Below, piece by piece: positions 1-55,385 of a DNA stretch of 55,385 bases; the first letter of the stretch is position 1, and the number at the start of each line of letters is the position of its first letter. The position numbers and the translations under genes are program-made. Location: the NCBI GenBank assembly GCA_016873395.1, contig VGXG01000014.1:1-55385 (forward strand), in the 5' to 3' direction. The stretch is from Nitrospira sp. Its GTDB lineage: Bacteria; Nitrospirota; Nitrospiria; Nitrospirales; Nitrospiraceae. The notes under the pieces are model-generated. The model did not search any database. It was given only the letters and a program-made list of their open reading frames with translations, and had not been told where the DNA came from.

Positions 1-125
1 GCCATCCCCCGGTCACTGCACACCTTCGTCAGCGCCGAGGTGAGCGTCGTCTTCCCATGATCCACGTGCCCGATCGTCCCAATGTTCACGTGGGGCTTGC
101 GCCGCTCAAATTTCGCCTTCGCCAT
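1..125 (-). CDS. tuf: Elongation factor Tu, N-terminal part (runs off the window)
   Basis: EF-Tu is the GTPase that delivers aminoacyl-tRNA to the ribosome. Only the first 41-42 codons are present. They read [20 protein letters not shown] and continue with the G1 P-loop GHVDHGKT, which is diagnostic of EF-Tu. The ATG at 125-123 follows AAGGAG at a normal distance. The gene is last in a tRNA-Tyr/Gly/Thr/tuf operon, the same order as the tufB operon of enterobacteria. The rest lies left of the window. Confidence 0.97.
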
Positions 126-167
126 AATCCACTCCTTGGTTATTGTGCCGTTATGACTGGAAGCCGT

Positions 168-188
168 GTTCTAGCAAACTTGGTATGG
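168..188 (+). repeat. Truncated GGTATGG element (3' hairpin only)
   Basis: Positions 168-188 read GTTCTAGCAAACTTGGTATGG-like sequence, matching only the 3' small-hairpin end of the element family seen at 797-857 and elsewhere. Its last TGG is the complement of the CCA end of tRNA-Thr. Confidence 0.6.
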
Positions 189-261
189 AGCCCACGACGC
201 GGATCGAACGCGTGACCTCGTCCTTACCAAGGACGTGCTCTGCCAACTGAGCTACGTGGGC
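186..261 (-). tRNA. tRNA-Thr (anticodon GGT)
   Basis: A 76-base cloverleaf with 7-bp acceptor stem GCCCACG/CGTGGGC and anticodon arm CGTCC-TTGGTAA-GGACG, giving GGT (Thr). The T-loop is TTCGATC. The CCA end is encoded (186-188). It lies directly upstream of tuf. Confidence 0.97.
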
Positions 262-265
262 GTTT

Positions 266-372
266 TTCTCGTGAACCGTGATAAGGTGAAACGTGACAGG
301 CGGGCCTCCTGCACACTCCCTGCGCTTCGCCTTTCACGTTTAACGTTTCACGCCTCACGCTACGTTTCACGT
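266..372. repeat. Inverted pair of GTGAAACGTGA-type short-period repeats
   Basis: The left arm (about 266-300) carries GTGAACCGTGATAAGGTGAA-type sequence. The right arm (about 330-372) carries its reverse complement several times (TTTCACGTTTAACGTTTCAC). Both arms are built from the same degenerate 6-8-base unit. It lies inside the tRNA operon, between the tRNA-Gly remnant and tRNA-Thr. Confidence 0.6.
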
Positions 373-379
373 CTTCCTA

Positions 380-402
380 GAGCGGGCGACGGGATTTGAA
401 CC
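380..402 (-). repeat. 23-bp copy of the tRNA-Gly 3' end
   Basis: Positions 380-402 are identical to 608-630, the T-arm and acceptor 3' strand of the intact tRNA-Gly. The copy lacks CCA (the next bases read TAG, not CCA) and has no matching 5' half. It therefore looks like a duplicated tRNA 3' end, as left at an attachment site, or a tRNA fragment. Confidence 0.75.
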
Positions 403-605
403 ACGCTCCGTCGCCGAGTCGGCCCTGACGCCTGTCTCCTCGGCTCCCGCTGAGGGGGCCAGCCCCCTCGCGCGAAGACCCGGCCGGCTCACCGTCTCGC
501 CGGCGTCCGCAAACGTGACGCTCGTTATTCCTCGCGTCGCGGACCCCACGAAGGGGGCACACCCCCTTCGGAACCCCCACTGTCGCGGGTTCCACCAACC
601 TCAAC
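403..605. other. Insert between tRNA-Gly and its 3'-end copy, with two GC hairpins
   Basis: About 200 bases with no convincing gene. They hold two near-perfect GC hairpins: 452-469 (8-bp stem, 2-base loop) and 549-570 (9-bp stem, 4-base loop). Positions 580-592 are the exact reverse complement of 626-638 in the T-arm of tRNA-Gly. Short reading frames here have no homology I recognise. I considered a tmRNA or another structured RNA but found no tag reading frame and no matching 5' acceptor strand. Confidence 0.5.
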
Positions 606-680
606 TGGAGCGGGCGACGGGATTTGAACCCGCGACAGCCAGCTTGGAAGGCTGGAACTCTACCACTGAGCTACGCCCGC
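606..680 (-). tRNA. tRNA-Gly (anticodon TCC)
   Basis: A 75-base cloverleaf: acceptor GCGGGCG/CGCCCGC, anticodon arm CCAGC-CTTCCAA-GCTGG giving TCC (Gly), T-loop TTCAAAT, CCA encoded at 606-608. Second tRNA of the tRNA-tuf operon. Its 3' 23 bases are repeated at 380-402. Confidence 0.97.
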
Positions 681-702
681 CAAATTCAGACCAAGTCAAA
701 CG

Positions 703-779
703 AACTATCCGCCCACCTTTGACCCGTCGAGAGCCTCTGGGTCGAACGATCGAAGTGGGCGGTACTCGCAAGCGCATAA
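703..779 (+). repeat. GGTATGG-family element, divergent copy
   Basis: It starts AACTATCCGCCCAC and has stem CCGCCCAC (709-716) pairing with GTGGGCGG (755-762). The loop is longer than in other copies but keeps GATCGAA before the 3' stem. The 3' tail (TACTCGCAAGCGC) has drifted and lacks TTGGTATGG. It lies between tRNA-Tyr and tRNA-Gly. Confidence 0.65.
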
Positions 780-796
780 CGCTTAAATTTCCTTGC

Positions 797-857
797 GGCA
801 AAAAACTTCTCCCGGCACAGTTGATCGAAGTGCCCGGTTCAAGCAAGCTTGGTATGG
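797..857 (+). repeat. GGTATGG-family two-hairpin element at the tRNA-Tyr 3' end
   Basis: It reads GGCAAAAAACTTC, a stem CCCGGCAC/GTGCCCGG around a loop with GATCGAA, then TTCAAGCAAGCTTGGTATGG. Its last TGG (855-857) is the CCA of tRNA-Tyr. Read in the direction of the tRNA, the GC stem is followed by a run of six T, so here it could act as a Rho-independent terminator or processing signal. Confidence 0.8.
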
Positions 858-939
858 TGGGCAGGCAAGGATTCGAACCTTGGAAGCCGATGGCAACAGA
901 TTTACAGTCTGCCCCCTTTGTCCACTTGGGTACCTGCCC
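855..939 (-). tRNA. tRNA-Tyr (anticodon GTA)
   Basis: An 85-base class II tRNA with a long variable arm. Acceptor GGGCAGG/CCTGCCC, anticodon loop CTGTAAA (GTA, Tyr), T-loop TTCGAAT, CCA encoded at 855-857. First gene of the tRNA-Tyr/Gly/Thr/tuf operon. Confidence 0.97.
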
Positions 940-1083
940 GCCGACCCCATAAAACAGGCCTGTCAACAAGACAATGGGTCCTGAAACAAGAGCAAACCAC
1001 CCCACGACAGTTCTCCAGCCCATCACGCGATGAAGCCGGGTGACTGACTCAGGGTGGGAAATATGTGCCTCAGGGAACGTTAC

Positions 1084-1112
1084 ATATTATGAGGGAAGTA
1101 ACTGAATGTCAA
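1084..1112 (-). promoter_or_regulatory. Sigma-70 promoter of the tRNA-tuf operon
   Basis: On the minus strand TTGACA (1112-1107), a 17-base spacer and TAATAT (1089-1084). This is close to consensus and predicts a start near 1077, about 140 bases before tRNA-Tyr. Nothing else is seen between 940 and 1235. Confidence 0.85.
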
Positions 1113-1235
1113 GATGAAGTTTTCAAAAATATCATGGGTGATCAGGAACCCTACAGAAGCTCTTGAGTGACTGCATTTGGCTGAACAGCGCACCACAATT
1201 TCCTCTGCGGAACTCCATTTCTTCGTGGCCATCGT

Positions 1236-2159
1236 TTATGGCTCATCGTTGCAAGGCAGGCTCTCCTTAAAAAAGGGCCTATTTTGTTCCATAACGGCCG
1301 CGGCGCGTCTGGCTTCCTTACTCATGACACCAAACACTACTTCAAGGAGAATCCTTACCTCGTAGGGCGTGATCCGGTGGGAGGGAGCGAGGTAGCGTTT
1401 CTGAGCCACCTGCCTTTCAACCGGATCCTCAGGCTCATAGTACCCCACCAAGTCTCCATCGCGGTCAGCCTTCTTCAACCGTTTGAGCCAACTCTCAGTT
1501 ACGAGCCGGCTCGATGGTTTCTGCCCATGTATCTCAGCCTGTTCCAGCTTGGACCAGACGGTCCAGCCGACGAACACGGCCCAGGTTTCGTTGAGGGCTT
1601 CCCATGCCTCGTGCTCACTGAGAAAACGGACCTCGGTAGCCGACTTCCTTTGGACCACAGGGGTGATACTCACCGCTTGGTACCGGCAACGCTGTTGGTC
1701 CCTGAGAAAAACCAATAAACGGGCGATGTCGGGGCTCGATGCGACCGCCTCAGGCTTCACCTGGATATAGTCCATGTAGGCGTGAAAGAGCTCATGATAG
1801 AAGGTGGCCACCTCTCGGTGCGTCAGGCGCGCCAGAGGCCGCAGCATTCCCCCGGCTGCATTGAAGGAGAGGGCCCGGTTCAGCACCATGCGGTGTTCCT
1901 GCGGATGGTACTCTGCGGCAAAAACGTGCAAGTCCTCGAATTCCAGGGCGACAAAGTCCGGTGGGATTGCGCGGATGAAGCGCGTCGGGAGGCCGAGTTC
2001 CTCTGCTTGGGCCATCACCGAGGTCCAGGGATTCTTGCCCTCTTGACTCCGCGTCGCTTGGGTCGCCTGTACCTCTTGCGCGTCGGCAGCCGTCCCTGTC
2101 CCCACCCCTAATAAGGCAAGCCAGAGCAGCAGGGCCAACCCCTTCAGTCTCTTCCCCAT
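1236..2159 (-). CDS. Secreted protein with an HELFH metallopeptidase-like motif
   Basis: 307 residues of unknown family. An N-terminal signal peptide (hydrophobic residues about 7-22, AxA-type site near 25-27) predicts export. A central YHELFHAY stretch carries the HExxH zinc-peptidase signature, and EHEAWEALNE downstream could supply a third acidic ligand. Both assignments are inference from motifs. The start lies 9 bases after the stop of the helicase gene, so the two are probably co-transcribed. No strong ribosome-binding site is visible before the ATG, and the start could be off by a few codons. Confidence 0.75.
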   Translation of the reverse strand: MGKRLKGLALLLWLALLGVGTGTAADAQEVQATQATRSQEGKNPWTSVMAQAEELGLPTRFIRAIPPDFVALEFEDLHVFAAEYHPQEHRMVLNRALSFNAAGGMLRPLARLTHREVATFYHELFHAYMDYIQVKPEAVASSPDIARLLVFLRDQQRCRYQAVSITPVVQRKSATEVRFLSEHEAWEALNETWAVFVGWTVWSKLEQAEIHGQKPSSRLVTESWLKRLKKADRDGDLVGYYEPEDPVERQVAQKRYLAPSHRITPYEVRILLEVVFGVMSKEARRAAAVMEQNRPFFKESLPCNDEP

Positions 2160-2168
2160 CGCGAGGCG

Positions 2169-4214
2169 TCAGTCCCACTCGCGGGATTCCCATTCCCGCG
2201 AACCTTCTTCCTCGACAAGTCCCCAGGTCTCGAGCAGGGAGGGCGACACGTCATCGAGGAACCGGGACGGCTTCGAAAGGATTGTGCCGGTCGCCTTGTC
2301 ATACTCATTGATAGGATAGGTCAGGTACAGGTGCTGCTTTGCACGGGTCACCGCCACGTAGAAAAGCCGCCGTTCCTCTTCCAATTCTTCTTCGGTCGCA
2401 AACGAATAGGCGGACGGGAAGCGTCCATCCACCACCCAAAGCATGAAGACACATTGCCACTCCAGCCCCTTGGCCGAATGGATCGTCGAGAGGACCAGGC
2501 GTTCGTCGTTTCGATCCGCAGCTTCCACATCTGCCGCGCTCTCATCGGGCGGCTCCAGGGCCATATCGGCCAGAAAATCATCCAGCCGCTCATAGCGCTC
2601 CGCCATCGTGTAGAGATGTTCCAAGTCCCGCATCCGCTTGGGATAGTCGTCATGCTGTTCCTTCAGAATCGGCAAGTAGTACGTATAGACTTCGTTCACC
2701 TGCTCGGCCGGAGTCATCGCACGGGCCCTTCCTGCTTCTTCCAGCACGCGGGCCAAATCCTTCAACCCACGCCCTGACCGGCCGCTGACATCGCGCAGGA
2801 CATCAATGGCACGCCGTTCAGGCTCCCGGTCCGGCCGCTCCGTCTTCACGAATGAGGCGATCAGGTCCTGGGCCTTTTTGGGCCCCACCCCTTCGACCAG
2901 CAGGAGGATGCGGTTCCAGCTCACCGCGTCCAGGGGGTTCTCCAGCACGCGCAGGTGGGCGATAAGATCCTTGACATGGGCCGTCTCGATGAACTTGAAC
3001 CCGCCCCGCTTCACAAAAGGCAGGTCCCGTCGGGACAGTTCGATTTCCAGGTCAAACGAATGGAAGCTGGACCTGAACAGCACCGCGATCTCGTCCAGCG
3101 GAACCCCTTCCTCCCGCAGCTCCAGAATCTTCTGCGCCACGAAGCGCGACTGGGCGTTCTCCCCGGCCGCTTGAATGAGCGCCGGCAGCGGCCCGTCTAA
3201 TTTTCTGGTGAAGAGGTGCTTACTGTACTTCTCCGCTGCGCCCTGGATAATCTCGTTGGCCAGGTTCAGAATCGGCTGGGTGCTCCGGTAGTTCTCCTCC
3301 AGCTTGTAGATCCTGGCCCCGGGAAACAGCGTCGGGAAGTCCATGATGTTCCGGAACGTAGCGCCGCGGAACCCGTAAATCGACTGTGCATCATCCCCCA
3401 CAGCCATCACGTTATCGTGTGTGGCGGCCAGCTTCCTGACAAGATCAGCCTGGAGCCGGTTCGTATCCTGATACTCATCCACCAGGATGGTGCGGAAGCT
3501 GCTGGAGATGGCCCGACTGGCCCCTTCGTCCTTGCCCAGGAGTTCCCGCAGCTTCACCAGCAAGTCGTCATAATCCAGCAACTGCCGCTGCCGCTTGGCC
3601 TCTGCGTATGCTCGCTTGAGTTGATCCAATGCCTCCAGGTGCTCCGAGAAGTGCGCAAACTCCGACAAGACGACATCGTCAAGATTCTGCAGCGTGTTCT
3701 CGCACTTGCTGAAGATTTCGGCGATCGTCCCCTTGCGCGGAAACCGCTTGTCCTTCTCGTTCATGCCGAGCTGGGCGCGCAGCAGATTGATCAAATCTTC
3801 GGCGTCGCTCCGGTCCAGGATGGTAAAGCCTGGCTCCAGCCCGATCGGCCGCCCGTAGCGCCGCAGAAGCAGGTTGGCCACGGAGTGGAAAGTCCCGCCG
3901 AAGACCCGCTCGCTCCGCGCTCCGATCAGCAGTCCGGCCCGGTGCAGCATCTCCTGAGCTGCCTTACGCGTGAAGGTAAGGAGCAGGATGGAAGCAGGAT
4001 CGACTCCCTTATCGATCAAATAGGCCACCCGATAGACCAACGTGCGGGTCTTCCCGCTCCCGGCTCCCGCGATCACCAGCGAGGGTCCCTCCCCCGCCGT
4101 CACTGCCGCCAACTGCTGAGGGTTCAATTCCTTCGCATAGTCCCGCGACAGTTTGGCCGGCGCCAGTTCCTCCGCCGTCCGCTTGAGCACATAGGGCTTG
4201 ATCTCGCGTTCCAT
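2169..4214 (-). CDS. pcrA: UvrD/PcrA/Rep-family ATP-dependent DNA helicase
   Basis: 681 residues, the usual size of a superfamily 1A 3'-to-5' helicase acting in repair and replication restart. The motifs appear in order: GAGSGKT (residues 50-56, ATP binding), DEYQD (about 246-250), GDDAQSIYGFRGA (about 273-285), LEENYRST, STIHSAKGLEW (about 580) and FYVAVTRAK (near 630). The C-terminal tail lacks the RecB-like nuclease domain of AddA/RecB. The ATG follows AAAGGCAAG. UvrD, PcrA and Rep cannot be separated by eye, so the symbol is a family-level choice. Confidence 0.93.
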   Translation of the reverse strand: MEREIKPYVLKRTAEELAPAKLSRDYAKELNPQQLAAVTAGEGPSLVIAGAGSGKTRTLVYRVAYLIDKGVDPASILLLTFTRKAAQEMLHRAGLLIGARSERVFGGTFHSVANLLLRRYGRPIGLEPGFTILDRSDAEDLINLLRAQLGMNEKDKRFPRKGTIAEIFSKCENTLQNLDDVVLSEFAHFSEHLEALDQLKRAYAEAKRQRQLLDYDDLLVKLRELLGKDEGASRAISSSFRTILVDEYQDTNRLQADLVRKLAATHDNVMAVGDDAQSIYGFRGATFRNIMDFPTLFPGARIYKLEENYRSTQPILNLANEIIQGAAEKYSKHLFTRKLDGPLPALIQAAGENAQSRFVAQKILELREEGVPLDEIAVLFRSSFHSFDLEIELSRRDLPFVKRGGFKFIETAHVKDLIAHLRVLENPLDAVSWNRILLLVEGVGPKKAQDLIASFVKTERPDREPERRAIDVLRDVSGRSGRGLKDLARVLEEAGRARAMTPAEQVNEVYTYYLPILKEQHDDYPKRMRDLEHLYTMAERYERLDDFLADMALEPPDESAADVEAADRNDERLVLSTIHSAKGLEWQCVFMLWVVDGRFPSAYSFATEEELEEERRLFYVAVTRAKQHLYLTYPINEYDKATGTILSKPSRFLDDVSPSLLETWGLVEEEGSREWESREWD

Positions 4215-4368
4215 CTTGCCTTTACACCCTTTTCTGCAACCTACGATGGCTTTTCGCTGAGGCTCATTTCTGTTTTCTTATTTTTCTGAATCTCCTCGGC
4301 GCCCATGAGGCAGAGAGATAGCACAGGGCCCTACCGGTTGCAATGACCTTCGGCACCCCTACTGCATC

Positions 4369-4397
4369 TTGGAGTCTCACCTCGGCTTGTGTATAAT
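4369..4397 (+). promoter_or_regulatory. Sigma-70 promoter upstream of 4420
   Basis: TTGGAG (4369-4374), a 17-base spacer and a perfect TATAAT (4392-4397). The predicted start near 4404 gives a leader of about 16 bases with GGAGG at 4410-4414. This fixes the downstream start at 4420 rather than the upstream in-frame codons. Confidence 0.8.
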
Positions 4398-4419
4398 GGG
4401 CACCGTTGCGGAGGTGTCC

Positions 4420-5274
4420 ATGAGCGCGTCAACAGCCCCCTATTCCAACCTACTCCGGGAGCTGGCCTCCCTGATGGTCGCGGTGGCGGGGGAATCCGTC
4501 ACGATGGTCAAGCGGGGTGCGCCGGATCGAGCCCTCGCGCTCAAGAAAACGCAGGAATGGGACATCTACCTGGAATTTTTGAAAATCTTGTTCAACCTGG
4601 CCGACCGTCTGTCGGTCCACTACCTGCCCATCAAGGAGCAACCCCTCTTCATGGATAGTCTGGAGGACACGGTCACCCAGCAACTGCAAACGGTCCTGGC
4701 TCCAGCCCTCGGCCCCGGCAGCGACCCGATGGAGGTCACCCTCGCGATCGGCAAGGCAGTGGCCAGCAGTCGAGAACGGTACGAGCGGTTCAAGTTTGTG
4801 GTCACCGAGGAGAGTAAGGCGAAGGAGGAGTTTCTCAAGCTCCTCGCCGAACACATCGCCCAACTCATGGGCGCAACCGGCAACGGTATGGTGCTCTCGG
4901 CGGCCACGCTCTGCGCCAGTTCCGCCATCGCGGCTATGAAGGCGGCCTTCGAAGGCGCCGTTTCCCAGGCAACCCTCAACCGGGCAGGTGCTCCGGTTGG
5001 CACTCAAGGTTACCCGGCCGGGCAGCACCGCGCAGCGGCCAGTCCGGTCAGAACCGGTACGGAGATCAAACTGGTCAGCGTCATGGCCACGGTACAGGGT
5101 GAAGAGGTGGAAACTCGCTGGGGCCTCCATCCACGCTTCCGGCAGGATCTGCGACCGGACGAAGCCCAGGAGCTGACCAAGCTCATGAACCGCATGACTC
5201 AGGTGCTGGGCCAGCGCTTTGCCTCAGTGGCCTTCTCGTCGGAGTGGCAGGCTTGGCAAATCGGCCACGCATAA
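4420..5274 (+). CDS. Conserved-looking protein of unknown function
   Basis: 284 residues. I do not recognise the family. It has no signal peptide or clear membrane segment, so it is probably cytoplasmic. The first 190 residues look helical, with an alanine-rich stretch near 165-185. The final 60 residues (EIKLVSVMATVQGEEVETRW onward) look like a separate beta-rich domain. The ATG follows GGAGG and a strong promoter, so the start is well supported. It lies just upstream of glgP in the same direction, but a functional link is not shown. Confidence 0.8.
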   Translation: MSASTAPYSNLLRELASLMVAVAGESVTMVKRGAPDRALALKKTQEWDIYLEFLKILFNLADRLSVHYLPIKEQPLFMDSLEDTVTQQLQTVLAPALGPGSDPMEVTLAIGKAVASSRERYERFKFVVTEESKAKEEFLKLLAEHIAQLMGATGNGMVLSAATLCASSAIAAMKAAFEGAVSQATLNRAGAPVGTQGYPAGQHRAAASPVRTGTEIKLVSVMATVQGEEVETRWGLHPRFRQDLRPDEAQELTKLMNRMTQVLGQRFASVAFSSEWQAWQIGHA

Positions 5275-5280
5275 GTTTGA

Positions 5281-5322
5281 AGAATTCTCTGCTGTCAGCA
5301 TTCAGCTATCAGCTTGGTATGG
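5281..5322 (+). repeat. Short-period repeat fused to a GGTATGG element end
   Basis: GCTGTCAGCATTCAGCTATCAGC (5291-5313) is a short-period sequence like that at 42750-42816. It runs into AGCTTGGTATGGAGG, the 3' end of the two-hairpin element, whose GGAGG then serves as the glgP ribosome-binding site. Confidence 0.55.
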
Positions 5323-5329
5323 AGGCGGC

Positions 5330-7489
5330 GTGAACGTCGGCGACAATGTAGGTGAACCGTCCGGCTCAGCCCAGGTAGCCTTGTTCCGGCTTGAGGAACT
5401 CGCGCAGAACCTCTGGTGGAGCTGGACACCGGGTGCGCGGAGCCTGTTTGAAGCGATCGACCCGACCCTCTGGAGACTTTCCCATCATAATCCGGTCAAG
5501 CTGCTCCTCGAGTTGAAAGCAGAGCGCTTGGAGGCCCTGGCCGAAGACCCGGCCTTTGTCCGCCAGTACTCCGCCGTCCTGAAGTCCTTCGACGCGTACA
5601 TGGCCGGGAAGAACAACTGGACGGCCACCCAGCATCCAGGCCTCAGCACAAACATCGTCGCCTATTTCTCTGCGGAATTCGGGCTCCACAATTCGGTTCC
5701 CATTTATAGCGGCGGGCTCGGTATCCTGGCAGGCGACCACTGCAAGGAGGCCAGCGATCTCGGGCTTCCCATCGTGGGGATCGGCTTCATGTATCCCCAA
5801 GGCTACTTTCACCAGCGGATCACCCCGGACGGGTGGCAGGAGGCTGAGTACGAACCTTTCAATCGGCTGGAATCCCCGTGCCGCCAAGTCCTGGGTCCGG
5901 ACGGCAGCCCCTGCCGGATCACGGTCGAGATCGGCAACCGACAAGTCTACGCCGCGGTCTGGAGGATCCAGGCAGGGCGGGTCCCCCTGTACTTGATCGA
6001 CGCGGACGTCCCGGAGAACGAGCCTAGTGACCGAGAGCTCTCGGCCAGACTCTACGGAGGCAACCATGAGACGCGCCTGCGCCAGGAAATCTTGCTGGGC
6101 ATTGGCGGCGTACGCGTCGTGCGAGCGCTCGGTCTCTCGCCGGGCGTCTGGCACGTCAACGAGGGTCATTCGGCCTTTCTGACGCTGGAACAAGTCCGGG
6201 AATTGGTCCAGGCGGGCCAGTCTCACGCCGACGCCGCCGAGCAGGTGCGCCGCAGCACGGTCTTCACGACCCACACCCCGGTCCCAGCCGGTCATGATGT
6301 GTTTCCCAGCTACATGATCGAACATTATTTCAACGGTTACTGGGAGCAGATCGGCCTGTCACGCGAAGCGTTTTTGCAGTTGGGCCAGCATCCGGACATG
6401 CCGGGCGCCGGCTTTAATATGACGGCCCTGGCCATGCGGATGGCCGCCCATCTCAACGGCGTCAGCCGTGAGCACAGCTCCGTCACACGCAGGATGTGGA
6501 AGCCTCTCTGGCCGGGGCTTCCTGAGGATCTGATCCCGATCCGAAGCGTGACGAACGGGGTTCATGTCCCGACCTGGATCGCGCCCGAACTGAACCACCT
6601 CTACAGCAAATACCTGGGGCCGGACTGGGCGGACCGTAGCGATGACCCGGCAATCTGGCACCGGGTGACGGACATTCCGGACGGCGAGCTGTGGGCGGTT
6701 CGACAGCACCTGAAACGCAAGCTCATGAGCTTCATCCGGGAGCGCGCCCGTGCCGGTTGGGTGCAGAGCCACCTTGAGCCTGCCCAGGTGCTGGCCGCCG
6801 GCACGCTCCTTGATCCCGAGGCCCTGACCATCGGGTTCGCACGCCGCTTCGCGACCTATAAGCGGGCGACGCTGATCTTCCGGGCCCTGCACCGGCTCCA
6901 GCACCTGCTGCAGGACCGCTGGCGGCCGGTCCAGATCGTCTTCGCCGGCAAAGCCCACCCGGCGGACGAGCCGGGGCGGCAGTTCATCCACCAGATCTAC
7001 ACGTTCTGCAAGGACCACCGGTTCGGCGGCCAGGTGGTGTTCTTGAAGAACTACGACATGCATCTGGCCAAGTTCTTGGTCCAGGGCGTCGATGTCTGGC
7101 TCAATACCCCGAGACCTCCCATGGAAGCCAGCGGGACGAGCGGCCAGAAGGCGGCGCTCAACGGCGTGCCGCACCTGAGCGTGCTGGACGGCTGGTGGCA
7201 CGAAGGCTACGACGGGGCCAACGGGTGGGCCATCCCCCTCCCGAACCATCCCCTGGAGACGGAGCAACATGACGACCATGACGCCGAGCATCTCTACCGC
7301 ATCCTGGAGCGGGATGTCGTGCCCCTCTATTACGCAAGGGACCGGGACGGGATTCCGCGAGGATGGATGCAGGTTGTCAAGGACGCGATCCGCACCATTG
7401 CCCCGCGGTTCTGCGCCCGTCGGATGGTGAAGGAGTACACCGAGTTCTTGTATGCGCCCGCCGCATCTCCCGGTCCTCGCGCCTGGTAG
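5330..7489 (+). CDS. glgP: Alpha-glucan (glycogen/maltodextrin) phosphorylase
   Basis: 719 residues. It phosphorolyses alpha-1,4-glucans to glucose-1-phosphate (GT35 family, PLP-dependent). The N-terminal 110 residues, with LAQNLWWSW, match the DUF3417 domain of the short bacterial alpha-glucan phosphorylases. The PLP-lysine region EASGTSGQKAALNG lies near residue 598-611, and the C-terminal part keeps GWWHEGYDGANGW. I chose the GTG at 5330 because GGAGG (5321-5325) precedes it; codons further upstream in frame run through a repeat. With glgB and malQ in this window it makes a glucan storage and use set. Confidence 0.93.
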   Translation: MNVGDNVGEPSGSAQVALFRLEELAQNLWWSWTPGARSLFEAIDPTLWRLSHHNPVKLLLELKAERLEALAEDPAFVRQYSAVLKSFDAYMAGKNNWTATQHPGLSTNIVAYFSAEFGLHNSVPIYSGGLGILAGDHCKEASDLGLPIVGIGFMYPQGYFHQRITPDGWQEAEYEPFNRLESPCRQVLGPDGSPCRITVEIGNRQVYAAVWRIQAGRVPLYLIDADVPENEPSDRELSARLYGGNHETRLRQEILLGIGGVRVVRALGLSPGVWHVNEGHSAFLTLEQVRELVQAGQSHADAAEQVRRSTVFTTHTPVPAGHDVFPSYMIEHYFNGYWEQIGLSREAFLQLGQHPDMPGAGFNMTALAMRMAAHLNGVSREHSSVTRRMWKPLWPGLPEDLIPIRSVTNGVHVPTWIAPELNHLYSKYLGPDWADRSDDPAIWHRVTDIPDGELWAVRQHLKRKLMSFIRERARAGWVQSHLEPAQVLAAGTLLDPEALTIGFARRFATYKRATLIFRALHRLQHLLQDRWRPVQIVFAGKAHPADEPGRQFIHQIYTFCKDHRFGGQVVFLKNYDMHLAKFLVQGVDVWLNTPRPPMEASGTSGQKAALNGVPHLSVLDGWWHEGYDGANGWAIPLPNHPLETEQHDDHDAEHLYRILERDVVPLYYARDRDGIPRGWMQVVKDAIRTIAPRFCARRMVKEYTEFLYAPAASPGPRAW

Positions 7490-7506
7490 TCACGGCCTAT
7501 TGGCGC

Positions 7507-8943
7507 ATGCGGGTGATGCCACGATCGCCACGGTCCCTCTCAGCCTGGCTGCCGGTCCTGCTTCTCCTCACCGCCCCGGCTTCATCAGCCGCCTCTTCCA
7601 CGACGACAGGAGGCCCCCCCGTTCACGAGCGCGAGTCCACCGCGGCATTCAACCGAGCGCAGTACGACCGGGTCACCAACCTGTTCGAAACGCTGCCGCC
7701 TGAGCCCCCCCCTTCGACCGAATTCCTGCGGGTCGCCATGCTGAGTTATCTGCGCCTCGGCCAGGCCGACGCAGCCTGGAACCTCTATGCCCGTTTGGTA
7801 CCACCCGGGCAGCCGGACAAGCCTCGTTGGCTGCGCGACGTGGCTGTGTCCTTCCTTACCAGCCGCGTGCGCGATGCCCAGGAATACATCCGCATCACCG
7901 CCTACAGCGCCTTGGCGGACCTTGCCAGCAGCGACATGGTTCCCCTATTGGAAGACGGGTTGCTCGACTCGTCCGTCTTGGTCCGCGCCAAGGCCGTCGA
8001 AGGGTTGGGCCGGGTCAGTGAGCAAACCAAGCGTTCCAAGGAGACCGGGCAGGCTACGCGAGCCACCCAGGCTAACCCCGCCAGGGCCAGCCTCAAGCGC
8101 GCGCTGGACGATGCCGCCCCAACTGTGCGGATCGCGGCGCTCAACGCCCTGGGCGACTTGAAAGACTCCACCGCCCTGGATCGAATCGCCCGCATCGCAC
8201 GGATTGAAGAGGGAGCGGTCCATGTATTCGCCCTGGCGGCCCTGGTCAAGTTGGGCCGGTCGGAGGCACTGGGGGAAATCCTGAGCGCCGCGACGTTGCC
8301 GGACCAGGACTCCCGCATGGCGGCGCTGGGCGTGTTGGGCCGACTCAAGCGGCCCTCCAGCCTGTCGTTGCTGGGCCAATCCGTCTATGACCCGGACCCG
8401 TCCGTCCGGGCGTTTGCAGCGGGGGCCTTGGGAGAGTTCGGTGACCCTCAGGCGCTCTCGTCGCTCACACACGCGTTGGGAGATGAGAACCCGCGCGTCC
8501 GCAGCGTCGCTGCCGCCAGCCTGGGACGGTTGAAGCTGGCCCAAACCAAGCCGCTCCTGAAGCAGGCGGCGCGCGATCCGGTCGAACTGGCCCGGGCCGG
8601 AGCCATCGAGGGCCTGCTCAGGCTGGGAGACAGCGAAGCCGTCCTCTTGGCCGCCGACCTGGCGAAGCATGGAGACCCTTCGGTCCGCAGCGCCGCCGCC
8701 CTGGCCCTGGGACTGGCGGGGAATCGGAAAGCCCTGCCGGTCCTGGAACTGCTGCTCCAGGACCAGCAGCCGCAGCCTCGCTTGACGGCGGCCCGTGCTT
8801 TGGGCAAACTCGGCGGGCAGGCCGTGGTCCCGTGGCTGAAGAGGGCCCTTGCCGACACGGATCTGGCGGTCCGCATCACTGCCGCCGGGAGTCTGGCGCA
8901 GATTCTGTCACGCCCGCTTCGAAAACCAAGGGGTAGATCATAG
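7507..8943 (+). CDS. Exported HEAT-repeat protein
   Basis: About 478 residues. A signal peptide (SAWLPVLLLLTAPASSA region, residues about 12-28) is followed by a TPR-like helical stretch. Then come some ten HEAT/PBS-lyase-type repeats of about 31 residues (for example DPSVRAFAAGALGEFGDPQA). Such solenoids bind other proteins and have no catalytic motif. It begins 17 bases after glgP and probably shares its transcript. Two ATG codons (7507, 7516) are possible, and neither has a strong ribosome-binding site. Confidence 0.85.
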   Translation: MRVMPRSPRSLSAWLPVLLLLTAPASSAASSTTTGGPPVHERESTAAFNRAQYDRVTNLFETLPPEPPPSTEFLRVAMLSYLRLGQADAAWNLYARLVPPGQPDKPRWLRDVAVSFLTSRVRDAQEYIRITAYSALADLASSDMVPLLEDGLLDSSVLVRAKAVEGLGRVSEQTKRSKETGQATRATQANPARASLKRALDDAAPTVRIAALNALGDLKDSTALDRIARIARIEEGAVHVFALAALVKLGRSEALGEILSAATLPDQDSRMAALGVLGRLKRPSSLSLLGQSVYDPDPSVRAFAAGALGEFGDPQALSSLTHALGDENPRVRSVAAASLGRLKLAQTKPLLKQAARDPVELARAGAIEGLLRLGDSEAVLLAADLAKHGDPSVRSAAALALGLAGNRKALPVLELLLQDQQPQPRLTAARALGKLGGQAVVPWLKRALADTDLAVRITAAGSLAQILSRPLRKPRGRS

Positions 8944-8962
8944 ATCGTCGAGGGGGGGAACG

Positions 8963-9454
8963 ATGTTCAAGTTGCTCGGTTGGCTGATCCTGTTCGTCGC
9001 CGGTTTTACTGCCGGATACTACGCAGGCCAGAATCCGGTTGAAGAACTGCAACGATCGGTGTCTGATCTGACGCGGAGCGTCCTGGATGTCAGCACGGGG
9101 CTCCAACGGACCGTCCGGCTGCGCCACGGGCTCGTGGACGGCAAGGCCCATGTGGTCGAAGCAAAAGCGGAGCTTCTCGATAAGAATTACGGAAACGCCG
9201 CCACGGCCCTGGCGCAGGCCATCGAGAGCCTGGAGAGAGCCAGCGCGGTTGAGCGGGAGACCCGAGGCACGCAGAAGGTCAGGCCGTTGCTGGAGAAGGT
9301 TCGAGAAGTCCATCTCGAGCTCTCCATGGGACGGCCGATTCCGCGAACCAAGCTGGATGACATTCAAAAGGAACTGGACGCCCTGCTCGCTCCGCCGCCG
9401 CCGAAAGAGGCGAAAGCAGCCAAGGAACGGAAGGAGTCCAGAGAAAGAGAGTAA
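8963..9454 (+). CDS. Small membrane-anchored protein, unknown function
   Basis: 163 residues. One N-terminal membrane segment with a GxxxG-like face (FKLLGWLILFVAGFTAGYYA) is followed by a helical, probably coiled-coil body and a Lys/Glu-rich tail after a PPPP stretch. The ATG follows an AGGGGGGG ribosome-binding site. It lies 19 bases after the HEAT protein gene and converges on another HEAT-repeat gene. No named family is recognised. Confidence 0.82.
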   Translation: MFKLLGWLILFVAGFTAGYYAGQNPVEELQRSVSDLTRSVLDVSTGLQRTVRLRHGLVDGKAHVVEAKAELLDKNYGNAATALAQAIESLERASAVERETRGTQKVRPLLEKVREVHLELSMGRPIPRTKLDDIQKELDALLAPPPPKEAKAAKERKESRERE

Positions 9455-9463
9455 GCGGGCGGC

Positions 9464-10294
9464 TCAGGCGTTTGCGGCGCGTTTCTTCCAGGCGGCGAGA
9501 ATCCGCTCGACCCGCATCCGCACCACCAAATCCGGATCCTTCATGAGCGGCTTGATCGCCTCACGCCCCCGCTCGTCGCCGATCTTCTCCAGCGCGGCCG
9601 CGGCGGTCAGGCGGATGTACCAGTCCTTCTCCTGCAGCATCTCGATGAGGGGATCGATGGCTTTCTCGTTCTTGATGCGACCGAGGGCGATGACCGCCTG
9701 CTTGCGGATCAGCTCGTCTTTGTCCCGCAACGAGGCCACCAACTTCTCAATGGCCGGCTCCCCCAGCTCGACCAGAGCATCGGTTGTTTCTTCCTGGAAC
9801 TCATCGCTCCGCAACTGGGCGACCAGGGGGTCCAGCACCCGTTCGTCCTTGATCTTGCCCAACGCCCGAATGACAGCCCTCCGGCTGTCCCAGTCTCGAA
9901 GCCGCTTGATGAGCCCCTCGACCGCCGGTGAGCCGACCATCCCCAGCGCTTCGACAGCCGCTTCGCGCACCTGCCAATCCCCGTCTCGGAGGGCGCGCAG
10001 CAGGGGCTCAACGCAGCGCTCGTCCCCCATCTCGCCCAGGGTGATGACCGCCTCACGGCGCACGACCCAGTCGGTATCCTTCAACAGGTCGATCTGGATT
10101 TCAATCTCGTCCTTAACCTTCTCTTCATCCAGAACAACCTCTTCCGTCTGGTCGATGGCCGTGGCTTCCTCCGTCGCAGGAGCCTCGGCCATAGCCATGG
10201 CATCCGAGACCTGATCGGTCAGGGCGTCATCCCCTTCGCTCTCCGGATTTTCAGGCGGGGACAGATCAGTCACTTTTTTCTCGTCATCGACCAT
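9464..10294 (-). CDS. Cytoplasmic HEAT-repeat protein
   Basis: 276 residues. An acidic, disordered N-terminus of about 65 residues is followed by six or seven HEAT/PBS-lyase repeats (for example DTDWVVRREAVITLGEMGDE). There is no signal peptide, so unlike the HEAT protein at 7507 it should be cytoplasmic. It probably acts as a protein-binding scaffold; no catalytic residues are seen. The ATG has GGAGGAG eight bases upstream. It converges tail to tail with 8963-9454 with only nine bases between the stops. Confidence 0.87.
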   Translation of the reverse strand: MVDDEKKVTDLSPPENPESEGDDALTDQVSDAMAMAEAPATEEATAIDQTEEVVLDEEKVKDEIEIQIDLLKDTDWVVRREAVITLGEMGDERCVEPLLRALRDGDWQVREAAVEALGMVGSPAVEGLIKRLRDWDSRRAVIRALGKIKDERVLDPLVAQLRSDEFQEETTDALVELGEPAIEKLVASLRDKDELIRKQAVIALGRIKNEKAIDPLIEMLQEKDWYIRLTAAAALEKIGDERGREAIKPLMKDPDLVVRMRVERILAAWKKRAANA

Positions 10295-10372
10295 GAGCCA
10301 TTCTCCTCCATCCAGATCCTCTCGTCCTTAGTCCCTATCGTTCAGGCAAGAACAGCCGGAGCAAATTGATTG

Positions 10373-10609
10373 CTACCCGCCGGTCGCCGCTTCAGCCTTG
10401 GGCTCAGCCTTCCCGGCCTCTGTCCTCTTTCCAGCCGCATGGCGGAGCCTGATGGCCAAACTACGCCGCTTCCGCTGCGCCCGCTTGAGTCGTTTGTGCA
10501 GTGCGCGCAGGGCTGCGTTCCCTTCCGGGTTCTCCGTGCCGATCAGTCGTTCCCGAACCTTCTTTTTCAGCCGCGCTTCATCAGTCTCCACGGGGGTCTT
10601 CTTTGCCAT
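10373..10609 (-). CDS. Small basic protein, unknown function
   Basis: 78 residues from the ATG at 10609. GGAGGAG lies 11 bases upstream of that ATG, while an earlier in-frame ATG (10627) overlaps the ribosome-binding site. The middle is very rich in Lys/Arg (RLKRAQRKRRSLAIRLRHA) and the tail is Ala/Glu-rich, suggesting nucleic-acid or ribosome binding. That is inference only; no family is recognised. Confidence 0.7.
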   Translation of the reverse strand: MAKKTPVETDEARLKKKVRERLIGTENPEGNAALRALHKRLKRAQRKRRSLAIRLRHAAGKRTEAGKAEPKAEAATGG

Positions 10610-10738
10610 AAGATCATACTCCTCCATTGTCAGGACTCGTCATCGATCCACTGGTGCGAGAGAAGTTCTCAGTGTAGTGGAGACCCGTCAAGGCTGTCAA
10701 CCGGAGCAGGATCGGGAAGAAAAACGATCGGGGGAGGA

Positions 10739-11389
10739 CTAGGGAACGTAGAGCGACGCCACCTGGGAGACCCAGTGATCATCGGCAGACCAGTGGTCGT
10801 CCGTCAGTAAGTCGGCGATCCGGCGAGCGCGTCGTTCGCGCAGCAGATCGCCAGGGAACAGAGGCAAGGCGCGCGCGCCGCGCGCATCGTGCCCGCGAGC
10901 GGGTGACTCAGGATATTCGTGCAGGGGAATGAGGGAACGTCCGCCTTTCGCCGCCAGCCCGTCCGCCGCAAGGAGGTAGCCGCCGTGGCTCCCGATCACC
11001 TCGAGGGAGACCGCTGAGATTCCGTCCTCCATCATGCCCAGTTCCTCGGCCGCTGCATGGGAGAGGTCGATGATCCGGCCGTTCACATAGGGGCCCCGGT
11101 CATTGATGCGCACCTGCACCTGTTTCCCGTTCTTCACATTCGTCACCCGCACCACCGTCCCCAAAGGCAGCGTCCGATGAGCGCCGGTCAGCGCCTCCAT
11201 GTCATAGGTTTCGCCGCTGGCCGTCAGCCAGCCGTTGAAGTCCTGCCCGTACCAGGAGGCGATGCCCCGCTCTTTCATTCCCACATCCAGATCGGCCTGT
11301 CCTTTCGGAAGGCAGGTGCAGGCAGCCAGCAGCAAACCGACTAGAGAAACCATCATCCACCTGGTACAGAACTCAACGCTTGGACTCAC
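10739..11389 (-). CDS. rlpA: RlpA-like septal lipoprotein (double-psi beta-barrel)
   Basis: 216 residues from a GTG start preceded by AGGAGG. A lipobox (VGLLLAAC) predicts an outer-membrane lipoprotein. The DPBB domain follows with the family hallmarks GIASWYGQDFNGWLTASGE, AHRTLPLGTVVRVTN and INDRGPYVNGRIIDLS. RlpA proteins act on denuded septal glycan, in some species as lytic transglycosylases. There is no SPOR domain; the C-terminal 60 residues are low in recognisable motifs. It has its own promoter at 11532-11560. Confidence 0.92.
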   Translation of the reverse strand: MSPSVEFCTRWMMVSLVGLLLAACTCLPKGQADLDVGMKERGIASWYGQDFNGWLTASGETYDMEALTGAHRTLPLGTVVRVTNVKNGKQVQVRINDRGPYVNGRIIDLSHAAAEELGMMEDGISAVSLEVIGSHGGYLLAADGLAAKGGRSLIPLHEYPESPARGHDARGARALPLFPGDLLRERRARRIADLLTDDHWSADDHWVSQVASLYVP

Positions 11390-11531
11390 AAGGTCCTCCT
11401 CTTCGCGATAACCCCTGTTCCCTGTCCCCACAGCGCCCCGGATTACATCAGGGGGGTCAGGGCTGAACCAACTCGATACTTGGGATACGCCTGACGACTG
11501 GGGATAAGTCGAGGATGAACGAAGTGGGTGG

Positions 11532-11560
11532 ACTATAGCAATGGCCCGTCGGCAAGTCAA
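11532..11560 (-). promoter_or_regulatory. Sigma-70 promoter of rlpA
   Basis: On the minus strand TTGACT (11560-11555), a 17-base spacer and TATAGT (11537-11532). The predicted start near 11525 leaves a leader of about 136 bases before the GTG at 11389. The AT-rich stretch 11561-11604 separates it from the glgB stop, with no clear GC terminator. Confidence 0.82.
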
Positions 11561-11604
11561 GTTGAAACTTGAGATAAAAATAAAGCTGAAATATTTTCAA
11601 TGCC

Positions 11605-13809
11605 TTATGAATGCTTTAGAAAGAGAATTCCCAATGGTGGAAGAGTCAGGGATAAGGAATAAGGGAGTCCATGGCAGGGGATAGCCTCAGCCAGAACCTC
11701 TCCGCCGTTTCCTTGGTTACTCCCCCCATAGGCCGATGCATCGCTGTTGAGCAGCTCCCGGTACCGGCCAGAAACCGGGACCCCAATCCGATAGCCATAT
11801 CTGGGGACCGGCGTGAAGTTGCCGACGCAGAGGACCGAATCGGCTGGGTCCTGGGCTTGGCGGAGGAATGAGACGACGGACTGCTCGGCATCGCTGAAAT
11901 CAAGCCACCGGAAGCCAGACCAGTCGAAATCCACCTGCCACAAGGAGGGTTCCGCCCTATAGAGTCGATTGAGGGCTCGGACATAGCGTAGCAGCCCTTG
12001 GTGGGGATGATACTCGAGCAGATGCCAGGACAGGCTCTCATCATGGTTCCATTCCCGCCATTGCCCGAATTCCCCCCCCATAAACAGCACCTTTTTGCCA
12101 GGATGCCCGTACATGTAGCCAAGCAGGGCCCGGAGGTTGGCGAATTTCTGCCAATCATCCCCCGGCATCTTGGCCAGCAACGCCTGCTTGCCGTAGACGA
12201 CCTCGTCGTGCGAGAGGACCAGGACGAAGTTCTCACTGAAGGCATAGACCAAGCCGAACGTGAGCTTGTCCTGATGGTACTTGCGGTGGACAGGGTCCAG
12301 GTGAAAATACTCCAGGATGTCGTGCATCCAGCCCATGTTCCACTTGAGGCTGAAGCCCAACCCCCCCACATAGGTGGGGCGGGAAACCCCCGGCCAAGCG
12401 GTGGACTCCTCAGCGATGGTCAGGACACCCGGGTATTCCCGGTGCACCACGGTATTGAACTCTTTTAAGAATTCGACGGCCTCCAGGTTCTCGTGGCCGC
12501 CGTAGCAATTCGGGATCCATTCACCCGGCTGTCTCGCATAATCCAGGTAGAGCAGGGAGGCCACAGCGTCCACGCGCAGGCCGTCGATGTGGTACCGGTC
12601 CAGCCAAAAGAGGGCGCTGTTCAAGAGAAAATTGCGCACCTCCACCCGGCCGAAGTTGAAAATCCGGCTGTGCCATTCCGGATGGTAGCCGAGGCGCGGG
12701 TCAGCATGGTCATAGAGTTGAGTCCCATCGAACCAGGCCAGCCCATGAGGATCATCGGGAAAATGAGCCGGCACCCAGTCCATGATGACCCCGAGGCCCG
12801 CCCGGTGGCAGGCGTCCACAAAAGCCATGAACTCTTCCGGCTGGCCGTAGCGGCTGGTGGGGGCAAAGTAGCCGGTCGTCTGGTATCCCCAGGACCCATC
12901 AAAGGGATATTCGGTGATCGGCATCAATTCCAGGTGGGTATAGCCCAGGTCCTTCACATAGGGGATAAGTTTGGCTGCCAGCTCCAGATAGGTCAACCAG
13001 CGGTTGCCTTCTTCCGGGACCCGCATCCAGGACCCGAGATGGACCTCATAGAAGGATAGGGGGCCGCGTAACGGATCGCCGGAGGCTCGCGCCTCCATCC
13101 AATCGTGATCGCCCCACCGATACCCGGACAGGCTCCGCACGATCGAGGCGGTCTTAGGCCGGAGTTCCGCCGCAAAAGCATAGGGATCGGCCTTCAGGAA
13201 GGAGGCTCCCTGCTCCCGCGGCCTGATCTCGTACTTGTAGGCGGTCTCCTCGGGGACGTCCGGAATGAAGAGCTCCCAGAGGCCGGTCTGCCCCCGATTC
13301 CGCATGGCATGGCGTCGGCCGTCCCAGCCGTTGAAGTCACCGACGACGCTCACGCGTAGGGCGTTCGGAGCCCAGACGGCAAAGCGCACGCCGGCAACCC
13401 CCTCGATCGTCAGGGTCTGCGCGCCGAGCATCTCGTAAGCTCGGTAGTGGCGGCCTTCGGCGAACAGGTGCAGATCAAAGTCTGTGAACAGAGGCGGATA
13501 GGAATAGGGATCGTGGCGGTCCGTGACAGCCCCCCCCCGCTCCGCCACCCTGAGCTTGTATCGAACCTGCCCAATGGCGGCCGACACCGTTGCCTCATAC
13601 AGCCCTGCCTCATGGACAGGCTCCATTGGAATCGGGCTCCCCTGGCCGCCTTCCGGCAGGAGGCTGACCGACCGTGCTTCCGGCAAAAAGGCACGGACCA
13701 CCGTGGCCGGCGCGCCGTTTCGTGAAACCGGATGGGGTCCCAGGAGGGCAAAGGGGTCCCAGTGCTCTGCCTTCACCAGCCGTTCGATATGGTCGGCGAG
13801 GTCATCCAT
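11605..13809 (-). CDS. glgB: 1,4-alpha-glucan branching enzyme
   Basis: 734 residues. It transfers alpha-1,4 chains to make alpha-1,6 branches in glycogen. The N-terminal carbohydrate-binding (CBM48-like) region holds [20 protein letters not shown]. The GH13 barrel has the nucleophile region GLRVDAVAS (Asp near 413), the acid/base region IAEESTAW (near 466) and LSHDEV (near 533). Length and the [11 protein letters not shown]-terminus match full-size GlgB. Its promoter starts about two bases before the ATG, so the mRNA is probably leaderless. Confidence 0.96.
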
Positions 13810-13817
13810 CGGATGTT

Positions 13818-13846
13818 ACTGTATCCGATCTGCGGATGAGAGGCAA
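13818..13846 (-). promoter_or_regulatory. Promoter of glgB giving a near-leaderless transcript
   Basis: On the minus strand TTGCCT (13846-13841), a 17-base spacer and TACAGT (13823-13818). Transcription should begin near 13811, two bases before the ATG at 13809. No Shine-Dalgarno sequence can fit. Confidence 0.7.
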
Positions 13847-13903
13847 TGAACCGCAGGAATCCGATCGTGCCATCGAGTGGACGCCCCAACTGAACATGTC
13901 ATC

Positions 13904-13932
13904 TTGACACACTTGGGCCACTCCCCTAACAT
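13904..13932 (+). promoter_or_regulatory. Sigma-70 promoter of the mscS-like gene
   Basis: Perfect TTGACA (13904-13909), a 17-base spacer and TAACAT (13927-13932). It is divergent from the glgB promoter. The predicted start near 13939 leaves a leader of about 58 bases. Confidence 0.83.
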
Positions 13933-13996
13933 CGCCGACAATCCGATGGCCGTTTAGCCGGCCGGCAATCAAACCGTCAACCTCCGCATTGAGACA

Positions 13997-15094
13997 ATGC
14001 CCACCAAAGGCTCACCTGACTTTGTTCGCCTCCTGATCGCGCTGGCGGTCTTCGTCGGGATGGCTGGCCTCACGATGGGACTCCGCCACCTGGCCTTCCG
14101 CGCGTTGCACCGCTGGGGGTCGAGGACCAGCACGGTTATGGACAGCGTCATCTTCAAGAGCCTCCGCCTCCCCTCCATCGCCTGGTGTATCTTGATCGGA
14201 CTGTATAGTGCGTTGGACCAGGCGCGCCTGCCCCCGCGGCCGAGCGCGCTGGCCCTCAATCTCGTGTACGGTCTGCTGGTCCTGTCAGTGACTGCCGCCA
14301 TCGCCAACCTCTCCAGCGCCACGTTGAGCCATACCCTGACGGAACACCGGCTCCCGATCCCGGCAACGGGGCTCTCGCTGATGATCTTCAAGGTCACCAT
14401 CTGGGTCCTTGGCGGTCTGGTGCTCCTCAGCAGCCTGGGCGTCTCGATCACCCCAATTCTGACCGCCCTGGGAGTGGGAGGACTGGCGGTCGCCCTGGCT
14501 TTGCAAGAAACTCTCTCCAACCTCTTCGCCGGCCTGCACCTGTTGATCTCACAGCCGATCCGGGTCGGAGACTTCGTCAGGCTTGAAACAGGGTTGGAGG
14601 GGTACGTGGCCGACATCGGATGGCGGGCGACGAAACTCAGGACTCTGCCGAATAACGTCATCGTGGTGCCGAACAGCAAGATGGCCCAATCCATCCTGGT
14701 TAATTACTACTTGCCGGAGCCGAAAATGGCGATCTCCATTCAGGTCGGGACCAGCTACAATGCGGACCCTGAGCAGGTGGAGCGAGTGCTCCTTGAAGAA
14801 ACCTCCAAGGCGATCGGCCAGGTTCCAGGGCTTCTGATCGAGCCAAGCCCGACCGTCCGGTTCATCCCCGGCTTCGGGGAGTCTTCTTTAGACTTCACCG
14901 TGACCTGCCACGTGCGACAGTTCGAAGACCAGTACCTCGTCCAGCATGAACTCCGAAAACGTATTCTGAAGCGCTTCCGCGAAGAAGGGATCGAGATTCC
15001 TTTTCCCCACCGTATCGTCCGTCTGGAGGCCGCCCAGGCCGGGTCAGCAGACCGCCCCCCACGGGCAGCATCGGCAGAAGAAGCGATCCCGTGA
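13997..15094 (+). CDS. MscS-family mechanosensitive channel
   Basis: 365 residues. These inner-membrane channels open under osmotic downshock. Four N-terminal membrane segments are followed by the pore-lining, Gly/Ala-rich helix GVGGLAVALALQETLSNLFAG and the beta domain that starts DFVRLETGLEGYVADIGWRA. It continues with the conserved VPNSKMAQSILVNYYL and a C-terminal alpha/beta domain ending in FPHRIVRLE. It has three more membrane helices than minimal E. coli MscS would need for the pore unit, so a YnaI-like arrangement is possible. Its stop overlaps the start of the next gene (GTGA). Confidence 0.93.
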   Translation: MPTKGSPDFVRLLIALAVFVGMAGLTMGLRHLAFRALHRWGSRTSTVMDSVIFKSLRLPSIAWCILIGLYSALDQARLPPRPSALALNLVYGLLVLSVTAAIANLSSATLSHTLTEHRLPIPATGLSLMIFKVTIWVLGGLVLLSSLGVSITPILTALGVGGLAVALALQETLSNLFAGLHLLISQPIRVGDFVRLETGLEGYVADIGWRATKLRTLPNNVIVVPNSKMAQSILVNYYLPEPKMAISIQVGTSYNADPEQVERVLLEETSKAIGQVPGLLIEPSPTVRFIPGFGESSLDFTVTCHVRQFEDQYLVQHELRKRILKRFREEGIEIPFPHRIVRLEAAQAGSADRPPRAASAEEAIP

Positions 15095-16138
15095 CCGCGT
15101 TATCGCTCCGGACACGCACCTCTGGCGCGGCACGTTCCGAGACAGGAGGCCCTGCCTGGGCGGCGGTTTTATCCTACGCCCTGTCTCCCTTGCATCGACA
15201 CCTGGTATGTGCGACCGGAGAACGCCGGACGCTCAGCGCGCGGCTGATATGTCTGCTCCTCACCATCAGGTTGATCCTTCCCCTCGTCTCCCTCTCCTTC
15301 CTCATCGGCGACGAGCTGACGCGGGCCTATACGGCGATCGGAGGGCTGGCCGAGCGGGCAGCCAAGGGGGAGTCCCTCCTGCCGGATCAGTGGCGTCAAT
15401 ATCCCATGATGGTGGCGGCGATCGAGCGGTTGGATGAGTACGAGCGGCTCACCGGGAAAATGTTCGAGCCGACCTCATCGAGAACTTGGCGGACCTGGGA
15501 AAGTTGCTTCTAGGTGAACTCACCAGATTGGCGACGAACGTGCTCGTGGGAGTGATCGAACTGCTGTTCCTCCCTCTCTGCTGCTTTTTCTTTTTCGGGA
15601 CGGGGACCGCTTGGCGGCCTGGCTGCAGGACGTCCTGCCGTTCTCACGGAAACGGCAGCGGCAGGCAATACAACGTTTCGACGAGATCGTGACCGGGTCC
15701 ATTTACGGCAACGCCGTCGTCGCGCTCGTAGTCGGAAGCGTGGGCGGACTCGCGTTTTTCGCGGTCGGGTTTCATTTACCGTTCCTGTGGGAGCGGCAAT
15801 GGGAATGCTGGTCTACCTGCCGATTCCCGGCGTGTCGCTGGTCTGGGTCCCGGGCGCCCTCTACCTGTTTTTTCAGTCGGCCTACCTCAAGACAGCCGTT
15901 CCCTGCATGGCCGGCGCGGTCATCCTTTTTCTCGACCATGTCGTCAAAAACCTGTTGGCTGTCGGCCGGGTGAAGCTGCATCCGCTGCTGGTGATCTTCA
16001 GCGTCCTGGGTGGGCTCAAACTGTTCGGGCTGCTGGGGCTGGTGGCCGGGCCGCTCACCGTCGCCATGTCGATGGCTTTGCTGGACGTCTATCGCATCGG
16101 ACGGGCGGAAAGCTCGGGAAAGGAAGGGGGTGACCTAA
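15091..16138 (+). pseudogene. AI-2E family transporter (PerM/YdiK-like), frameshifted
   Basis: The encoded protein matches the multi-pass AI-2E transporter family. Pieces such as ALSYALSPLHRHL, LGKLLLGELTRLATNV, VTGSIYGNAVVALVVGSVGG, MGMLVYLPIPGVSLVWVPGA and KLFGLLGLVAGPLTVAMSMA occur in the right order over about 350 codons. They lie in different frames. Shifts occur near 15470, near 15595 (beside T-rich runs), near 15790, and probably at the GGGGG near 16130, where another frame reads GTGACCTAA. Length and order are otherwise intact. This is either a recent pseudogene or a set of sequencing errors. The GTG start overlaps the mscS-like stop. Confidence 0.8.
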
Positions 16139-16143
16139 GGAGA

Positions 16144-16168
16144 GACCGGAGCGTGACACGCTCCGGTC
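16144..16168. terminator. Hairpin between convergent genes
   Basis: Perfect 10-bp stem GACCGGAGCG/CGCTCCGGTC with loop TGACA, just past the transporter remnant and facing the convergent lipoprotein gene. No T-run follows on either strand, so it could act as a bidirectional end or mRNA-protecting hairpin. Confidence 0.65.
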
Positions 16169-16210
16169 GTCATAGACCTCGCCACGGACAACGAGCCTGC
16201 ACCGTGATGG

Positions 16211-16822
16211 TTACTTCAGCCGCAGGAGGTTGTTGTCCACCTTCGTGTTCATCAGTAGCTTGTCAAGGCTGTCGGTGAGGACTTCGCTGGCAAGTTCCTG
16301 CGCGTCTTCCGGATCAAACCAAAAGACCTTCTGCATGCCGTCCCCGTTCAACGTCATACGGACGATGCTCCCATCCGCTTTGTTCGTGCCTTCCACCACC
16401 AGCTTGGTTCTGACCGTGATCTCCGTGTGCGCAAAGCGGCTCTCGGCGTTCACCGATAAATTCAGCAGCTTGCCGGAGAATGTCACATCCGGGCTCCCTT
16501 CCACGCGCCAGCCTTTCCGCTTGAGATAGTCGGCCATGACCTTTGCCACCACGTCTCCCGGCTTGCCGCCCGGCACGTTGAAGGTCGTCTCGCCACCCCA
16601 GAGATGATGCCGCACGCCCAGCCGGTCCTTCTCAGGCCTCGCGTCTTCAAAGGACGCCACCGTGCCGGTGAGGCTGTCGGCCTTCTTCTGCGGCGCTTCG
16701 GAGGAGGACGGCACCGCCTGCAAATCCAGATTGACCGCTCCTTTGGTCGCGCAACCGGCCAAGGCCAGCAGCGCTACCGTGAGCACTGCCAGATATGTCT
16801 GTCGCTGAGTCCTCCTGTTCAC
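16211..16822 (-). CDS. YajG-like lipoprotein
   Basis: 203 residues from a GTG at 16822, placed five bases after GGAGG. An ATG at 16834 in the same frame lies inside the repeat. The lipobox LLALAGC predicts a lipoprotein. The body (TGTVASFEDARPEKDRLG, VMADYLKRKGWRVEG, LLNLSVNAE) resembles the YajG family of uncharacterised outer-membrane lipoproteins. A two-hairpin element (16831-16894) separates it from pal, which lies upstream on the same strand. Confidence 0.82.
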   Translation of the reverse strand: MNRRTQRQTYLAVLTVALLALAGCATKGAVNLDLQAVPSSSEAPQKKADSLTGTVASFEDARPEKDRLGVRHHLWGGETTFNVPGGKPGDVVAKVMADYLKRKGWRVEGSPDVTFSGKLLNLSVNAESRFAHTEITVRTKLVVEGTNKADGSIVRMTLNGDGMQKVFWFDPEDAQELASEVLTDSLDKLLMNTKVDNNLLRLK

Positions 16823-16830
16823 GAGTGCCT

Positions 16831-16894
16831 CCATACCAACCTTCGGTTGAGCCGCCGCGTTCGATCAAATCGCGGCGGATAGTTTTTTGCCTCC
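16831..16894 (-). repeat. GGTATGG-family element before the YajG-like gene
   Basis: On the minus strand: GGAGGCAAAAAACTATCC, stem CCGCCGCG/CGCGGCGG around ATTTGATCGAA, then CTCAACCGAAGGTTGGTATGG. The small second hairpin is CAACC-GAA-GGTTG. It ends in TATGGAGG, which provides the ribosome-binding site. Confidence 0.88.
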
Positions 16895-16962
16895 AGCGTC
16901 CTTTTCGCCCCTGATTGGCTGGCAGACTCTTCCCGAACCCTGAGCCGCCTTCGCCGAAAAAC

Positions 16963-17568
16963 TTATTGCAAGGCCAGGTGCGCCCGCCGGTTCTTCTGCC
17001 AGCAGTCCTTATTGTGCTCCGTGCAGAACGGCTTCTCCTTGCCGTAGCTGGTAACCTGGATCTGGGCCGTCGGCACCCCCAGGTCGCCCAGGTACCGCAT
17101 GGCCGCCTGAGCGCGACGCTCTCCCAAGACCAGGTTGTAGGCCAACGTACCGCGTTCGTCACAGTGACCGGAGATCAGCAGCTTCCAGCCGTTCTCTGAC
17201 TTAAGCAGGCTGGCATCCCGCTCCAACGTCGCTTTCCCGTCGTTTCGGATCGCGGCTCGGTCATAGTCGAAGAACACATCTGCGAGCTTGGAAGCCAGTT
17301 CGGCCAACCGGTCCGTCGCGGCAGGGGCCGCTTCAGTCGGGGCCTGCCTAGCCACCAGCGGAGGCGCTTCCGGCTCCGCCACGCGGGCCTCCGGCGGAGC
17401 CTCCGGCTTGCCGAAGCCCATCTCTTCGCGGGAGGGGGCGCTGGGACCTGGCACTAGAGTCTGATCGCCCGCCGAGGTGGACAGATTCTTGCTGCAACCG
17501 GCCAGCAAGACCGTGACGGCCACGCTGAGGTACAGCGAGACAAGACAGGTATTCTGAGACATCTTCAT
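16963..17568 (-). CDS. pal: Peptidoglycan-associated lipoprotein Pal (copy 1)
   Basis: 201 residues. The lipobox VTVLLAGC anchors it in the outer membrane. A Pro/Ala-rich linker follows, then the OmpA-like peptidoglycan-binding domain with VFFDYDRAAIR, ISGHCDERGTLAYNLVLGER and KNRRAHLAL. Pal links the outer membrane to the cell wall and to Tol. PFCTEHNKDCW near the C-terminus could form a disulfide. The ATG at 17568 follows AAAGGAAC and precedes a typical signal peptide. A second paralog lies at 23624-24223. Confidence 0.93.
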   Translation of the reverse strand: MKMSQNTCLVSLYLSVAVTVLLAGCSKNLSTSAGDQTLVPGPSAPSREEMGFGKPEAPPEARVAEPEAPPLVARQAPTEAAPAATDRLAELASKLADVFFDYDRAAIRNDGKATLERDASLLKSENGWKLLISGHCDERGTLAYNLVLGERRAQAAMRYLGDLGVPTAQIQVTSYGKEKPFCTEHNKDCWQKNRRAHLALQ

Positions 17569-17587
17569 AGAGGTTCCTTTGTGGGGG

Positions 17588-17938
17588 TTATGGGACATGA
17601 ATCGCGCGGGCCACGAGCCCGTCGTCATTCTTGACATAGGTGACCGACGCGGTTTCTCCGACCTTGAGATTGTCGAGGGTGACTTTCTTGGCCCCTCTCG
17701 TGATCACCGTGCCGGACTCCACGACGGCGCCGACGATCGATTCCTGCTTCTTGGCCGTTAGGGTCTTGACGACGATGACCGGAGGACTATCCGCGACGTT
17801 GACCGCTACCACTTCGCCTTTGACGGTACGTGTCGGCTGGTCCGCCTCGACGACCAACGCCGTCACGCCGACCATGCCGGCCACGGCCAGCATGACGAAC
17901 AGCTTGCGCAACAGAGCTTCCTTCCTTTTTCTCTCCAT
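17588..17938 (-). CDS. Small exported protein with a DUF5666-like beta fold
   Basis: 116 residues from an ATG preceded by AGAGGACG. The N-terminal segment LFVMLAVAGMVGVTALVVEA is a signal peptide or anchor. The remainder (VKGEVVAVNVADSPPVIVV to ASVTYVKNDDGLVARAIHV) has the 'KGxVxxV...VGxxVxVxY' look of DUF5666-type small beta domains. The function is unknown. It has its own promoter (17994-18021) and ends 19 bases before pal, so it probably heads a pal operon. The leader carries a small hairpin (CCGCA-GATA-TGCGG). Confidence 0.75.
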   Translation of the reverse strand: MERKRKEALLRKLFVMLAVAGMVGVTALVVEADQPTRTVKGEVVAVNVADSPPVIVVKTLTAKKQESIVGAVVESGTVITRGAKKVTLDNLKVGETASVTYVKNDDGLVARAIHVP

Positions 17939-17993
17939 CGTCCTCTCCCTCTCCGCATATCTGCGGACGCTCAAAGAATACACGCTGGGCTCC

Positions 17994-18021
17994 ACTATAT
18001 CAAATTTTTCTATTTCATCAA
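17994..18021 (-). promoter_or_regulatory. Promoter of the 17938 to pal operon
   Basis: On the minus strand TTGATG (18021-18016), a 16-base spacer and TATAGT (17999-17994), with an extended -10 TGA in front. Transcription is predicted near 17987. Confidence 0.75.
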
Positions 18022-18143
18022 GAGAAAAACCGACGGCTGGAGAACAATGCATTCTTCAAATCGCTCTGCCGACAGCGAACCTGCGGCTTTTTTCGCCTTT
18101 GCCGCTTCCTGCTCAATTGGGCAGGCAGCGTCGCGCCACGCCC

Positions 18144-18172
18144 TTGACTGGCCATCGGGGGACGGCTAATAT
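18144..18172 (+). promoter_or_regulatory. Sigma-70 promoter of the Gld-type ABC operon
   Basis: TTGACT (18144-18149), a 17-base spacer and TAATAT (18167-18172). The predicted start near 18179 falls inside the inverted repeat 18174-18220. Confidence 0.82.
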
Positions 18173-18173
18173 C

Positions 18174-18220
18174 CAGCAGGACCCGCCGCCTTGTCCGACT
18201 GAAGGCCGCGGGTCCTGCTG
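18174..18220 (+). promoter_or_regulatory. 13-bp inverted repeat at the transcription start of the ABC operon
   Basis: CAGCAGGACCCGC (18174-18186) is the exact reverse complement of 18208-18220. It overlaps the predicted start site, so it may be an operator. At least 8 bp would also form a 5'-terminal hairpin in the mRNA. Confidence 0.6.
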
Positions 18221-18253
18221 CGAAGTAAGGGACGCGGGAGCCTGGGCGGAACG

Positions 18254-19228
18254 ATGATCGAAGCGCGGGACATGACCAAACGCTATGGCGACCTGACGGC
18301 CATCGAACGGGTCACGTTCACAGTGGCCAAGGGTGAGGTGCTGGCCTTTCTGGGACCCAACGGAGCCGGTAAAACGACCACCATGCGAATCCTGACCTGC
18401 TTCATGCCGGCCACCGAAGGCACAGCCCTGGTGGCCGGGTTTGACTGTTTTGAACAGCCGGTTGAGGTCAAGCGCCGCATCGGCTACCTGCCTGAGACCC
18501 CGCCGGTCTATCAAGAGCTAACCGTCACGGAATACCTCACTTTCGTGGGCCGCATCAAGGGCATGGGAACAGCCGCCCTGCGGGCCGGCCTGGACCGCGT
18601 GGTGGAGCGGCTCTCGCTGGGCGACGTACGCCATCGCCTGATCGCCAACCTCTCCCGAGGCTATCGTCAACGGGTGGGACTGGCTCAGGCCCTGCTGCAT
18701 GATCCGCCGGTGTTGATCCTGGATGAGCCGACGGTTGGACTGGATCCGAAGCAGATCATCGAGATTCGCGAACTCATCAAGAGCCTGGCCGGCTCCCACA
18801 CGGTGATCCTCAGCACCCACATCCTGCCGGAAGCCACGGCGGTCTGCCAGCGGGTGGTCATCATCAACGCCGGTCGGATCGTGGCGGAGGATCAGCCGGA
18901 CCGCCTGTCCGCACGGCTGCGCCGATCGGAAAAACTCAGCATCACAGTCAAGGCACCGCCCGCCGATCTGGCCGGCCGCTTGCGCGCCCTGCCCGGAGTT
19001 CTGGCTGTCTTCGAGCCGACGGACGGGGGAGCCTTCCTTCTGGAATGTGCGCTGGGCCGGGACCTACGGGACGACATCGCCCGGTTTATCGTGACGAACG
19101 GGTGGGGCCTGTTGGAGCTGAAGACCGTGTCGATAACTTTGGAAGATGTGTTCCTGCACCTGACGCAGCATGAAGCAGGCATGGAGACGGGCTCAGGAAC
19201 CACCGAAACCCAGGAGCCCACTCTATGA
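18254..19228 (+). CDS. ABC transporter ATP-binding protein (GldA-like)
   Basis: 324 residues. Walker A GPNGAGKT (residues 34-41), signature LSRGYRQRVGLAQALL, Walker B VLILDEPTVGLDP and the switch histidine STHIL are all present. The closest families are the ABC-2 ATPases of Gld-type systems. It is encoded with a permease (overlap 19225-19228), a GldG-like protein and a DUF4340 protein, so it most likely powers that membrane complex. The substrate cannot be read from sequence. Confidence 0.92.
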   Translation: MIEARDMTKRYGDLTAIERVTFTVAKGEVLAFLGPNGAGKTTTMRILTCFMPATEGTALVAGFDCFEQPVEVKRRIGYLPETPPVYQELTVTEYLTFVGRIKGMGTAALRAGLDRVVERLSLGDVRHRLIANLSRGYRQRVGLAQALLHDPPVLILDEPTVGLDPKQIIEIRELIKSLAGSHTVILSTHILPEATAVCQRVVIINAGRIVAEDQPDRLSARLRRSEKLSITVKAPPADLAGRLRALPGVLAVFEPTDGGAFLLECALGRDLRDDIARFIVTNGWGLLELKTVSITLEDVFLHLTQHEAGMETGSGTTETQEPTL

Positions 19229-19995
19229 CCCCGGTCGGCGCCATCGTCGCCAAAGAGCTCCGTTCCTATTTCGTGTCGCCGATCGTCTACGTGGTGGGTT
19301 CCGTCTTCCTCCTCATTTTCGGCGTCTTGTCCTATGCCTACGTCGTTCTGGCCGGAAGCCAGGCGGTCCGGATGATGCAGCTCCAGGGTACCGCTGCCCA
19401 GCTCAACCTGAATGATCTGGTTTTCCGGCCCACCTTCGGCAGCATGGCGATCGTGCTGCTGCTGGCGCTTCCCCTGCTCACCATGCGCCTGTTCGCGGAA
19501 GAACGGAAGCTCCGAACCTTCGAGCTGCTCATGACTTCTCCTATCGGCATCAACGAGATCGTCTTCGGCAAGTTCCTGGGAGCCTACGTGATCTTCCTGG
19601 GCTTGTTGGGGCTGACCGGTCTCGTCCCGCTGGTCCTCTCGATGTACAGCAGTTTCGACTGGAATCCGATCCTGACCGGCTATCTCGGCCTCGCCTTACT
19701 CGGCGCCCTGTTCGTCGCTGCGGGCGTGCTGGCCTCGGCGCTGACCGAAAACCAGATCGTGGCCGCCTTCCTGAGCTTCGGCCTGCTGCTCCTGGTCTGG
19801 CTGCTGGGGGGGTTGGGGGCCATCCTGGGGGACACGCCGCTTGGCAACATCTTCGCCTACCTGTCCTTCTTCGAGCACTTCGACCGTCTGGTACGCGGGC
19901 TGATCGATACCAAGGATCTGGTCTATTTTCTCTGCGGCCTGGTTTTGCTGCTCTTCCTGGCCCACCGCGTAGTGGAGGCACAGCGATGGAAGTGA
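19225..19995 (+). CDS. ABC-2 type permease (GldF-like)
   Basis: 256 residues with six hydrophobic segments. The N-terminus PVGAIVAKELRSYFVSPIVY and the central EERKLRTFELLMTSP are typical of ABC-2 permeases paired with GldA/GldG-like partners. The ATGA overlap with the ATPase gene indicates translational coupling. Confidence 0.9.
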   Translation: MTPVGAIVAKELRSYFVSPIVYVVGSVFLLIFGVLSYAYVVLAGSQAVRMMQLQGTAAQLNLNDLVFRPTFGSMAIVLLLALPLLTMRLFAEERKLRTFELLMTSPIGINEIVFGKFLGAYVIFLGLLGLTGLVPLVLSMYSSFDWNPILTGYLGLALLGALFVAAGVLASALTENQIVAAFLSFGLLLLVWLLGGLGAILGDTPLGNIFAYLSFFEHFDRLVRGLIDTKDLVYFLCGLVLLLFLAHRVVEAQRWK

Positions 19996-20131
19996 TGAGG
20001 AAAAGCGTGGCAGCCAGACCATCCCTTTGCTCCCGGAGCGCGCACGCTCGGAAGGTGCTCGCTCGACGGCCGCAGTCAGGCTGGCCCGGCTGCCCCCCAT
20101 GGAAACGTGGACCGGGGAACGAAGGAAAGCA

Positions 20132-21655
20132 ATGAACCGATTTGCCTCATCCATCGGCATTATTGGTGCAGGGCTCGCCGTGGCGGGCTTTGTTGCCTAC
20201 AGCCTCGCGCCTGAGAAACTCTGGCTGGTCACCCTCAGCGAAGGCCTGGCCCTGGTCTTCCTGGTAGCCTTCTTTGTCGGCCACTTTGAGACGCTCAAGG
20301 CCTTCTCCGCGCGCCGATCCACGCGCCTGGGGCTCAATAGCCTGCTGATGGTGTTGCTGTTTGTCGCCATCCTGGTCATCGTCAATTTCCTCGCCGCACG
20401 CCATTCCCAACGGTGGGACTTCTCGGAAACTCAGCACTTCACCCTGGCCCCTCAGACACACCGGATGCTCAAAAGCCTGACCCGCGAGGTCAAGGTCACG
20501 GTTTTCTCCCAGGACCGGAGCCAGGCCTACATGACGTACAAGGACCTGCTGGACAGCTACAGGCAGGAGAGCGATCAGTTGAAGGTGGAGTTTGTGGACC
20601 CGGAACGGAGGCCGGCAGTGGCTCGCCAATACGGCATCACCAGGACCGACACAGCCGTGATCGAGAGCGGGCCGCACACGACCCGCGTCACCGCTGCCTC
20701 GGAGGCGGAGCTGACGGGGGCGTTGATCCGCGTGTCCAAGGACAGCAAGAAAAAAATCGTGTTTGTGGACGGACATGGGGAACGGAGCATCGCAGACCAG
20801 GAACGGACCGGGCTCTCGGTCGCGAAGGAGGCGCTGGTCAAGCAGGGCTATGACGTGGGGACGCTCACCCTGTTGCAAGCCAGCTCTGTGCCGGAGGACA
20901 TCTCCGTGCTGGTGTTGGCCGGTCCCAAGCGGCCGGTCACCAAAGAGGAAAAAGACCGTATCGCCCAGTACGTCGCCTCAGGCGGCCGCTTGCTGATTCT
21001 CCTTGATCCGGAAACGCAGGCCGATCTGGATGATCTGCTACGCCGGTGGGGCGTCGAAGCGGGAAAAGGCATCCTCGTGGACCTGCAAGACAGGTTGGCG
21101 CAGGGAGATCTGACCGCGCTCATGGTTCGGACCTTCACCGAACACGAGATTACCCAGGATTTCAACTTCGCGGTCTTGTTTCCCCTGTCCCGCTTCCTGG
21201 CCTTTCACGACGAGATAGGCCAGGAGTGGGACTTTGTCCCCTTGGCCAGGACCTCGGCCAGGAGCTGGGCTGAGACCGACATGAAGGGCCGCGTCGTCGG
21301 GTTCAACGAAAAGGAGGACGTGCAAGGCCCCCTGCCTCTGGCTGCCGCCCTGACCCCCAAGAAAGCCCCGGTGGAAGGCCGGAAGCGGGCGGCAATTGTC
21401 GTGGTCGGTAACTCCTCCTTCGCCAGCAACGCCTACGTGAATTTTCCCGGCAACACCGATTTTCTCCTGCACGCGCTGGGGTGGCTGGCGGAGGAGCGGG
21501 AGTTGATTTCCATCACGCCCAAGGAGCCGGCCTTTCGCCCTTTCATCCCCAATCCGACCCAGGAGCGCCTCCTGCTCTACGTCCAGGTGCTCCTGTTGCC
21601 AGCCCTGACCTTCCTCTGGGGCATGGCCACATGGCGACGTCGACGCCGCCTGTAA
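20132..21655 (+). CDS. GldG-like ABC auxiliary protein
   Basis: 507 residues. Two N-terminal membrane helices, a large extracytoplasmic domain and a C-terminal membrane helix with an Arg-rich end (WRRRRRL) match the 'gliding motility-associated ABC auxiliary' family (GldG). Characteristic stretches are KVTVFSQDRSQAYMTYKDLL, FVDPERRPAVARQYGI and VLVLAGPKRPVTKEEKDRI. The family occurs in many non-gliding bacteria, so motility is not implied. I start at the ATG at 20132 (AAGGAAAGC upstream). In-frame codons back to 20027 are less protein-like. Confidence 0.88.
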   Translation: MNRFASSIGIIGAGLAVAGFVAYSLAPEKLWLVTLSEGLALVFLVAFFVGHFETLKAFSARRSTRLGLNSLLMVLLFVAILVIVNFLAARHSQRWDFSETQHFTLAPQTHRMLKSLTREVKVTVFSQDRSQAYMTYKDLLDSYRQESDQLKVEFVDPERRPAVARQYGITRTDTAVIESGPHTTRVTAASEAELTGALIRVSKDSKKKIVFVDGHGERSIADQERTGLSVAKEALVKQGYDVGTLTLLQASSVPEDISVLVLAGPKRPVTKEEKDRIAQYVASGGRLLILLDPETQADLDDLLRRWGVEAGKGILVDLQDRLAQGDLTALMVRTFTEHEITQDFNFAVLFPLSRFLAFHDEIGQEWDFVPLARTSARSWAETDMKGRVVGFNEKEDVQGPLPLAAALTPKKAPVEGRKRAAIVVVGNSSFASNAYVNFPGNTDFLLHALGWLAEERELISITPKEPAFRPFIPNPTQERLLLYVQVLLLPALTFLWGMATWRRRRRL

Positions 21656-21663
21656 AGGCCGCC

Positions 21664-23079
21664 ATGAAGCGCTACTGGCTGACAATCCTGATGGCCCTTG
21701 CGCTGGCCGGCCTGGCTGCCTATGTCTATTGGGTCGAGCTCCCCTCGGAGCATAGCCAGACCGTGTCGGAAACGCGGGAGAAAAAACTGCTCCCGTTCGA
21801 GGAACGGGAGATCACCGGCCTGACCGTCCGTACGGAAAGCAGCGACGTGGTCCTGGCGCCGGATGAAGGACGGACGTGGAAAATTACGGCTCCGATTCGG
21901 GCGGAGGCGGACCGGCGGGAAGTCGACGCCCTGCTCAGGGCCCTGGTGTTGGGGAAAGTGGCGCGTGTCGTGGAGGAAAAAGCGGCAGCGCTCGCCCCCT
22001 TTGGGCTCGAGCATCCCTCCGTCGTCCTGACCGTTACGGCCGGATCCAACCAGGAGACCCTCTCGTTGGGCGACAGCGGGCCGATCTCTTCCACCCTCTA
22101 TGCCATGCGGGAATCCGACAGAAAAATCCTTTTGACCGACCTGGCGCCCAAAGACTTCCTCAACAAGACACTGCTGACCTTCCGGAAGAAGGAAGTGCTG
22201 CGTGTTGACCAGCCCCAGACCGAGCGCCTGCGACTCACCTCCCCCGCCGGCGAGATTGTCCTGTACCGGCAGGAGACAGGCGGTCCTGAGGCTCAGCCGA
22301 CATCGGCACCCATGCCGGACAAAAAGAAATGGAAGATTCTCTTTCCGATCGAGGCAAAAGCCGATCTGGTTGAGGTCCGCGGCCTCCTCCTGAAGCTGGA
22401 AGACCTCAAGGCCCTGGGGTTTGTCGATCCGGGGCCTCAGCGCGATGCGCTCCTGTCAAAGCTCACCAAGCCGGAGGTCAAGATCACCATCCATGTCGCC
22501 GGCGCAGACCAGACCGTAAAGCTGTACCAGCCGGATCCGACAAGCGGCGAGGCCTACGCGGTTACCACCAGCGACGCGCCCATCTATCGCGTCAGCCCAG
22601 CGGCTCTCAAGGATTTCTCCAAGGAGCTGTTCACGCTCCAGGACAAACGTCTGCTGGGCATGGATCTGGACGAGATCGCCATACTGGCGGTGAAGACCAG
22701 GGACCAGCAGTACGTCCTCATCAATCAGAACGGGGAATGGGTTCTGGAAGACCAGCCGGCCGAGACGCTGAATCAAGAGGCTGCGGACCTTTTTGTGAGC
22801 CGGGTGGTGAACCTGCCGGCTGAACTGCGCGTGGTCAAACAGGCCGGCCCGCTCGCCCCCTACGGCCTCGCAACCCCGGCCGCCGAGTTCACGGCCACGG
22901 CCAAGGACGGTAAACAACGTGGCCGGCTGCTGCTGGGAACCAGTTCAGGCGGCTTGGTCTATGCGATCGGCCAGGGGCTCACGGGCATCTTTCAGGCACG
23001 GGCCGATCTCCTCACCCAGATCCCGGCCAAGACAGACCTCAAGGCCAAAGAGCGGCAAGTCAGCGGCGTGTCGAAGTGA
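21664..23079 (+). CDS. DUF4340-domain membrane-anchored protein
   Basis: 471 residues. One N-terminal membrane helix (YWLTILMALALAGLAAYVYW) is followed by a repeated domain recognisable as DUF4340: EEREITGLTVRTESSDVVL, KITAPIRAEADRREVDALL and FPIEAKADLVEVRGLLLKL. Two or three copies of the fold appear in tandem. DUF4340 proteins are regularly encoded after GldG-like genes, as here, and presumably assemble with that complex. An alternative ATG at 21631 would overlap the previous gene by 25 bases. Confidence 0.85.
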   Translation: MKRYWLTILMALALAGLAAYVYWVELPSEHSQTVSETREKKLLPFEEREITGLTVRTESSDVVLAPDEGRTWKITAPIRAEADRREVDALLRALVLGKVARVVEEKAAALAPFGLEHPSVVLTVTAGSNQETLSLGDSGPISSTLYAMRESDRKILLTDLAPKDFLNKTLLTFRKKEVLRVDQPQTERLRLTSPAGEIVLYRQETGGPEAQPTSAPMPDKKKWKILFPIEAKADLVEVRGLLLKLEDLKALGFVDPGPQRDALLSKLTKPEVKITIHVAGADQTVKLYQPDPTSGEAYAVTTSDAPIYRVSPAALKDFSKELFTLQDKRLLGMDLDEIAILAVKTRDQQYVLINQNGEWVLEDQPAETLNQEAADLFVSRVVNLPAELRVVKQAGPLAPYGLATPAAEFTATAKDGKQRGRLLLGTSSGGLVYAIGQGLTGIFQARADLLTQIPAKTDLKAKERQVSGVSK

Positions 23080-23159
23080 GTGCCTGCGGCTGACGTTCTC
23101 CTCTTGTCGTGCCGTGACGGCTGGACATTCTCTTATTCGTTCGGTATCGTAGCCTCTGC

Positions 23160-23236
23160 GCCCCCGTAGCTCAGTTGGATAGAGCAGCGGTTTCCTAAAC
23201 CGCGTGTCGCACGTTCAATTCGTGTCGGGGGCACCA
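23160..23236 (+). tRNA. tRNA-Arg (anticodon CCT)
   Basis: A 77-base cloverleaf: acceptor GCCCCCG/CGGGGGC, anticodon arm GCGGT-TTCCTAA-ACCGC giving CCT (Arg, AGG codons), T-loop TTCAATT, CCA encoded at 23234-23236. It is followed at once by three copies of the two-hairpin element. Confidence 0.96.
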
Positions 23237-23300
23237 TACCGCGCTTGCGTGATCCGCCCGCTTCGATCACACGCGGGCGGATAGTTACTTTGCCTCCAGT
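23234..23300 (-). repeat. GGTATGG-family element after tRNA-Arg
   Basis: Read on the minus strand: GGAGGCAAAGTAACTATCC, stem CCGCCCGC/GCGGGCGG around GTGTGATCGAA, then ATCACGCAAGCGCGGTATGG. The final TGG is the complement of the tRNA CCA. The flanks extend the stem to 10 bp. Confidence 0.88.
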
Positions 23301-23310
23301 AGGCTAGATT

Positions 23311-23374
23311 CTTCGGTTGAACCGGCGGCTATTTTTCGATGTATCGTAATTGTTGCCGCCGGATAAACACCTTC
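23311..23374 (-). repeat. GGTATGG-family element, long-loop variant
   Basis: On the minus strand: GAAGGTGTTTATCCGGCGGC, a 25-base loop with ATTACGATACATCGA, GCCGCCGG, then TTCAACCGAAG. The end is cut before GGTATGG. It matches the long-loop copies at 41359 and 55141. Confidence 0.8.
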
Positions 23375-23394
23375 AGTGCTATTGGAAGATGGAG

Positions 23395-23471
23395 ATACCG
23401 CGCTTGCGTGAGCCACCGGCCTTTTTATCGCTTTATCGTGACTGCGGCCCGCGGAGAAACCCTTAATTTGG
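23395..23471 (-). repeat. GGTATGG-family element, third copy in tandem
   Basis: On the minus strand: GGGTTTCTCCGCGGGCCGCAG, loop with TCACGATAAAGCGAT, a diverged 3' stem (GGCCGGTGG), then CTCACGCAAGCGCGGTAT. This completes a three-copy array downstream of tRNA-Arg. Confidence 0.65.
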
Positions 23472-23555
23472 CAGGCTTTCTGAAGCCAGGCTCCGCCTGA
23501 ACTGATTGCCCTGGGATTTTTTTGGCGAGCAGACCGCAGATGAGGAGAAAATAAC

Positions 23556-23605
23556 GAGGCGTGCCCGGCTTTGCCGGCTAAAGGCTGCGACGCAGCACAC
23601 GCCTC
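23556..23605. terminator. Three-way-junction structure after the second pal gene
   Basis: Closing stem GAGGCGTG (23556-23563)/CACGCCTC (23598-23605) encloses two perfect hairpins, CCGGC-TTT-GCCGG and GCTGC-GAC-GCAGC. It lies just downstream of the pal copy 2 stop. Probably a transcript end or structured repeat. The remainder of 23472-23623 shows no gene. Confidence 0.6.
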
Positions 23606-23623
23606 AGAGGTTCAAGGCAGTTC

Positions 23624-24223
23624 TTATTGTATTGCGAAGTGCGCCCGCCGATTCTTCTGCCAGCAGTCTTCGTTCTGCTCGTTACAAAATGGCTTTTCTT
23701 TTCCGTAACTGACAATCTGAATTTGGGCCGGCGAGAGTCCGAGATCCGAGAGGTAGCGCTTGACGGACTGGGCGCGGCGCTCCCCCAAGACCAGATTGTA
23801 GGCCTGACTGCCCCGTTGATCGCAATGGCCCGTAATCAGAAGCTTCCAGTCCTGTTTCTCCATGAGCAACCGGGCATTGGCCTCCAACTTCGCTCGTCCC
23901 TCTTTCCGAATCGAGCTGCGATTGTAGTCAAAGTATACGTCTGACAGCGCGGCGGCCAACGCAGCCAGCCTGTCTGACCGAGTTGAAGACGATGAATCGG
24001 CAGCAGAGGTGCCGGACAGAGGCACTGCCGACTCCGTCACACGCACTTCCTTCATAGCATCCGGATTCCCGAACGCCATGTCATCTTTGGACTCCCTATG
24101 GTTTACCATGAACGCCTGGTCTTCCACCGATGTGGCAACTTGCTTGCCGGTGCATCCGGCCAGCATGATCGTGATGCCCAGGCAGGCATAGAATGCGTTC
24201 ATGCGATCGTCTGTTCGTAACAT
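23624..24223 (-). CDS. pal: Peptidoglycan-associated lipoprotein Pal (copy 2)
   Basis: 199 residues from the ATG at 24223. Lipobox TIMLAGC, Ser/Thr-rich linker, then the OmpA-like domain with VYFDYNRSSIRKEG, ITGHCDQRGSQAYNLVLGER and a C-terminus almost the same as copy 1 (SYGKEKPFC, DCWQKNRRAH). The two copies are clear paralogs with diverged N-terminal halves. It has no tol partner nearby and seems to be a single-gene unit with a three-way hairpin downstream. Confidence 0.92.
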   Translation of the reverse strand: MLRTDDRMNAFYACLGITIMLAGCTGKQVATSVEDQAFMVNHRESKDDMAFGNPDAMKEVRVTESAVPLSGTSAADSSSSTRSDRLAALAAALSDVYFDYNRSSIRKEGRAKLEANARLLMEKQDWKLLITGHCDQRGSQAYNLVLGERRAQSVKRYLSDLGLSPAQIQIVSYGKEKPFCNEQNEDCWQKNRRAHFAIQ

Positions 24224-24576
24224 GGAAGGACCCCTTTCCGGCGACCGATGGTGAAGGGCCGCCTCCCCAACCTTCTCCGCACCGGGTTCCAATTCATATG
24301 GTTGTCCCGTCGCAGGAACAGGCTGAACCATTTCCCATGGCGTCAGGTACCCTATCGGTTGGTCCCGTCGGAAGCTAAAGCCATCCGCTTGCAAGTCGGC
24401 CTATCTGGCGAGGAAAATCAATCCGTTCCGAATCAGGGTGATGTGCGTAACCTGGGGGCTAGTATACGGGAGGAGGGCGGACTGTCGCGCAAATACTTAT
24501 AGCAGGTCGGGTACGCGGGAGCCAGGTTGAGTGGAGCACCACCGACCCTTCGAATCCCGGCTCCCGGTCACCGACC
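24224..24576. other. Intergenic region upstream of pal copy 2
   Basis: 353 bases with no gene. A minus-strand TATACT (24466-24461), with TTGCGC 20 bases before it (24492-24487), is a possible weak promoter for pal copy 2, leaving a leader of about 230 bases. I see no other structure. Confidence 0.4.
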
Positions 24577-24951
24577 CTACTTCATCTTCAGGTGCTTCTT
24601 GAGGATGTCGGAGTTCCGGATGTCCTGGTTGTTCTTGCCGAGATCGTGCGCCATCTTGAAATGCTCCGTGGCCCCCTTGTGATCGCCGGTCTTATCCAGC
24701 GCGAGGGCGAGATTGTAATGCGCTTCGGCTGACTGAGGATCGTCCTTCGCAGCCGCCTGGAAATGCTTGAGCGCCACATCGAAGTGGCCTTGATTATAAT
24801 GCTCGACCCCTTCCTTGCTGTGCGCTTCGGCCTTGGACCCGGCGGCCACCTGGAGCACCGGCGCAGCCTTGCCCATGTCCGCCCAACTGTTTTCCCCCGC
24901 CGCCGGCAGGAGACTCACGACAAGAATGACGAGACCGGCTAGTTGCATCAT
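24577..24951 (-). CDS. Small exported TPR protein
   Basis: 124 residues from the ATG at 24951, five bases after GGAGG. An upstream in-frame ATG at 24963 sits inside the repeat. A signal peptide (LAGLVILVVSLLPAAG) is followed by about two and a half TPR repeats (EGVEHYNQGHFDVALKHFQA, AEAHYNLALALDKTGDHKGA). It probably acts as a periplasmic adaptor; no partner is evident. Confidence 0.85.
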   Translation of the reverse strand: MMQLAGLVILVVSLLPAAGENSWADMGKAAPVLQVAAGSKAEAHSKEGVEHYNQGHFDVALKHFQAAAKDDPQSAEAHYNLALALDKTGDHKGATEHFKMAHDLGKNNQDIRNSDILKKHLKMK

Positions 24952-24959
24952 AACGTCCT

Positions 24960-25037
24960 CCATACCAACCTTTGGTTGAACCGCCCGCCTCGATCAGATC
25001 AAATGCGGGCGGATAGTTCCTTTGCCACCAGTGCTCT
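24960..25037 (-). repeat. GGTATGG-family element before the TPR gene
   Basis: On the minus strand: GAGCACTGGTGGCAAAGGAACTATCC-type 5' flank, stem CCGCCCGC/GCGGGCGG around a loop with TTTGATCTGATCGAG, then TTCAACCAAAGGTTGGTATGG. The second hairpin is CAACC-AAA-GGTTG. It ends in TATGGAGG, the ribosome-binding site of the gene. Confidence 0.87.
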
Positions 25038-25422
25038 TGCCTCTTTCATAGATTTGATAGGCATCGAGCGAAGGCCCACCATTCACCCTTTTGCGAGGTT
25101 CAAAGATCATCCTTACCATCCAGTACGGACCGGCTTCGGTGTTGGATGTCTGGCCCTGCAGGGTTTCCATCCGCCAGCGGAAGAAGTTCTTTGGTTGCTT
25201 TTTCCTGCCTGGTGTGATAGCGTGAGCCTCGCTTCGTTGCCTCGGGCCTGGCAAGGGGGCATCGCCAGCAAGGCCCTGAATGGATGTTGTTTTGCCCCGG
25301 GAATTTGATCGGAAGTCAGACCTAAGCCGCTTCTTTACCCCGCGTCTTCGGCCCGCTCCTTCCCTTCTGCTCCTCGTTCTCGAGACCAAGACAATATCAT
25401 AATCATTTTAAGGAGGGACCCA
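25038..25422. other. Gene-free region upstream of the RRM gene
   Basis: 385 bases without a convincing gene on either strand. A hairpin-prone GGGCCTGGC...GCCAGCAAGGCCC stretch lies near 25238-25277. Near 25394 ATATCATAATC could be a -10. The end, AAGGAGGGACCC, holds the ribosome-binding site of the RRM gene. Confidence 0.4.
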
Positions 25423-25749
25423 ATGGGTTCGAAGATTTACGTGGGCGGCTTGCCCTATTCCGCGACCGAACAACAATTAACCGAGCTGTTCGCCCCGCAT
25501 GGAACCGTGGAGTCGGCGCGCATCATCACGGACAAGTTCACCGGACAGTCGCGGGGCTTCGGCTTCGTGGAAATGGCCACGGAAGATGAAGCCAAGAAAG
25601 CGATTGAAGCGCTGAACGCCACCCAGATGGGCGGCCGGACCCTGACTGTGAACGAGGCCAAGCCGCAGGAGCCCCGTTCCGGCGGAGGCGGCTTCGGCGG
25701 AGGCCGAGGCGGCAGCGGCGGAGGCGGCGGAAAGCGCGGCCGCTGGTAA
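25423..25749 (+). CDS. Single-RRM RNA-binding protein with glycine-rich tail
   Basis: 108 residues. One RNA recognition motif with RNP2 (IYVGGL, residues 5-10) and RNP1 (RGFGFVEM, near 44-51), then a Gly/Arg-rich tail ending KRGRW. This is the layout of bacterial Rbp proteins, often cold-responsive RNA chaperones. A strong AAGGAGG precedes the ATG. The next gene on this strand is a DEAD-box helicase, which fits RNA metabolism, though a hairpin lies between them. Confidence 0.93.
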   Translation: MGSKIYVGGLPYSATEQQLTELFAPHGTVESARIITDKFTGQSRGFGFVEMATEDEAKKAIEALNATQMGGRTLTVNEAKPQEPRSGGGGFGGGRGGSGGGGGKRGRW

Positions 25750-25763
25750 TTGAGCCACTCACA

Positions 25764-25799
25764 GGAACAGGGCTGCCGCTCCGGTGACGGCCCTGTTCC
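25764..25799 (+). terminator. Hairpin after the RRM gene
   Basis: Perfect 10-bp stem GGAACAGGGC/GCCCTGTTCC with a 16-base loop, 14 bases after the stop. No T-run follows, so it may be an mRNA-stabilising end or a weak terminator. Confidence 0.65.
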
Positions 25800-25983
25800 A
25801 TAATCCCACAGTGATGCCGTTCTGGCACGCGCAGCCCGCGCAGCGCGAGACCGAGGGCTGTGCGCACGCGTGACAACTCTGTCGTACTGCTGACGACCTT
25901 TCCCCTACGGCGTACCAAGGCCTGCGCCGACACGGTTGCATCACTACCACATTCTGGCCCGTTGCTATTGACGTAGGAGGCTC

Positions 25984-27318
25984 ATGACCACGTTTGCCGA
26001 TTTTCACCTGTTCCCTTTTCTGGCCCAACGGCTCCAGGGCCAGGGCTTTACCCAACCAACCCCGATCCAAGCGGCTGCGATCAAGCCGGCCATCGAAGGG
26101 CGTGATATTTTAGCCCAGGCCAAGACCGGCAGCGGCAAGACCCTTGCCTTTCTCATCCCGCTCATTGTGCGGGCCATGAGACCGACCCCCCTTGTCGTGG
26201 AACAAGAGGCTCCAGCCTCATTCAGTCATGCCTGTGGCCCCAATGCTTTGATCCTGGCCCCCACCCGTGAGCTGGCGCTCCAGATCGAAACCGAGCTACG
26301 GAAATACGCGCCGCCCGCCCTGACGTCGCTGTCCGTCTATGGCGGCACCCCGATTGAACGTCACTACCGGGCCCTCCGCCGCCCGCCGATGGTCATCGTC
26401 GGCACACCGGGCCGCCTGCTCGACCTGCTCGGCACGCGCCACCTCAGCTTGCGCGATGTGCAGTACGTCGTCATGGACGAGGCGGACCAGATGCTGGATC
26501 GTGGCTTTCTGCCCGACATTCAACGCATTGTGGGGCACCTCCCGAAGAAACGCCAGACCCTGCTGTTCTCGGCGACGTTTGCCTCGGAAATCCAAGCCCT
26601 GGCCGAAACCATGCTGAATCAGCCGGTGGAGGCCAAGGTGGATGTAGGGGTCAGCTCGCCGGTGAAGATCTCCCACGGCTACTATGTGATCCCGGCAGAA
26701 GAACAGCGCGTCCGGCTCGTCCATACGCTGCTGCAGGCCATGCCGAAAGGTTCACGGTCCATGGTCTTTTGCGAGCAGAAGTACAAGGTGCGGAGACTCG
26801 CCGCGAGATTGGGTGGCGAAGCAGCCCTGGTCGGGGCCATCACCGGCAACCACTCGCAGGCTCAGCGCGAGCGCACCCTCTCGGCCTTCAGGGCCGGCCG
26901 GCTGACGTCGCTCGTCGCCACGGATGTCGCAGCCCGAGGTCTGGACATCCCGGACATAGCCCAGGTGATCCATTATGAATTGCCGACCACGGCCAATTCC
27001 TACGTGCACCGGGCTGGCAGAACCGGGCGGGCGGAGAAAGAAGGGACGACCCTGCTGATTCTGTCGCCTCAGGAAGAGATTGAATACCTCCGACTGGTCA
27101 GGCGGCTCAGGATCGAGAGCCGGAAATTGCGGGTTCCGGATCTGGCTCCCATGCCTCAGCTTGCATTCCACAGGGACGAGCATGCCGAGCACCATCTGAC
27201 GCGAGCCAGGCGACCGGTTCATCACCTTGATCGATCAAGGCGGCGAGGCGACGAACGGCCCTTCGGCGCCCACACCCCCAGACCGCATCGGAGTTCTGCG
27301 TCACAGGTTAGGCCCTGA
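25984..27318 (+). CDS. DEAD-box ATP-dependent RNA helicase
   Basis: 444 residues. The motifs appear in order: Q-motif (FTQPTPIQ), AQAKTGSGKT (Walker A), PTRELALQI, GTPGRLLDLL, DEAD within VMDEADQMLDRGF, SAT, VATDVAARGLDIP and HRAGRTGRAE. It unwinds RNA duplexes in ribosome assembly or mRNA turnover. The C-terminal 60 residues are short and His/Arg-rich (HHLTRARRPVHHLDRSRRR), with no DbpA or CsdA-type RNA-binding domain. The insert after motif I (VVEQEAPASFSHACGP) is specific to this protein. Confidence 0.94.
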   Translation: MTTFADFHLFPFLAQRLQGQGFTQPTPIQAAAIKPAIEGRDILAQAKTGSGKTLAFLIPLIVRAMRPTPLVVEQEAPASFSHACGPNALILAPTRELALQIETELRKYAPPALTSLSVYGGTPIERHYRALRRPPMVIVGTPGRLLDLLGTRHLSLRDVQYVVMDEADQMLDRGFLPDIQRIVGHLPKKRQTLLFSATFASEIQALAETMLNQPVEAKVDVGVSSPVKISHGYYVIPAEEQRVRLVHTLLQAMPKGSRSMVFCEQKYKVRRLAARLGGEAALVGAITGNHSQAQRERTLSAFRAGRLTSLVATDVAARGLDIPDIAQVIHYELPTTANSYVHRAGRTGRAEKEGTTLLILSPQEEIEYLRLVRRLRIESRKLRVPDLAPMPQLAFHRDEHAEHHLTRARRPVHHLDRSRRRGDERPFGAHTPRPHRSSASQVRP

Positions 27319-27339
27319 TGGTGATGACCCGGCGTACGC

Positions 27340-27849
27340 TTACGGAACGGGGGTAAGAGTCAGTATTGCATCGGTGAATCGAGGATAGGTTTCAAGGAGG
27401 TGCCCCCGTTTCCCCGCTTCAAAGTCCGCCGGGTCATAGCCAGGCGCCATCGTGGTCCCCAGAAGAGCGAACCGTCCACCCGGGCGAAGCCTGGAGCCCT
27501 GCCAGACTCCCTGCGGCACCACCAGTTGCAGTTGCATACCCCTCAGGAGGTCGGTCCCCAGCGTTACCTGTCTTCCCGATCCATCCGGCCACAGTTGAAG
27601 AAGTTCAACCGGATCACCCAGATAGAAGTGGTAGATCTCGTCGCTCCGCAGCCGGTGCAAGGCGGAGAACGTATCGGGCGTGAGCAGATAGTAGATCCCC
27701 GTCCCCACCGACCGAGGCCCACCGAAGCGGGCCGGCAGGATCCCCGATGGAATGATTTCAGTTGATCGATAGGTTTCGGCAAAATAGCCCCCCTCGATAG
27801 GAAGGGGCTTTAAACCAAGCACGGTTTTCAGTTGTTCGATGGAAATCAT
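27340..27849 (-). CDS. DUF985 cupin-fold protein
   Basis: 169 residues from the ATG at 27849 (GGGGAGAG upstream). The sequence has the family stretches LKPLPIEGGYFAETYRS, IYYLLTPDTFSALHRLRSDE and VPQGVWQGSRL that mark DUF985, a small beta-barrel cupin of unproven function. The HRLRSDEIYHFY motif holds the putative metal ligands. It is convergent with the DEAD-box gene. Confidence 0.9.
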   Translation of the reverse strand: MISIEQLKTVLGLKPLPIEGGYFAETYRSTEIIPSGILPARFGGPRSVGTGIYYLLTPDTFSALHRLRSDEIYHFYLGDPVELLQLWPDGSGRQVTLGTDLLRGMQLQLVVPQGVWQGSRLRPGGRFALLGTTMAPGYDPADFEAGKRGHLLETYPRFTDAILTLTPVP

Positions 27850-27888
27850 CACGCTCTCCCCGCACACCTGTGCGAATGAAAATCAGCC

Positions 27889-27918
27889 TTGACTCCCTTA
27901 GCGCGAGTTGGCTATTCT
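27889..27918 (+). promoter_or_regulatory. Promoter of the DUF4124 gene
   Basis: TTGACT (27889-27894), an 18-base spacer and TATTCT (27913-27918). The predicted start near 27925 leaves a leader of about 18 bases with GAGGACG before the ATG at 27943. Confidence 0.7.
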
Positions 27919-27942
27919 TTCTCATCATTCCACGAGGACGCT

Positions 27943-28740
27943 ATGCCGGGCCACCCTCCTGGTTTCGCCCATTCCTTCGTCGCCTGCCTCCGCTCATGCC
28001 TCATACTCCTTGTCCTGTTTGCCTTCAGCTCACCGGCTCTGCCCGCCGACTTGGTGTATAAATACGTCGATGACAATGGGGTGACCTTTTTTACAGACAA
28101 CCCGTCGCAGATTCCCCCTCAATACGTGGGTCGCGCTCAGGCCCTGGATGCGAAGACCTTGCAGCCCGTTCAGCAGGCGCCCGACGAGTCCGTTCCAACA
28201 CCAGCAGGACTTTCCTCTCTCGCCAGGCCGGCCGACCAACCGCCGCCCAAATCGGAGCCGCCGGCTCCGCCATTTTTCGCCAGTTGGCTGGAAAAGGCGG
28301 CTGGAATTAAGGTTCCGGTTCCGACCCAATTCCAGCTCGGCGTCGGCCTGACGACCCTCGTTCTGGTCATCGGCGCCGTGATCATCATGCGCATGATCGA
28401 CAACCTTGTGCTCAAGTTGCTCCTCAAGGCTTCCATTATGCTTGCCATCGGCGGCGCCGTGTACGCCATGTACCTGTCCGGCCTGAACGAGCGGGTTTCC
28501 CAAACCACCCACGAACAGACCGGCCAGACCACGACCGGCAAGGAGATTTTGGAAGGCGTAGCGGGGAAGGCCGGCCAAGTCAAGGACCTCCTTGACAAGA
28601 CCGCCCTCGACCCGGCCAGGCAAGCGATCGAGAAGACCAAGGCCGCCACCGTCGGGGACGTTACCAAGACGGTGAACCAAGCCAATCAAGCCAACCAGCA
28701 ATTGGACAAGCGCCTTCGTGAGATCGAATCGACTCCCTAG
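27943..28740 (+). CDS. DUF4124-domain membrane protein
   Basis: 265 residues. A signal peptide ends near ALPA (about residue 31). DUF4124 follows with DLVYKYVDDNGVTFFTDNPS. Then come a Pro-rich linker, two adjacent membrane helices (about residues 125-175) and a helical tail. DUF4124 is a small beta domain common in exported proteins; its ligand is unknown. The start is set by GAGGACG and the promoter at 27889. Confidence 0.87.
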   Translation: MPGHPPGFAHSFVACLRSCLILLVLFAFSSPALPADLVYKYVDDNGVTFFTDNPSQIPPQYVGRAQALDAKTLQPVQQAPDESVPTPAGLSSLARPADQPPPKSEPPAPPFFASWLEKAAGIKVPVPTQFQLGVGLTTLVLVIGAVIIMRMIDNLVLKLLLKASIMLAIGGAVYAMYLSGLNERVSQTTHEQTGQTTTGKEILEGVAGKAGQVKDLLDKTALDPARQAIEKTKAATVGDVTKTVNQANQANQQLDKRLREIESTP

Positions 28741-28864
28741 CCCTTCCCGAACGAGTTGCCTCCTCCTATGAAAGTCGTGGTACACTCTTAACGAAGGCCA
28801 ACTTCGGTTCATGGCGGATCGCGGGAATGCTCAGGAGACGAGTGCGGGATCGGATAGATTTGTG

Positions 28865-28893
28865 TTGACTTGCCACCGAGCATCCGCTAACTT
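28865..28893 (+). promoter_or_regulatory. Possible promoter of the Lrp/AsnC-domain gene
   Basis: TTGACT (28865-28870), a 17-base spacer and TAACTT (28888-28893), about 60 bases before the start at 28955. An alternative extended -10 (TGGTACACT, 28778-28786) lies further upstream. No gene is seen in 28741-28954. Confidence 0.5.
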
Positions 28894-28954
28894 CCTCCCC
28901 GCCGTTGGAGCAAAGTGCTGCTGAATACCACGGACTGGAGAAGAACCGTCGCCC

Positions 28955-29197
28955 ATGCCTGATCGCGCCTATGTCTTGATCAATGTCCTTCCCGGTCAGA
29001 CCGCCAATGTCGTGCGGGCTCTTTCGGAGATCAAGGAAATAAAAACGATCGATGCCTGCTGGGGGAAACCTGACATTTTCACCCTGGTGGAAGTGGCCGA
29101 CCAGGATACCCTGGCGACGCTGGTCCTGTCGAGGATCCACGCAATCGAAGGGGTTGGTCAGACCGACACGCATCTGGTGTATCGACTGCAGCAATAA
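28955..29197 (+). CDS. Stand-alone Lrp/AsnC ligand-binding (RAM) domain protein
   Basis: 80 residues, just the alpha/beta RAM fold that binds amino acids in Lrp-type regulators (AYVLINVLPGQTANVVRAL to GVGQTDTHLVYRL), without a helix-turn-helix. Such proteins oligomerise and may modulate full-length regulators or sense small molecules. The ligand is unknown. The lipoprotein gene at 29223 follows after 25 bases. Confidence 0.92.
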   Translation: MPDRAYVLINVLPGQTANVVRALSEIKEIKTIDACWGKPDIFTLVEVADQDTLATLVLSRIHAIEGVGQTDTHLVYRLQQ

Positions 29198-29222
29198 CGA
29201 TGTCCGCGCGGAGGGCTTCCTG

Positions 29223-29663
29223 ATGAGACGGCTCGTGCAGCTCTCGTTGGCTCTCTTGACGGTCGGATGCTCGACCATCACCGCGCCGCACGCGTCGGAC
29301 AGCGCCGAAATGATGGTGGCCGCGCCTGAAAACCTCGTCAGAGCCGCGGTCATTCAGATCCTGGTTGAAAACGGGTACGAAGTCTTCAGCGGGGACGGCA
29401 CGCAACCGGTCTTGCGGACCGGCTATCGGGAAGAAATGGACAGCCCCTTGGACGGGCTGCACCGGTCTCGGTTCGGCAGAGGCCGCAGCCGGGTTGAAGT
29501 CAGCATCGCCCAGGAAAACGACCAGGCTACCCGCGTGACGATCCAGGTCTCCTACGAAGGCAAGGACAGCCTCTTTGCTTCCTGGCAGCCCTACGTGCCG
29601 CCCCTGCCGCAGAGCGCGGCCAACCAAGTTCGGTTGATTAAGAACGCACTCGGTCTTCTCTAG
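29223..29663 (+). CDS. Small lipoprotein, unknown function
   Basis: 146 residues. The ATG is preceded by GGAGGG. Lipobox LALLTVGC gives a short lipid-anchored N-terminus. The body (LVRAAVIQILVENGYEVFSG, SRVEVSIAQENDQATRVTIQ) is a small alpha/beta domain like those of several uncharacterised outer-membrane lipoproteins. Co-directional with the RAM gene and probably co-transcribed. Confidence 0.83.
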   Translation: MRRLVQLSLALLTVGCSTITAPHASDSAEMMVAAPENLVRAAVIQILVENGYEVFSGDGTQPVLRTGYREEMDSPLDGLHRSRFGRGRSRVEVSIAQENDQATRVTIQVSYEGKDSLFASWQPYVPPLPQSAANQVRLIKNALGLL

Positions 29664-29679
29664 CAGAGGCCCCGCGCTT

Positions 29680-31080
29680 TCACGGCGACTCCGGCCCTTC
29701 CTCTCCCAGCAACACCCCGAACCGTTCCGCCATCCGGTAGAGTGTTCGCCGGTCGATCCCCAGAATCCTGGCGGCCTTTACTTTATTGCCCCCGACCTCA
29801 CGCAGCACCCTCATGAGGTACTGTTTTTCCATCTCTTCCAGCGTCGGCAACTGGCTCCTGCCTTGAGCCGTCTCTCGGGACGCCTCCGACTCGGCCGCGC
29901 CGGCTGTGCGGACTGCTTCGGGCAGATCGTCGGGCAGCACGAGAGGGCCGTGGCTCAATGAGACGGCCCGTTCGATGACATTCTCCAGCTCCCGCACATT
30001 GCCCGGCCAGTGGTAGCGTTGGAGCAGCGTCATGGTGTCCGGCACGAACCCTTGGATCAGCTTGCCCCCTCCAGAACATTTCCGCAAAAAATGATGGGCC
30101 AGCATCGGGATGTCCTCGCGGCGCTCCCGCAGGGGCGGGAGCAGGATTCGGACGACGTTCAGCCGATAGAAGAGATCTTCGCGGAACCGCCCCTCCTTGA
30201 CCAGCACAGTCAAATCCCGGTTCGTCGCCGCGATGATCCGCACGTCCACATTGACCAGCTTGCTGCCAGCCACCCTGGTGAACTGCTGCTTCTGCAGTAC
30301 CCGCAGGACCTTGGCTTGCGTGTGTAGGCTCATGTCTCCGATCTCATCCAGGAACAACGTGCCGCCGTCCGCCTGCTCGAACTTCCCCCGCTTCTGCGCC
30401 GTGGCGCCGGTAAAGGCGCCGCGCTCGTGACCTAGTAATTCGCTCTCGATCAGGGTCTCCGGAATCGCGGCGCAGTTCACCGGAACGAAGGGACGGTCGC
30501 GGCGGGGGCTCTGCATATGAATGGCGCGGGCCACCAGTTCCTTGCCGGTCCCGTTCTCCCCCTCCAGCAATACCGTGCTCCTGCCCTCCGCCACCCGGGC
30601 CACCAGCTTGTAGACTTCCAGCATGGACGGGCTGCTGCCGATGAGCTGGGATGGCTCCGTGCGCTCGCGCAGTTTTTCCCGGAACTGGGCGTTCTCGCGC
30701 ACTAGCCGGCTGTGTTCGAGACCGCGGCGCACGACCAGCTTGATCTCTTCTTTCTTGAACGGCTTCGCCAAATAGTCATAGGCCCCTTGCTTGATCGCTT
30801 CAATCGCCCCCTCCATAGACCCGAAGGCGGTCAAGAGCACCGTGCAGGTGTCGGGGCTGAACTGCCTGAAGGCCTGCAGGACCGCGAGACCGTCCACCGC
30901 CCCCATGCGCATGTCCGTCAAGACCAGATCGAACCGGGTTGTCCGACCCCGCTCGATCGCCTCCGCACCGCCGGCCACCGCCTCGACCCCATAGCCCTCC
31001 TTGTGCAGAGCTTCGACCAGCAGGTCGCGAGCCACCGCGTCGTCGTCCACGACCAGGATCTTGGCTTCAGGCTCCATCAC
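29680..31080 (-). CDS. Sigma-54-dependent response regulator (NtrC family)
   Basis: 466 residues. A receiver domain (phospho-acceptor Asp near 56, in LVLTDMRMG) is followed by the AAA+ sigma-54 activation domain with Walker A GENGTGKE and the sigma-54 contact loop GAFTGA. A Fis-type helix-turn-helix (VKAARILGIDRRTLYRMAE) is C-terminal. It turns on sigma-54 promoters when phosphorylated. It overlaps the kinase gene upstream by 14 bases, and that gene overlaps malQ, so malQ, kinase and regulator form one coupled unit. Confidence 0.95.
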   Translation of the reverse strand: MMEPEAKILVVDDDAVARDLLVEALHKEGYGVEAVAGGAEAIERGRTTRFDLVLTDMRMGAVDGLAVLQAFRQFSPDTCTVLLTAFGSMEGAIEAIKQGAYDYLAKPFKKEEIKLVVRRGLEHSRLVRENAQFREKLRERTEPSQLIGSSPSMLEVYKLVARVAEGRSTVLLEGENGTGKELVARAIHMQSPRRDRPFVPVNCAAIPETLIESELLGHERGAFTGATAQKRGKFEQADGGTLFLDEIGDMSLHTQAKVLRVLQKQQFTRVAGSKLVNVDVRIIAATNRDLTVLVKEGRFREDLFYRLNVVRILLPPLRERREDIPMLAHHFLRKCSGGGKLIQGFVPDTMTLLQRYHWPGNVRELENVIERAVSLSHGPLVLPDDLPEAVRTAGAAESEASRETAQGRSQLPTLEEMEKQYLMRVLREVGGNKVKAARILGIDRRTLYRMAERFGVLLGEEGPESP

Positions 31081-32248
31081 CGGTCCTTCCGGTCATCCCC
31101 ACGACATCTCCCGGGCAACCGGGCAAGACGATCAAGACTTTCGTCCCCTTTTCCACCTCGCTCTCGATGGAGAGCGTGCCGCCGTGCGCGGCGACGATCT
31201 GCCGGCTGAGGAACAGCCCGAGCCCCGTCCCGTCGCCGATTGCCTTGGTGGTAAAGAAGGGCTCGGAGGCCCGGTGCAGATGCTCGTCCGGCATACCGCA
31301 GCCCGTATCGCGCACCATGAGGGTAAGCATGGCCTGGATGGGCGGTTCGCCGGCTCGTGCCCGCGCGTCCCGCTCGTCCGTCGTCACCGGCCGCCCGCCG
31401 ATCTCAATGACCACCTCGCCGCCGGCAGCGGTCGCGGCCAGCGCGTTCGTCAGGAGATTGACCAGCACCTGCTGCAACTGCTCCACGTCGCCCCAGATAG
31501 GCGGACCTTCCACGCGCGACTCCACCTTCAGGGCAACCCCTTTGCCGGCGAAAGACGGCCCCATCAGCCCCACCACCGGCTGCACGAGGGCTTCTACCGG
31601 CAACCGGGCAAGAGCCGGCTTACGTTGCCTGGTGGAAGAGAGCAGGTCTTCGATGATCCGCACGACTCGGCTGATCTGCGAATCGACGATCTCGATCCGC
31701 TTGCGCATGTCCCCTGTGACCCCCGGCTCCTCCCCCAACGCCTGCACATGCCAGGCGATTGAATGAAGGGGGGTGCCCACCTCATGCGCGACGGAGGCCA
31801 CCAATTGCCCGACGGCGGCCAGCCGCTCGGACCGGTTCAGGGCATCCTTGATCTCGACCAGTTGCGCATTGGCCTTGAGCAAATGCTCCGTCTGTAAGGC
31901 CAGTTCTGCGCGCGCGGCCTCCTCCCGGGTCTTCCGCTCCTCGCGCGTCATCGCGAAATAGGCCACGCCCACGAGTACTCCCGCCACGACCGTGCGGTTG
32001 ATCACCGCGGACACGAACCGGCCCGGCTTGGTCGGTCGGAGCAGCCCGATGTAGGTGGCGATGACGCAGAGGGCAACGGTGACGTACATCAAGCGCCGAT
32101 TCCTGGCTGTGGCGATGAGCAGAATGGGCAGGACGAATCCATAAGCTCCCACCACGTTGGCCGGTGCCACCGTCTCGACAATCACGATCAGGAGAAAGAG
32201 GGAGGCCGAGGTGGCCAGGACTAGGGGATTCTTGATTCCGATCTTCAT
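31067..32248 (-). CDS. Membrane-bound sensor histidine kinase
   Basis: 393 residues from the ATG at 32248. Four or so N-terminal membrane helices in the first 100 residues have little periplasmic loop, so the signal is probably membrane or intracellular. A coiled coil leads to the HisKA box SVAHEVGTPLHS (His near 155), the N box VNLLTNALAA, and G boxes DTGCGMPDEH and GDGTGLGLFLS. The start overlaps the malQ stop as ATGA. Partner of the adjacent NtrC-type regulator. Confidence 0.93.
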   Translation of the reverse strand: MKIGIKNPLVLATSASLFLLIVIVETVAPANVVGAYGFVLPILLIATARNRRLMYVTVALCVIATYIGLLRPTKPGRFVSAVINRTVVAGVLVGVAYFAMTREERKTREEAARAELALQTEHLLKANAQLVEIKDALNRSERLAAVGQLVASVAHEVGTPLHSIAWHVQALGEEPGVTGDMRKRIEIVDSQISRVVRIIEDLLSSTRQRKPALARLPVEALVQPVVGLMGPSFAGKGVALKVESRVEGPPIWGDVEQLQQVLVNLLTNALAATAAGGEVVIEIGGRPVTTDERDARARAGEPPIQAMLTLMVRDTGCGMPDEHLHRASEPFFTTKAIGDGTGLGLFLSRQIVAAHGGTLSIESEVEKGTKVLIVLPGCPGDVVGMTGRTGDGA

Positions 32249-34509
32249 GTTCTGGTTGGACGGGTCTCCCGCAACGAAGCTGCCAACAGGCTCGTTGCAT
32301 GGTCTTCCTTCAACTCGCCCAGCGATAGCCTGATCTTCCGTAACCAATTGGGATAGCTGCCCACCGTACCGGGAACGTTCATCTGGGCCGGCTCGCCCAA
32401 ACAGTCTTCGAGGGAGGCCATCATAATCCAGGAGGGCGTACGCGCCAGGAAGACATGGATGGCGCGGCAGAGCTCCGGCGTCAACCGGGAAACCGACGTC
32501 GGATCGTGCGGCATTCCCTCAGGCAAGAGCCCTTCGGCCCGCAAGGCGTCGAACAGACGTTCCCTGTCCCTTTGCCGTTCCTGCAGGGCCTGGTCTCGCT
32601 CTGCATTGCTTCCATAGAACCCCAACTTGAAGCGGGTTTCGATGTCCTCTGCACTCCAGAACCCTGAAAGAGTCGGCAGGTCATGCGTCGTCACGACAGC
32701 CAGGGCATGCTCCGGATAGGCTCGTGGCTCTTTCCAGCTTCCATCACCATGCCGCTCGAAGTAGAGGACCCGGTACGACAGCACGTTGGCCGCCACGAGC
32801 CGTTCGCGGACCGAGTCCGGCACGGTGCCAAGGTCCTCCCCCACGATGATCGCTTGGGAGCGCCGGCTTTCCAAGGCCAGAATGCCGAGGAGGTCTTCGG
32901 CTGGATACTGCACATAGGCCCCAGCCGAGGCCGGAAGCCCTCGCGGAATCCAGAAAAGCCGGAACAGCCCCATGACATGGTCCAGCCTGAGCGCGCCTCC
33001 ATAGGCCAGGTTGTTGCGCAGCAGGGCGGTGAACATCCGATACCCGTTGGCGCGAAGCTGTCGTGGATTGATCGGCGGCAGGCCCCAATTCTGTCCTTCC
33101 GGCGCGAAGGCATCCGGCGGACAACCGCTGTCGGCCCCCAGCGCCAGGATGTCTTGGAAGACCCAGGCATCGCTGCCGGAGCGATCGCTTCCGAGTGCCA
33201 GATCATGGTACAGGCCGATCGGCATACCGGCCCCGCGCGCGCGGGCGGCCGCCCGCTCCAACTGCTCGCTCGCGATCCACTGCAGGTACTGGTGAAATCG
33301 GATGCGCTCGCCCTGTCTGGTCCGGAAAGCAGCCACGGCGGCGGACTGGCGGTCACGGTAGGCTTCCGGCCACTCCTGCCAGGTCCACAGATGGGGGAAG
33401 GCCCGGTGGAGCTCCTCCGACAGGGCCTGAAAGAGGGCGAAGTTCTCCAGCAGCTCCCCTTCCTCTCGCACGAACCGCTCGAAGGCCCGTCCGCGATCGG
33501 TCTTCGGCTGCCAAGCTTCTTCCGGACCGGCAAGGTGGCGAGTCTGAAATGTGGCGAAGAGAAACTCGAGCACCTCCCGCTTGGCAGCATAGACCTGGTC
33601 ATAGTCGACCAGGTCACTTTTTCTGAACGACTCCAGCCTGGAGCGGAAGGTACTGTCCTCCAGCAGCCGCTGCGCCGCCTCCGACTCGCGCAGCTCAGGA
33701 ATCTCCTCGACCGCAAGATAGAGGATATTCAGGAAAAGCCGGCTGTCGGGAGAATAGGGGCTGATGTGGTACGGCCTGGCATTCTTCAAGGCGTGGAGCG
33801 GGTTCAGGCCGATGCCCCCCGCACCCAGATCCCTAGCGGCCCAGTCCACGAAGTTGGCCAGGTCACTGAAATCTCCTACCCCCCAGTTGCCGGTCGAGCG
33901 CAGGGCGTACAAGGGCAGCGCCAGCCCCCAGGTTCGATGTCCTTGGAGGAAGCGCTGCGGCACATAACAGCTAGACGGCACGATAATAAGGCGGAGGCTC
34001 CCTTCCATCGGCCTGGACGCAGTTTCGGCTCGAGCCGTCAGGTCGTAATAGCCGAGCGCCAGCCCGGCGTGAACCGGCAGGTTAAACCGTGCATGCCGAC
34101 GGCCTTCAATCAGGCGGGTTTCTGTAGGCACAAGACCCGGCCCCCAGGTCCCCTGTTGCTGCAGACAGCCGGACTCATCCCGCAGTTCCCAGATGATCCG
34201 CACCTCCCGATCTTCAGGCTCCCCGCACGGAAGCCGAACTGACCAGGTAGCCTCAGCGTCTTCTGCCCGGCGCACCAGGACCACATCGCACAGTTGCCGC
34301 CAGGGATCGTCTTCACAGGCCGACAACTCCTGCTGCAATTCATCCACCGTGGCGACCCGCAGACCCATGGCCGCCAGGATTGCGCGCTTGGTCTGGCTGG
34401 AGATCGTGTGGCACCTCCCCCAGATGTCGTAATAGTCAGGCGCGATCCCGCAACGTTCCGCCAGGGCATTCAAAAGTCCCTGCTCGTCTTGACCGTATCG
34501 TTCGTCCAT
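32245..34509 (-). CDS. malQ: 4-alpha-glucanotransferase (amylomaltase)
   Basis: 754 residues, GH77. It transfers alpha-1,4-glucan segments between maltodextrins. Family hallmarks: RTWGLALPLYALRSTGNWGVGDF, LNPLHALKNARPYHISPYSP, ALRLDHVMGLFRLFWIP (nucleophile Asp region), VGEDLGTVPDSVRERL (acid/base Glu) and THDLPTLSGFW. The extra N-terminal domain of about 130 residues is that of the long bacterial MalQ type. I choose the ATG at 34509; a TTG at 34530 would lie inside the promoter. Its stop overlaps the kinase start. Confidence 0.95.
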   Translation of the reverse strand: MDERYGQDEQGLLNALAERCGIAPDYYDIWGRCHTISSQTKRAILAAMGLRVATVDELQQELSACEDDPWRQLCDVVLVRRAEDAEATWSVRLPCGEPEDREVRIIWELRDESGCLQQQGTWGPGLVPTETRLIEGRRHARFNLPVHAGLALGYYDLTARAETASRPMEGSLRLIIVPSSCYVPQRFLQGHRTWGLALPLYALRSTGNWGVGDFSDLANFVDWAARDLGAGGIGLNPLHALKNARPYHISPYSPDSRLFLNILYLAVEEIPELRESEAAQRLLEDSTFRSRLESFRKSDLVDYDQVYAAKREVLEFLFATFQTRHLAGPEEAWQPKTDRGRAFERFVREEGELLENFALFQALSEELHRAFPHLWTWQEWPEAYRDRQSAAVAAFRTRQGERIRFHQYLQWIASEQLERAAARARGAGMPIGLYHDLALGSDRSGSDAWVFQDILALGADSGCPPDAFAPEGQNWGLPPINPRQLRANGYRMFTALLRNNLAYGGALRLDHVMGLFRLFWIPRGLPASAGAYVQYPAEDLLGILALESRRSQAIIVGEDLGTVPDSVRERLVAANVLSYRVLYFERHGDGSWKEPRAYPEHALAVVTTHDLPTLSGFWSAEDIETRFKLGFYGSNAERDQALQERQRDRERLFDALRAEGLLPEGMPHDPTSVSRLTPELCRAIHVFLARTPSWIMMASLEDCLGEPAQMNVPGTVGSYPNWLRKIRLSLGELKEDHATSLLAASLRETRPTRT

Positions 34510-34517
34510 CGAACCTG

Positions 34518-34546
34518 AGTCTAGAAACAAGGGGGCGGCAAGTCAA
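34518..34546 (-). promoter_or_regulatory. Promoter of malQ giving a near-leaderless transcript
   Basis: On the minus strand TTGACT (34546-34541), a 17-base spacer and TAGACT (34523-34518). Transcription should begin near 34511, two bases before the ATG at 34509. Confidence 0.78.
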
Positions 34547-34552
34547 GGCAAC

Positions 34553-34581
34553 TTGGCCCTTCCGGCTCCATCAGGTACAAT
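34553..34581 (+). promoter_or_regulatory. Divergent promoter giving a leaderless transcript
   Basis: TTGGCC (34553-34558), a 17-base spacer and TACAAT (34576-34581). The expected start (34587-34588) falls on the ATG at 34587. Confidence 0.65.
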
Positions 34582-34586
34582 CATTC

Positions 34587-34940
34587 ATGCTCGAATTCGC
34601 CCTGGTGCTTGCGACCCTCTTGGTGGTGGGACTGCTCGGCCTCCTCACGACCATCCTGACTCCGCAGTTGATGACCGAAGTGGGGCTTTGGACGTTGATC
34701 GTCGGACTCGTCGCCGGGATTCCGACCGGCTTCTGGTACCACGTCATGCTCTATCGGCTCCTGGCCAAAAAGACGGCGGTGCCGGTCGGATGGTGGTGGT
34801 CGCCGGCGGATTTTCACCAGCAGTTGGCGCGAGACGAAGTGGCGCTGATCAAGCCCTGGTTCATGCTGGGCGGGGTCGGCTTCATGTTGTGCTTGGCTGG
34901 AGGCCTCGCAGCTATGGCAGGCCTTCTCCTGACCGGTTAA
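34587..34940 (+). CDS. Small membrane protein, unknown function
   Basis: 117 residues with three hydrophobic segments (about 3-25, 33-55 and 92-115) and a central cytoplasmic or periplasmic loop (KKTAVPVGWWWSPADFHQQL). No family is recognised. No ribosome-binding site is seen, and the promoter placement predicts a leaderless mRNA, which supports this ATG. Confidence 0.75.
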   Translation: MLEFALVLATLLVVGLLGLLTTILTPQLMTEVGLWTLIVGLVAGIPTGFWYHVMLYRLLAKKTAVPVGWWWSPADFHQQLARDEVALIKPWFMLGGVGFMLCLAGGLAAMAGLLLTG

Positions 34941-34951
34941 CCAAGACCGAT

Positions 34952-35028
34952 GAGGTGTGATGGGTGATGCGCGATCGGTTGACCCGTTGTTCATGACTCA
35001 TCATCCATCACCCATCACGCATACGGCG
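34952..35028. repeat. Inverted pair of GTGATGGG-type short-period repeats
   Basis: Left arm GTGATGGGTGATGCG (about 34957-34971), right arm CATCCATCACCCATCACGCAT (about 35003-35022). Both arms are built of the same 7-base unit. It lies after the membrane protein gene and before the DUF72 gene, where a transcript end is expected. Confidence 0.65.
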
Positions 35029-35039
35029 AGGGATTTTAG

Positions 35040-35954
35040 GTGATCGTGCCCGAGAATATCCGCTTCGGTACCAGTTCCTGGGCCTATGAAGGTTGGCGGG
35101 GACTGGTCTACCGAAAATCCTATCCCAAGAGCCGGTTTGCCAAAGATTGTCTGGGCGAATATGTCTCCTACCAATACCAAGGGACTCCGCTGTTCAGGAC
35201 GGTCGGACTGGACCACAGCTTCTACCGCCCCCCGACAGCCAGTCAGCTCGAACACTATCGGTCGCAGGTACCCGCAGATTTCAGGATCTGCTCGAAGGTC
35301 TGGGAGGAGATCACGATCCCAGCCTACGCCAACCAGGCACGTTACGGAGCGAAAGCGGGGACCGCGAACCCTCGGTTCCTCGACGCGTCGCTCTGTCAGG
35401 AGATGGTCCTTGGTCCTTCACTCGAAGGACTCGGTGCCCAGGCCGGTCCCTTTCTGTTTGAGTTCCAGCGCTATGGGCCTGAGCCGGAGGCTTTTCTTGC
35501 CTCACTCGACCGTTTCTTCTCCCGCCTTCCCCCCGGCCCGGCCTACGCTGTCGAAGTGCGCAATCCGGCTCTGCTCGGCACCCGCTATCGGGACCTTCTG
35601 AGGGCCCACGGCGTCGCGCACACCTACAATCATTGGAACGTCATGCCGCCCCTCTCCGGCCAGCATGCAGCCCTTGGGAAAACGTTCACCGCCGACTTTG
35701 TGGTGGTCCGTCTGCTGACTCCATTGGGCACGTCCTTTTCCGAGGCGGTCCGGCTCTACGCCCCCTATGACCGTCTGGTTCAACCCCTGCCCCGCATGAG
35801 AGCGGACACCTTGGCCTTGCTTCGACAGGCCGTTTCTGAGCAGACGCCCGTCTATGTTCTGGTCAACAATCGGTCCGAAGGCAACGCCCCCTTGACCATC
35901 CAGGCACTGGCTGACGCATTCCTCCCAGATGACGCCCAGCCCAGCGACTCCTGA
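35040..35954 (+). CDS. DUF72 (YecE-like) protein
   Basis: 304 residues from a GTG. The TIM-barrel-like DUF72 family is recognised by FGTSSWAYEGWRGLVY, YFR-like FRTVGLDHSFYRPP, FRICSKVWEEIT and EVRNPALLGTRYRDLLRAHG. The function of the family is unproven. The start codon abuts GATTTTAGG; another GTG follows two codons later in the same frame. The gene ends before a clear promoter for the next one. Confidence 0.9.
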   Translation: MIVPENIRFGTSSWAYEGWRGLVYRKSYPKSRFAKDCLGEYVSYQYQGTPLFRTVGLDHSFYRPPTASQLEHYRSQVPADFRICSKVWEEITIPAYANQARYGAKAGTANPRFLDASLCQEMVLGPSLEGLGAQAGPFLFEFQRYGPEPEAFLASLDRFFSRLPPGPAYAVEVRNPALLGTRYRDLLRAHGVAHTYNHWNVMPPLSGQHAALGKTFTADFVVVRLLTPLGTSFSEAVRLYAPYDRLVQPLPRMRADTLALLRQAVSEQTPVYVLVNNRSEGNAPLTIQALADAFLPDDAQPSDS

Positions 35955-35980
35955 ACAGCCGCTGAGGGCCTGCCACACAA

Positions 35981-36009
35981 TTGCGGCCATCCCCGCTGCG
36001 TAGTATGAT
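35981..36009 (+). promoter_or_regulatory. Promoter upstream of 36106
   Basis: TTGCGG (35981-35986), a 17-base spacer and TATGAT (36004-36009). The predicted start near 36016 gives a 90-base leader ending in GGGAGG. Confidence 0.65.
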
Positions 36010-36105
36010 GATATCCATCTGGTCTTCTGCTCGAAGTATGCGCGCCAGCGTTTGTCCTGGCACGCTCGTCCCAGCTGGACAAAGTCCCTGAGAAGGGAGG
36101 CAGCC

Positions 36106-36843
36106 ATGGATCAGTTGAAGCAACCCTTCGGGTGGACAACCCTCTTGCTCTGGATAGCCATCGGGCTGGTTTTGTTTTCTCCTCAGCAGGCGCAAGCCGA
36201 CAGCAACCGTCTGGAACTGGTGGGAGCCTACCGCTACCATTACAATGATCCGGTTACCTTGGCAGAAGCCAAGATCATGGCCTGTACGGAGGCGGCCAGG
36301 CTGGCGATCGACTCGTCCCGCTTCTTTATCGACGCCACGTCGAGCGTGGTGGAACCCCAGCTCATAAAAGACCTCGTTCAGCGCATCGCGTCCGGCTATT
36401 TGGAGAACACTCAAGTTCTGGAACAGTCCGAACAGGGCCGAACGGTGTCCTGCAAGGTGCGGACCTTCATCAACCCTGAGGAGGTCAAGGTTGTCATCCT
36501 CACGGAACTCAATCGCAGCCAGACGAACGAGTCTCCGGGCATCGATCAGAACAGGGCCCTCAAAATCCTCAGCGCGAAAGAGGTTGACGACGGCACTGTC
36601 GAGGTCGTCTTCAAGGCGCTGAGGCGCTTGGACTGGCTCGGGACGGAATATGATGGAAGCTTGCGGGAGAGCGCCGACTTGATGATCGATTTTTTCGACG
36701 AGAACGGCGTGGCCTTGGGCAGCCAACGGTACCCGGCTCACAAGACTTCCGCGGGCGACGTGATGAACCCAGGCCAGATCGGGACCCACAAATTTCCGAA
36801 GCCTCAGAACGCCCGATCCTTCAGAGTGTGGCTGGTGAAATGA
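36106..36843 (+). CDS. Exported protein, unknown function
   Basis: 245 residues. The ATG follows GGGAGG. A signal peptide (LLLWIAIGLVLF, cleavage near AQADS) predicts export. The N-terminal domain (YNDPVTLAEAKIMACTEAAR to CKVRTFINPEEVKVV) resembles flagellar-assembly or LPP20-like small alpha/beta modules. The C-terminal domain (GTVEVVFKALRRLDWLGTEY to RSFRVWLVK) looks like an immunoglobulin-type fold. No named family is recognised. Confidence 0.78.
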   Translation: MDQLKQPFGWTTLLLWIAIGLVLFSPQQAQADSNRLELVGAYRYHYNDPVTLAEAKIMACTEAARLAIDSSRFFIDATSSVVEPQLIKDLVQRIASGYLENTQVLEQSEQGRTVSCKVRTFINPEEVKVVILTELNRSQTNESPGIDQNRALKILSAKEVDDGTVEVVFKALRRLDWLGTEYDGSLRESADLMIDFFDENGVALGSQRYPAHKTSAGDVMNPGQIGTHKFPKPQNARSFRVWLVK

Positions 36844-36968
36844 CCCCCCTGATCCGATGACAGGTGAGACCGGCGCCTCATCAGAAAGCCGGGTAGACGC
36901 CGGCCCCAGCCATTCAGCCGCCTGCAGCTCGCCGATCGACCGTCAACCGACCGGCGACGCGCTGAGGG

Positions 36969-37814
36969 TTACTGTGACGGCCCCGCGACCGGCGGCAGGT
37001 TGATCCCTACCTTCTCCATGCCCATGATGATGGTCAAGGCCGATGGGGCATGCTGCACGATTTCTTTCTGGACCTCGATCCGCCTCAAGTCCACGAATTC
37101 TGGCGCGGTCAGCCCCAGCGACTCACGATAGGCGCGGTCCGCGATCCCGCGTTGCTTTTCCGCCTTTTCCCGGGCCTCTTCCGCCTTCTGAAACTGCACC
37201 ATCGTAATCCGCCGCTGTTCCTGAATGATCGTCTGGGCGGTCTGATCCAGCACGCCCTTTGGCGGCAGGATGCTTCCAATCACCACCCGGTTGAGGCGAA
37301 CCGGGATGTTCTGCTTCTCGAAAATCTTGGTCCGGACCTCCTGCCCAACCGCCTCCTGGAGCTTGGCCCTGGTGGTCGGATCGGTGGTCAGGCGGAACAA
37401 CTCGTATTTCTGAACTTCCTCGCGCACCATGGTGCGGAAGGCTTCCTTCACGTTGTTGACGTACCAGTTGGGACCATACCGGGTAACCAGCTCAGGCGAC
37501 CGGCCTTCGATGACGTTGGCGATGAGGAAGGCATCGAAGGAGACCGGCGCGTTTTCGGAGGAAATGATGTCGAAATGCTCCGAGTACTGGATGGGTCGGA
37601 TGTCGACGTCGACCACCTCGGTGGTAAAGGCCACCAAGGCGCGCCCGGTCGATATCGGGACCGGATCGACGCCGCCGTGGCCCAAAAAAATCGGCTTCTG
37701 AACCAGCACGCCTTCATGGCCCGCATCGATCGCCGGCAGGACGCAGCCGGACGTCATCAGCACGAACCAGAGCGCCCCCAACAAGGAAGTAACCTTTGCG
37801 AGTGAGTCAGTCAT
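36969..37814 (-). CDS. SPFH/Band 7 (prohibitin-like) lipoprotein
   Basis: 281 residues. The ATG at 37814 follows GGAGGGGG. The N-terminus has a lipobox-like FVLMTSGC, unusual for a Band 7 protein, followed by the SPFH core (GVLVQKPIF, VVDVDIRPIQYSEHFDIISS, VKEAFRTMVREEVQKY) and a long coiled coil (QKAEEAREKAEKQRGIADRA). SPFH proteins form ring-like scaffolds at membranes. If the lipobox is used, this one would be tethered by lipid on the periplasmic side. It has its own promoter. Confidence 0.88.
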   Translation of the reverse strand: MTDSLAKVTSLLGALWFVLMTSGCVLPAIDAGHEGVLVQKPIFLGHGGVDPVPISTGRALVAFTTEVVDVDIRPIQYSEHFDIISSENAPVSFDAFLIANVIEGRSPELVTRYGPNWYVNNVKEAFRTMVREEVQKYELFRLTTDPTTRAKLQEAVGQEVRTKIFEKQNIPVRLNRVVIGSILPPKGVLDQTAQTIIQEQRRITMVQFQKAEEAREKAEKQRGIADRAYRESLGLTAPEFVDLRRIEVQKEIVQHAPSALTIIMGMEKVGINLPPVAGPSQ

Positions 37815-37928
37815 ATCCCCCTCCCGGTTACGGGCAGCCCCCGGAGGACCGGCCCGGATTCTGTGCACAACCCCGCTCATCTCTTCTACGACGGCGCCAG
37901 GCGCCGAGATTTCTTTCCACTTTCTTTC

Positions 37929-37957
37929 AGCTTACGAAGAACCGTGCAGACTGTCAA
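37929..37957 (-). promoter_or_regulatory. Sigma-70 promoter of the SPFH gene
   Basis: On the minus strand TTGACA (37957-37952), a 17-base spacer and TAAGCT (37934-37929). Predicted start near 37922, about 108 bases before the ATG. Confidence 0.78.
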
Positions 37958-38040
37958 ACGACTCCTAACCAGGTACACCGAGAGGGATGCGGAGCGGACA
38001 GAGGTGCTAGAGGCTGGCAAGAGAAGGTAAGAGCGAGCCG

Positions 38041-38433
38041 TTACATGATACCGGCCTGACGCTGCAACCAGCGGATATACTTGATGACCTGGTCCACGTC
38101 GTCCGGCGTTACGCCGTCGATCTTCGGCATGTCGCCGAATTGCCAATGGTGGGCGCGGACCCCATTGGCCGCGGCGCGCTGGAAAGCAGGGTCCCCATGG
38201 TGGTTCGGCTCGTAAATCTTGTGGACCAGCGGAGGGCCCTGCGTCGTTCCGATGCCGCGCTCGCCGTGGCACCTGGCGCAGTTCGCCGTGAATGCGGCTT
38301 CGCCTTGTTGTAATTCCGCCGGCATCCCCGCCTCCTGCCTGGCGCAGGCTTCACCGGTCGCAAGCCACAGCAGAAGCAGACCGGACGTGATGACGGCCCC
38401 TCGCCGCCTAAGGATGAGGGATGGACTGGGCAT
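38041..38433 (-). CDS. Exported c-type cytochrome (class I)
   Basis: 130 residues. The signal peptide covers about the first 30 residues. One haem-binding motif CARCH (residues 52-56) follows, and Met102 in FGDMPKIDG is the likely axial ligand. The LQQGEAAFTANCARCH and VIKYIRWLQ ends are standard for mono-haem electron carriers. It starts five bases after the stop of a 56-residue membrane protein and is third in a queC-led operon. Its partner oxidase or reductase is not in the window. Confidence 0.92.
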   Translation of the reverse strand: MPSPSLILRRRGAVITSGLLLLWLATGEACARQEAGMPAELQQGEAAFTANCARCHGERGIGTTQGPPLVHKIYEPNHHGDPAFQRAAANGVRAHHWQFGDMPKIDGVTPDDVDQVIKYIRWLQRQAGIM

Positions 38434-38438
38434 GGCGA

Positions 38439-38609
38439 TTACCGGCTCTCGTTGGATCCCTTGTGATCCTGGCTCTTGGGCTGCGCAAATTCTTCGCGCA
38501 ACATCCGTTTGACCCGCCCCGCTGTGAAATAGCGATAGAGCCTGGCAGAAATCGGGACCAGGACGATCAAGGCGATCGTCAGGTACATGAAGAACTCTTC
38601 CGGCGACAT
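38439..38609 (-). CDS. 56-residue membrane protein between queC and cytochrome c
   Basis: ATG at 38609 to TAA at 38439. It starts MSPEEFFMYLTIALIVLVPI, with one membrane helix (residues about 6-24), then a basic cytoplasmic-looking stretch (SARLYRYFTAGRVKRML) and a charged tail. It starts 15 bases after the queC stop and ends five bases before the cytochrome c start, so it is almost certainly translated with them. Its size and layout resemble small accessory subunits of respiratory complexes, but no family is recognised. Confidence 0.75.
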   Translation of the reverse strand: MSPEEFFMYLTIALIVLVPISARLYRYFTAGRVKRMLREEFAQPKSQDHKGSNESR

Positions 38610-38624
38610 GATCACACGTTCCGA

Positions 38625-39308
38625 TTATCCGTCCGCGTAGGCAATGGGATCGACGGCGCCGGCAGCTCGGAAGCCCTCGCGCCTGATGCGGCAACTGTCG
38701 CATCGCCCGCAGGCGGCGCCGTCCGCTGCGGGATCGTAGCAACTCGAGGTCAGGTGCAGGGGAACCCCCAGCGAGAGTCCCAGCTTGATGATCTCCGCCT
38801 TCGTCATCATCAACAGGGGCGCCCTGATCTCGATCACTGTTCCCTCAACCCCCGCTTTCGTCCCCAGGCGCGCAACCTGCTCGAAGGCCTTGAGGTACTC
38901 GGGACGGCAATCAGGGTATCCGGAGTAGTCCAGCACATTGACGCCGAGATAGATCCGCGACGCCTCCAGAGTTTCGGCATGGGCCAGCGCGAGTGAAAGG
39001 AAGATCGTGTTGCGGGCCGGCACGTAGGTCGAGGGGATTCCCTGCCGCCGTTCCGCCGCCGAGCGATCTTTGGGCACCGGCTGATCGGCCGTCAGGGCCG
39101 ACCCTCCGATCGGTCGGAGGTCCAAGTCCAGGATGAGGTGGCCCGCCACCCCGAGCGCCAGCCCAACCTGGCGCGCTCGCTCTACCTCCACCCGATGCCG
39201 CTGTCCGTAGGAAATCGTCAGCAGATAGACGAGGCAGCCGTCCTGCTTGGCAACCGCCGCGGCAACCGTGGAATCAAGCCCGCCGCTGGCCAGCACCACG
39301 GCCTTCAT
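38625..39308 (-). CDS. queC: 7-cyano-7-deazaguanine synthase
   Basis: 227 residues. QueC makes preQ0 in queuosine biosynthesis. The ATP-pyrophosphatase loop SGGLDST (residues 8-14) and SYGQRHRVE are present. The zinc site has four cysteines (CYDPAADGAACGRCDSC), and FLSLALAHAETL is typical. The ATG is standard, but the upstream repeat leaves the ribosome-binding site weak. It is the first gene of a three-gene run ending in cytochrome c. Confidence 0.96.
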   Translation of the reverse strand: MKAVVLASGGLDSTVAAAVAKQDGCLVYLLTISYGQRHRVEVERARQVGLALGVAGHLILDLDLRPIGGSALTADQPVPKDRSAAERRQGIPSTYVPARNTIFLSLALAHAETLEASRIYLGVNVLDYSGYPDCRPEYLKAFEQVARLGTKAGVEGTVIEIRAPLLMMTKAEIIKLGLSLGVPLHLTSSCYDPAADGAACGRCDSCRIRREGFRAAGAVDPIAYADG

Positions 39309-39310
39309 AA

Positions 39311-39405
39311 ACCAATGATGAATGCAGAGTGATGAGTGATGAATGAAAATCCAAAAGAATGGTCCATCTTTTCACTCATCATTCATCGTTCATCATTCTG
39401 CATTG
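39311..39405. repeat. Inverted pair of TGATGAATGATGA-type short-period repeats
   Basis: Left arm (39316-39350) AATGATGAATGCAGAGTGATG and onward; right arm (39367-39405) its imperfect reverse complement ending ATTCTGCATT. The arms could pair over about 35 bases around a 15-base loop. It fills the gap between the dksA-like stop and the queC start. Confidence 0.72.
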
Positions 39406-39411
39406 CCCTCC

Positions 39412-39969
39412 TCAGTCGCGCTCCTCTCCCTTCTCGATCTTTTCGATCAACTCCTGCTTCGACTGACAAACCACGCAGAGTTTGGCGAAAGGGACCGCCA
39501 CCAGCCGCTTCTCGCTGATTTCTACTCCACACTCGGCGCAGACTCCGTAGGTGCCCTCATCAAGCCTGACCAAGGCCTCGTCGATCAGTTGCCGCTTCCG
39601 ATTCCGCATTTCCAACAGCGAGATGCCCAGCTCCCGCTCCAAGTCCATCAAGGCCTGGTCTCCCACATCCATGGCGGACTCCAAGCGTCGCTGCTGATCC
39701 TCCGTCAAGGACTGTCCGATGGATGTGCCGATCTCGTTCAGAACCTCCTGGCGCTTCGCCGTCAACATGCGGTGCAGCGCTTCACGGCGACCGTTGCGCC
39801 GCAGCTTGGCCGGTCCCTTCTCGTTCATCGACCCGCTGGCACGCGCCCCGTCCGGGCGAACCGCGCCGGCCAATTTTTTGGCGCGGCCTTCTGTACGTTT
39901 TGCGCCGGCCTTGGCCGATGCCTTCGTGCTCCTTGATACCTTTTTCTTCACCTTGACCTTGCCGGCCAT
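39412..39969 (-). CDS. DksA/TraR-family zinc-finger protein
   Basis: 185 residues from the ATG at 39969. The N-terminal 60 residues are Lys/Ala-rich. A coiled coil (KRQEVLNEIGTSIGQSL) and the C4 zinc finger (CAECGVEISEKRL, CVVC) follow. DksA-type proteins bind RNA polymerase and modulate initiation. The acidic pair expected at the coiled-coil tip appears as ESAMDVGD rather than canonical DxxDxA, so it may be a DksA-like protein with altered activity. A promoter lies at 40029-40057. Confidence 0.9.
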   Translation of the reverse strand: MAGKVKVKKKVSRSTKASAKAGAKRTEGRAKKLAGAVRPDGARASGSMNEKGPAKLRRNGRREALHRMLTAKRQEVLNEIGTSIGQSLTEDQQRRLESAMDVGDQALMDLERELGISLLEMRNRKRQLIDEALVRLDEGTYGVCAECGVEISEKRLVAVPFAKLCVVCQSKQELIEKIEKGEERD

Positions 39970-40028
39970 GCGTTGCAAGCCCCCTTTGTGCCCCTGTCTC
40001 TCGGCTATTTTCCCGAAAAGGCCGCGTA

Positions 40029-40057
40029 TTCTTATCACGGCACTTTCGGTTTGACAA
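40029..40057 (-). promoter_or_regulatory. Promoter of the dksA-like gene
   Basis: On the minus strand TTGTCA (40057-40052), a 17-base spacer and TAAGAA (40034-40029) with an extended TGA in front. Predicted start near 40022. Confidence 0.6.
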
Positions 40058-40074
40058 GCCCTTTCACCCGCCTA

Positions 40075-40250
40075 CGCAGGAAGCCACGGCTGCCCGTCCT
40101 CCGCAGTAGCCTGTTACGGAGGGTGGATGAAGCCGTGGAGGAATGCGCAGCGGGTGTCCTCCGAAGCCTTAGCGAAGGAGGACATGCTTCGGCGGGTTTC
40201 GCCGAAGAGACCAGAGGACTCACGGCTGTAAAGCCGTCGGGCTCCACTCG
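40075..40250. other. Block of nested hairpins of unknown role
   Basis: Four strong hairpins without a gene. CCACGGCT...AGCCGTGG encloses CCTCCG...CGGAGG. Then come GTCCTCC...GGAGGAC, CTTCGGCG-GGTTT-CGCCGAAG, and ACGGCT-GTAA-AGCCGT. It lies between dksA-like and apt. It may be a structured repeat or a small RNA. Confidence 0.6.
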
Positions 40251-40294
40251 GCAGGAATCCAGGCTCTCCGGTGGACGGGAGGGATGAGGAGGTG

Positions 40295-40813
40295 CTAGTC
40301 GGAATAGGTAATCATCGAATGGACTGGGCAGCCGTCCAGCTTGTCGCGGCCCTTGAGCGCCAGCAATTCCACGAGCACCACGAGCCCGACAATATCACCG
40401 CCCAACTGGCGGATGAGGTGCACCGTGGCAGCCGCGGTCCCACCCGTTGCCAGAAGGTCGTCTACGATCAACACCCGCTCCCCCATCGCGATGGCATCCC
40501 GGTGGACGGAGAGCGAATTGGACCCGTATTCCAAATTGTACTTAACCTCAAACGTATCGGCTGGAAGCTTGCCTGGCTTTCGGACGGGCACGAAGCCTGC
40601 GCCGAGATGATAGGCCAGCGGGCTGCCGAGGATGAAGCCGCGGGATTCGATGCCGACGATCTTCGAAATCCCGCAATCGCGATAGCGACGGACCAGTTCG
40701 TCCTGGATAGACCGAAAGGCACGGGCATCCTTCAGCAGGGTCGTGATGTCATAGAAGAGAATACCCGGCTTGGGAAAGTCCGGGACTTCACGGATCAACT
40801 TTTTGTAGTCCAT
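40295..40813 (-). CDS. apt: Adenine phosphoribosyltransferase
   Basis: 172 residues. It salvages adenine to AMP using PRPP. Standard features: DYKKLIREVPDFPKPGILF at the N-terminus, IVGIESRGFILGSPLAY, and the PRPP loop VLIVDDLLATGGTAAA. Full-length for the family. Upstream on the same strand lies the acylphosphatase gene, 90 bases away. Confidence 0.96.
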   Translation of the reverse strand: MDYKKLIREVPDFPKPGILFYDITTLLKDARAFRSIQDELVRRYRDCGISKIVGIESRGFILGSPLAYHLGAGFVPVRKPGKLPADTFEVKYNLEYGSNSLSVHRDAIAMGERVLIVDDLLATGGTAAATVHLIRQLGGDIVGLVVLVELLALKGRDKLDGCPVHSMITYSD

Positions 40814-40903
40814 GGGTTTGATGCCTTTCTCAGTGATGGGCCGATCATTCGTTCACTGACTCTGTCGCTACCGCTCCCCTTCGACAGCGACAAGGCCGGC
40901 GCG

Positions 40904-41191
40904 TCAAGGCCATACGCTGAAATCCACGTGCCGGCCGGCCGGTGATTCCCACTGCACCTGTAAATCAACGACGCGCGCCAGCGGCGGGCCGGCTCGGAGC
41001 GCTGCGATAAAGGCTTCGACCGCTCCCCGTTCTCCCTCGACCTCCACCTCGACCCGCCCGTCTCTGAGGTTCCGCACCCCGCCCAGGAGTCCCCGGCGGC
41101 GAGCTTCGTCCCTGGCAAACATCCGGTAGCCCACTCCTTGCACGCGACCGCTCACCCAAATCCGAGCTTCGACCGGCTGGGGCTGGGCCAT
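40904..41191 (-). CDS. acyP: Acylphosphatase
   Basis: 95 residues. It hydrolyses acyl phosphates. The family signature [16 protein letters not shown] holds the catalytic Arg, and [17 protein letters not shown] holds the catalytic Asn. I use the ATG at 41191; a GTG two codons earlier (41197) is also possible. Same strand as apt. Confidence 0.94.
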
Positions 41192-41310
41192 GTTCACCGC
41201 TTCATATCAGGGCATTTTATTAGAGCCCTGCACTCAGGCTACAAGTCGGCTGGCGATGATGGATTGGGGTGCGAATTCACAATACCAAGGAAAGTCCGCC
41301 ACGAGCAAGG

Positions 41311-41335
41311 CGGTCGGTTCTAGCAAGCTTGATTA
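41311..41335 (+). repeat. Fragment of the GGTATGG element
   Basis: GGTTCTAGCAAGCTTGATTAT matches the 3' small-hairpin end of the family but breaks off before GGTATGG, close to the full copy at 41359. Confidence 0.5.
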
Positions 41336-41358
41336 TAGAAAACAAGAGATCAAATTAA

Positions 41359-41500
<142 letters not shown>

Positions 41501-41542
41501 AACCTCGATTTACTCGCCTATCGAAAGAGCCGCGTGATCGCC

Positions 41543-42646
41543 TCAGATCGGGGGCTCCCAGGACAGCCCGTGAGCCTCAGCCACGCCCTTGCAGGTCACT
41601 TTCCCGGCGGCCACGTTGACCCCTCGCGCAAGGCCCGGATCTGCACGAACGGCCGCCTCCACACCGGCCGAAGCAATGCGGACTATAAAGGGTAACGTCG
41701 CGTTGGTCAAGGCAAAAGTCGAGGTGCGCGGCACGATTCCCGGCATGTTCGCAACGCAGTAATGCAGAACCCCGTCCACTGTATATACCGGGTCTGAATG
41801 AGTGGTCGGCCTAGTCGTCTCGATGCAGCCTCCCTGGTCCACCGACACATCGACGATGACAGAGCCAGGCCTCATCCGCGCGACGATCGAGCGGGAGACC
41901 AGCTTGGGCGCTCTGCCTCCCCGCACCAGCACGGCGCCGATCACCAGGTCCGCGTCTGCCACTGTCTTATCGATCCATACTTGATGGGCCGCCAACGTGA
42001 CGATCCGCCCCTGGTACAGCTCATCCAGACGGCGCAGCCGCTCCGGATCGAGATTGAGCACCGTCACCTGCGCACCCATGCCGACCGCAATTCTGGCGGC
42101 CTCGGTCCCGACGACCCCGGCACCCAGAATCGCGACCCTAGCCGGCGCGACCCCCGGGACGCCGCCCAGCAATAGGCCGCTTCCCCCTTGGGTCCGTTCC
42201 AAGTACCTGGCTCCTATCTGCACCGACAGCCGGCCGGCGATCTCGCTCATCGGCTTGAGCATCGGCAGACCGCCGTCCGGTCCCTCCGTCGTCTCATAGG
42301 CGATAGCCGTGACCCGCGCTTTCAGCAGCGCCTGCGTGAGTTGCGCAGAAGCAGCCAGGTGCAGATAGGTGAAGAGGACTTGTCCGGGACGAAACAGGGC
42401 ATGCTCGGACGGCAACGGCTCCTTCACTTTCACGATCAGCTCCGCTTCTTCGAAGAGGTGGGCCTTCGTCTTGGCCAGATGGGCGCCGGCCTTTCGATAA
42501 TCCTCATCACTGAATCCGCTCCCTGTGCCTGCGTCAGGCTCGATCCAGACCGTGTGGCCCGTGGCGCACAAGGCCCGTACCCCGTCCGGCGTGAGACTGA
42601 CTCGGAATTCCTGGTCCTTGATCTCTTTGGGCACCCCGACGATCAT
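41543..42646 (-). CDS. ald: Alanine dehydrogenase
   Basis: 367 residues. It interconverts alanine and pyruvate with NAD. Hallmarks: IVGVPKEIKDQEFRVSLTP at the N-terminus, catalytic TYLHLAAS, the Rossmann loop ILGAGVVGTEAARIAVGMGA, and DVSVDQGGCIETTRPTTHSD. The ATG follows GGAGG at five bases, supplied by the repeat at 42654-42720. A -10 at 42911-42916 suggests a leader of about 250 bases containing one full and one half element. Confidence 0.96.
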   Translation of the reverse strand: MIVGVPKEIKDQEFRVSLTPDGVRALCATGHTVWIEPDAGTGSGFSDEDYRKAGAHLAKTKAHLFEEAELIVKVKEPLPSEHALFRPGQVLFTYLHLAASAQLTQALLKARVTAIAYETTEGPDGGLPMLKPMSEIAGRLSVQIGARYLERTQGGSGLLLGGVPGVAPARVAILGAGVVGTEAARIAVGMGAQVTVLNLDPERLRRLDELYQGRIVTLAAHQVWIDKTVADADLVIGAVLVRGGRAPKLVSRSIVARMRPGSVIVDVSVDQGGCIETTRPTTHSDPVYTVDGVLHYCVANMPGIVPRTSTFALTNATLPFIVRIASAGVEAAVRADPGLARGVNVAAGKVTCKGVAEAHGLSWEPPI

Positions 42647-42653
42647 GCATCCT

Positions 42654-42720
42654 CCATACCGAGCTTCGCTTGGTCCGCTCACTTCGATCAAACGTGAGCG
42701 GATAGTTATTTTGCCTCCCG
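42654..42720 (-). repeat. GGTATGG-family element before ald
   Basis: On the minus strand: GGGAGGCAAAATAACTATCC, stem CCGCTCAC/GTGAGCGG around GTTTGATCGAA, then ACCAAGCGAAGCTCGGTATGG. It runs into GGAGG for ald. Confidence 0.88.
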
Positions 42721-42749
42721 CAGGCTTAAATTCTTCGAGCTTGCATAAA

Positions 42750-42816
42750 GCAGTCAGTTTTCAGTCATCAGTCTTCAGTCATGAAACCGAGAATCAAAAA
42801 CTGAGGACTGACAGCT
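42750..42816. repeat. Inverted pair of TCAGTCNTCAGT-type short-period repeats
   Basis: Left arm CAGTCAGTTTTCAGTCATCAGTC (42751-42773), right arm AAAACTGAGGACTGACAGC (42796-42814). It lies between a full and a half copy of the two-hairpin element, in the ald leader. Confidence 0.62.
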
Positions 42817-42828
42817 TCTCTTTATACT

Positions 42829-42862
42829 GTGGGCGGATAGTTCCTTTGCCACCAGTGCTCTT
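42829..42862 (-). repeat. 5' half of a GGTATGG-family element
   Basis: On the minus strand: GAGCACTGGTGGCAAAGGAACTATCCGCCCAC, the 5' flank and 5' stem strand of the family. The 3' half is missing, cut where the short-period repeat begins. Confidence 0.65.
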
Positions 42863-42910
42863 ACCCCATACATAACATACCGGCTCCGTTCACTGCCTGC
42901 GTCCGGATCT

Positions 42911-42916
42911 ATTATA
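42911..42916 (-). promoter_or_regulatory. Probable -10 box of ald
   Basis: A perfect TATAAT on the minus strand with no good -35 in front. The predicted start is near 42905, about 260 bases before the ald ATG. Confidence 0.5.
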
Positions 42917-43012
42917 CTCTTTCTGCGTGATCGCTTCTGAAGGAACGCGCAGCACGGCCTTCCGTACCATTGCCCTGCCCGTCCATTGGCCGGGACAGTT
43001 CCCCCGCCTCCT

Positions 43013-43042
43013 GGACAGGCGACAAGGTTCTACGGTAAGATC
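43013..43042 (+). promoter_or_regulatory. Possible promoter of the iron-sulfur/CxxC gene block
   Basis: TGGACA (43013-43018), an 18-base spacer and TAAGAT (43037-43042). It would give a leader of about 250 bases holding the elements at 43079-43291. Confidence 0.4.
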
Positions 43043-43078
43043 GCCTCGATTCACCAACGGGAGTTGAGAGTTCGCCGA

Positions 43079-43222
43079 AGGCAAAGTAACTATCCGCCGC
43101 GGAGGAAAATACCGGGAAACCCTGGCGGGTTTTCTCGGCGGGCGACAAATTCGATAAAGCGTAAAAGAGCCCGCCGTTCAACCGAAGGTTGGTATGGCGG
43201 CTCACGCAAGCTTGATTGGTAT
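43079..43222 (+). repeat. Nested GGTATGG-family elements
   Basis: A 5' half of the short-loop type (43079-43107) is followed by a complete long-loop copy (43134-43197; stem CGGCGGGC/GCCCGCCG, second hairpin CAACC-GAA-GGTTG, ending GGTATGG). A 3' fragment follows (43199-43222, CTCACGCAAGCTTGATTGGTAT). The order suggests one copy inserted in or recombined with another. Confidence 0.72.
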
Positions 43223-43227
43223 TTACT

Positions 43228-43291
43228 GGCGGCAAAGGAACTATCCGCTCACATTTGATCGAAGTGAGCGGTTCAAGCAAGCTTGGTATGG
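43228..43291 (+). repeat. GGTATGG-family element before the CxxC protein gene
   Basis: TGGCGGCAAAGGAACTATCC, stem CCGCTCAC/GTGAGCGG around ATTTGATCGAA, then TTCAAGCAAGCTTGGTATGG, followed by AGG to complete the ribosome-binding site. Confidence 0.9.
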
Positions 43292-43299
43292 AGGCGTCG

Positions 43300-43710
43300 G
43301 TGACAGACGGTCAGGCTGGCTTCTCGGCGGGACGGTGCGACGCCTGCAGCACGGAACGGGGCCCGCTGATGAAGCTGTCACTGGGAAAAGACTTCTTCGG
43401 CCGCGCCTACGACCGACTGTCTCCCTCGTCAGACCAGAGCCCCAAGTGGTTTTGCGAATCCTGTTCCATGCAGAAGAACCTCCAACGTGACTTCCGGGAC
43501 ATCCGCGCGGAGTTCGAGAAGCTGAGCGCGGGACAGCTGTCGGAGCTCAGAGGCGCCGACCAATTGCAACGGGCGCATCTGCGTCTCCGGGAAATTGCGA
43601 CGATTCTGGACGGCAACATGTTCGGCGCGCGCCTCCTCGACCCGGCCGATGTCCACGCCTTGATCGGCCGATTTCAGGCCCAGGCTGGGTCCTCGTCCGC
43701 TGTCGGGTGA
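43300..43710 (+). CDS. Protein with two CxxC motifs, unknown function
   Basis: 136 residues from a GTG five bases after GGAGG (43290-43294). An in-frame ATG at 43288 overlaps that site. CDAC (near 13-16) and CESC (near 52-55) make a probable zinc or iron knuckle. The rest is helical (LREIATILDGNMFGARLLDP). It heads a run of four co-directional genes, two of them ferredoxins. No family is recognised. Confidence 0.75.
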   Translation: MTDGQAGFSAGRCDACSTERGPLMKLSLGKDFFGRAYDRLSPSSDQSPKWFCESCSMQKNLQRDFRDIRAEFEKLSAGQLSELRGADQLQRAHLRLREIATILDGNMFGARLLDPADVHALIGRFQAQAGSSSAVG

Positions 43711-43727
43711 CCGCCTGAGACCCCCTC

Positions 43728-44096
43728 GTGTCCACCTTCACGCATCATATCTTCATCTGCATCAACCAGCGGCCGAAGGGCGACCCGCGCGGCTGTTGCG
43801 CGGATCGAGGCTCCGAGCGCCTGCACGCCCATTTCAAAAAGGAAGTCGAGCGGCTGGGCCTCAAGGGCACGGTCCGAGCGAACAAGGCCGGCTGTCTGGA
43901 CCATTGCGACCTCGGCCCGAGCGTCGTGATCTATCCGGAAGGAGTCTGGTACTGGGTGGGCTCGGAAGCCGACGTGACGGAAATCATGGAGCGTCACGTC
44001 GTAAAAGGCGAGATCGTAGAACGGCTATTGATGCCGGACCACCCAGTGCCCGCCTCTATGCTGAAAACGAAGGGCGGAACGGTTGGAACGGCCTGA
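43728..44096 (+). CDS. Thioredoxin-like [2Fe-2S] ferredoxin
   Basis: 122 residues from a GTG. Cysteines at 11, 23/24, 56 and 60 fit the C-x(11-12)-C...C-x3-C ligand set of thioredoxin-fold [2Fe-2S] ferredoxins, and HHIFICINQRPKGDPRGCC with NKAGCLDHCDLGPSVVIYPE is typical. It carries single electrons; the partner is unknown. It lies between the CxxC protein and a small acidic protein gene. Confidence 0.92.
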   Translation: MSTFTHHIFICINQRPKGDPRGCCADRGSERLHAHFKKEVERLGLKGTVRANKAGCLDHCDLGPSVVIYPEGVWYWVGSEADVTEIMERHVVKGEIVERLLMPDHPVPASMLKTKGGTVGTA

Positions 44097-44112
44097 ACAG
44101 ATAGGATCAGCC

Positions 44113-44526
44113 ATGTCGGTGGAAGAAAAGTGGAAAGCGAACCAGGAAAAGGTGGTGTTTATGAAGCGCTTCCCGGGTCTGACCGGGGTTTGGGAGCAGA
44201 CGCGGGGCAAGGCCATCGAAACGGTTGTCCCCTTGCCGTCAAAGCCCGACGCCGCAGTCTTGGTTTTTACGGACGGCTCCTTTGCGGTTGCGCCGCCGCT
44301 CGCCCCCGAGCCGTGGGAGCTAGGCGAAGGACTGAAAGTTGCTCGCCCCGCGCTCGAACCCAAGCAACCGCAAGCCTACCAGGAATATGACCGGCTGGTT
44401 CGAAAGGACAAGGATGCGCTGAAAGCGGCCAGGCTGGAAAAAATTCTCGGGGCGATTCAGAACAACCTGGAGCAGATTCCGGAGCTCAAGGACCGGATCA
44501 AAGAGCTTGTGAAGTCGTGGAAGTGA
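44113..44526 (+). CDS. Small cytoplasmic protein, unknown function
   Basis: 137 residues from the ATG at 44113. No signal peptide, membrane segment or cysteine is seen. The N-terminal half has a beta-rich look (VVPLPSKPDAAVLVFTDGSF); the C-terminal half is helical and charged (LEKILGAIQNNLEQIPELKD). It is encoded between two ferredoxin genes with short gaps, so it may belong to the same electron-transfer unit. Confidence 0.78.
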   Translation: MSVEEKWKANQEKVVFMKRFPGLTGVWEQTRGKAIETVVPLPSKPDAAVLVFTDGSFAVAPPLAPEPWELGEGLKVARPALEPKQPQAYQEYDRLVRKDKDALKAARLEKILGAIQNNLEQIPELKDRIKELVKSWK

Positions 44527-44538
44527 GGACCCTGCACC

Positions 44539-44850
44539 GTGAATATGCTGGAACTGTTTTCCAAAGCCCTGTTTGAGGGAGTGACGCCCATGATGGTGAA
44601 CAGAGACTACCTCGTCCGGCACCCGGATCGGTGCACCCACAATGCCGTCTGCATTCCGGTGTGCCCGACCGGCGCCTGGGTCTCGACCCCGCCCTTCAAG
44701 TTCGATTCCTCGCGCTGCCTGGAAAGCTGCCGGCTCTGCCTGGACGCCTGCCCCTCCCAGGCCATCTACGCCGTGTTTCGCAAGGGGAATAAGGTGCTCG
44801 AACCCCAGAAGCGTGAAGCGCCAGACGTGAAACGTGAAACGAAAGCCTGA
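44539..44850 (+). CDS. [4Fe-4S] ferredoxin-type protein
   Basis: 103 residues from a GTG. Seven cysteines: C32-x5-C38-x3-C42-P and C60-x3-C64-x2-C67-x3-C71-P. The second set is a full [4Fe-4S] motif; the first has only three cysteines in place, so it may hold a 3Fe cluster or borrow a ligand. The tail (VKRETKA) runs into a GTGAAACG-type repeat, which may have extended the C-terminus. Confidence 0.86.
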   Translation: MNMLELFSKALFEGVTPMMVNRDYLVRHPDRCTHNAVCIPVCPTGAWVSTPPFKFDSSRCLESCRLCLDACPSQAIYAVFRKGNKVLEPQKREAPDVKRETKA

Positions 44851-44896
44851 CACTCTGGCTCTTCTTGATCCTGCGATTCGCGTTTAACGACTACGT

Positions 44897-45949
44897 TTAT
44901 ACCGTCTGTTTTCGGATACGGCCCCACATGGCCGTACCTGCGTAGCCGCAGGCGCCGGTGAGGGTCGTCAGGCCGATCATGCGGTACACGGACCCGCGGG
45001 AAATCTTGACGGTCACGGTGGGGTCAAGCAGATCGGGCGACCTGAGGACCAATCGGAGGGTTTCACCGGCTGAAAGGATCGGCCACATGCAAGCCAGCCG
45101 CAGCCGGACCTCCTGTCGTGGAATAGCCAGAGTGTAAAGCCAGCCCTGATCCAGGTGCTCCAGCGCCATCGCAACCAGTCGCTTCAGCACCGGCCGGAAG
45201 GCCGTCAGCGCATCCTTCTTCAGCAGGTCGGCCGGAGTGAGGCCCGATTCCTGAAGCAGTGGCTCTGGCACATAGCACCGCCCGCGCTGGAGGTCGCGGC
45301 TGAGATCTTTGAGAATGTTGGTCATTTGCAGGCCCTTCCCGAACCGGACGCCGATCCGGGCCATATCCGCCGCCTTCCACGACCGGAGCGAGGATAGATG
45401 CCCGCATATGAGATCGGTCCAGAACTCTCCCACGCAGCCGGCGACGAGATAGGTGTACTGATCCAGTTCCTCCAGCGTCTTGAGGGCGGTAAGCCGGCTT
45501 ACTGAGTCGCCGGGGAAGACTGTCAGATCCATTTCCATTCCGTTGGTCAGGGTGATCATGAGCCGTTGCACCCTCGCACGGTCTTCCGGCGAGAAATCCA
45601 GATACAACCGAAAACAGTCCTCGAGTCGTTCCAGCAGGGTCCGTTCCGCCGAATCAGTCTGGCACGGAATCAACACAGCCTGGATCGCGCGCACGTCCTC
45701 CCAGCGTACGGGATCGACGGCAAACTGCGCTCGGAACCGATGCAGACACTCCAGTCGCCGCGGCCGGTCGATCAGATCCGTGTCGGCGATGGTATCCGCG
45801 GCGCGGGCAAAGAGATAGGACAGGCTGACCTGATCGCGGACGACGCTCGGGACAACGACAAGGGTCGTATAGAACAGGCGGGACACGCGCCTGAGAAGGT
45901 CTCGCAGCAGCGCCCGCTTGTCAGAGCCAGTATCGGCAGGGAGCGCCAC
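44897..45949 (-). CDS. Squalene/phytoene synthase-family protein (squalene synthase type)
   Basis: 350 residues. It condenses two prenyl diphosphates head to head. The first Asp motif is in FARAADTIADTD (about 47-58), the second in MTNILKDLSRDLQRGRCYVP (about 212-231), both needed to bind Mg-diphosphate. Length and the C-terminal hydrophobic end (MIGLTTLTGACGYAGTAM) fit single-protein squalene synthase rather than HpnC/HpnD pairs. The GTG start shares one base with the cupredoxin stop (TAGTG), so the two are translationally coupled. Confidence 0.9.
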   Translation of the reverse strand: MALPADTGSDKRALLRDLLRRVSRLFYTTLVVVPSVVRDQVSLSYLFARAADTIADTDLIDRPRRLECLHRFRAQFAVDPVRWEDVRAIQAVLIPCQTDSAERTLLERLEDCFRLYLDFSPEDRARVQRLMITLTNGMEMDLTVFPGDSVSRLTALKTLEELDQYTYLVAGCVGEFWTDLICGHLSSLRSWKAADMARIGVRFGKGLQMTNILKDLSRDLQRGRCYVPEPLLQESGLTPADLLKKDALTAFRPVLKRLVAMALEHLDQGWLYTLAIPRQEVRLRLACMWPILSAGETLRLVLRSPDLLDPTVTVKISRGSVYRMIGLTTLTGACGYAGTAMWGRIRKQTV

Positions 45950-46380
45950 TAGCGGGCTTCCAGCCGGCCTTCCATGCCCTTTTCCCTGTGACTTTTGAAA
46001 AAGAGCAGTTGTTTGTCGCAGTAGAACGTAAAGGCCCCCGGTTGCGTGGGCGTGAAGCGAACCGTGACGGTCTTGCCGGCCTTGACATCCTGTTCCACGT
46101 CCAACCCGGCAGTCGGCTCTTTGAGAAGGAAATTATGCGGAACAATGTCCGTCACGCTGGTGAGGGTCAATTCCACCGGTTTACCGGCCTGCACGATCAG
46201 GTGAGAGGGAGTGTAGGAGTAGCTATCCAGGATGATCGTGGCGCGCTGGATGCCGTCGGCGCCGAGAGTCAGTTCGACCGCCTCCCCTTCCGCCCCAGAG
46301 GCAACCTTGACCATCCAGGCCAGCAAGAGGGCTGCCGCAAGAGCAAACCGACGCGCGATTCCCGCCCGAGCCCTACTCAC
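45949..46380 (-). CDS. Exported cupredoxin-domain protein
   Basis: 143 residues from a GTG at 46380. A signal peptide ends near VASGAEG. The cupredoxin ligands are His82 (VPHNFL), Cys121 (TFYCDK), His131 and Met136 (SHREKGM). The Cys-to-His gap (x9) is longer than in plastocyanin or azurin (x2-x4). It probably binds copper in the periplasm as an electron carrier or copper buffer. The gene overlaps the squalene-synthase gene by one base, an unusual pairing. Confidence 0.87.
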   Translation of the reverse strand: MSRARAGIARRFALAAALLLAWMVKVASGAEGEAVELTLGADGIQRATIILDSYSYTPSHLIVQAGKPVELTLTSVTDIVPHNFLLKEPTAGLDVEQDVKAGKTVTVRFTPTQPGAFTFYCDKQLLFFKSHREKGMEGRLEAR

Positions 46381-46537
46381 GAACCACTTTCTAGCAGATG
46401 CAGCGGGATCGGTCAACCAGCAATACCCCACCTATAACGCCGAGATGCGGGTCGTCCTCGGCCCTTGACGAAGGACAGAGCGGGATTATCTTGAGGGCGA
46501 CTTACCGGCTAAGGTGCATTTTGCCCGCGAGGGATTG

Positions 46538-46543
46538 TATAAT
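46538..46543 (+). promoter_or_regulatory. -10 box of htpX
   Basis: A perfect TATAAT (46538-46543). The 17-base-spaced -35 would be TGCATT (46515-46520), which is weak. Predicted start near 46550, about 57 bases before the ATG. Confidence 0.6.
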
Positions 46544-46606
46544 GAGCACATCTTGCTCGTCAGGACGGATGAGCAGTCCGCCGTCCGTACCAAAGGAGGA
46601 AGCTCG

Positions 46607-47491
46607 ATGAAGTGGCTGAAAGGGATCGGGTTGCTGTTGATCGCCAACGTGCTGATCTTCGTGACCCTCTCCATCTCGTTTCATGTGATCGTGAATTTCA
46701 TCCTGCCCGCCTTCGGCATCGATGTCCGCGGCGCGGTGAATCAGGAAGATCTGGTTTGGGCCCTGGTGATCGGGTTCGGCGGAGCCTTCATGAGCCTGGC
46801 CTTCTCCAAGCAGATGGCCAGGTCTATGTTGAACTGCCAACAGATCACGCAGCCGCGGGCCCAAGCCGAGCAGGTGATCTACGGAGCGGTGCAGGAGATC
46901 GCCCAGCGTCTGCGCATCCGGATGCCGGAAGTCTGGGTCTACGAAGCCGAGGACCCCAATGCCTTCGCCACAGGACCCAGCAGGAACAATTCGATGGTGG
47001 CCGTTTCAACCGGCCTGCTCAACAACCTGAATGAGCAGGAAGTAAAGGCGGTCCTGGCCCATGAGATGGGCCACGTCTATAACGGCGACATGTTCACCAC
47101 CACCGTTCTGGCCGGATTGATGAACACCTTCGTGTACTTCATCAGCCGCTGGGTCTACCGGAACTTGGCCGAGCGCAACGAGATGCTGGCCTTCGGCGTG
47201 TATATCTTTCTCCAGATCATCCTGTCGTTCTTGGCCATGATCCCGATCAGTTGGTTCTCCCGCCGACGGGAGTTTGCCGCCGACGCTTTCTCAGCGAAAG
47301 TCTATGGACGGGATGCCATGATCTCGGCGCTCCAGGCGATCGACCGCTGGATCAACCGGGCTCAGGTCGAATACAGCACCCAGGACGCGCTGGCGACCAT
47401 GAAGATCTCCGGCAAGTCCACCGGCTTCATGCACCTGTTTGCCACACACCCGCCGATCGAGGAGCGGGTGGCCGCTCTCCAGAGGCTGTAA
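46607..47491 (+). CDS. htpX: HtpX-like membrane zinc metalloprotease (M48)
   Basis: 294 residues. HtpX degrades misfolded membrane proteins. Two N-terminal membrane helices, active-site HEMGH (residues 152-156), two more helices, and the Glu ligand in SRRREFAADAF are in the family order. DPNAFATGPSRNNSMVAVSTGLL is a classic HtpX stretch. The ATG follows AAAGGAGG. The glutathione peroxidase gene follows 11 bases after its stop. Confidence 0.96.
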   Translation: MKWLKGIGLLLIANVLIFVTLSISFHVIVNFILPAFGIDVRGAVNQEDLVWALVIGFGGAFMSLAFSKQMARSMLNCQQITQPRAQAEQVIYGAVQEIAQRLRIRMPEVWVYEAEDPNAFATGPSRNNSMVAVSTGLLNNLNEQEVKAVLAHEMGHVYNGDMFTTTVLAGLMNTFVYFISRWVYRNLAERNEMLAFGVYIFLQIILSFLAMIPISWFSRRREFAADAFSAKVYGRDAMISALQAIDRWINRAQVEYSTQDALATMKISGKSTGFMHLFATHPPIEERVAALQRL

Positions 47492-47502
47492 GGGAATCGC
47501 GC

Positions 47503-48129
47503 GTGAAGTCCCGTTACCGATTCGGCCTCGTCGCGCTGGCTCTGGGCCTCATCGCGGGCTGCACTCCCGGCTACTCCTTGGCCGGGGCATCGGAAGGTTC
47601 AGGGTCTGTCGGGAAAGAGGATGTTCACCTGATGGCTTTGCAAACCGGATCGATCTACGATTTTACGCTGAACGACATCGACGGCCAGCCCGTCGCGCTC
47701 AGCCGGTTCCGCGGAAAAGTGTTGCTGCTGGTGAACACCGCCAGCTTCTGCGGCAATACCCCCCAATATGCCGATTTGGAAACGATGTACGAACAATTCC
47801 AGGAGCGAGGGTTCGAGATTCTGGCGTTCCCGGCCAACAATTTCGGCCAGCAGGAGCCGGGCAGTAACGAGGAGATCAAGAGCTTCTGCTACACCAAGTA
47901 CAGCCTCACCTTCCCGCTCTTCAGCAAGATCAGCGTGAAGGGCGGGGACAAACATCCCCTCTACCGCTACCTGACCGAGCAGAGCCCGTTCGTCGGCGAA
48001 GTGGAGTGGAACTTTCAGAAATATCTGGTGGACCGGAACGGCACTGTCGTGGCCCGCTATCACCACCGCACCAAACCGCTCTCGCCGGAGATCGTGCAGG
48101 GCATCGAGCGCGAACTGGCGACGCACTAG
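47503..48129 (+). CDS. Glutathione peroxidase-like lipoprotein
   Basis: 208 residues from a GTG preceded by AAGGGAA. Lipobox LGLIAGC predicts lipid anchoring. The thioredoxin-fold peroxidase has the peroxidatic Cys in NTASFCGNTPQY, the Gln in PANNFGQQEPGS and the Trp/Asn region VEWNFQKYLVD. The resolving Cys of many Gpx enzymes (CNQFG) is Ala here, so it would use a one-Cys mechanism or an outside thiol. It follows htpX and probably shares its transcript; both genes fit envelope stress. Confidence 0.92.
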   Translation: MKSRYRFGLVALALGLIAGCTPGYSLAGASEGSGSVGKEDVHLMALQTGSIYDFTLNDIDGQPVALSRFRGKVLLLVNTASFCGNTPQYADLETMYEQFQERGFEILAFPANNFGQQEPGSNEEIKSFCYTKYSLTFPLFSKISVKGGDKHPLYRYLTEQSPFVGEVEWNFQKYLVDRNGTVVARYHHRTKPLSPEIVQGIERELATH

Positions 48130-48230
48130 CGCTGGCGAGAGGCTAGAGGCTCGCGGCGAGGGGTCCATCTCCTTCTGTCCTGATCGTACCTCTCTTCCCC
48201 CTAGCCCCTTGCCTCGCACCTCTAGCCCTT
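48129..48230. repeat. Inverted pair of GGCTAGAGG-type short-period repeats
   Basis: Left arm GCGAGAGGCTAGAGGCTCGCGGCGAGGGG-like sequence (48133-48161), right arm CCCCCTAGCCCCTTGCCTCGCACCTCTAGCCC-like (48198-48230). It separates two convergent genes and ends in CCCTTTTT, so it is a probable transcript end. Confidence 0.65.
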
Positions 48231-48494
48231 TTTAATGAAACTGATGTGCTCCCGGTACTGCTGAATGGCAGCGGCAAGCGCCTTCCCGCCCAGCGGAATG
48301 TTGGCTTCGAGCGTCGCTTCGATCTCCTCATCATCGATCACGACTTCATAGCGGTCTTGCACGCTGGTCAGGACCATCCCCTTGCCGACGTCCCGAGGTA
48401 GAAAGATTTCCTTCCAGACTTCCTTCTCCACCAGGCACACATCCTTGAGCCGCTCATAGAGAAGCGCGAGCTTCTCTTGATCCGTCACTTTCAT
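48222..48494 (-). CDS. Small protein, unknown function
   Basis: 90 residues (KVTDQEKLALLYERLKDVCL at the N-terminus). Acidic and basic helices surround a short beta part (DRYEVVIDDEEIEATLEANI). No family, signal peptide or membrane segment is seen. Start and length are supported by a clean boundary with the downstream repeat. It follows the FmdB-type gene on the same strand. Confidence 0.72.
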   Translation of the reverse strand: MKVTDQEKLALLYERLKDVCLVEKEVWKEIFLPRDVGKGMVLTSVQDRYEVVIDDEEIEATLEANIPLGGKALAAAIQQYREHISFIKKG

Positions 48495-48511
48495 CCGTCC
48501 TGATTCTCCCT

Positions 48512-48556
48512 CGCACTTGACGCTTCACGTCTCACGTTTCACGCCTCACGTCTCAA
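48512..48556. repeat. CACGTCTCACGTTTCACG short-period repeat
   Basis: Four or five copies of a 7-9-base unit (CTTCACGT, CTCACGT, TTCACGC, CTCACGT) between two minus-strand genes. Related to the sequences at 266-372 and 44811-44848. Confidence 0.55.
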
Positions 48557-48828
48557 TGGTTATGGCCACAGGAGCCTTCCCCGCCTGAGCCGTCCGGCAT
48601 CCCGGACGGGGCCGGCATGCCCGTGATGTTGAGTGGAGTCGGGTCCGGCGAAGAAACACCGACCGACCCGGAGCGGGCCGCAAAGGCGGACATGACTCTG
48701 CGGATCGGCGCGCCGCAGTCTTGGCAAGACGTGAGGGCCGGTTCCGTCATGGGCTGGAGATATTCTTTCCGACGGGAACAAGGAGACTCTCTTCGGCATT
48801 GCTCGGCCACATATTCGTAAATGGGCAT
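48553..48828 (-). CDS. FmdB-type zinc-ribbon regulatory protein
   Basis: 91 residues from the ATG at 48828, after AAGGAACG. MPIYEYVAEQC at the N-terminus and CQDCGAPIRRVMS in the middle match the FmdB zinc-ribbon family of small regulatory proteins. The first Cys pair (C-x6-C) is wider than the usual CxxC. The Gly/Ser-rich tail ends in CGHNH and may bind metal. Co-directional with 48893-49543. Confidence 0.85.
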   Translation of the reverse strand: MPIYEYVAEQCRRESPCSRRKEYLQPMTEPALTSCQDCGAPIRRVMSAFAARSGSVGVSSPDPTPLNITGMPAPSGMPDGSGGEGSCGHNH

Positions 48829-48892
48829 GTTCGTTCCTTGGAACCTCCGCGACCGCAGAGAACAGATGAGACGGCAGGATCTGCGGGGGGCT

Positions 48893-49543
48893 TCACTTGT
48901 GGGCAGCGGCACCGGTCGGCGTGACTGGATCGACGATCTTGAACCGCATCGTCCCGACCTGATTCACCGCATGAAACGACTGCTGCCCTTCTGGACTGAT
49001 GTAGATCTTGACCAGGTAGGACCCTTTGGTCCAGCCTCCTTGTGGCCGCTTCAATTCCAGGAATCCTTGTTTTTCATGCCACGGGACGAACAGCGAATCC
49101 TGACCGACCGGCTGATCGGAGATTTTGCCGCTCTCATCCTCCAGATACCAGCGGGCACTGAACGTGGCCGGGTCCTCCAGAGGGGGCACTTCGAAGACGA
49201 TGTAGACAGCGGCGGTCTCAGGGGTAAAGGTCGAGGTTCCCGGTTCTACCGGCTTGATTCGCGGGTCCTGAGTATACCAGCCTGACCGGCCGAAGCTATC
49301 CCACTCCACCTCATAGCCCTTGGCCATTTCGATCCAGGTAAACAAGGTCTGGGGACGGCCTCGCTTTTGTTGATCCAGCGAAGGGAGCGTGGTGGGATCA
49401 ATCTCGGTCACCGACTGTTCCTTGGGGGCCAGGAGATCCCGCGCCTGCACCTCCCCAACGACCAAGGAGGTCATCACAAGCAGAATCAGCCCGGCGGCCC
49501 CTTGGCAGTTGAAGGCTTTCGATCTCTTGGTGCAGCGGTTCAT
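48893..49543 (-). CDS. Exported protein, unknown function
   Basis: 216 residues. The ATG at 49543 lies six bases after GGAGG. A signal peptide (GAAGLILLVMTSLVVG) is followed by a beta-rich body (KGYEVEWDSFGRSGWYTQDP, AAVYIVFEVPPLEDPATFSA, TKGSYLVKIYISPEGQQSFH). That body resembles an immunoglobulin-like periplasmic domain. No named family. The element at 49553-49620 lies directly upstream. Confidence 0.8.
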   Translation of the reverse strand: MNRCTKRSKAFNCQGAAGLILLVMTSLVVGEVQARDLLAPKEQSVTEIDPTTLPSLDQQKRGRPQTLFTWIEMAKGYEVEWDSFGRSGWYTQDPRIKPVEPGTSTFTPETAAVYIVFEVPPLEDPATFSARWYLEDESGKISDQPVGQDSLFVPWHEKQGFLELKRPQGGWTKGSYLVKIYISPEGQQSFHAVNQVGTMRFKIVDPVTPTGAAAHK

Positions 49544-49552
49544 CGCACACCT

Positions 49553-49620
49553 CCATACCAAGCTCGCTTGAACCGCCCGCTTCGATCATATGCGGGCGGA
49601 TAGTTTTTTGCCACCCGTGC
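49553..49620 (-). repeat. GGTATGG-family element before 49543
   Basis: On the minus strand: GCACGGGTGGCAAAAAACTATCC, stem CCGCCCGC/GCGGGCGG around ATATGATCGAA, then TTCAAGCGAGCTTGGTATGG, running into AGG of the ribosome-binding site. Confidence 0.9.
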
Positions 49621-49718
49621 TCCTTTCACGCTGAAGGCCTTGCAACTAGCCTACTGCATGCGAATCCCCCAATGCAACTTGCAACTCGGAACCCTACATC
49701 GGGGACCGGCATCCGCTC

Positions 49719-49727
49719 TGGTATAAT
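49719..49727 (+). promoter_or_regulatory. Extended -10 promoter of the MFS gene
   Basis: TGG followed by TATAAT (49722-49727), an extended -10 of the TGn type, with no good -35. Predicted start near 49734, about 73 bases before the ATG. Confidence 0.65.
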
Positions 49728-49806
49728 AATCAAATCCGCCGACTCGGGCCTCGGCAAGGCGGCAACGATCATCATGGTGTGATTCTGTGCTTCCGAGACA
49801 ACCAGC

Positions 49807-51177
49807 ATGACAACCGGCCTGGAACCGCGCGAGGCCGCGCGCGAACGAAGCCGCTGCTACGGGATTCGTGACGGCGCGTGGTTCGCCGTGATGCAGGGGG
49901 GCGGAGAAAACTACCTGTCGGCCTTTGCGCTGCTCCTCCACGCCACCGCCTTTCAAATCGGGCTGCTCTCAGCCCTGCCGCAATTGGTCGGTACCTGGAC
50001 TCAGTTACTCTCGGTCAAGGTCCTGAGCCGGGTGCATCATCGCAAGACGATCATTCTGACCGGGGCGATCGGCCAAACCTTTTTGTGGTTGCCGCTGCTC
50101 GCCCTGCCCCTCTTCTTCCCGGCGCAGGGTCCCTGGCTGCTGATCGCTTGCACCGTCCTGTATTTCGGCATGGGGCACTTCGTCATTCCAGCCTGGAACA
50201 GCCTGATCACCGATCTGGTCGATCCGACCACGAGGGGAACCTACTTCGCCCGTCGGGCGAAAGTGATGGCCGTGACCAGCTTTGCCGCCCTGTGCGGCGC
50301 CGGTCTGCTCCTCAACGTGGCCGAAGCGTGGGACCACCGCTGGGCCGGATTCGCGCTCATCTTCCTGCTCGCAGCCACGGCTCGCGCGGTTTCGGCCCGC
50401 TACCTCGCCCGCCTGGACGAAACGGCTGCGCCGGCCACGCGGGAGGCCGAGTTCCGCCCCCTCGATTTTCTGCGCCATGCGGGCGGCGGCCATCTGAAGA
50501 ACTTCCTGCTGTTCTCGGGCCTCATGCACGTCTGCGTCCTGATCGCCGGTCCCTATTTCGTGATCTACATGCTGCGGGACCTTCGCTTCACCTACCTGCA
50601 GTACGCGACCTGGCTGGCGACCGGCGTCCTCGGCCAGTTTCTGACTCTGAACCAGTGGGGCCGTATCGGGGACCGCTTCGGGAACAAGAAAATCCTCCTC
50701 GTCACCAGCCTGACCGTCCCGTTTCTGCCGATGCTGTATCTCTTCAGCACGAATTTCTATTTCATCGTCGTCGTCAATTTTCTGGGCGGGGTCATCTGGG
50801 CGGGGCTGTCGCTGGGCTTGCAGAACTATGTGTTCGACTCGGTGCGGGCGGAAGATCGAGCCAAGGGTGTGGCCGTCTGGAACACCGTCAATGCTCTGGG
50901 CTGGTTCGTCGGAGCCATGCTCGGAGGGTGGCTGGCGACCGTGGCCCCTTCAGAGATCTCCCTCCCTGGTCTGGAGCTGCGGCTGGCCTCCAACCTCCCG
51001 GTCGTCTTCTTTATCTCAGGCGCGCTCCGCCTGGTGGTGGCGCTCAGTTTGCTCCGAACCTTCGGCGAAACCCGCCCCGTCGAGCCGATCTCACACCGAG
51101 ATCTGTTCGCGGAACTGCCCCTGGTGAAGCCCCTGAATGGAGTTCTGAGCGGCAGGCCCGGCCAGCAGGAGCCGTGA
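49807..51177 (+). CDS. Major facilitator superfamily transporter
   Basis: 456 residues with 11-12 hydrophobic helices in two halves. The loop between helices 2 and 3 (VKVLSRVHHRKTIILTGAI) is the weakly conserved MFS motif A, and GRIGDRFGNKKILL is its counterpart in the second half. The substrate cannot be predicted. The ATG at 49807 is the only reasonable start. It converges with a small lipoprotein gene. Confidence 0.92.
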   Translation: MTTGLEPREAARERSRCYGIRDGAWFAVMQGGGENYLSAFALLLHATAFQIGLLSALPQLVGTWTQLLSVKVLSRVHHRKTIILTGAIGQTFLWLPLLALPLFFPAQGPWLLIACTVLYFGMGHFVIPAWNSLITDLVDPTTRGTYFARRAKVMAVTSFAALCGAGLLLNVAEAWDHRWAGFALIFLLAATARAVSARYLARLDETAAPATREAEFRPLDFLRHAGGGHLKNFLLFSGLMHVCVLIAGPYFVIYMLRDLRFTYLQYATWLATGVLGQFLTLNQWGRIGDRFGNKKILLVTSLTVPFLPMLYLFSTNFYFIVVVNFLGGVIWAGLSLGLQNYVFDSVRAEDRAKGVAVWNTVNALGWFVGAMLGGWLATVAPSEISLPGLELRLASNLPVVFFISGALRLVVALSLLRTFGETRPVEPISHRDLFAELPLVKPLNGVLSGRPGQQEP

Positions 51178-51186
51178 GGCACCCGT

Positions 51187-51417
51187 TTACCGGATGGGCG
51201 CGTCGGCGCCCTTGCCGCGTTCCTGCTCCTCGTGTTTCATTTTTTCGAAAAACCGGTCGGAACTGCTTTGAACCTCTTTCTTGCTCGGAGAAGGCGGAGG
51301 CTCTGATGCGCAGCCGGCAATCGACAACCCGCTCACCAATGCCGCCGCCGCAATCACCCCGACCACACACCGCGCTCCGTTCACGCACCGCTCCGCAGCC
51401 GCCCGCCACGTGCTCAT
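51187..51417 (-). CDS. Small lipoprotein
   Basis: 76 residues from the ATG at 51417, after GGAGGG. The signal peptide ends at a lipobox (GLSIAGC). The mature part is only about 40 residues, Pro/Ser then charged (SEPPPSPSKKEVQSSSDRFF). The function is unknown. A CATAAT box near 51466-51471 could be its -10. Confidence 0.72.
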   Translation of the reverse strand: MSTWRAAAERCVNGARCVVGVIAAAALVSGLSIAGCASEPPPSPSKKEVQSSSDRFFEKMKHEEQERGKGADAPIR

Positions 51418-51631
51418 GATGAACCCTCCTCGAATCGATGGCATCCTCGGGACCCAGCAAGTCTATTATGCAGCACCCTTTCTGAACTTGCCAGTCGCAC
51501 CCACATGGCCGCCGTCCGCAGAAGAGGAAAATCTTTTGACAACCGCGCCCGACCTGTGCCACCCTGTTCACTAGTGCAGGGCCTCCTTGTCAAAAACATA
51601 CGTGGATCAGCCCGCCAAGGGAGGCTCTCGC

Positions 51632-52150
51632 ATGTTCCTGACCATCCACGGTAAGACCTTCGCCGTTCTCATCGCCCTCACTCTCTTCACCGCCGCACGC
51701 GGCCGCGCGGCCGACCTGACGACACCGGAGGGAGTGCTGCGGACGCTGGTCCAGGCCAACGTGGACAAAGACTTCGCCACGATTTCCAGTCTGATGGCCC
51801 ACGACCAGGACATCATCAGCTACACGATCGAAGGGCGCAAATACGTCGGATGGACGGATTTCGCCCGCGACATGAAGGACGAATTCGAGACGGTGACGCG
51901 CCTGGAGATCCCCGTCACGCAGTTGAAGGTCTGGACGCGCGGCGACACCGCCTGGTTTGTCATGGAGCTGGACTATACCCGCTACCTCGGCAGCGGCAAG
52001 GAAGAGGTGCGAATGATGCTGCCCCTGCGCGAAACCGGGGTCATGGAGCGGCGAAACGGCCAATGGACCCTGGTGACATTTCACGAATCCTTCCGGAGCG
52101 ATGCCGCCATCATGCCCAGCAGCAATCAGGCCTTTCCAGCCCTGAAGTAA
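51632..52150 (+). CDS. Exported SnoaL/NTF2-like protein
   Basis: 172 residues from the ATG at 51632, after AGGGAGG. A signal peptide (FAVLIALTLFTAARGRA) is followed by an NTF2-like alpha+beta barrel with VLRTLVQANVDKDFATISSL, YVGWTDFARDMKDEFETVTR and QWTLVTFHESFR. Such domains bind small molecules or act as SnoaL-type enzymes. The active site cannot be read here. First of several co-directional exported genes. Confidence 0.85.
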   Translation: MFLTIHGKTFAVLIALTLFTAARGRAADLTTPEGVLRTLVQANVDKDFATISSLMAHDQDIISYTIEGRKYVGWTDFARDMKDEFETVTRLEIPVTQLKVWTRGDTAWFVMELDYTRYLGSGKEEVRMMLPLRETGVMERRNGQWTLVTFHESFRSDAAIMPSSNQAFPALK

Positions 52151-52216
52151 GGATGGCCGGTTTGTGATCGATCGACCGTTGGAGGACGATACGAGCCGCG
52201 TTCCAAGGAAGGTTCC

Positions 52217-52957
52217 GTGCTGATGAGGCAGCTTGCGGCCTGCTCCCTGCTGCTGTTGCTGATGGCTTCCACGGCTGCGTCGCAGCCGCCGGCGTCGCCG
52301 TCCGATTATCCTCAATCGCTCGAGAAAGAGCTGAAGAGGCTGCTGGACGCTCAGGCCCAGGATTCCTCCGACTCCCGGCTGCTCATTCAACTGGCGGGCC
52401 TCTACCTTGAGATGGGCGAAGAACTCTACGCCGAAAAGGCCCAGAAGCTGGCCGCTTTCGAGGAAGGCGCCAGGCTGGCCAAGCAAGCCCTGGCCCTGGA
52501 CGAACACAATGCAGAGGCCCACTACCTCTATGCAGCCAACCTGGGCAGCGCGGCGGACGTCAAAGGGATGGCTGCCTCGCTCCTGGCGCTGGACGAAATC
52601 AAAACCCATGCACGGCGTACGTTGGAACTGCAAAAAGATCATGTGGCGGCGCTGCACATGGCCGGCATGATGTTGGAAGAGTTGCCCCAGTTCATGGGAG
52701 GCAACAAGTCTGTGGCCTTGGACTACCTCAAGCGGGCCGTGACCATCGATCCGAACTATTCACATGCCCGACTAGACCTGGCCAAGATGTACCTGAAGCG
52801 CCGCGATCCTGATGCAGCCAAGCGAGAGTTGCTGGCGATCGTGGGCATGGACCACCCGAGCGATGCCTATGCCTGGGCGCGCCGGTACCGCCCCGAGGCG
52901 GAACGACTCCTGGCCTCGTCACAACCAGGCGAGTCCGTGGAAACCAGTGCCAGGTAG
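52217..52957 (+). CDS. Exported TPR-like protein
   Basis: 246 residues from a GTG (52217) after AAGGAAGG; an ATG two codons on (52223) is possible. A signal peptide (QLAACSLLLLLMASTAA) is followed by four or five TPR-type helix pairs (ALDEHNAEAHYLYAANLGSA, DPNYSHARLDLAKMYLKRRD). It is 31 bases upstream of the copper-monooxygenase-like gene and may be co-transcribed, possibly acting as an assembly factor (inference). Confidence 0.85.
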   Translation: MLMRQLAACSLLLLLMASTAASQPPASPSDYPQSLEKELKRLLDAQAQDSSDSRLLIQLAGLYLEMGEELYAEKAQKLAAFEEGARLAKQALALDEHNAEAHYLYAANLGSAADVKGMAASLLALDEIKTHARRTLELQKDHVAALHMAGMMLEELPQFMGGNKSVALDYLKRAVTIDPNYSHARLDLAKMYLKRRDPDAAKRELLAIVGMDHPSDAYAWARRYRPEAERLLASSQPGESVETSAR

Positions 52958-52988
52958 GCTGCATGGATCAAAGAGGAGGCCTGTCCTT

Positions 52989-53987
52989 ATGAAGCAACTA
53001 GTCCTGGCGCTGGTGTGGGGTTTGATCTCAACCGGAGCCGCCTTTGCGAGCGGCAATCACGATCACGGCGGCCAGGTTTCATCCTCCTTGGAGGAGAAGA
53101 CCAAGGTCACGTTGGAGGGGAATACCTTGACCATTACCTTCGGGCCGATGAATCTGCCAACCGGCCATGATGGCGACCTGGCTGCCAGCATTCCCAAGCA
53201 TATCTTCCAGGTCCCCAAGGACCGATTCCTGGTCGGCTACAAATCGGCGATCTTCACGAAAGACGGAACGCCCCTGCCGCGACAATGGCTCCATCATGTT
53301 CTATTGCTGAACCTCGACAAGGACAGCGTGTCCTGCCCGGGGGAGCCGCTGTTTTTTGCCGGGGCGGGCATGGAAATGACCGAGACGCGCTTTCCGGCCG
53401 GCTACGGAGTCAAGCTGGAGCAAGGTAAAAAGTTGATGGTGGTCGTGGCCTTCTATCACAAGGCTCTGCCGACCAAGGACGTCATGGCCACGTTCACGAT
53501 GGAGTTGGCCCCGGAAGGGGCGCCGGTGCAGCCGATGGACGTCTATCAGGTCGGCGTCAACATCGTGTGTTACAGCAAGTTCGACCAGCGTGGCGAGAAC
53601 CAGACCGACGAGGGGATCAGAATCGATGCCGGAGTGCAGGTACTGTCGGCGCCGCTCAAGTTCCGCATGGACGGCTGCGTGAGGTTCGCCTACCCCCATG
53701 GCCATGACCAATTGCTCCTCATTGCGCTCGACAACAAAACCACCAGGAAGACCCTGCTCCGGACCGTGCCGGACGTCGAGATGGACGGCAACTTCCGGGC
53801 CTTCCAGTCCCACCAAGTCTACAAAGACGAGCGAGGGTTTTCAGTGAACACCCGAGACGACTACGAGATGACCATGGTCTACCATCACCCCTTACACGAC
53901 CCCCAGGAACAGCACGGCATGGGGAATTACCTCCTCTATATGACGCCGGGCGTCTGTTCCGAGGACGCGTCAGCGTCGGCGCGCTGA
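52989..53987 (+). CDS. Exported protein with the copper type II monooxygenase (PHM-like) fold
   Basis: 332 residues from the ATG at 52989, nine bases after GGAGG. The signal peptide ends near AFA-SG (20), followed by NHDHGG. The order matches the peptidylglycine alpha-hydroxylating monooxygenase core: His102-His103 (WLHHVLLLN), His157 (FYHK), His237-x-His239 (YPHGHD) and Met311 (HGMGNYLLYM). These correspond to the two copper sites (His-His-His; His-x-His plus Met). RFPAGYGVKL and VRFAYPHGHDQL match conserved core stretches. The substrate is unknown. Assignment rests on reading the motifs, not on a search. Confidence 0.75.
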   Translation: MKQLVLALVWGLISTGAAFASGNHDHGGQVSSSLEEKTKVTLEGNTLTITFGPMNLPTGHDGDLAASIPKHIFQVPKDRFLVGYKSAIFTKDGTPLPRQWLHHVLLLNLDKDSVSCPGEPLFFAGAGMEMTETRFPAGYGVKLEQGKKLMVVVAFYHKALPTKDVMATFTMELAPEGAPVQPMDVYQVGVNIVCYSKFDQRGENQTDEGIRIDAGVQVLSAPLKFRMDGCVRFAYPHGHDQLLLIALDNKTTRKTLLRTVPDVEMDGNFRAFQSHQVYKDERGFSVNTRDDYEMTMVYHHPLHDPQEQHGMGNYLLYMTPGVCSEDASASAR

Positions 53988-54036
53988 TCGGACATTCGGT
54001 TGCACGCCATAACCAGCGCCCTCGACAAGGAGTCCC

Positions 54037-54483
54037 ATGTCGCTGCATGACCGGCTTTCCGACGATCTCAAACAAGCCATGAAGGCCAAGGACCAGCTCC
54101 GCATGGACGTGATCCGCATGGTCAAAGCTGCGGTCTTGAACAAGGAGCTGGAGCTCAAGAAGAGCCTGGACGATGCAGAGATGAGCCGCGTCATGACCAC
54201 CCTGGTCAAGCAGCGCAAGGAGGCGGCCGAGCAGTACCAGAAGGCCAAGCGGGACGACCTGGCCGGGAAAGAGCTCCGGGAGATCGCCATCATCGAGGGG
54301 TATCTGCCTAAAGCCCTGTCGTCAGATGAGATCACCCAGGTCGTCGAGACCGTCATCCGCGAAACGGGCGCCGCGACGCTCAAGGACATGGGGAACGTCA
54401 TGAAAGCGGTGATGGTCCGCCTGGCTGGCCAGGCGGTGGACGGCAAGCAGATCAGCGAGTTGGTACGCGCCAAGCTGCAGTGA
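54037..54483 (+). CDS. GatB/YqeY-domain protein
   Basis: 148 residues, full-length for the YqeY family (MSLHDRLSDDLKQAMKAKDQ, KQRKEAAEQYQKAKRDDLA, GYLPKALSSDEI). The domain is the tRNA-binding tail module of GatB found alone. It is encoded in many bacteria and may modulate amidotransferase or tRNA use. The ATG follows AAGGAG. Confidence 0.95.
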   Translation: MSLHDRLSDDLKQAMKAKDQLRMDVIRMVKAAVLNKELELKKSLDDAEMSRVMTTLVKQRKEAAEQYQKAKRDDLAGKELREIAIIEGYLPKALSSDEITQVVETVIRETGAATLKDMGNVMKAVMVRLAGQAVDGKQISELVRAKLQ

Positions 54484-54544
54484 CGTGTCTCCCCGGCAAA
54501 CCCCGCCTCGTTCCGCCGATTCCTCCGGCCGGCAGGAGCGCTCC

Positions 54545-55126
54545 ATGAAGCGGGTCTGCGTATTCTGCGGGTCCAGCACAGGCTTGAACCTCGTTCACCA
54601 GCACGCGGCGACACGGATGGGCGCCGAGATCGCCCGTCGAGGCCTGGGCCTGGTCTATGGCGGCGGAGGGATCGGGCTCATGAAGGTGCTGGCCGATGCG
54701 GTTCTTGACCAGGGGGGAGAAGTCATCGGCGTGATTCCCAAGAGTCTGACGATAAAGGAAGTCGCGCACGACCGCGTGACTGATCTCCGCATCGTCACCT
54801 CGATGCACGAACGCAAGGCCCTCATGGCCGACTTGAGCGACGCCTTCATCGCCCTGCCCGGCGCCTACGGCACGCTGGATGAATTCTGCGAGGTGCTCAC
54901 CTGGGCTCAACTGGGACTGCACCACAAGCCTTGCGGACTGTTGAACGTGGACGGATTCTACGACCAGCTCATCGCGCACTTCGACCGTCTGGTCGCCGAA
55001 GAGTTCCTGAGCCCGACCAATCGCGCGCTCGTCATCGAAGCCCGGGACCCGGACAGGCTGCTCGATGCCCTGAGTCGGTATCGCTCGCCGGTTGCCGAGC
55101 AGTGGATCGACAGAGAGGAGAGGTGA
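54545..55126 (+). CDS. LOG-family protein (TIGR00730 Rossmann fold)
   Basis: 193 residues from the ATG at 54545 (CAGGAG upstream). The family has a nucleotide-binding fold and includes cytokinin-type nucleoside 5'-monophosphate phosphoribohydrolases. VCVFCGSSTG, GLVYGGGGIGLMKVLADAV, HERKALMADLSDAFIALPG and PGAYGTLDEF are the diagnostic stretches. The usual PGGxGTxxE has Ala for the second Gly here, a tolerated variant. It follows the YqeY-type gene with a 61-base gap. Confidence 0.92.
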   Translation: MKRVCVFCGSSTGLNLVHQHAATRMGAEIARRGLGLVYGGGGIGLMKVLADAVLDQGGEVIGVIPKSLTIKEVAHDRVTDLRIVTSMHERKALMADLSDAFIALPGAYGTLDEFCEVLTWAQLGLHHKPCGLLNVDGFYDQLIAHFDRLVAEEFLSPTNRALVIEARDPDRLLDALSRYRSPVAEQWIDREER

Positions 55127-55140
55127 GGAACGGACACTTG

Positions 55141-55212
55141 AGGTGTTTATCCGGCGGCGTCAATCACGATAAAGCGATGAGTAGCCGGCGGTTCAAACGA
55201 AGTTTGGTATGG
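55141..55212 (+). repeat. GGTATGG-family element, long-loop variant, at tRNA-Ala
   Basis: AGGTGTTTATCC, stem CCGGCGGC/GCCGGCGG (one mismatch) with a loop containing TCACGATAAAGCGATGA, then TTCAAACGAAGTTTGGTATGG. The second hairpin is CAAAC-GAA-GTTTG. Its last TGG is the CCA of tRNA-Ala. Confidence 0.87.
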
Positions 55213-55285
55213 TGGAGGGCAGGGGATTTGAACCCCCGACCCCGACGTTGCGAACGTCGTGCTCTCCCAACTGAGCTAGCCCCCC
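55210..55285 (-). tRNA. tRNA-Ala (anticodon CGC)
   Basis: 76 bases: acceptor GGGGGGC pairing with GCCCTCC, which includes the G3-U70 pair that marks alanine identity. The anticodon arm CGACG-TTCGCAA-CGTCG gives CGC (Ala). T-loop TTCAAAT, CCA encoded at 55210-55212. No gene is seen in 55286-55385. Confidence 0.96.
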
Positions 55286-55385
55286 ACCTGTATCCTTAGC
55301 TCGTTATGACGCGCCGGCGACCGTATGACCCGTGCTCGCTAACCCTGTTCGCAGGCAGTGACGCTCCGCGCCGAAACAAGGTCGA

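Follow-up and report, generated by a model that had tools for sequence, protein, structure and literature searches.

The window analysed here, a stretch of 55,385 nucleotides from Nitrospira sp., carries a gene for a PHM-like, apparently exported protein that probably works like a copper protein of the PHM/DBH type. PHM (peptidylglycine alpha-hydroxylating monooxygenase) and DBH (dopamine beta-hydroxylase) are copper oxygenases with which animals make hormones and neurotransmitters. On balance, we take it to be a periplasmic protein with two domains and two copper sites that is likely an uncoupled monooxygenase. A putative monooxygenase activity is plausible. For now, the protein is most aptly classed as a highly divergent bacterial variant, and by sequence criteria it is not a family member. 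The initial annotation, which had proposed a PHM-like copper monooxygenase, fares unevenly: the ligands, their conservation, the similarity of one segment and the match of a partial model to DBH speak for a copper protein of the PHM/DBH type, and no sequence family test supports placing it among the copper type II monooxygenases.

The gene and its predicted copper ligands

The gene and its notable parts are as follows.

52974-52979, + strand: AGGAGG ribosome-binding site, read directly, 9 nt 5' of the ATG
52989-53987, + strand: gene of the PHM-like exported protein (open frame, ribosome-binding site, third-position divergence, orthologues)
52989-53048, + strand: predicted Sec signal peptide, residues 1-20, with cleavage after AFA (sequence inspection)
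53292-53297, + strand: H102-H103, predicted CuH ligands, invariant in 59 sequences and aligned with the HH of rat PHM
53388-53408, + strand: RFPAGYG (residues 134-140), aligned with RLPKGVG of rat PHM
53457-53459, + strand: H157, the last of the three predicted CuH ligands, kept in 58 of 59 sequences
53685-53705, + strand: FAYPHGH (residues 233-239), in which H237 and H239 are predicted CuM ligands, both invariant in 59 sequences
53919-53921, + strand: M311, predicted CuM methionine, in GMGNYLLYM (PHM: EMCNLYIMYYM), invariant in 59 sequences

The open frame encodes 332 amino acids plus a stop and is present as a single copy in the window's genome. Compared with the orthologue in locus L004, it shows 43, 24 and 114 differences at codon positions 1, 2 and 3, respectively. 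The concentration of changes at third codon positions indicates that the gene is real, protein-coding and under purifying selection. The initial description of the product as exported agrees with a signal-peptide-like start read by eye; export to the periplasm is supported but not proven. The mature protein contains 12 His and 13 Met, with a conserved His-rich stretch at its N-terminus in which H24 is found in all 59 sequences. C116, C194 and C230 are invariant in 59 sequences and C323 is present in all 58 that reach its position; these four conserved cysteines would fit an exported, disulphide-bonded protein.

The six ligands of copper type II monooxygenases are found in order in the PHM-like family. 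The initial annotation had placed the copper ligands in the order HH, H, HxH, M, and this order was borne out, although the five positions counted there correspond to six ligands; the RFPAGYG and FAYPHGH stretches that it named were likewise located. H102, H103, H237, H239 and M311 are invariant across 59 distinct family sequences. Only one sequence departs at H157: it comes second in a pair of tandem paralogues of one genome (G012) and carries H157D together with N313T. In human DBH, the CuH ligands are H262, H263 and H333, and the CuM ligands are H412, H414 and M487 (PMC4846438). The ligand spacings are 54/80/72 in the PHM-like protein, 70/79/73 in human DBH and 64/70/70 in rat PHM.

We estimated how often such a pattern arises by chance. 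With generous spacings, shuffling the mature protein 100,000 times reproduced the ligand order 179 times, and shuffling the conserved columns alone did so 4 times in 100,000. No conserved-column shuffle out of 100,000 reproduced it with spacings restricted to the range of PHM, DBH and the PHM-like protein, a narrow range fixed after this protein had been seen. Because the pattern was picked after reading the sequence, these shuffle figures are somewhat optimistic. The pattern is absent from all 103 neighbouring ORFs.

Comparison with PHM, DBH and other beta-sandwich proteins

Family models do not recover the protein. No usable match came from Pfam, NCBIfam or PDB sequences, whether the query was the protein itself, either of two alignments or a consensus. 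The initial annotation had pointed to the copper type II monooxygenase families as a check by HMM search, and the search gave no support: the protein, 31 and 19 family members and a hand-made consensus had no match to PF01082 or PF03712 even at E 10, let alone above the curated cut-off, in a search whose positive control, rat PHM, scored 5e-44. Similarly, no match to PF03712 exceeded the cut-off in sets of 148 and 78 genomes. Full-length, unanchored hhalign comparisons of the PHM-like family with rat PHM or DBH gave scores within those of decoys and were not significant. An ungapped, ligand-anchored BLOSUM score was not significant either (2925 of 20,000 shuffles). The gapped, ligand-anchored score over all segments reached a z of 1.4 for PHM and 0 for DBH, and only the segment from HH to H stood out; in the segment test, the CuM half had no residual similarity beyond the ligands. 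The rat PHM sequence and the DBH stretch used in these comparisons were checked against the PDB text.

The HH-to-H segment was compared with the ligands left out, by global alignment of the family profile from HH to H157 with rat PHM from HH to H172. The score was bettered by 4 of 3000 shuffles and by 3 of 4000 real protein segments, with z between 2.7 and 4.0 across several gap penalties; since this segment is one of several and was singled out afterwards, the result should be discounted about fourfold. The alignment contains one 10-residue gap, at the place where PHM has an extra Cys-rich loop. The protein resembles PHM (PF01082 + PF03712; PDB 1phm, 1sdw) in the HH / H / HxH / M order, in the HHxLL, RxPxGxG and MxN contexts, in an HH-to-H segment alignable with one gap, in containing cysteines and, apparently, in being secreted. 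It differs from PHM in the lack of detectable full-length similarity and in the shorter HH-to-H loop, and it is bacterial and has no PAL domain.

An AF2 model, built from two sequences only, was poor as a whole (pLDDT 46.6) and usable in the N-terminal domain alone, where several blocks reach 70-79. In this model, HH begins one predicted strand and H157 lies just past the end of another. A Foldseek search of 350,542 PDB chains ranked human DBH (4zel) first, with E 5.4e-3 and probability 1.00, over about half of the poor model; PHM was absent from the top 50 PDB matches of the full AF2 model. The model and the Foldseek search of the C-terminal domain alone were uninformative, and the full model searched against viral structures retrieved generic beta proteins only. 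We give the DBH match moderate weight, and for the CuH domain alone; a PHM/DBH fold of the N-terminal half is supported but not proven. DBH shares the ligand types and spacings with the PHM-like protein and is the best PDB match of the partial model; unlike DBH, the protein has neither a DOMON nor a dimerisation domain, its mature core comprises about 290 residues, and the sequence similarity between the two is not significant.

Varied jelly-roll proteins followed close behind DBH in the Foldseek list (E about 0.01-0.05). This proximity, together with the lack of a significant family match, would suit an unrelated exported jelly-roll protein whose conserved His and Met residues match the PHM pattern accidentally or serve a different metal. 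The same reading could also accommodate H299 (59 of 59 sequences) and H60 (58 of 59), which are conserved as well and have no explanation from the PHM pattern. We nevertheless consider it distinctly unlikely, given the shuffle test on ligand order, the PHM-like HH-to-H segment and the rank of DBH as the top structural match. Double jelly-roll proteins such as PNGase F / DUF2961 (PMC8812541) likewise have two domains and are mostly beta. PNGase F and PHM belong to one Pfam clan, CL0612. Neither Pfam nor the listed Foldseek top 50 returned PNGase F or DUF2961 as a match. Double jelly-roll proteins of this type are not known to have the copper ligands.

Distribution and genomic neighbourhood

The PHM-like gene is present in 43 of 61 genomes, a set that consists of 60 relatives and the genome of the window. 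When 396 genomes of the phylum were scanned with a profile, the gene turned up in about 105 of the 110 from the window's own family (f1, taken to be Nitrospiraceae) and in a few from families f2, f3 and f29, a count that excludes seven weak matches. The rest of the phylum gave no convincing match; the weak matches inspected as possible distant relatives there turned out to be gene-tail remnants or TPR-like noise. A scan of genome contigs with the single protein, which detects only very close relatives, found a relative at 83% identity in a Nitrospira sp. MAG. Plasmids and viral contigs yielded no relatives, and our literature searches turned up no account of this family, nor of any PHM relative from Nitrospira.

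Some loci carry traces of the gene. In L080-L083 (genomes G391, G304, G194 and G266), an unrelated gene has a remnant of the PHM-like C-terminus, NYLLYMTAGGC, joined in frame to its start; such remnants, seen in several genomes of one genus, perhaps mark lost copies. In-frame stops lie within or near the match in G330 (C43:1213-2050, split in two), G037 (C233), G049 (C12) and G053 (C17), suggesting decay, assembly error or a match that runs past the gene end.

Four further genes in the window are relevant to the context.

51587-52150, + strand: exported SnoaL_3/NTF2-like protein, conserved partner (Pfam 4.5e-14)
52217-52957, + strand: exported TPR protein, whose gene immediately precedes the PHM-like one (Pfam TPR_19 4.4e-11)
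45949-46431, - strand: exported cupredoxin (blue-copper-like), candidate electron donor (Pfam Cupredoxin_1 3.1e-13)
46514-47491, + strand: HtpX-type M48 membrane protease (Pfam 4.2e-36)

The TPR and NTF2-like genes noticed upstream in the initial annotation are confirmed by Pfam, and both have signal-peptide-like starts as read by eye; that of the NTF2-like protein probably begins from a downstream ATG. Almost every f1 locus has the exported SnoaL_3/NTF2-like gene upstream of the PHM-like one. The TPR gene between the two is found only in the window's clade, where YqeY and then a LOG-like gene follow. In several loci, the NTF2-like/PHM-like pair is placed between a PP2C phosphatase gene and a gene for a PAS/PilZ protein of ~1400 residues. 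Elsewhere in the family, the NTF2-like partner often has an extra C-terminal domain with the motif W-E-[IV]...TLDEQGNG (L033 8257-9207, L087 6164-6769, L048 6211-6681). This domain also occurs alone beside the PHM-like gene, and Pfam recognised it in neither of the two proteins checked.

The window's clade and f2 share varying subsets of four genes: squalene/phytoene synthase, cupredoxin, HtpX-type protease and the PHM-like gene. In two f2 loci, L036 and L037, the cupredoxin and PHM-like genes stand directly side by side in divergent orientation, and in L034-L037 the HtpX-type protease lies near the PHM-like gene. The cupredoxin copies (45949-46431, - strand, in the window; 2096-2539 in L036; 3434-3847 in L037) come from two taxonomic families. 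They have a long Cys-to-His loop, with C-x9-H-x4-M in the window copy.

The Nitrospira family is a copper-dependent group. This dependence and the near-universal presence of the gene in the family could be explained by a periplasmic copper carrier, store or sensor, with a PHM/DBH core that kept both sites and binds copper but has no oxygenase activity. The conserved His-rich N-terminus points the same way, as do the nearby cupredoxin, TonB receptors near the gene in one genome, the PP2C phosphatase and large PAS/PilZ protein that adjoin it in several loci, and the absence of the PHM substrate residues. Yet both full sites, the CuM methionine and N313 (the Asn two after M311, in 58 of 59 sequences) included, are kept almost without exception, which is more than a mere store would need, and we judge such a role to be rather unlikely.

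Proposed mechanism, electron supply and substrate

For the favoured two-copper protein of the PHM/DBH type, we infer the fold of the CuM domain, copper binding, catalysis, the electron donor and the substrate. The N-terminal beta-sandwich would hold CuH via H102, H103 and H157, and the C-terminal one would hold CuM via H237, H239 and M311. Enzymes of this class have two copper sites about 11-14 angstroms apart, or 4-5 in the closed form, and hydroxylate C-H bonds in a reaction that depends on O2 and a reductant. In PHM and DBH, O2 is bound and hydroxylation takes place at CuM, with CuH relaying an electron (PMC4846438). The most likely mechanism here is the same: O2 and substrate would react at CuM, the second electron would arrive by way of CuH, and a small substrate of the periplasm or envelope would be hydroxylated at a C-H bond. 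As bacteria generally do not make ascorbate, the electrons would come from a redox protein. The syntenic cupredoxin would be the best candidate: it is blue-copper-like, its gene has stayed close to that of the putative two-copper protein, and it would be a natural choice for electron delivery.

A wider proposal is that the family forms a bacterial branch of the two-copper monooxygenases of the PHM/DBH type, belonging to the core of the Nitrospira family, lying below the reach of family models, fed by cupredoxin and not by ascorbate, and oxidising a periplasmic substrate; we put this forward tentatively, as a doubtful but specific possibility. The PHM/DBH enzyme class is described as small and found in eukaryotes in the DBH structure paper (PMC4846438). 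If the proposal is true, two-copper hydroxylation chemistry, usually restricted to eukaryotes, would extend to bacteria, and a conserved bacterial branch would bear on the origin of the mechanism and offer a small single-chain model of it. A testable function would likewise be gained for a protein that no family model matches but that almost all sampled genomes of a major nitrifying group carry, and Nitrospira would have a new candidate for its use of copper.

The residues that bind the substrate in PHM are not kept. In PHM, the peptide carboxylate is bound by R240 and Y318 (an Arg two before HxH and a Tyr four after the Met). In the PHM-like protein, these positions are occupied by Y235 (59 of 59 sequences) and L315 (58 of 59). 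A peptide with a C-terminal glycine is therefore an unlikely substrate, and peptide amidation by this protein appears unlikely from the sequence.

For the same reason, we hold a peptide-tailoring monooxygenase, PHM-like in substrate class and acting on a modified peptide, to be very improbable; moreover, no lyase (PAL) gene was noticed nearby. What recommends this idea is the layout around the two paralogues of G012, where ThiF, YcaO, nitroreductase, Dyp peroxidase and TonB receptor genes are arranged as in a TOMM-type cluster. However, this layout is seen in one genome only, and one of the two paralogues lacks a CuH ligand. In this stretch (L032, G012 C1:843000-860000, at 4443-16966; L090, at 959-2855), the tandem PHM-like paralogues lie on one strand between two TonB receptors, in line with the Dyp peroxidase, nitroreductase, YcaO and ThiF genes and with two small, similar ORFs of 113 and 125 aa. 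The resemblance of this locus to a TOMM peptide cluster hints at peptides in that genome.
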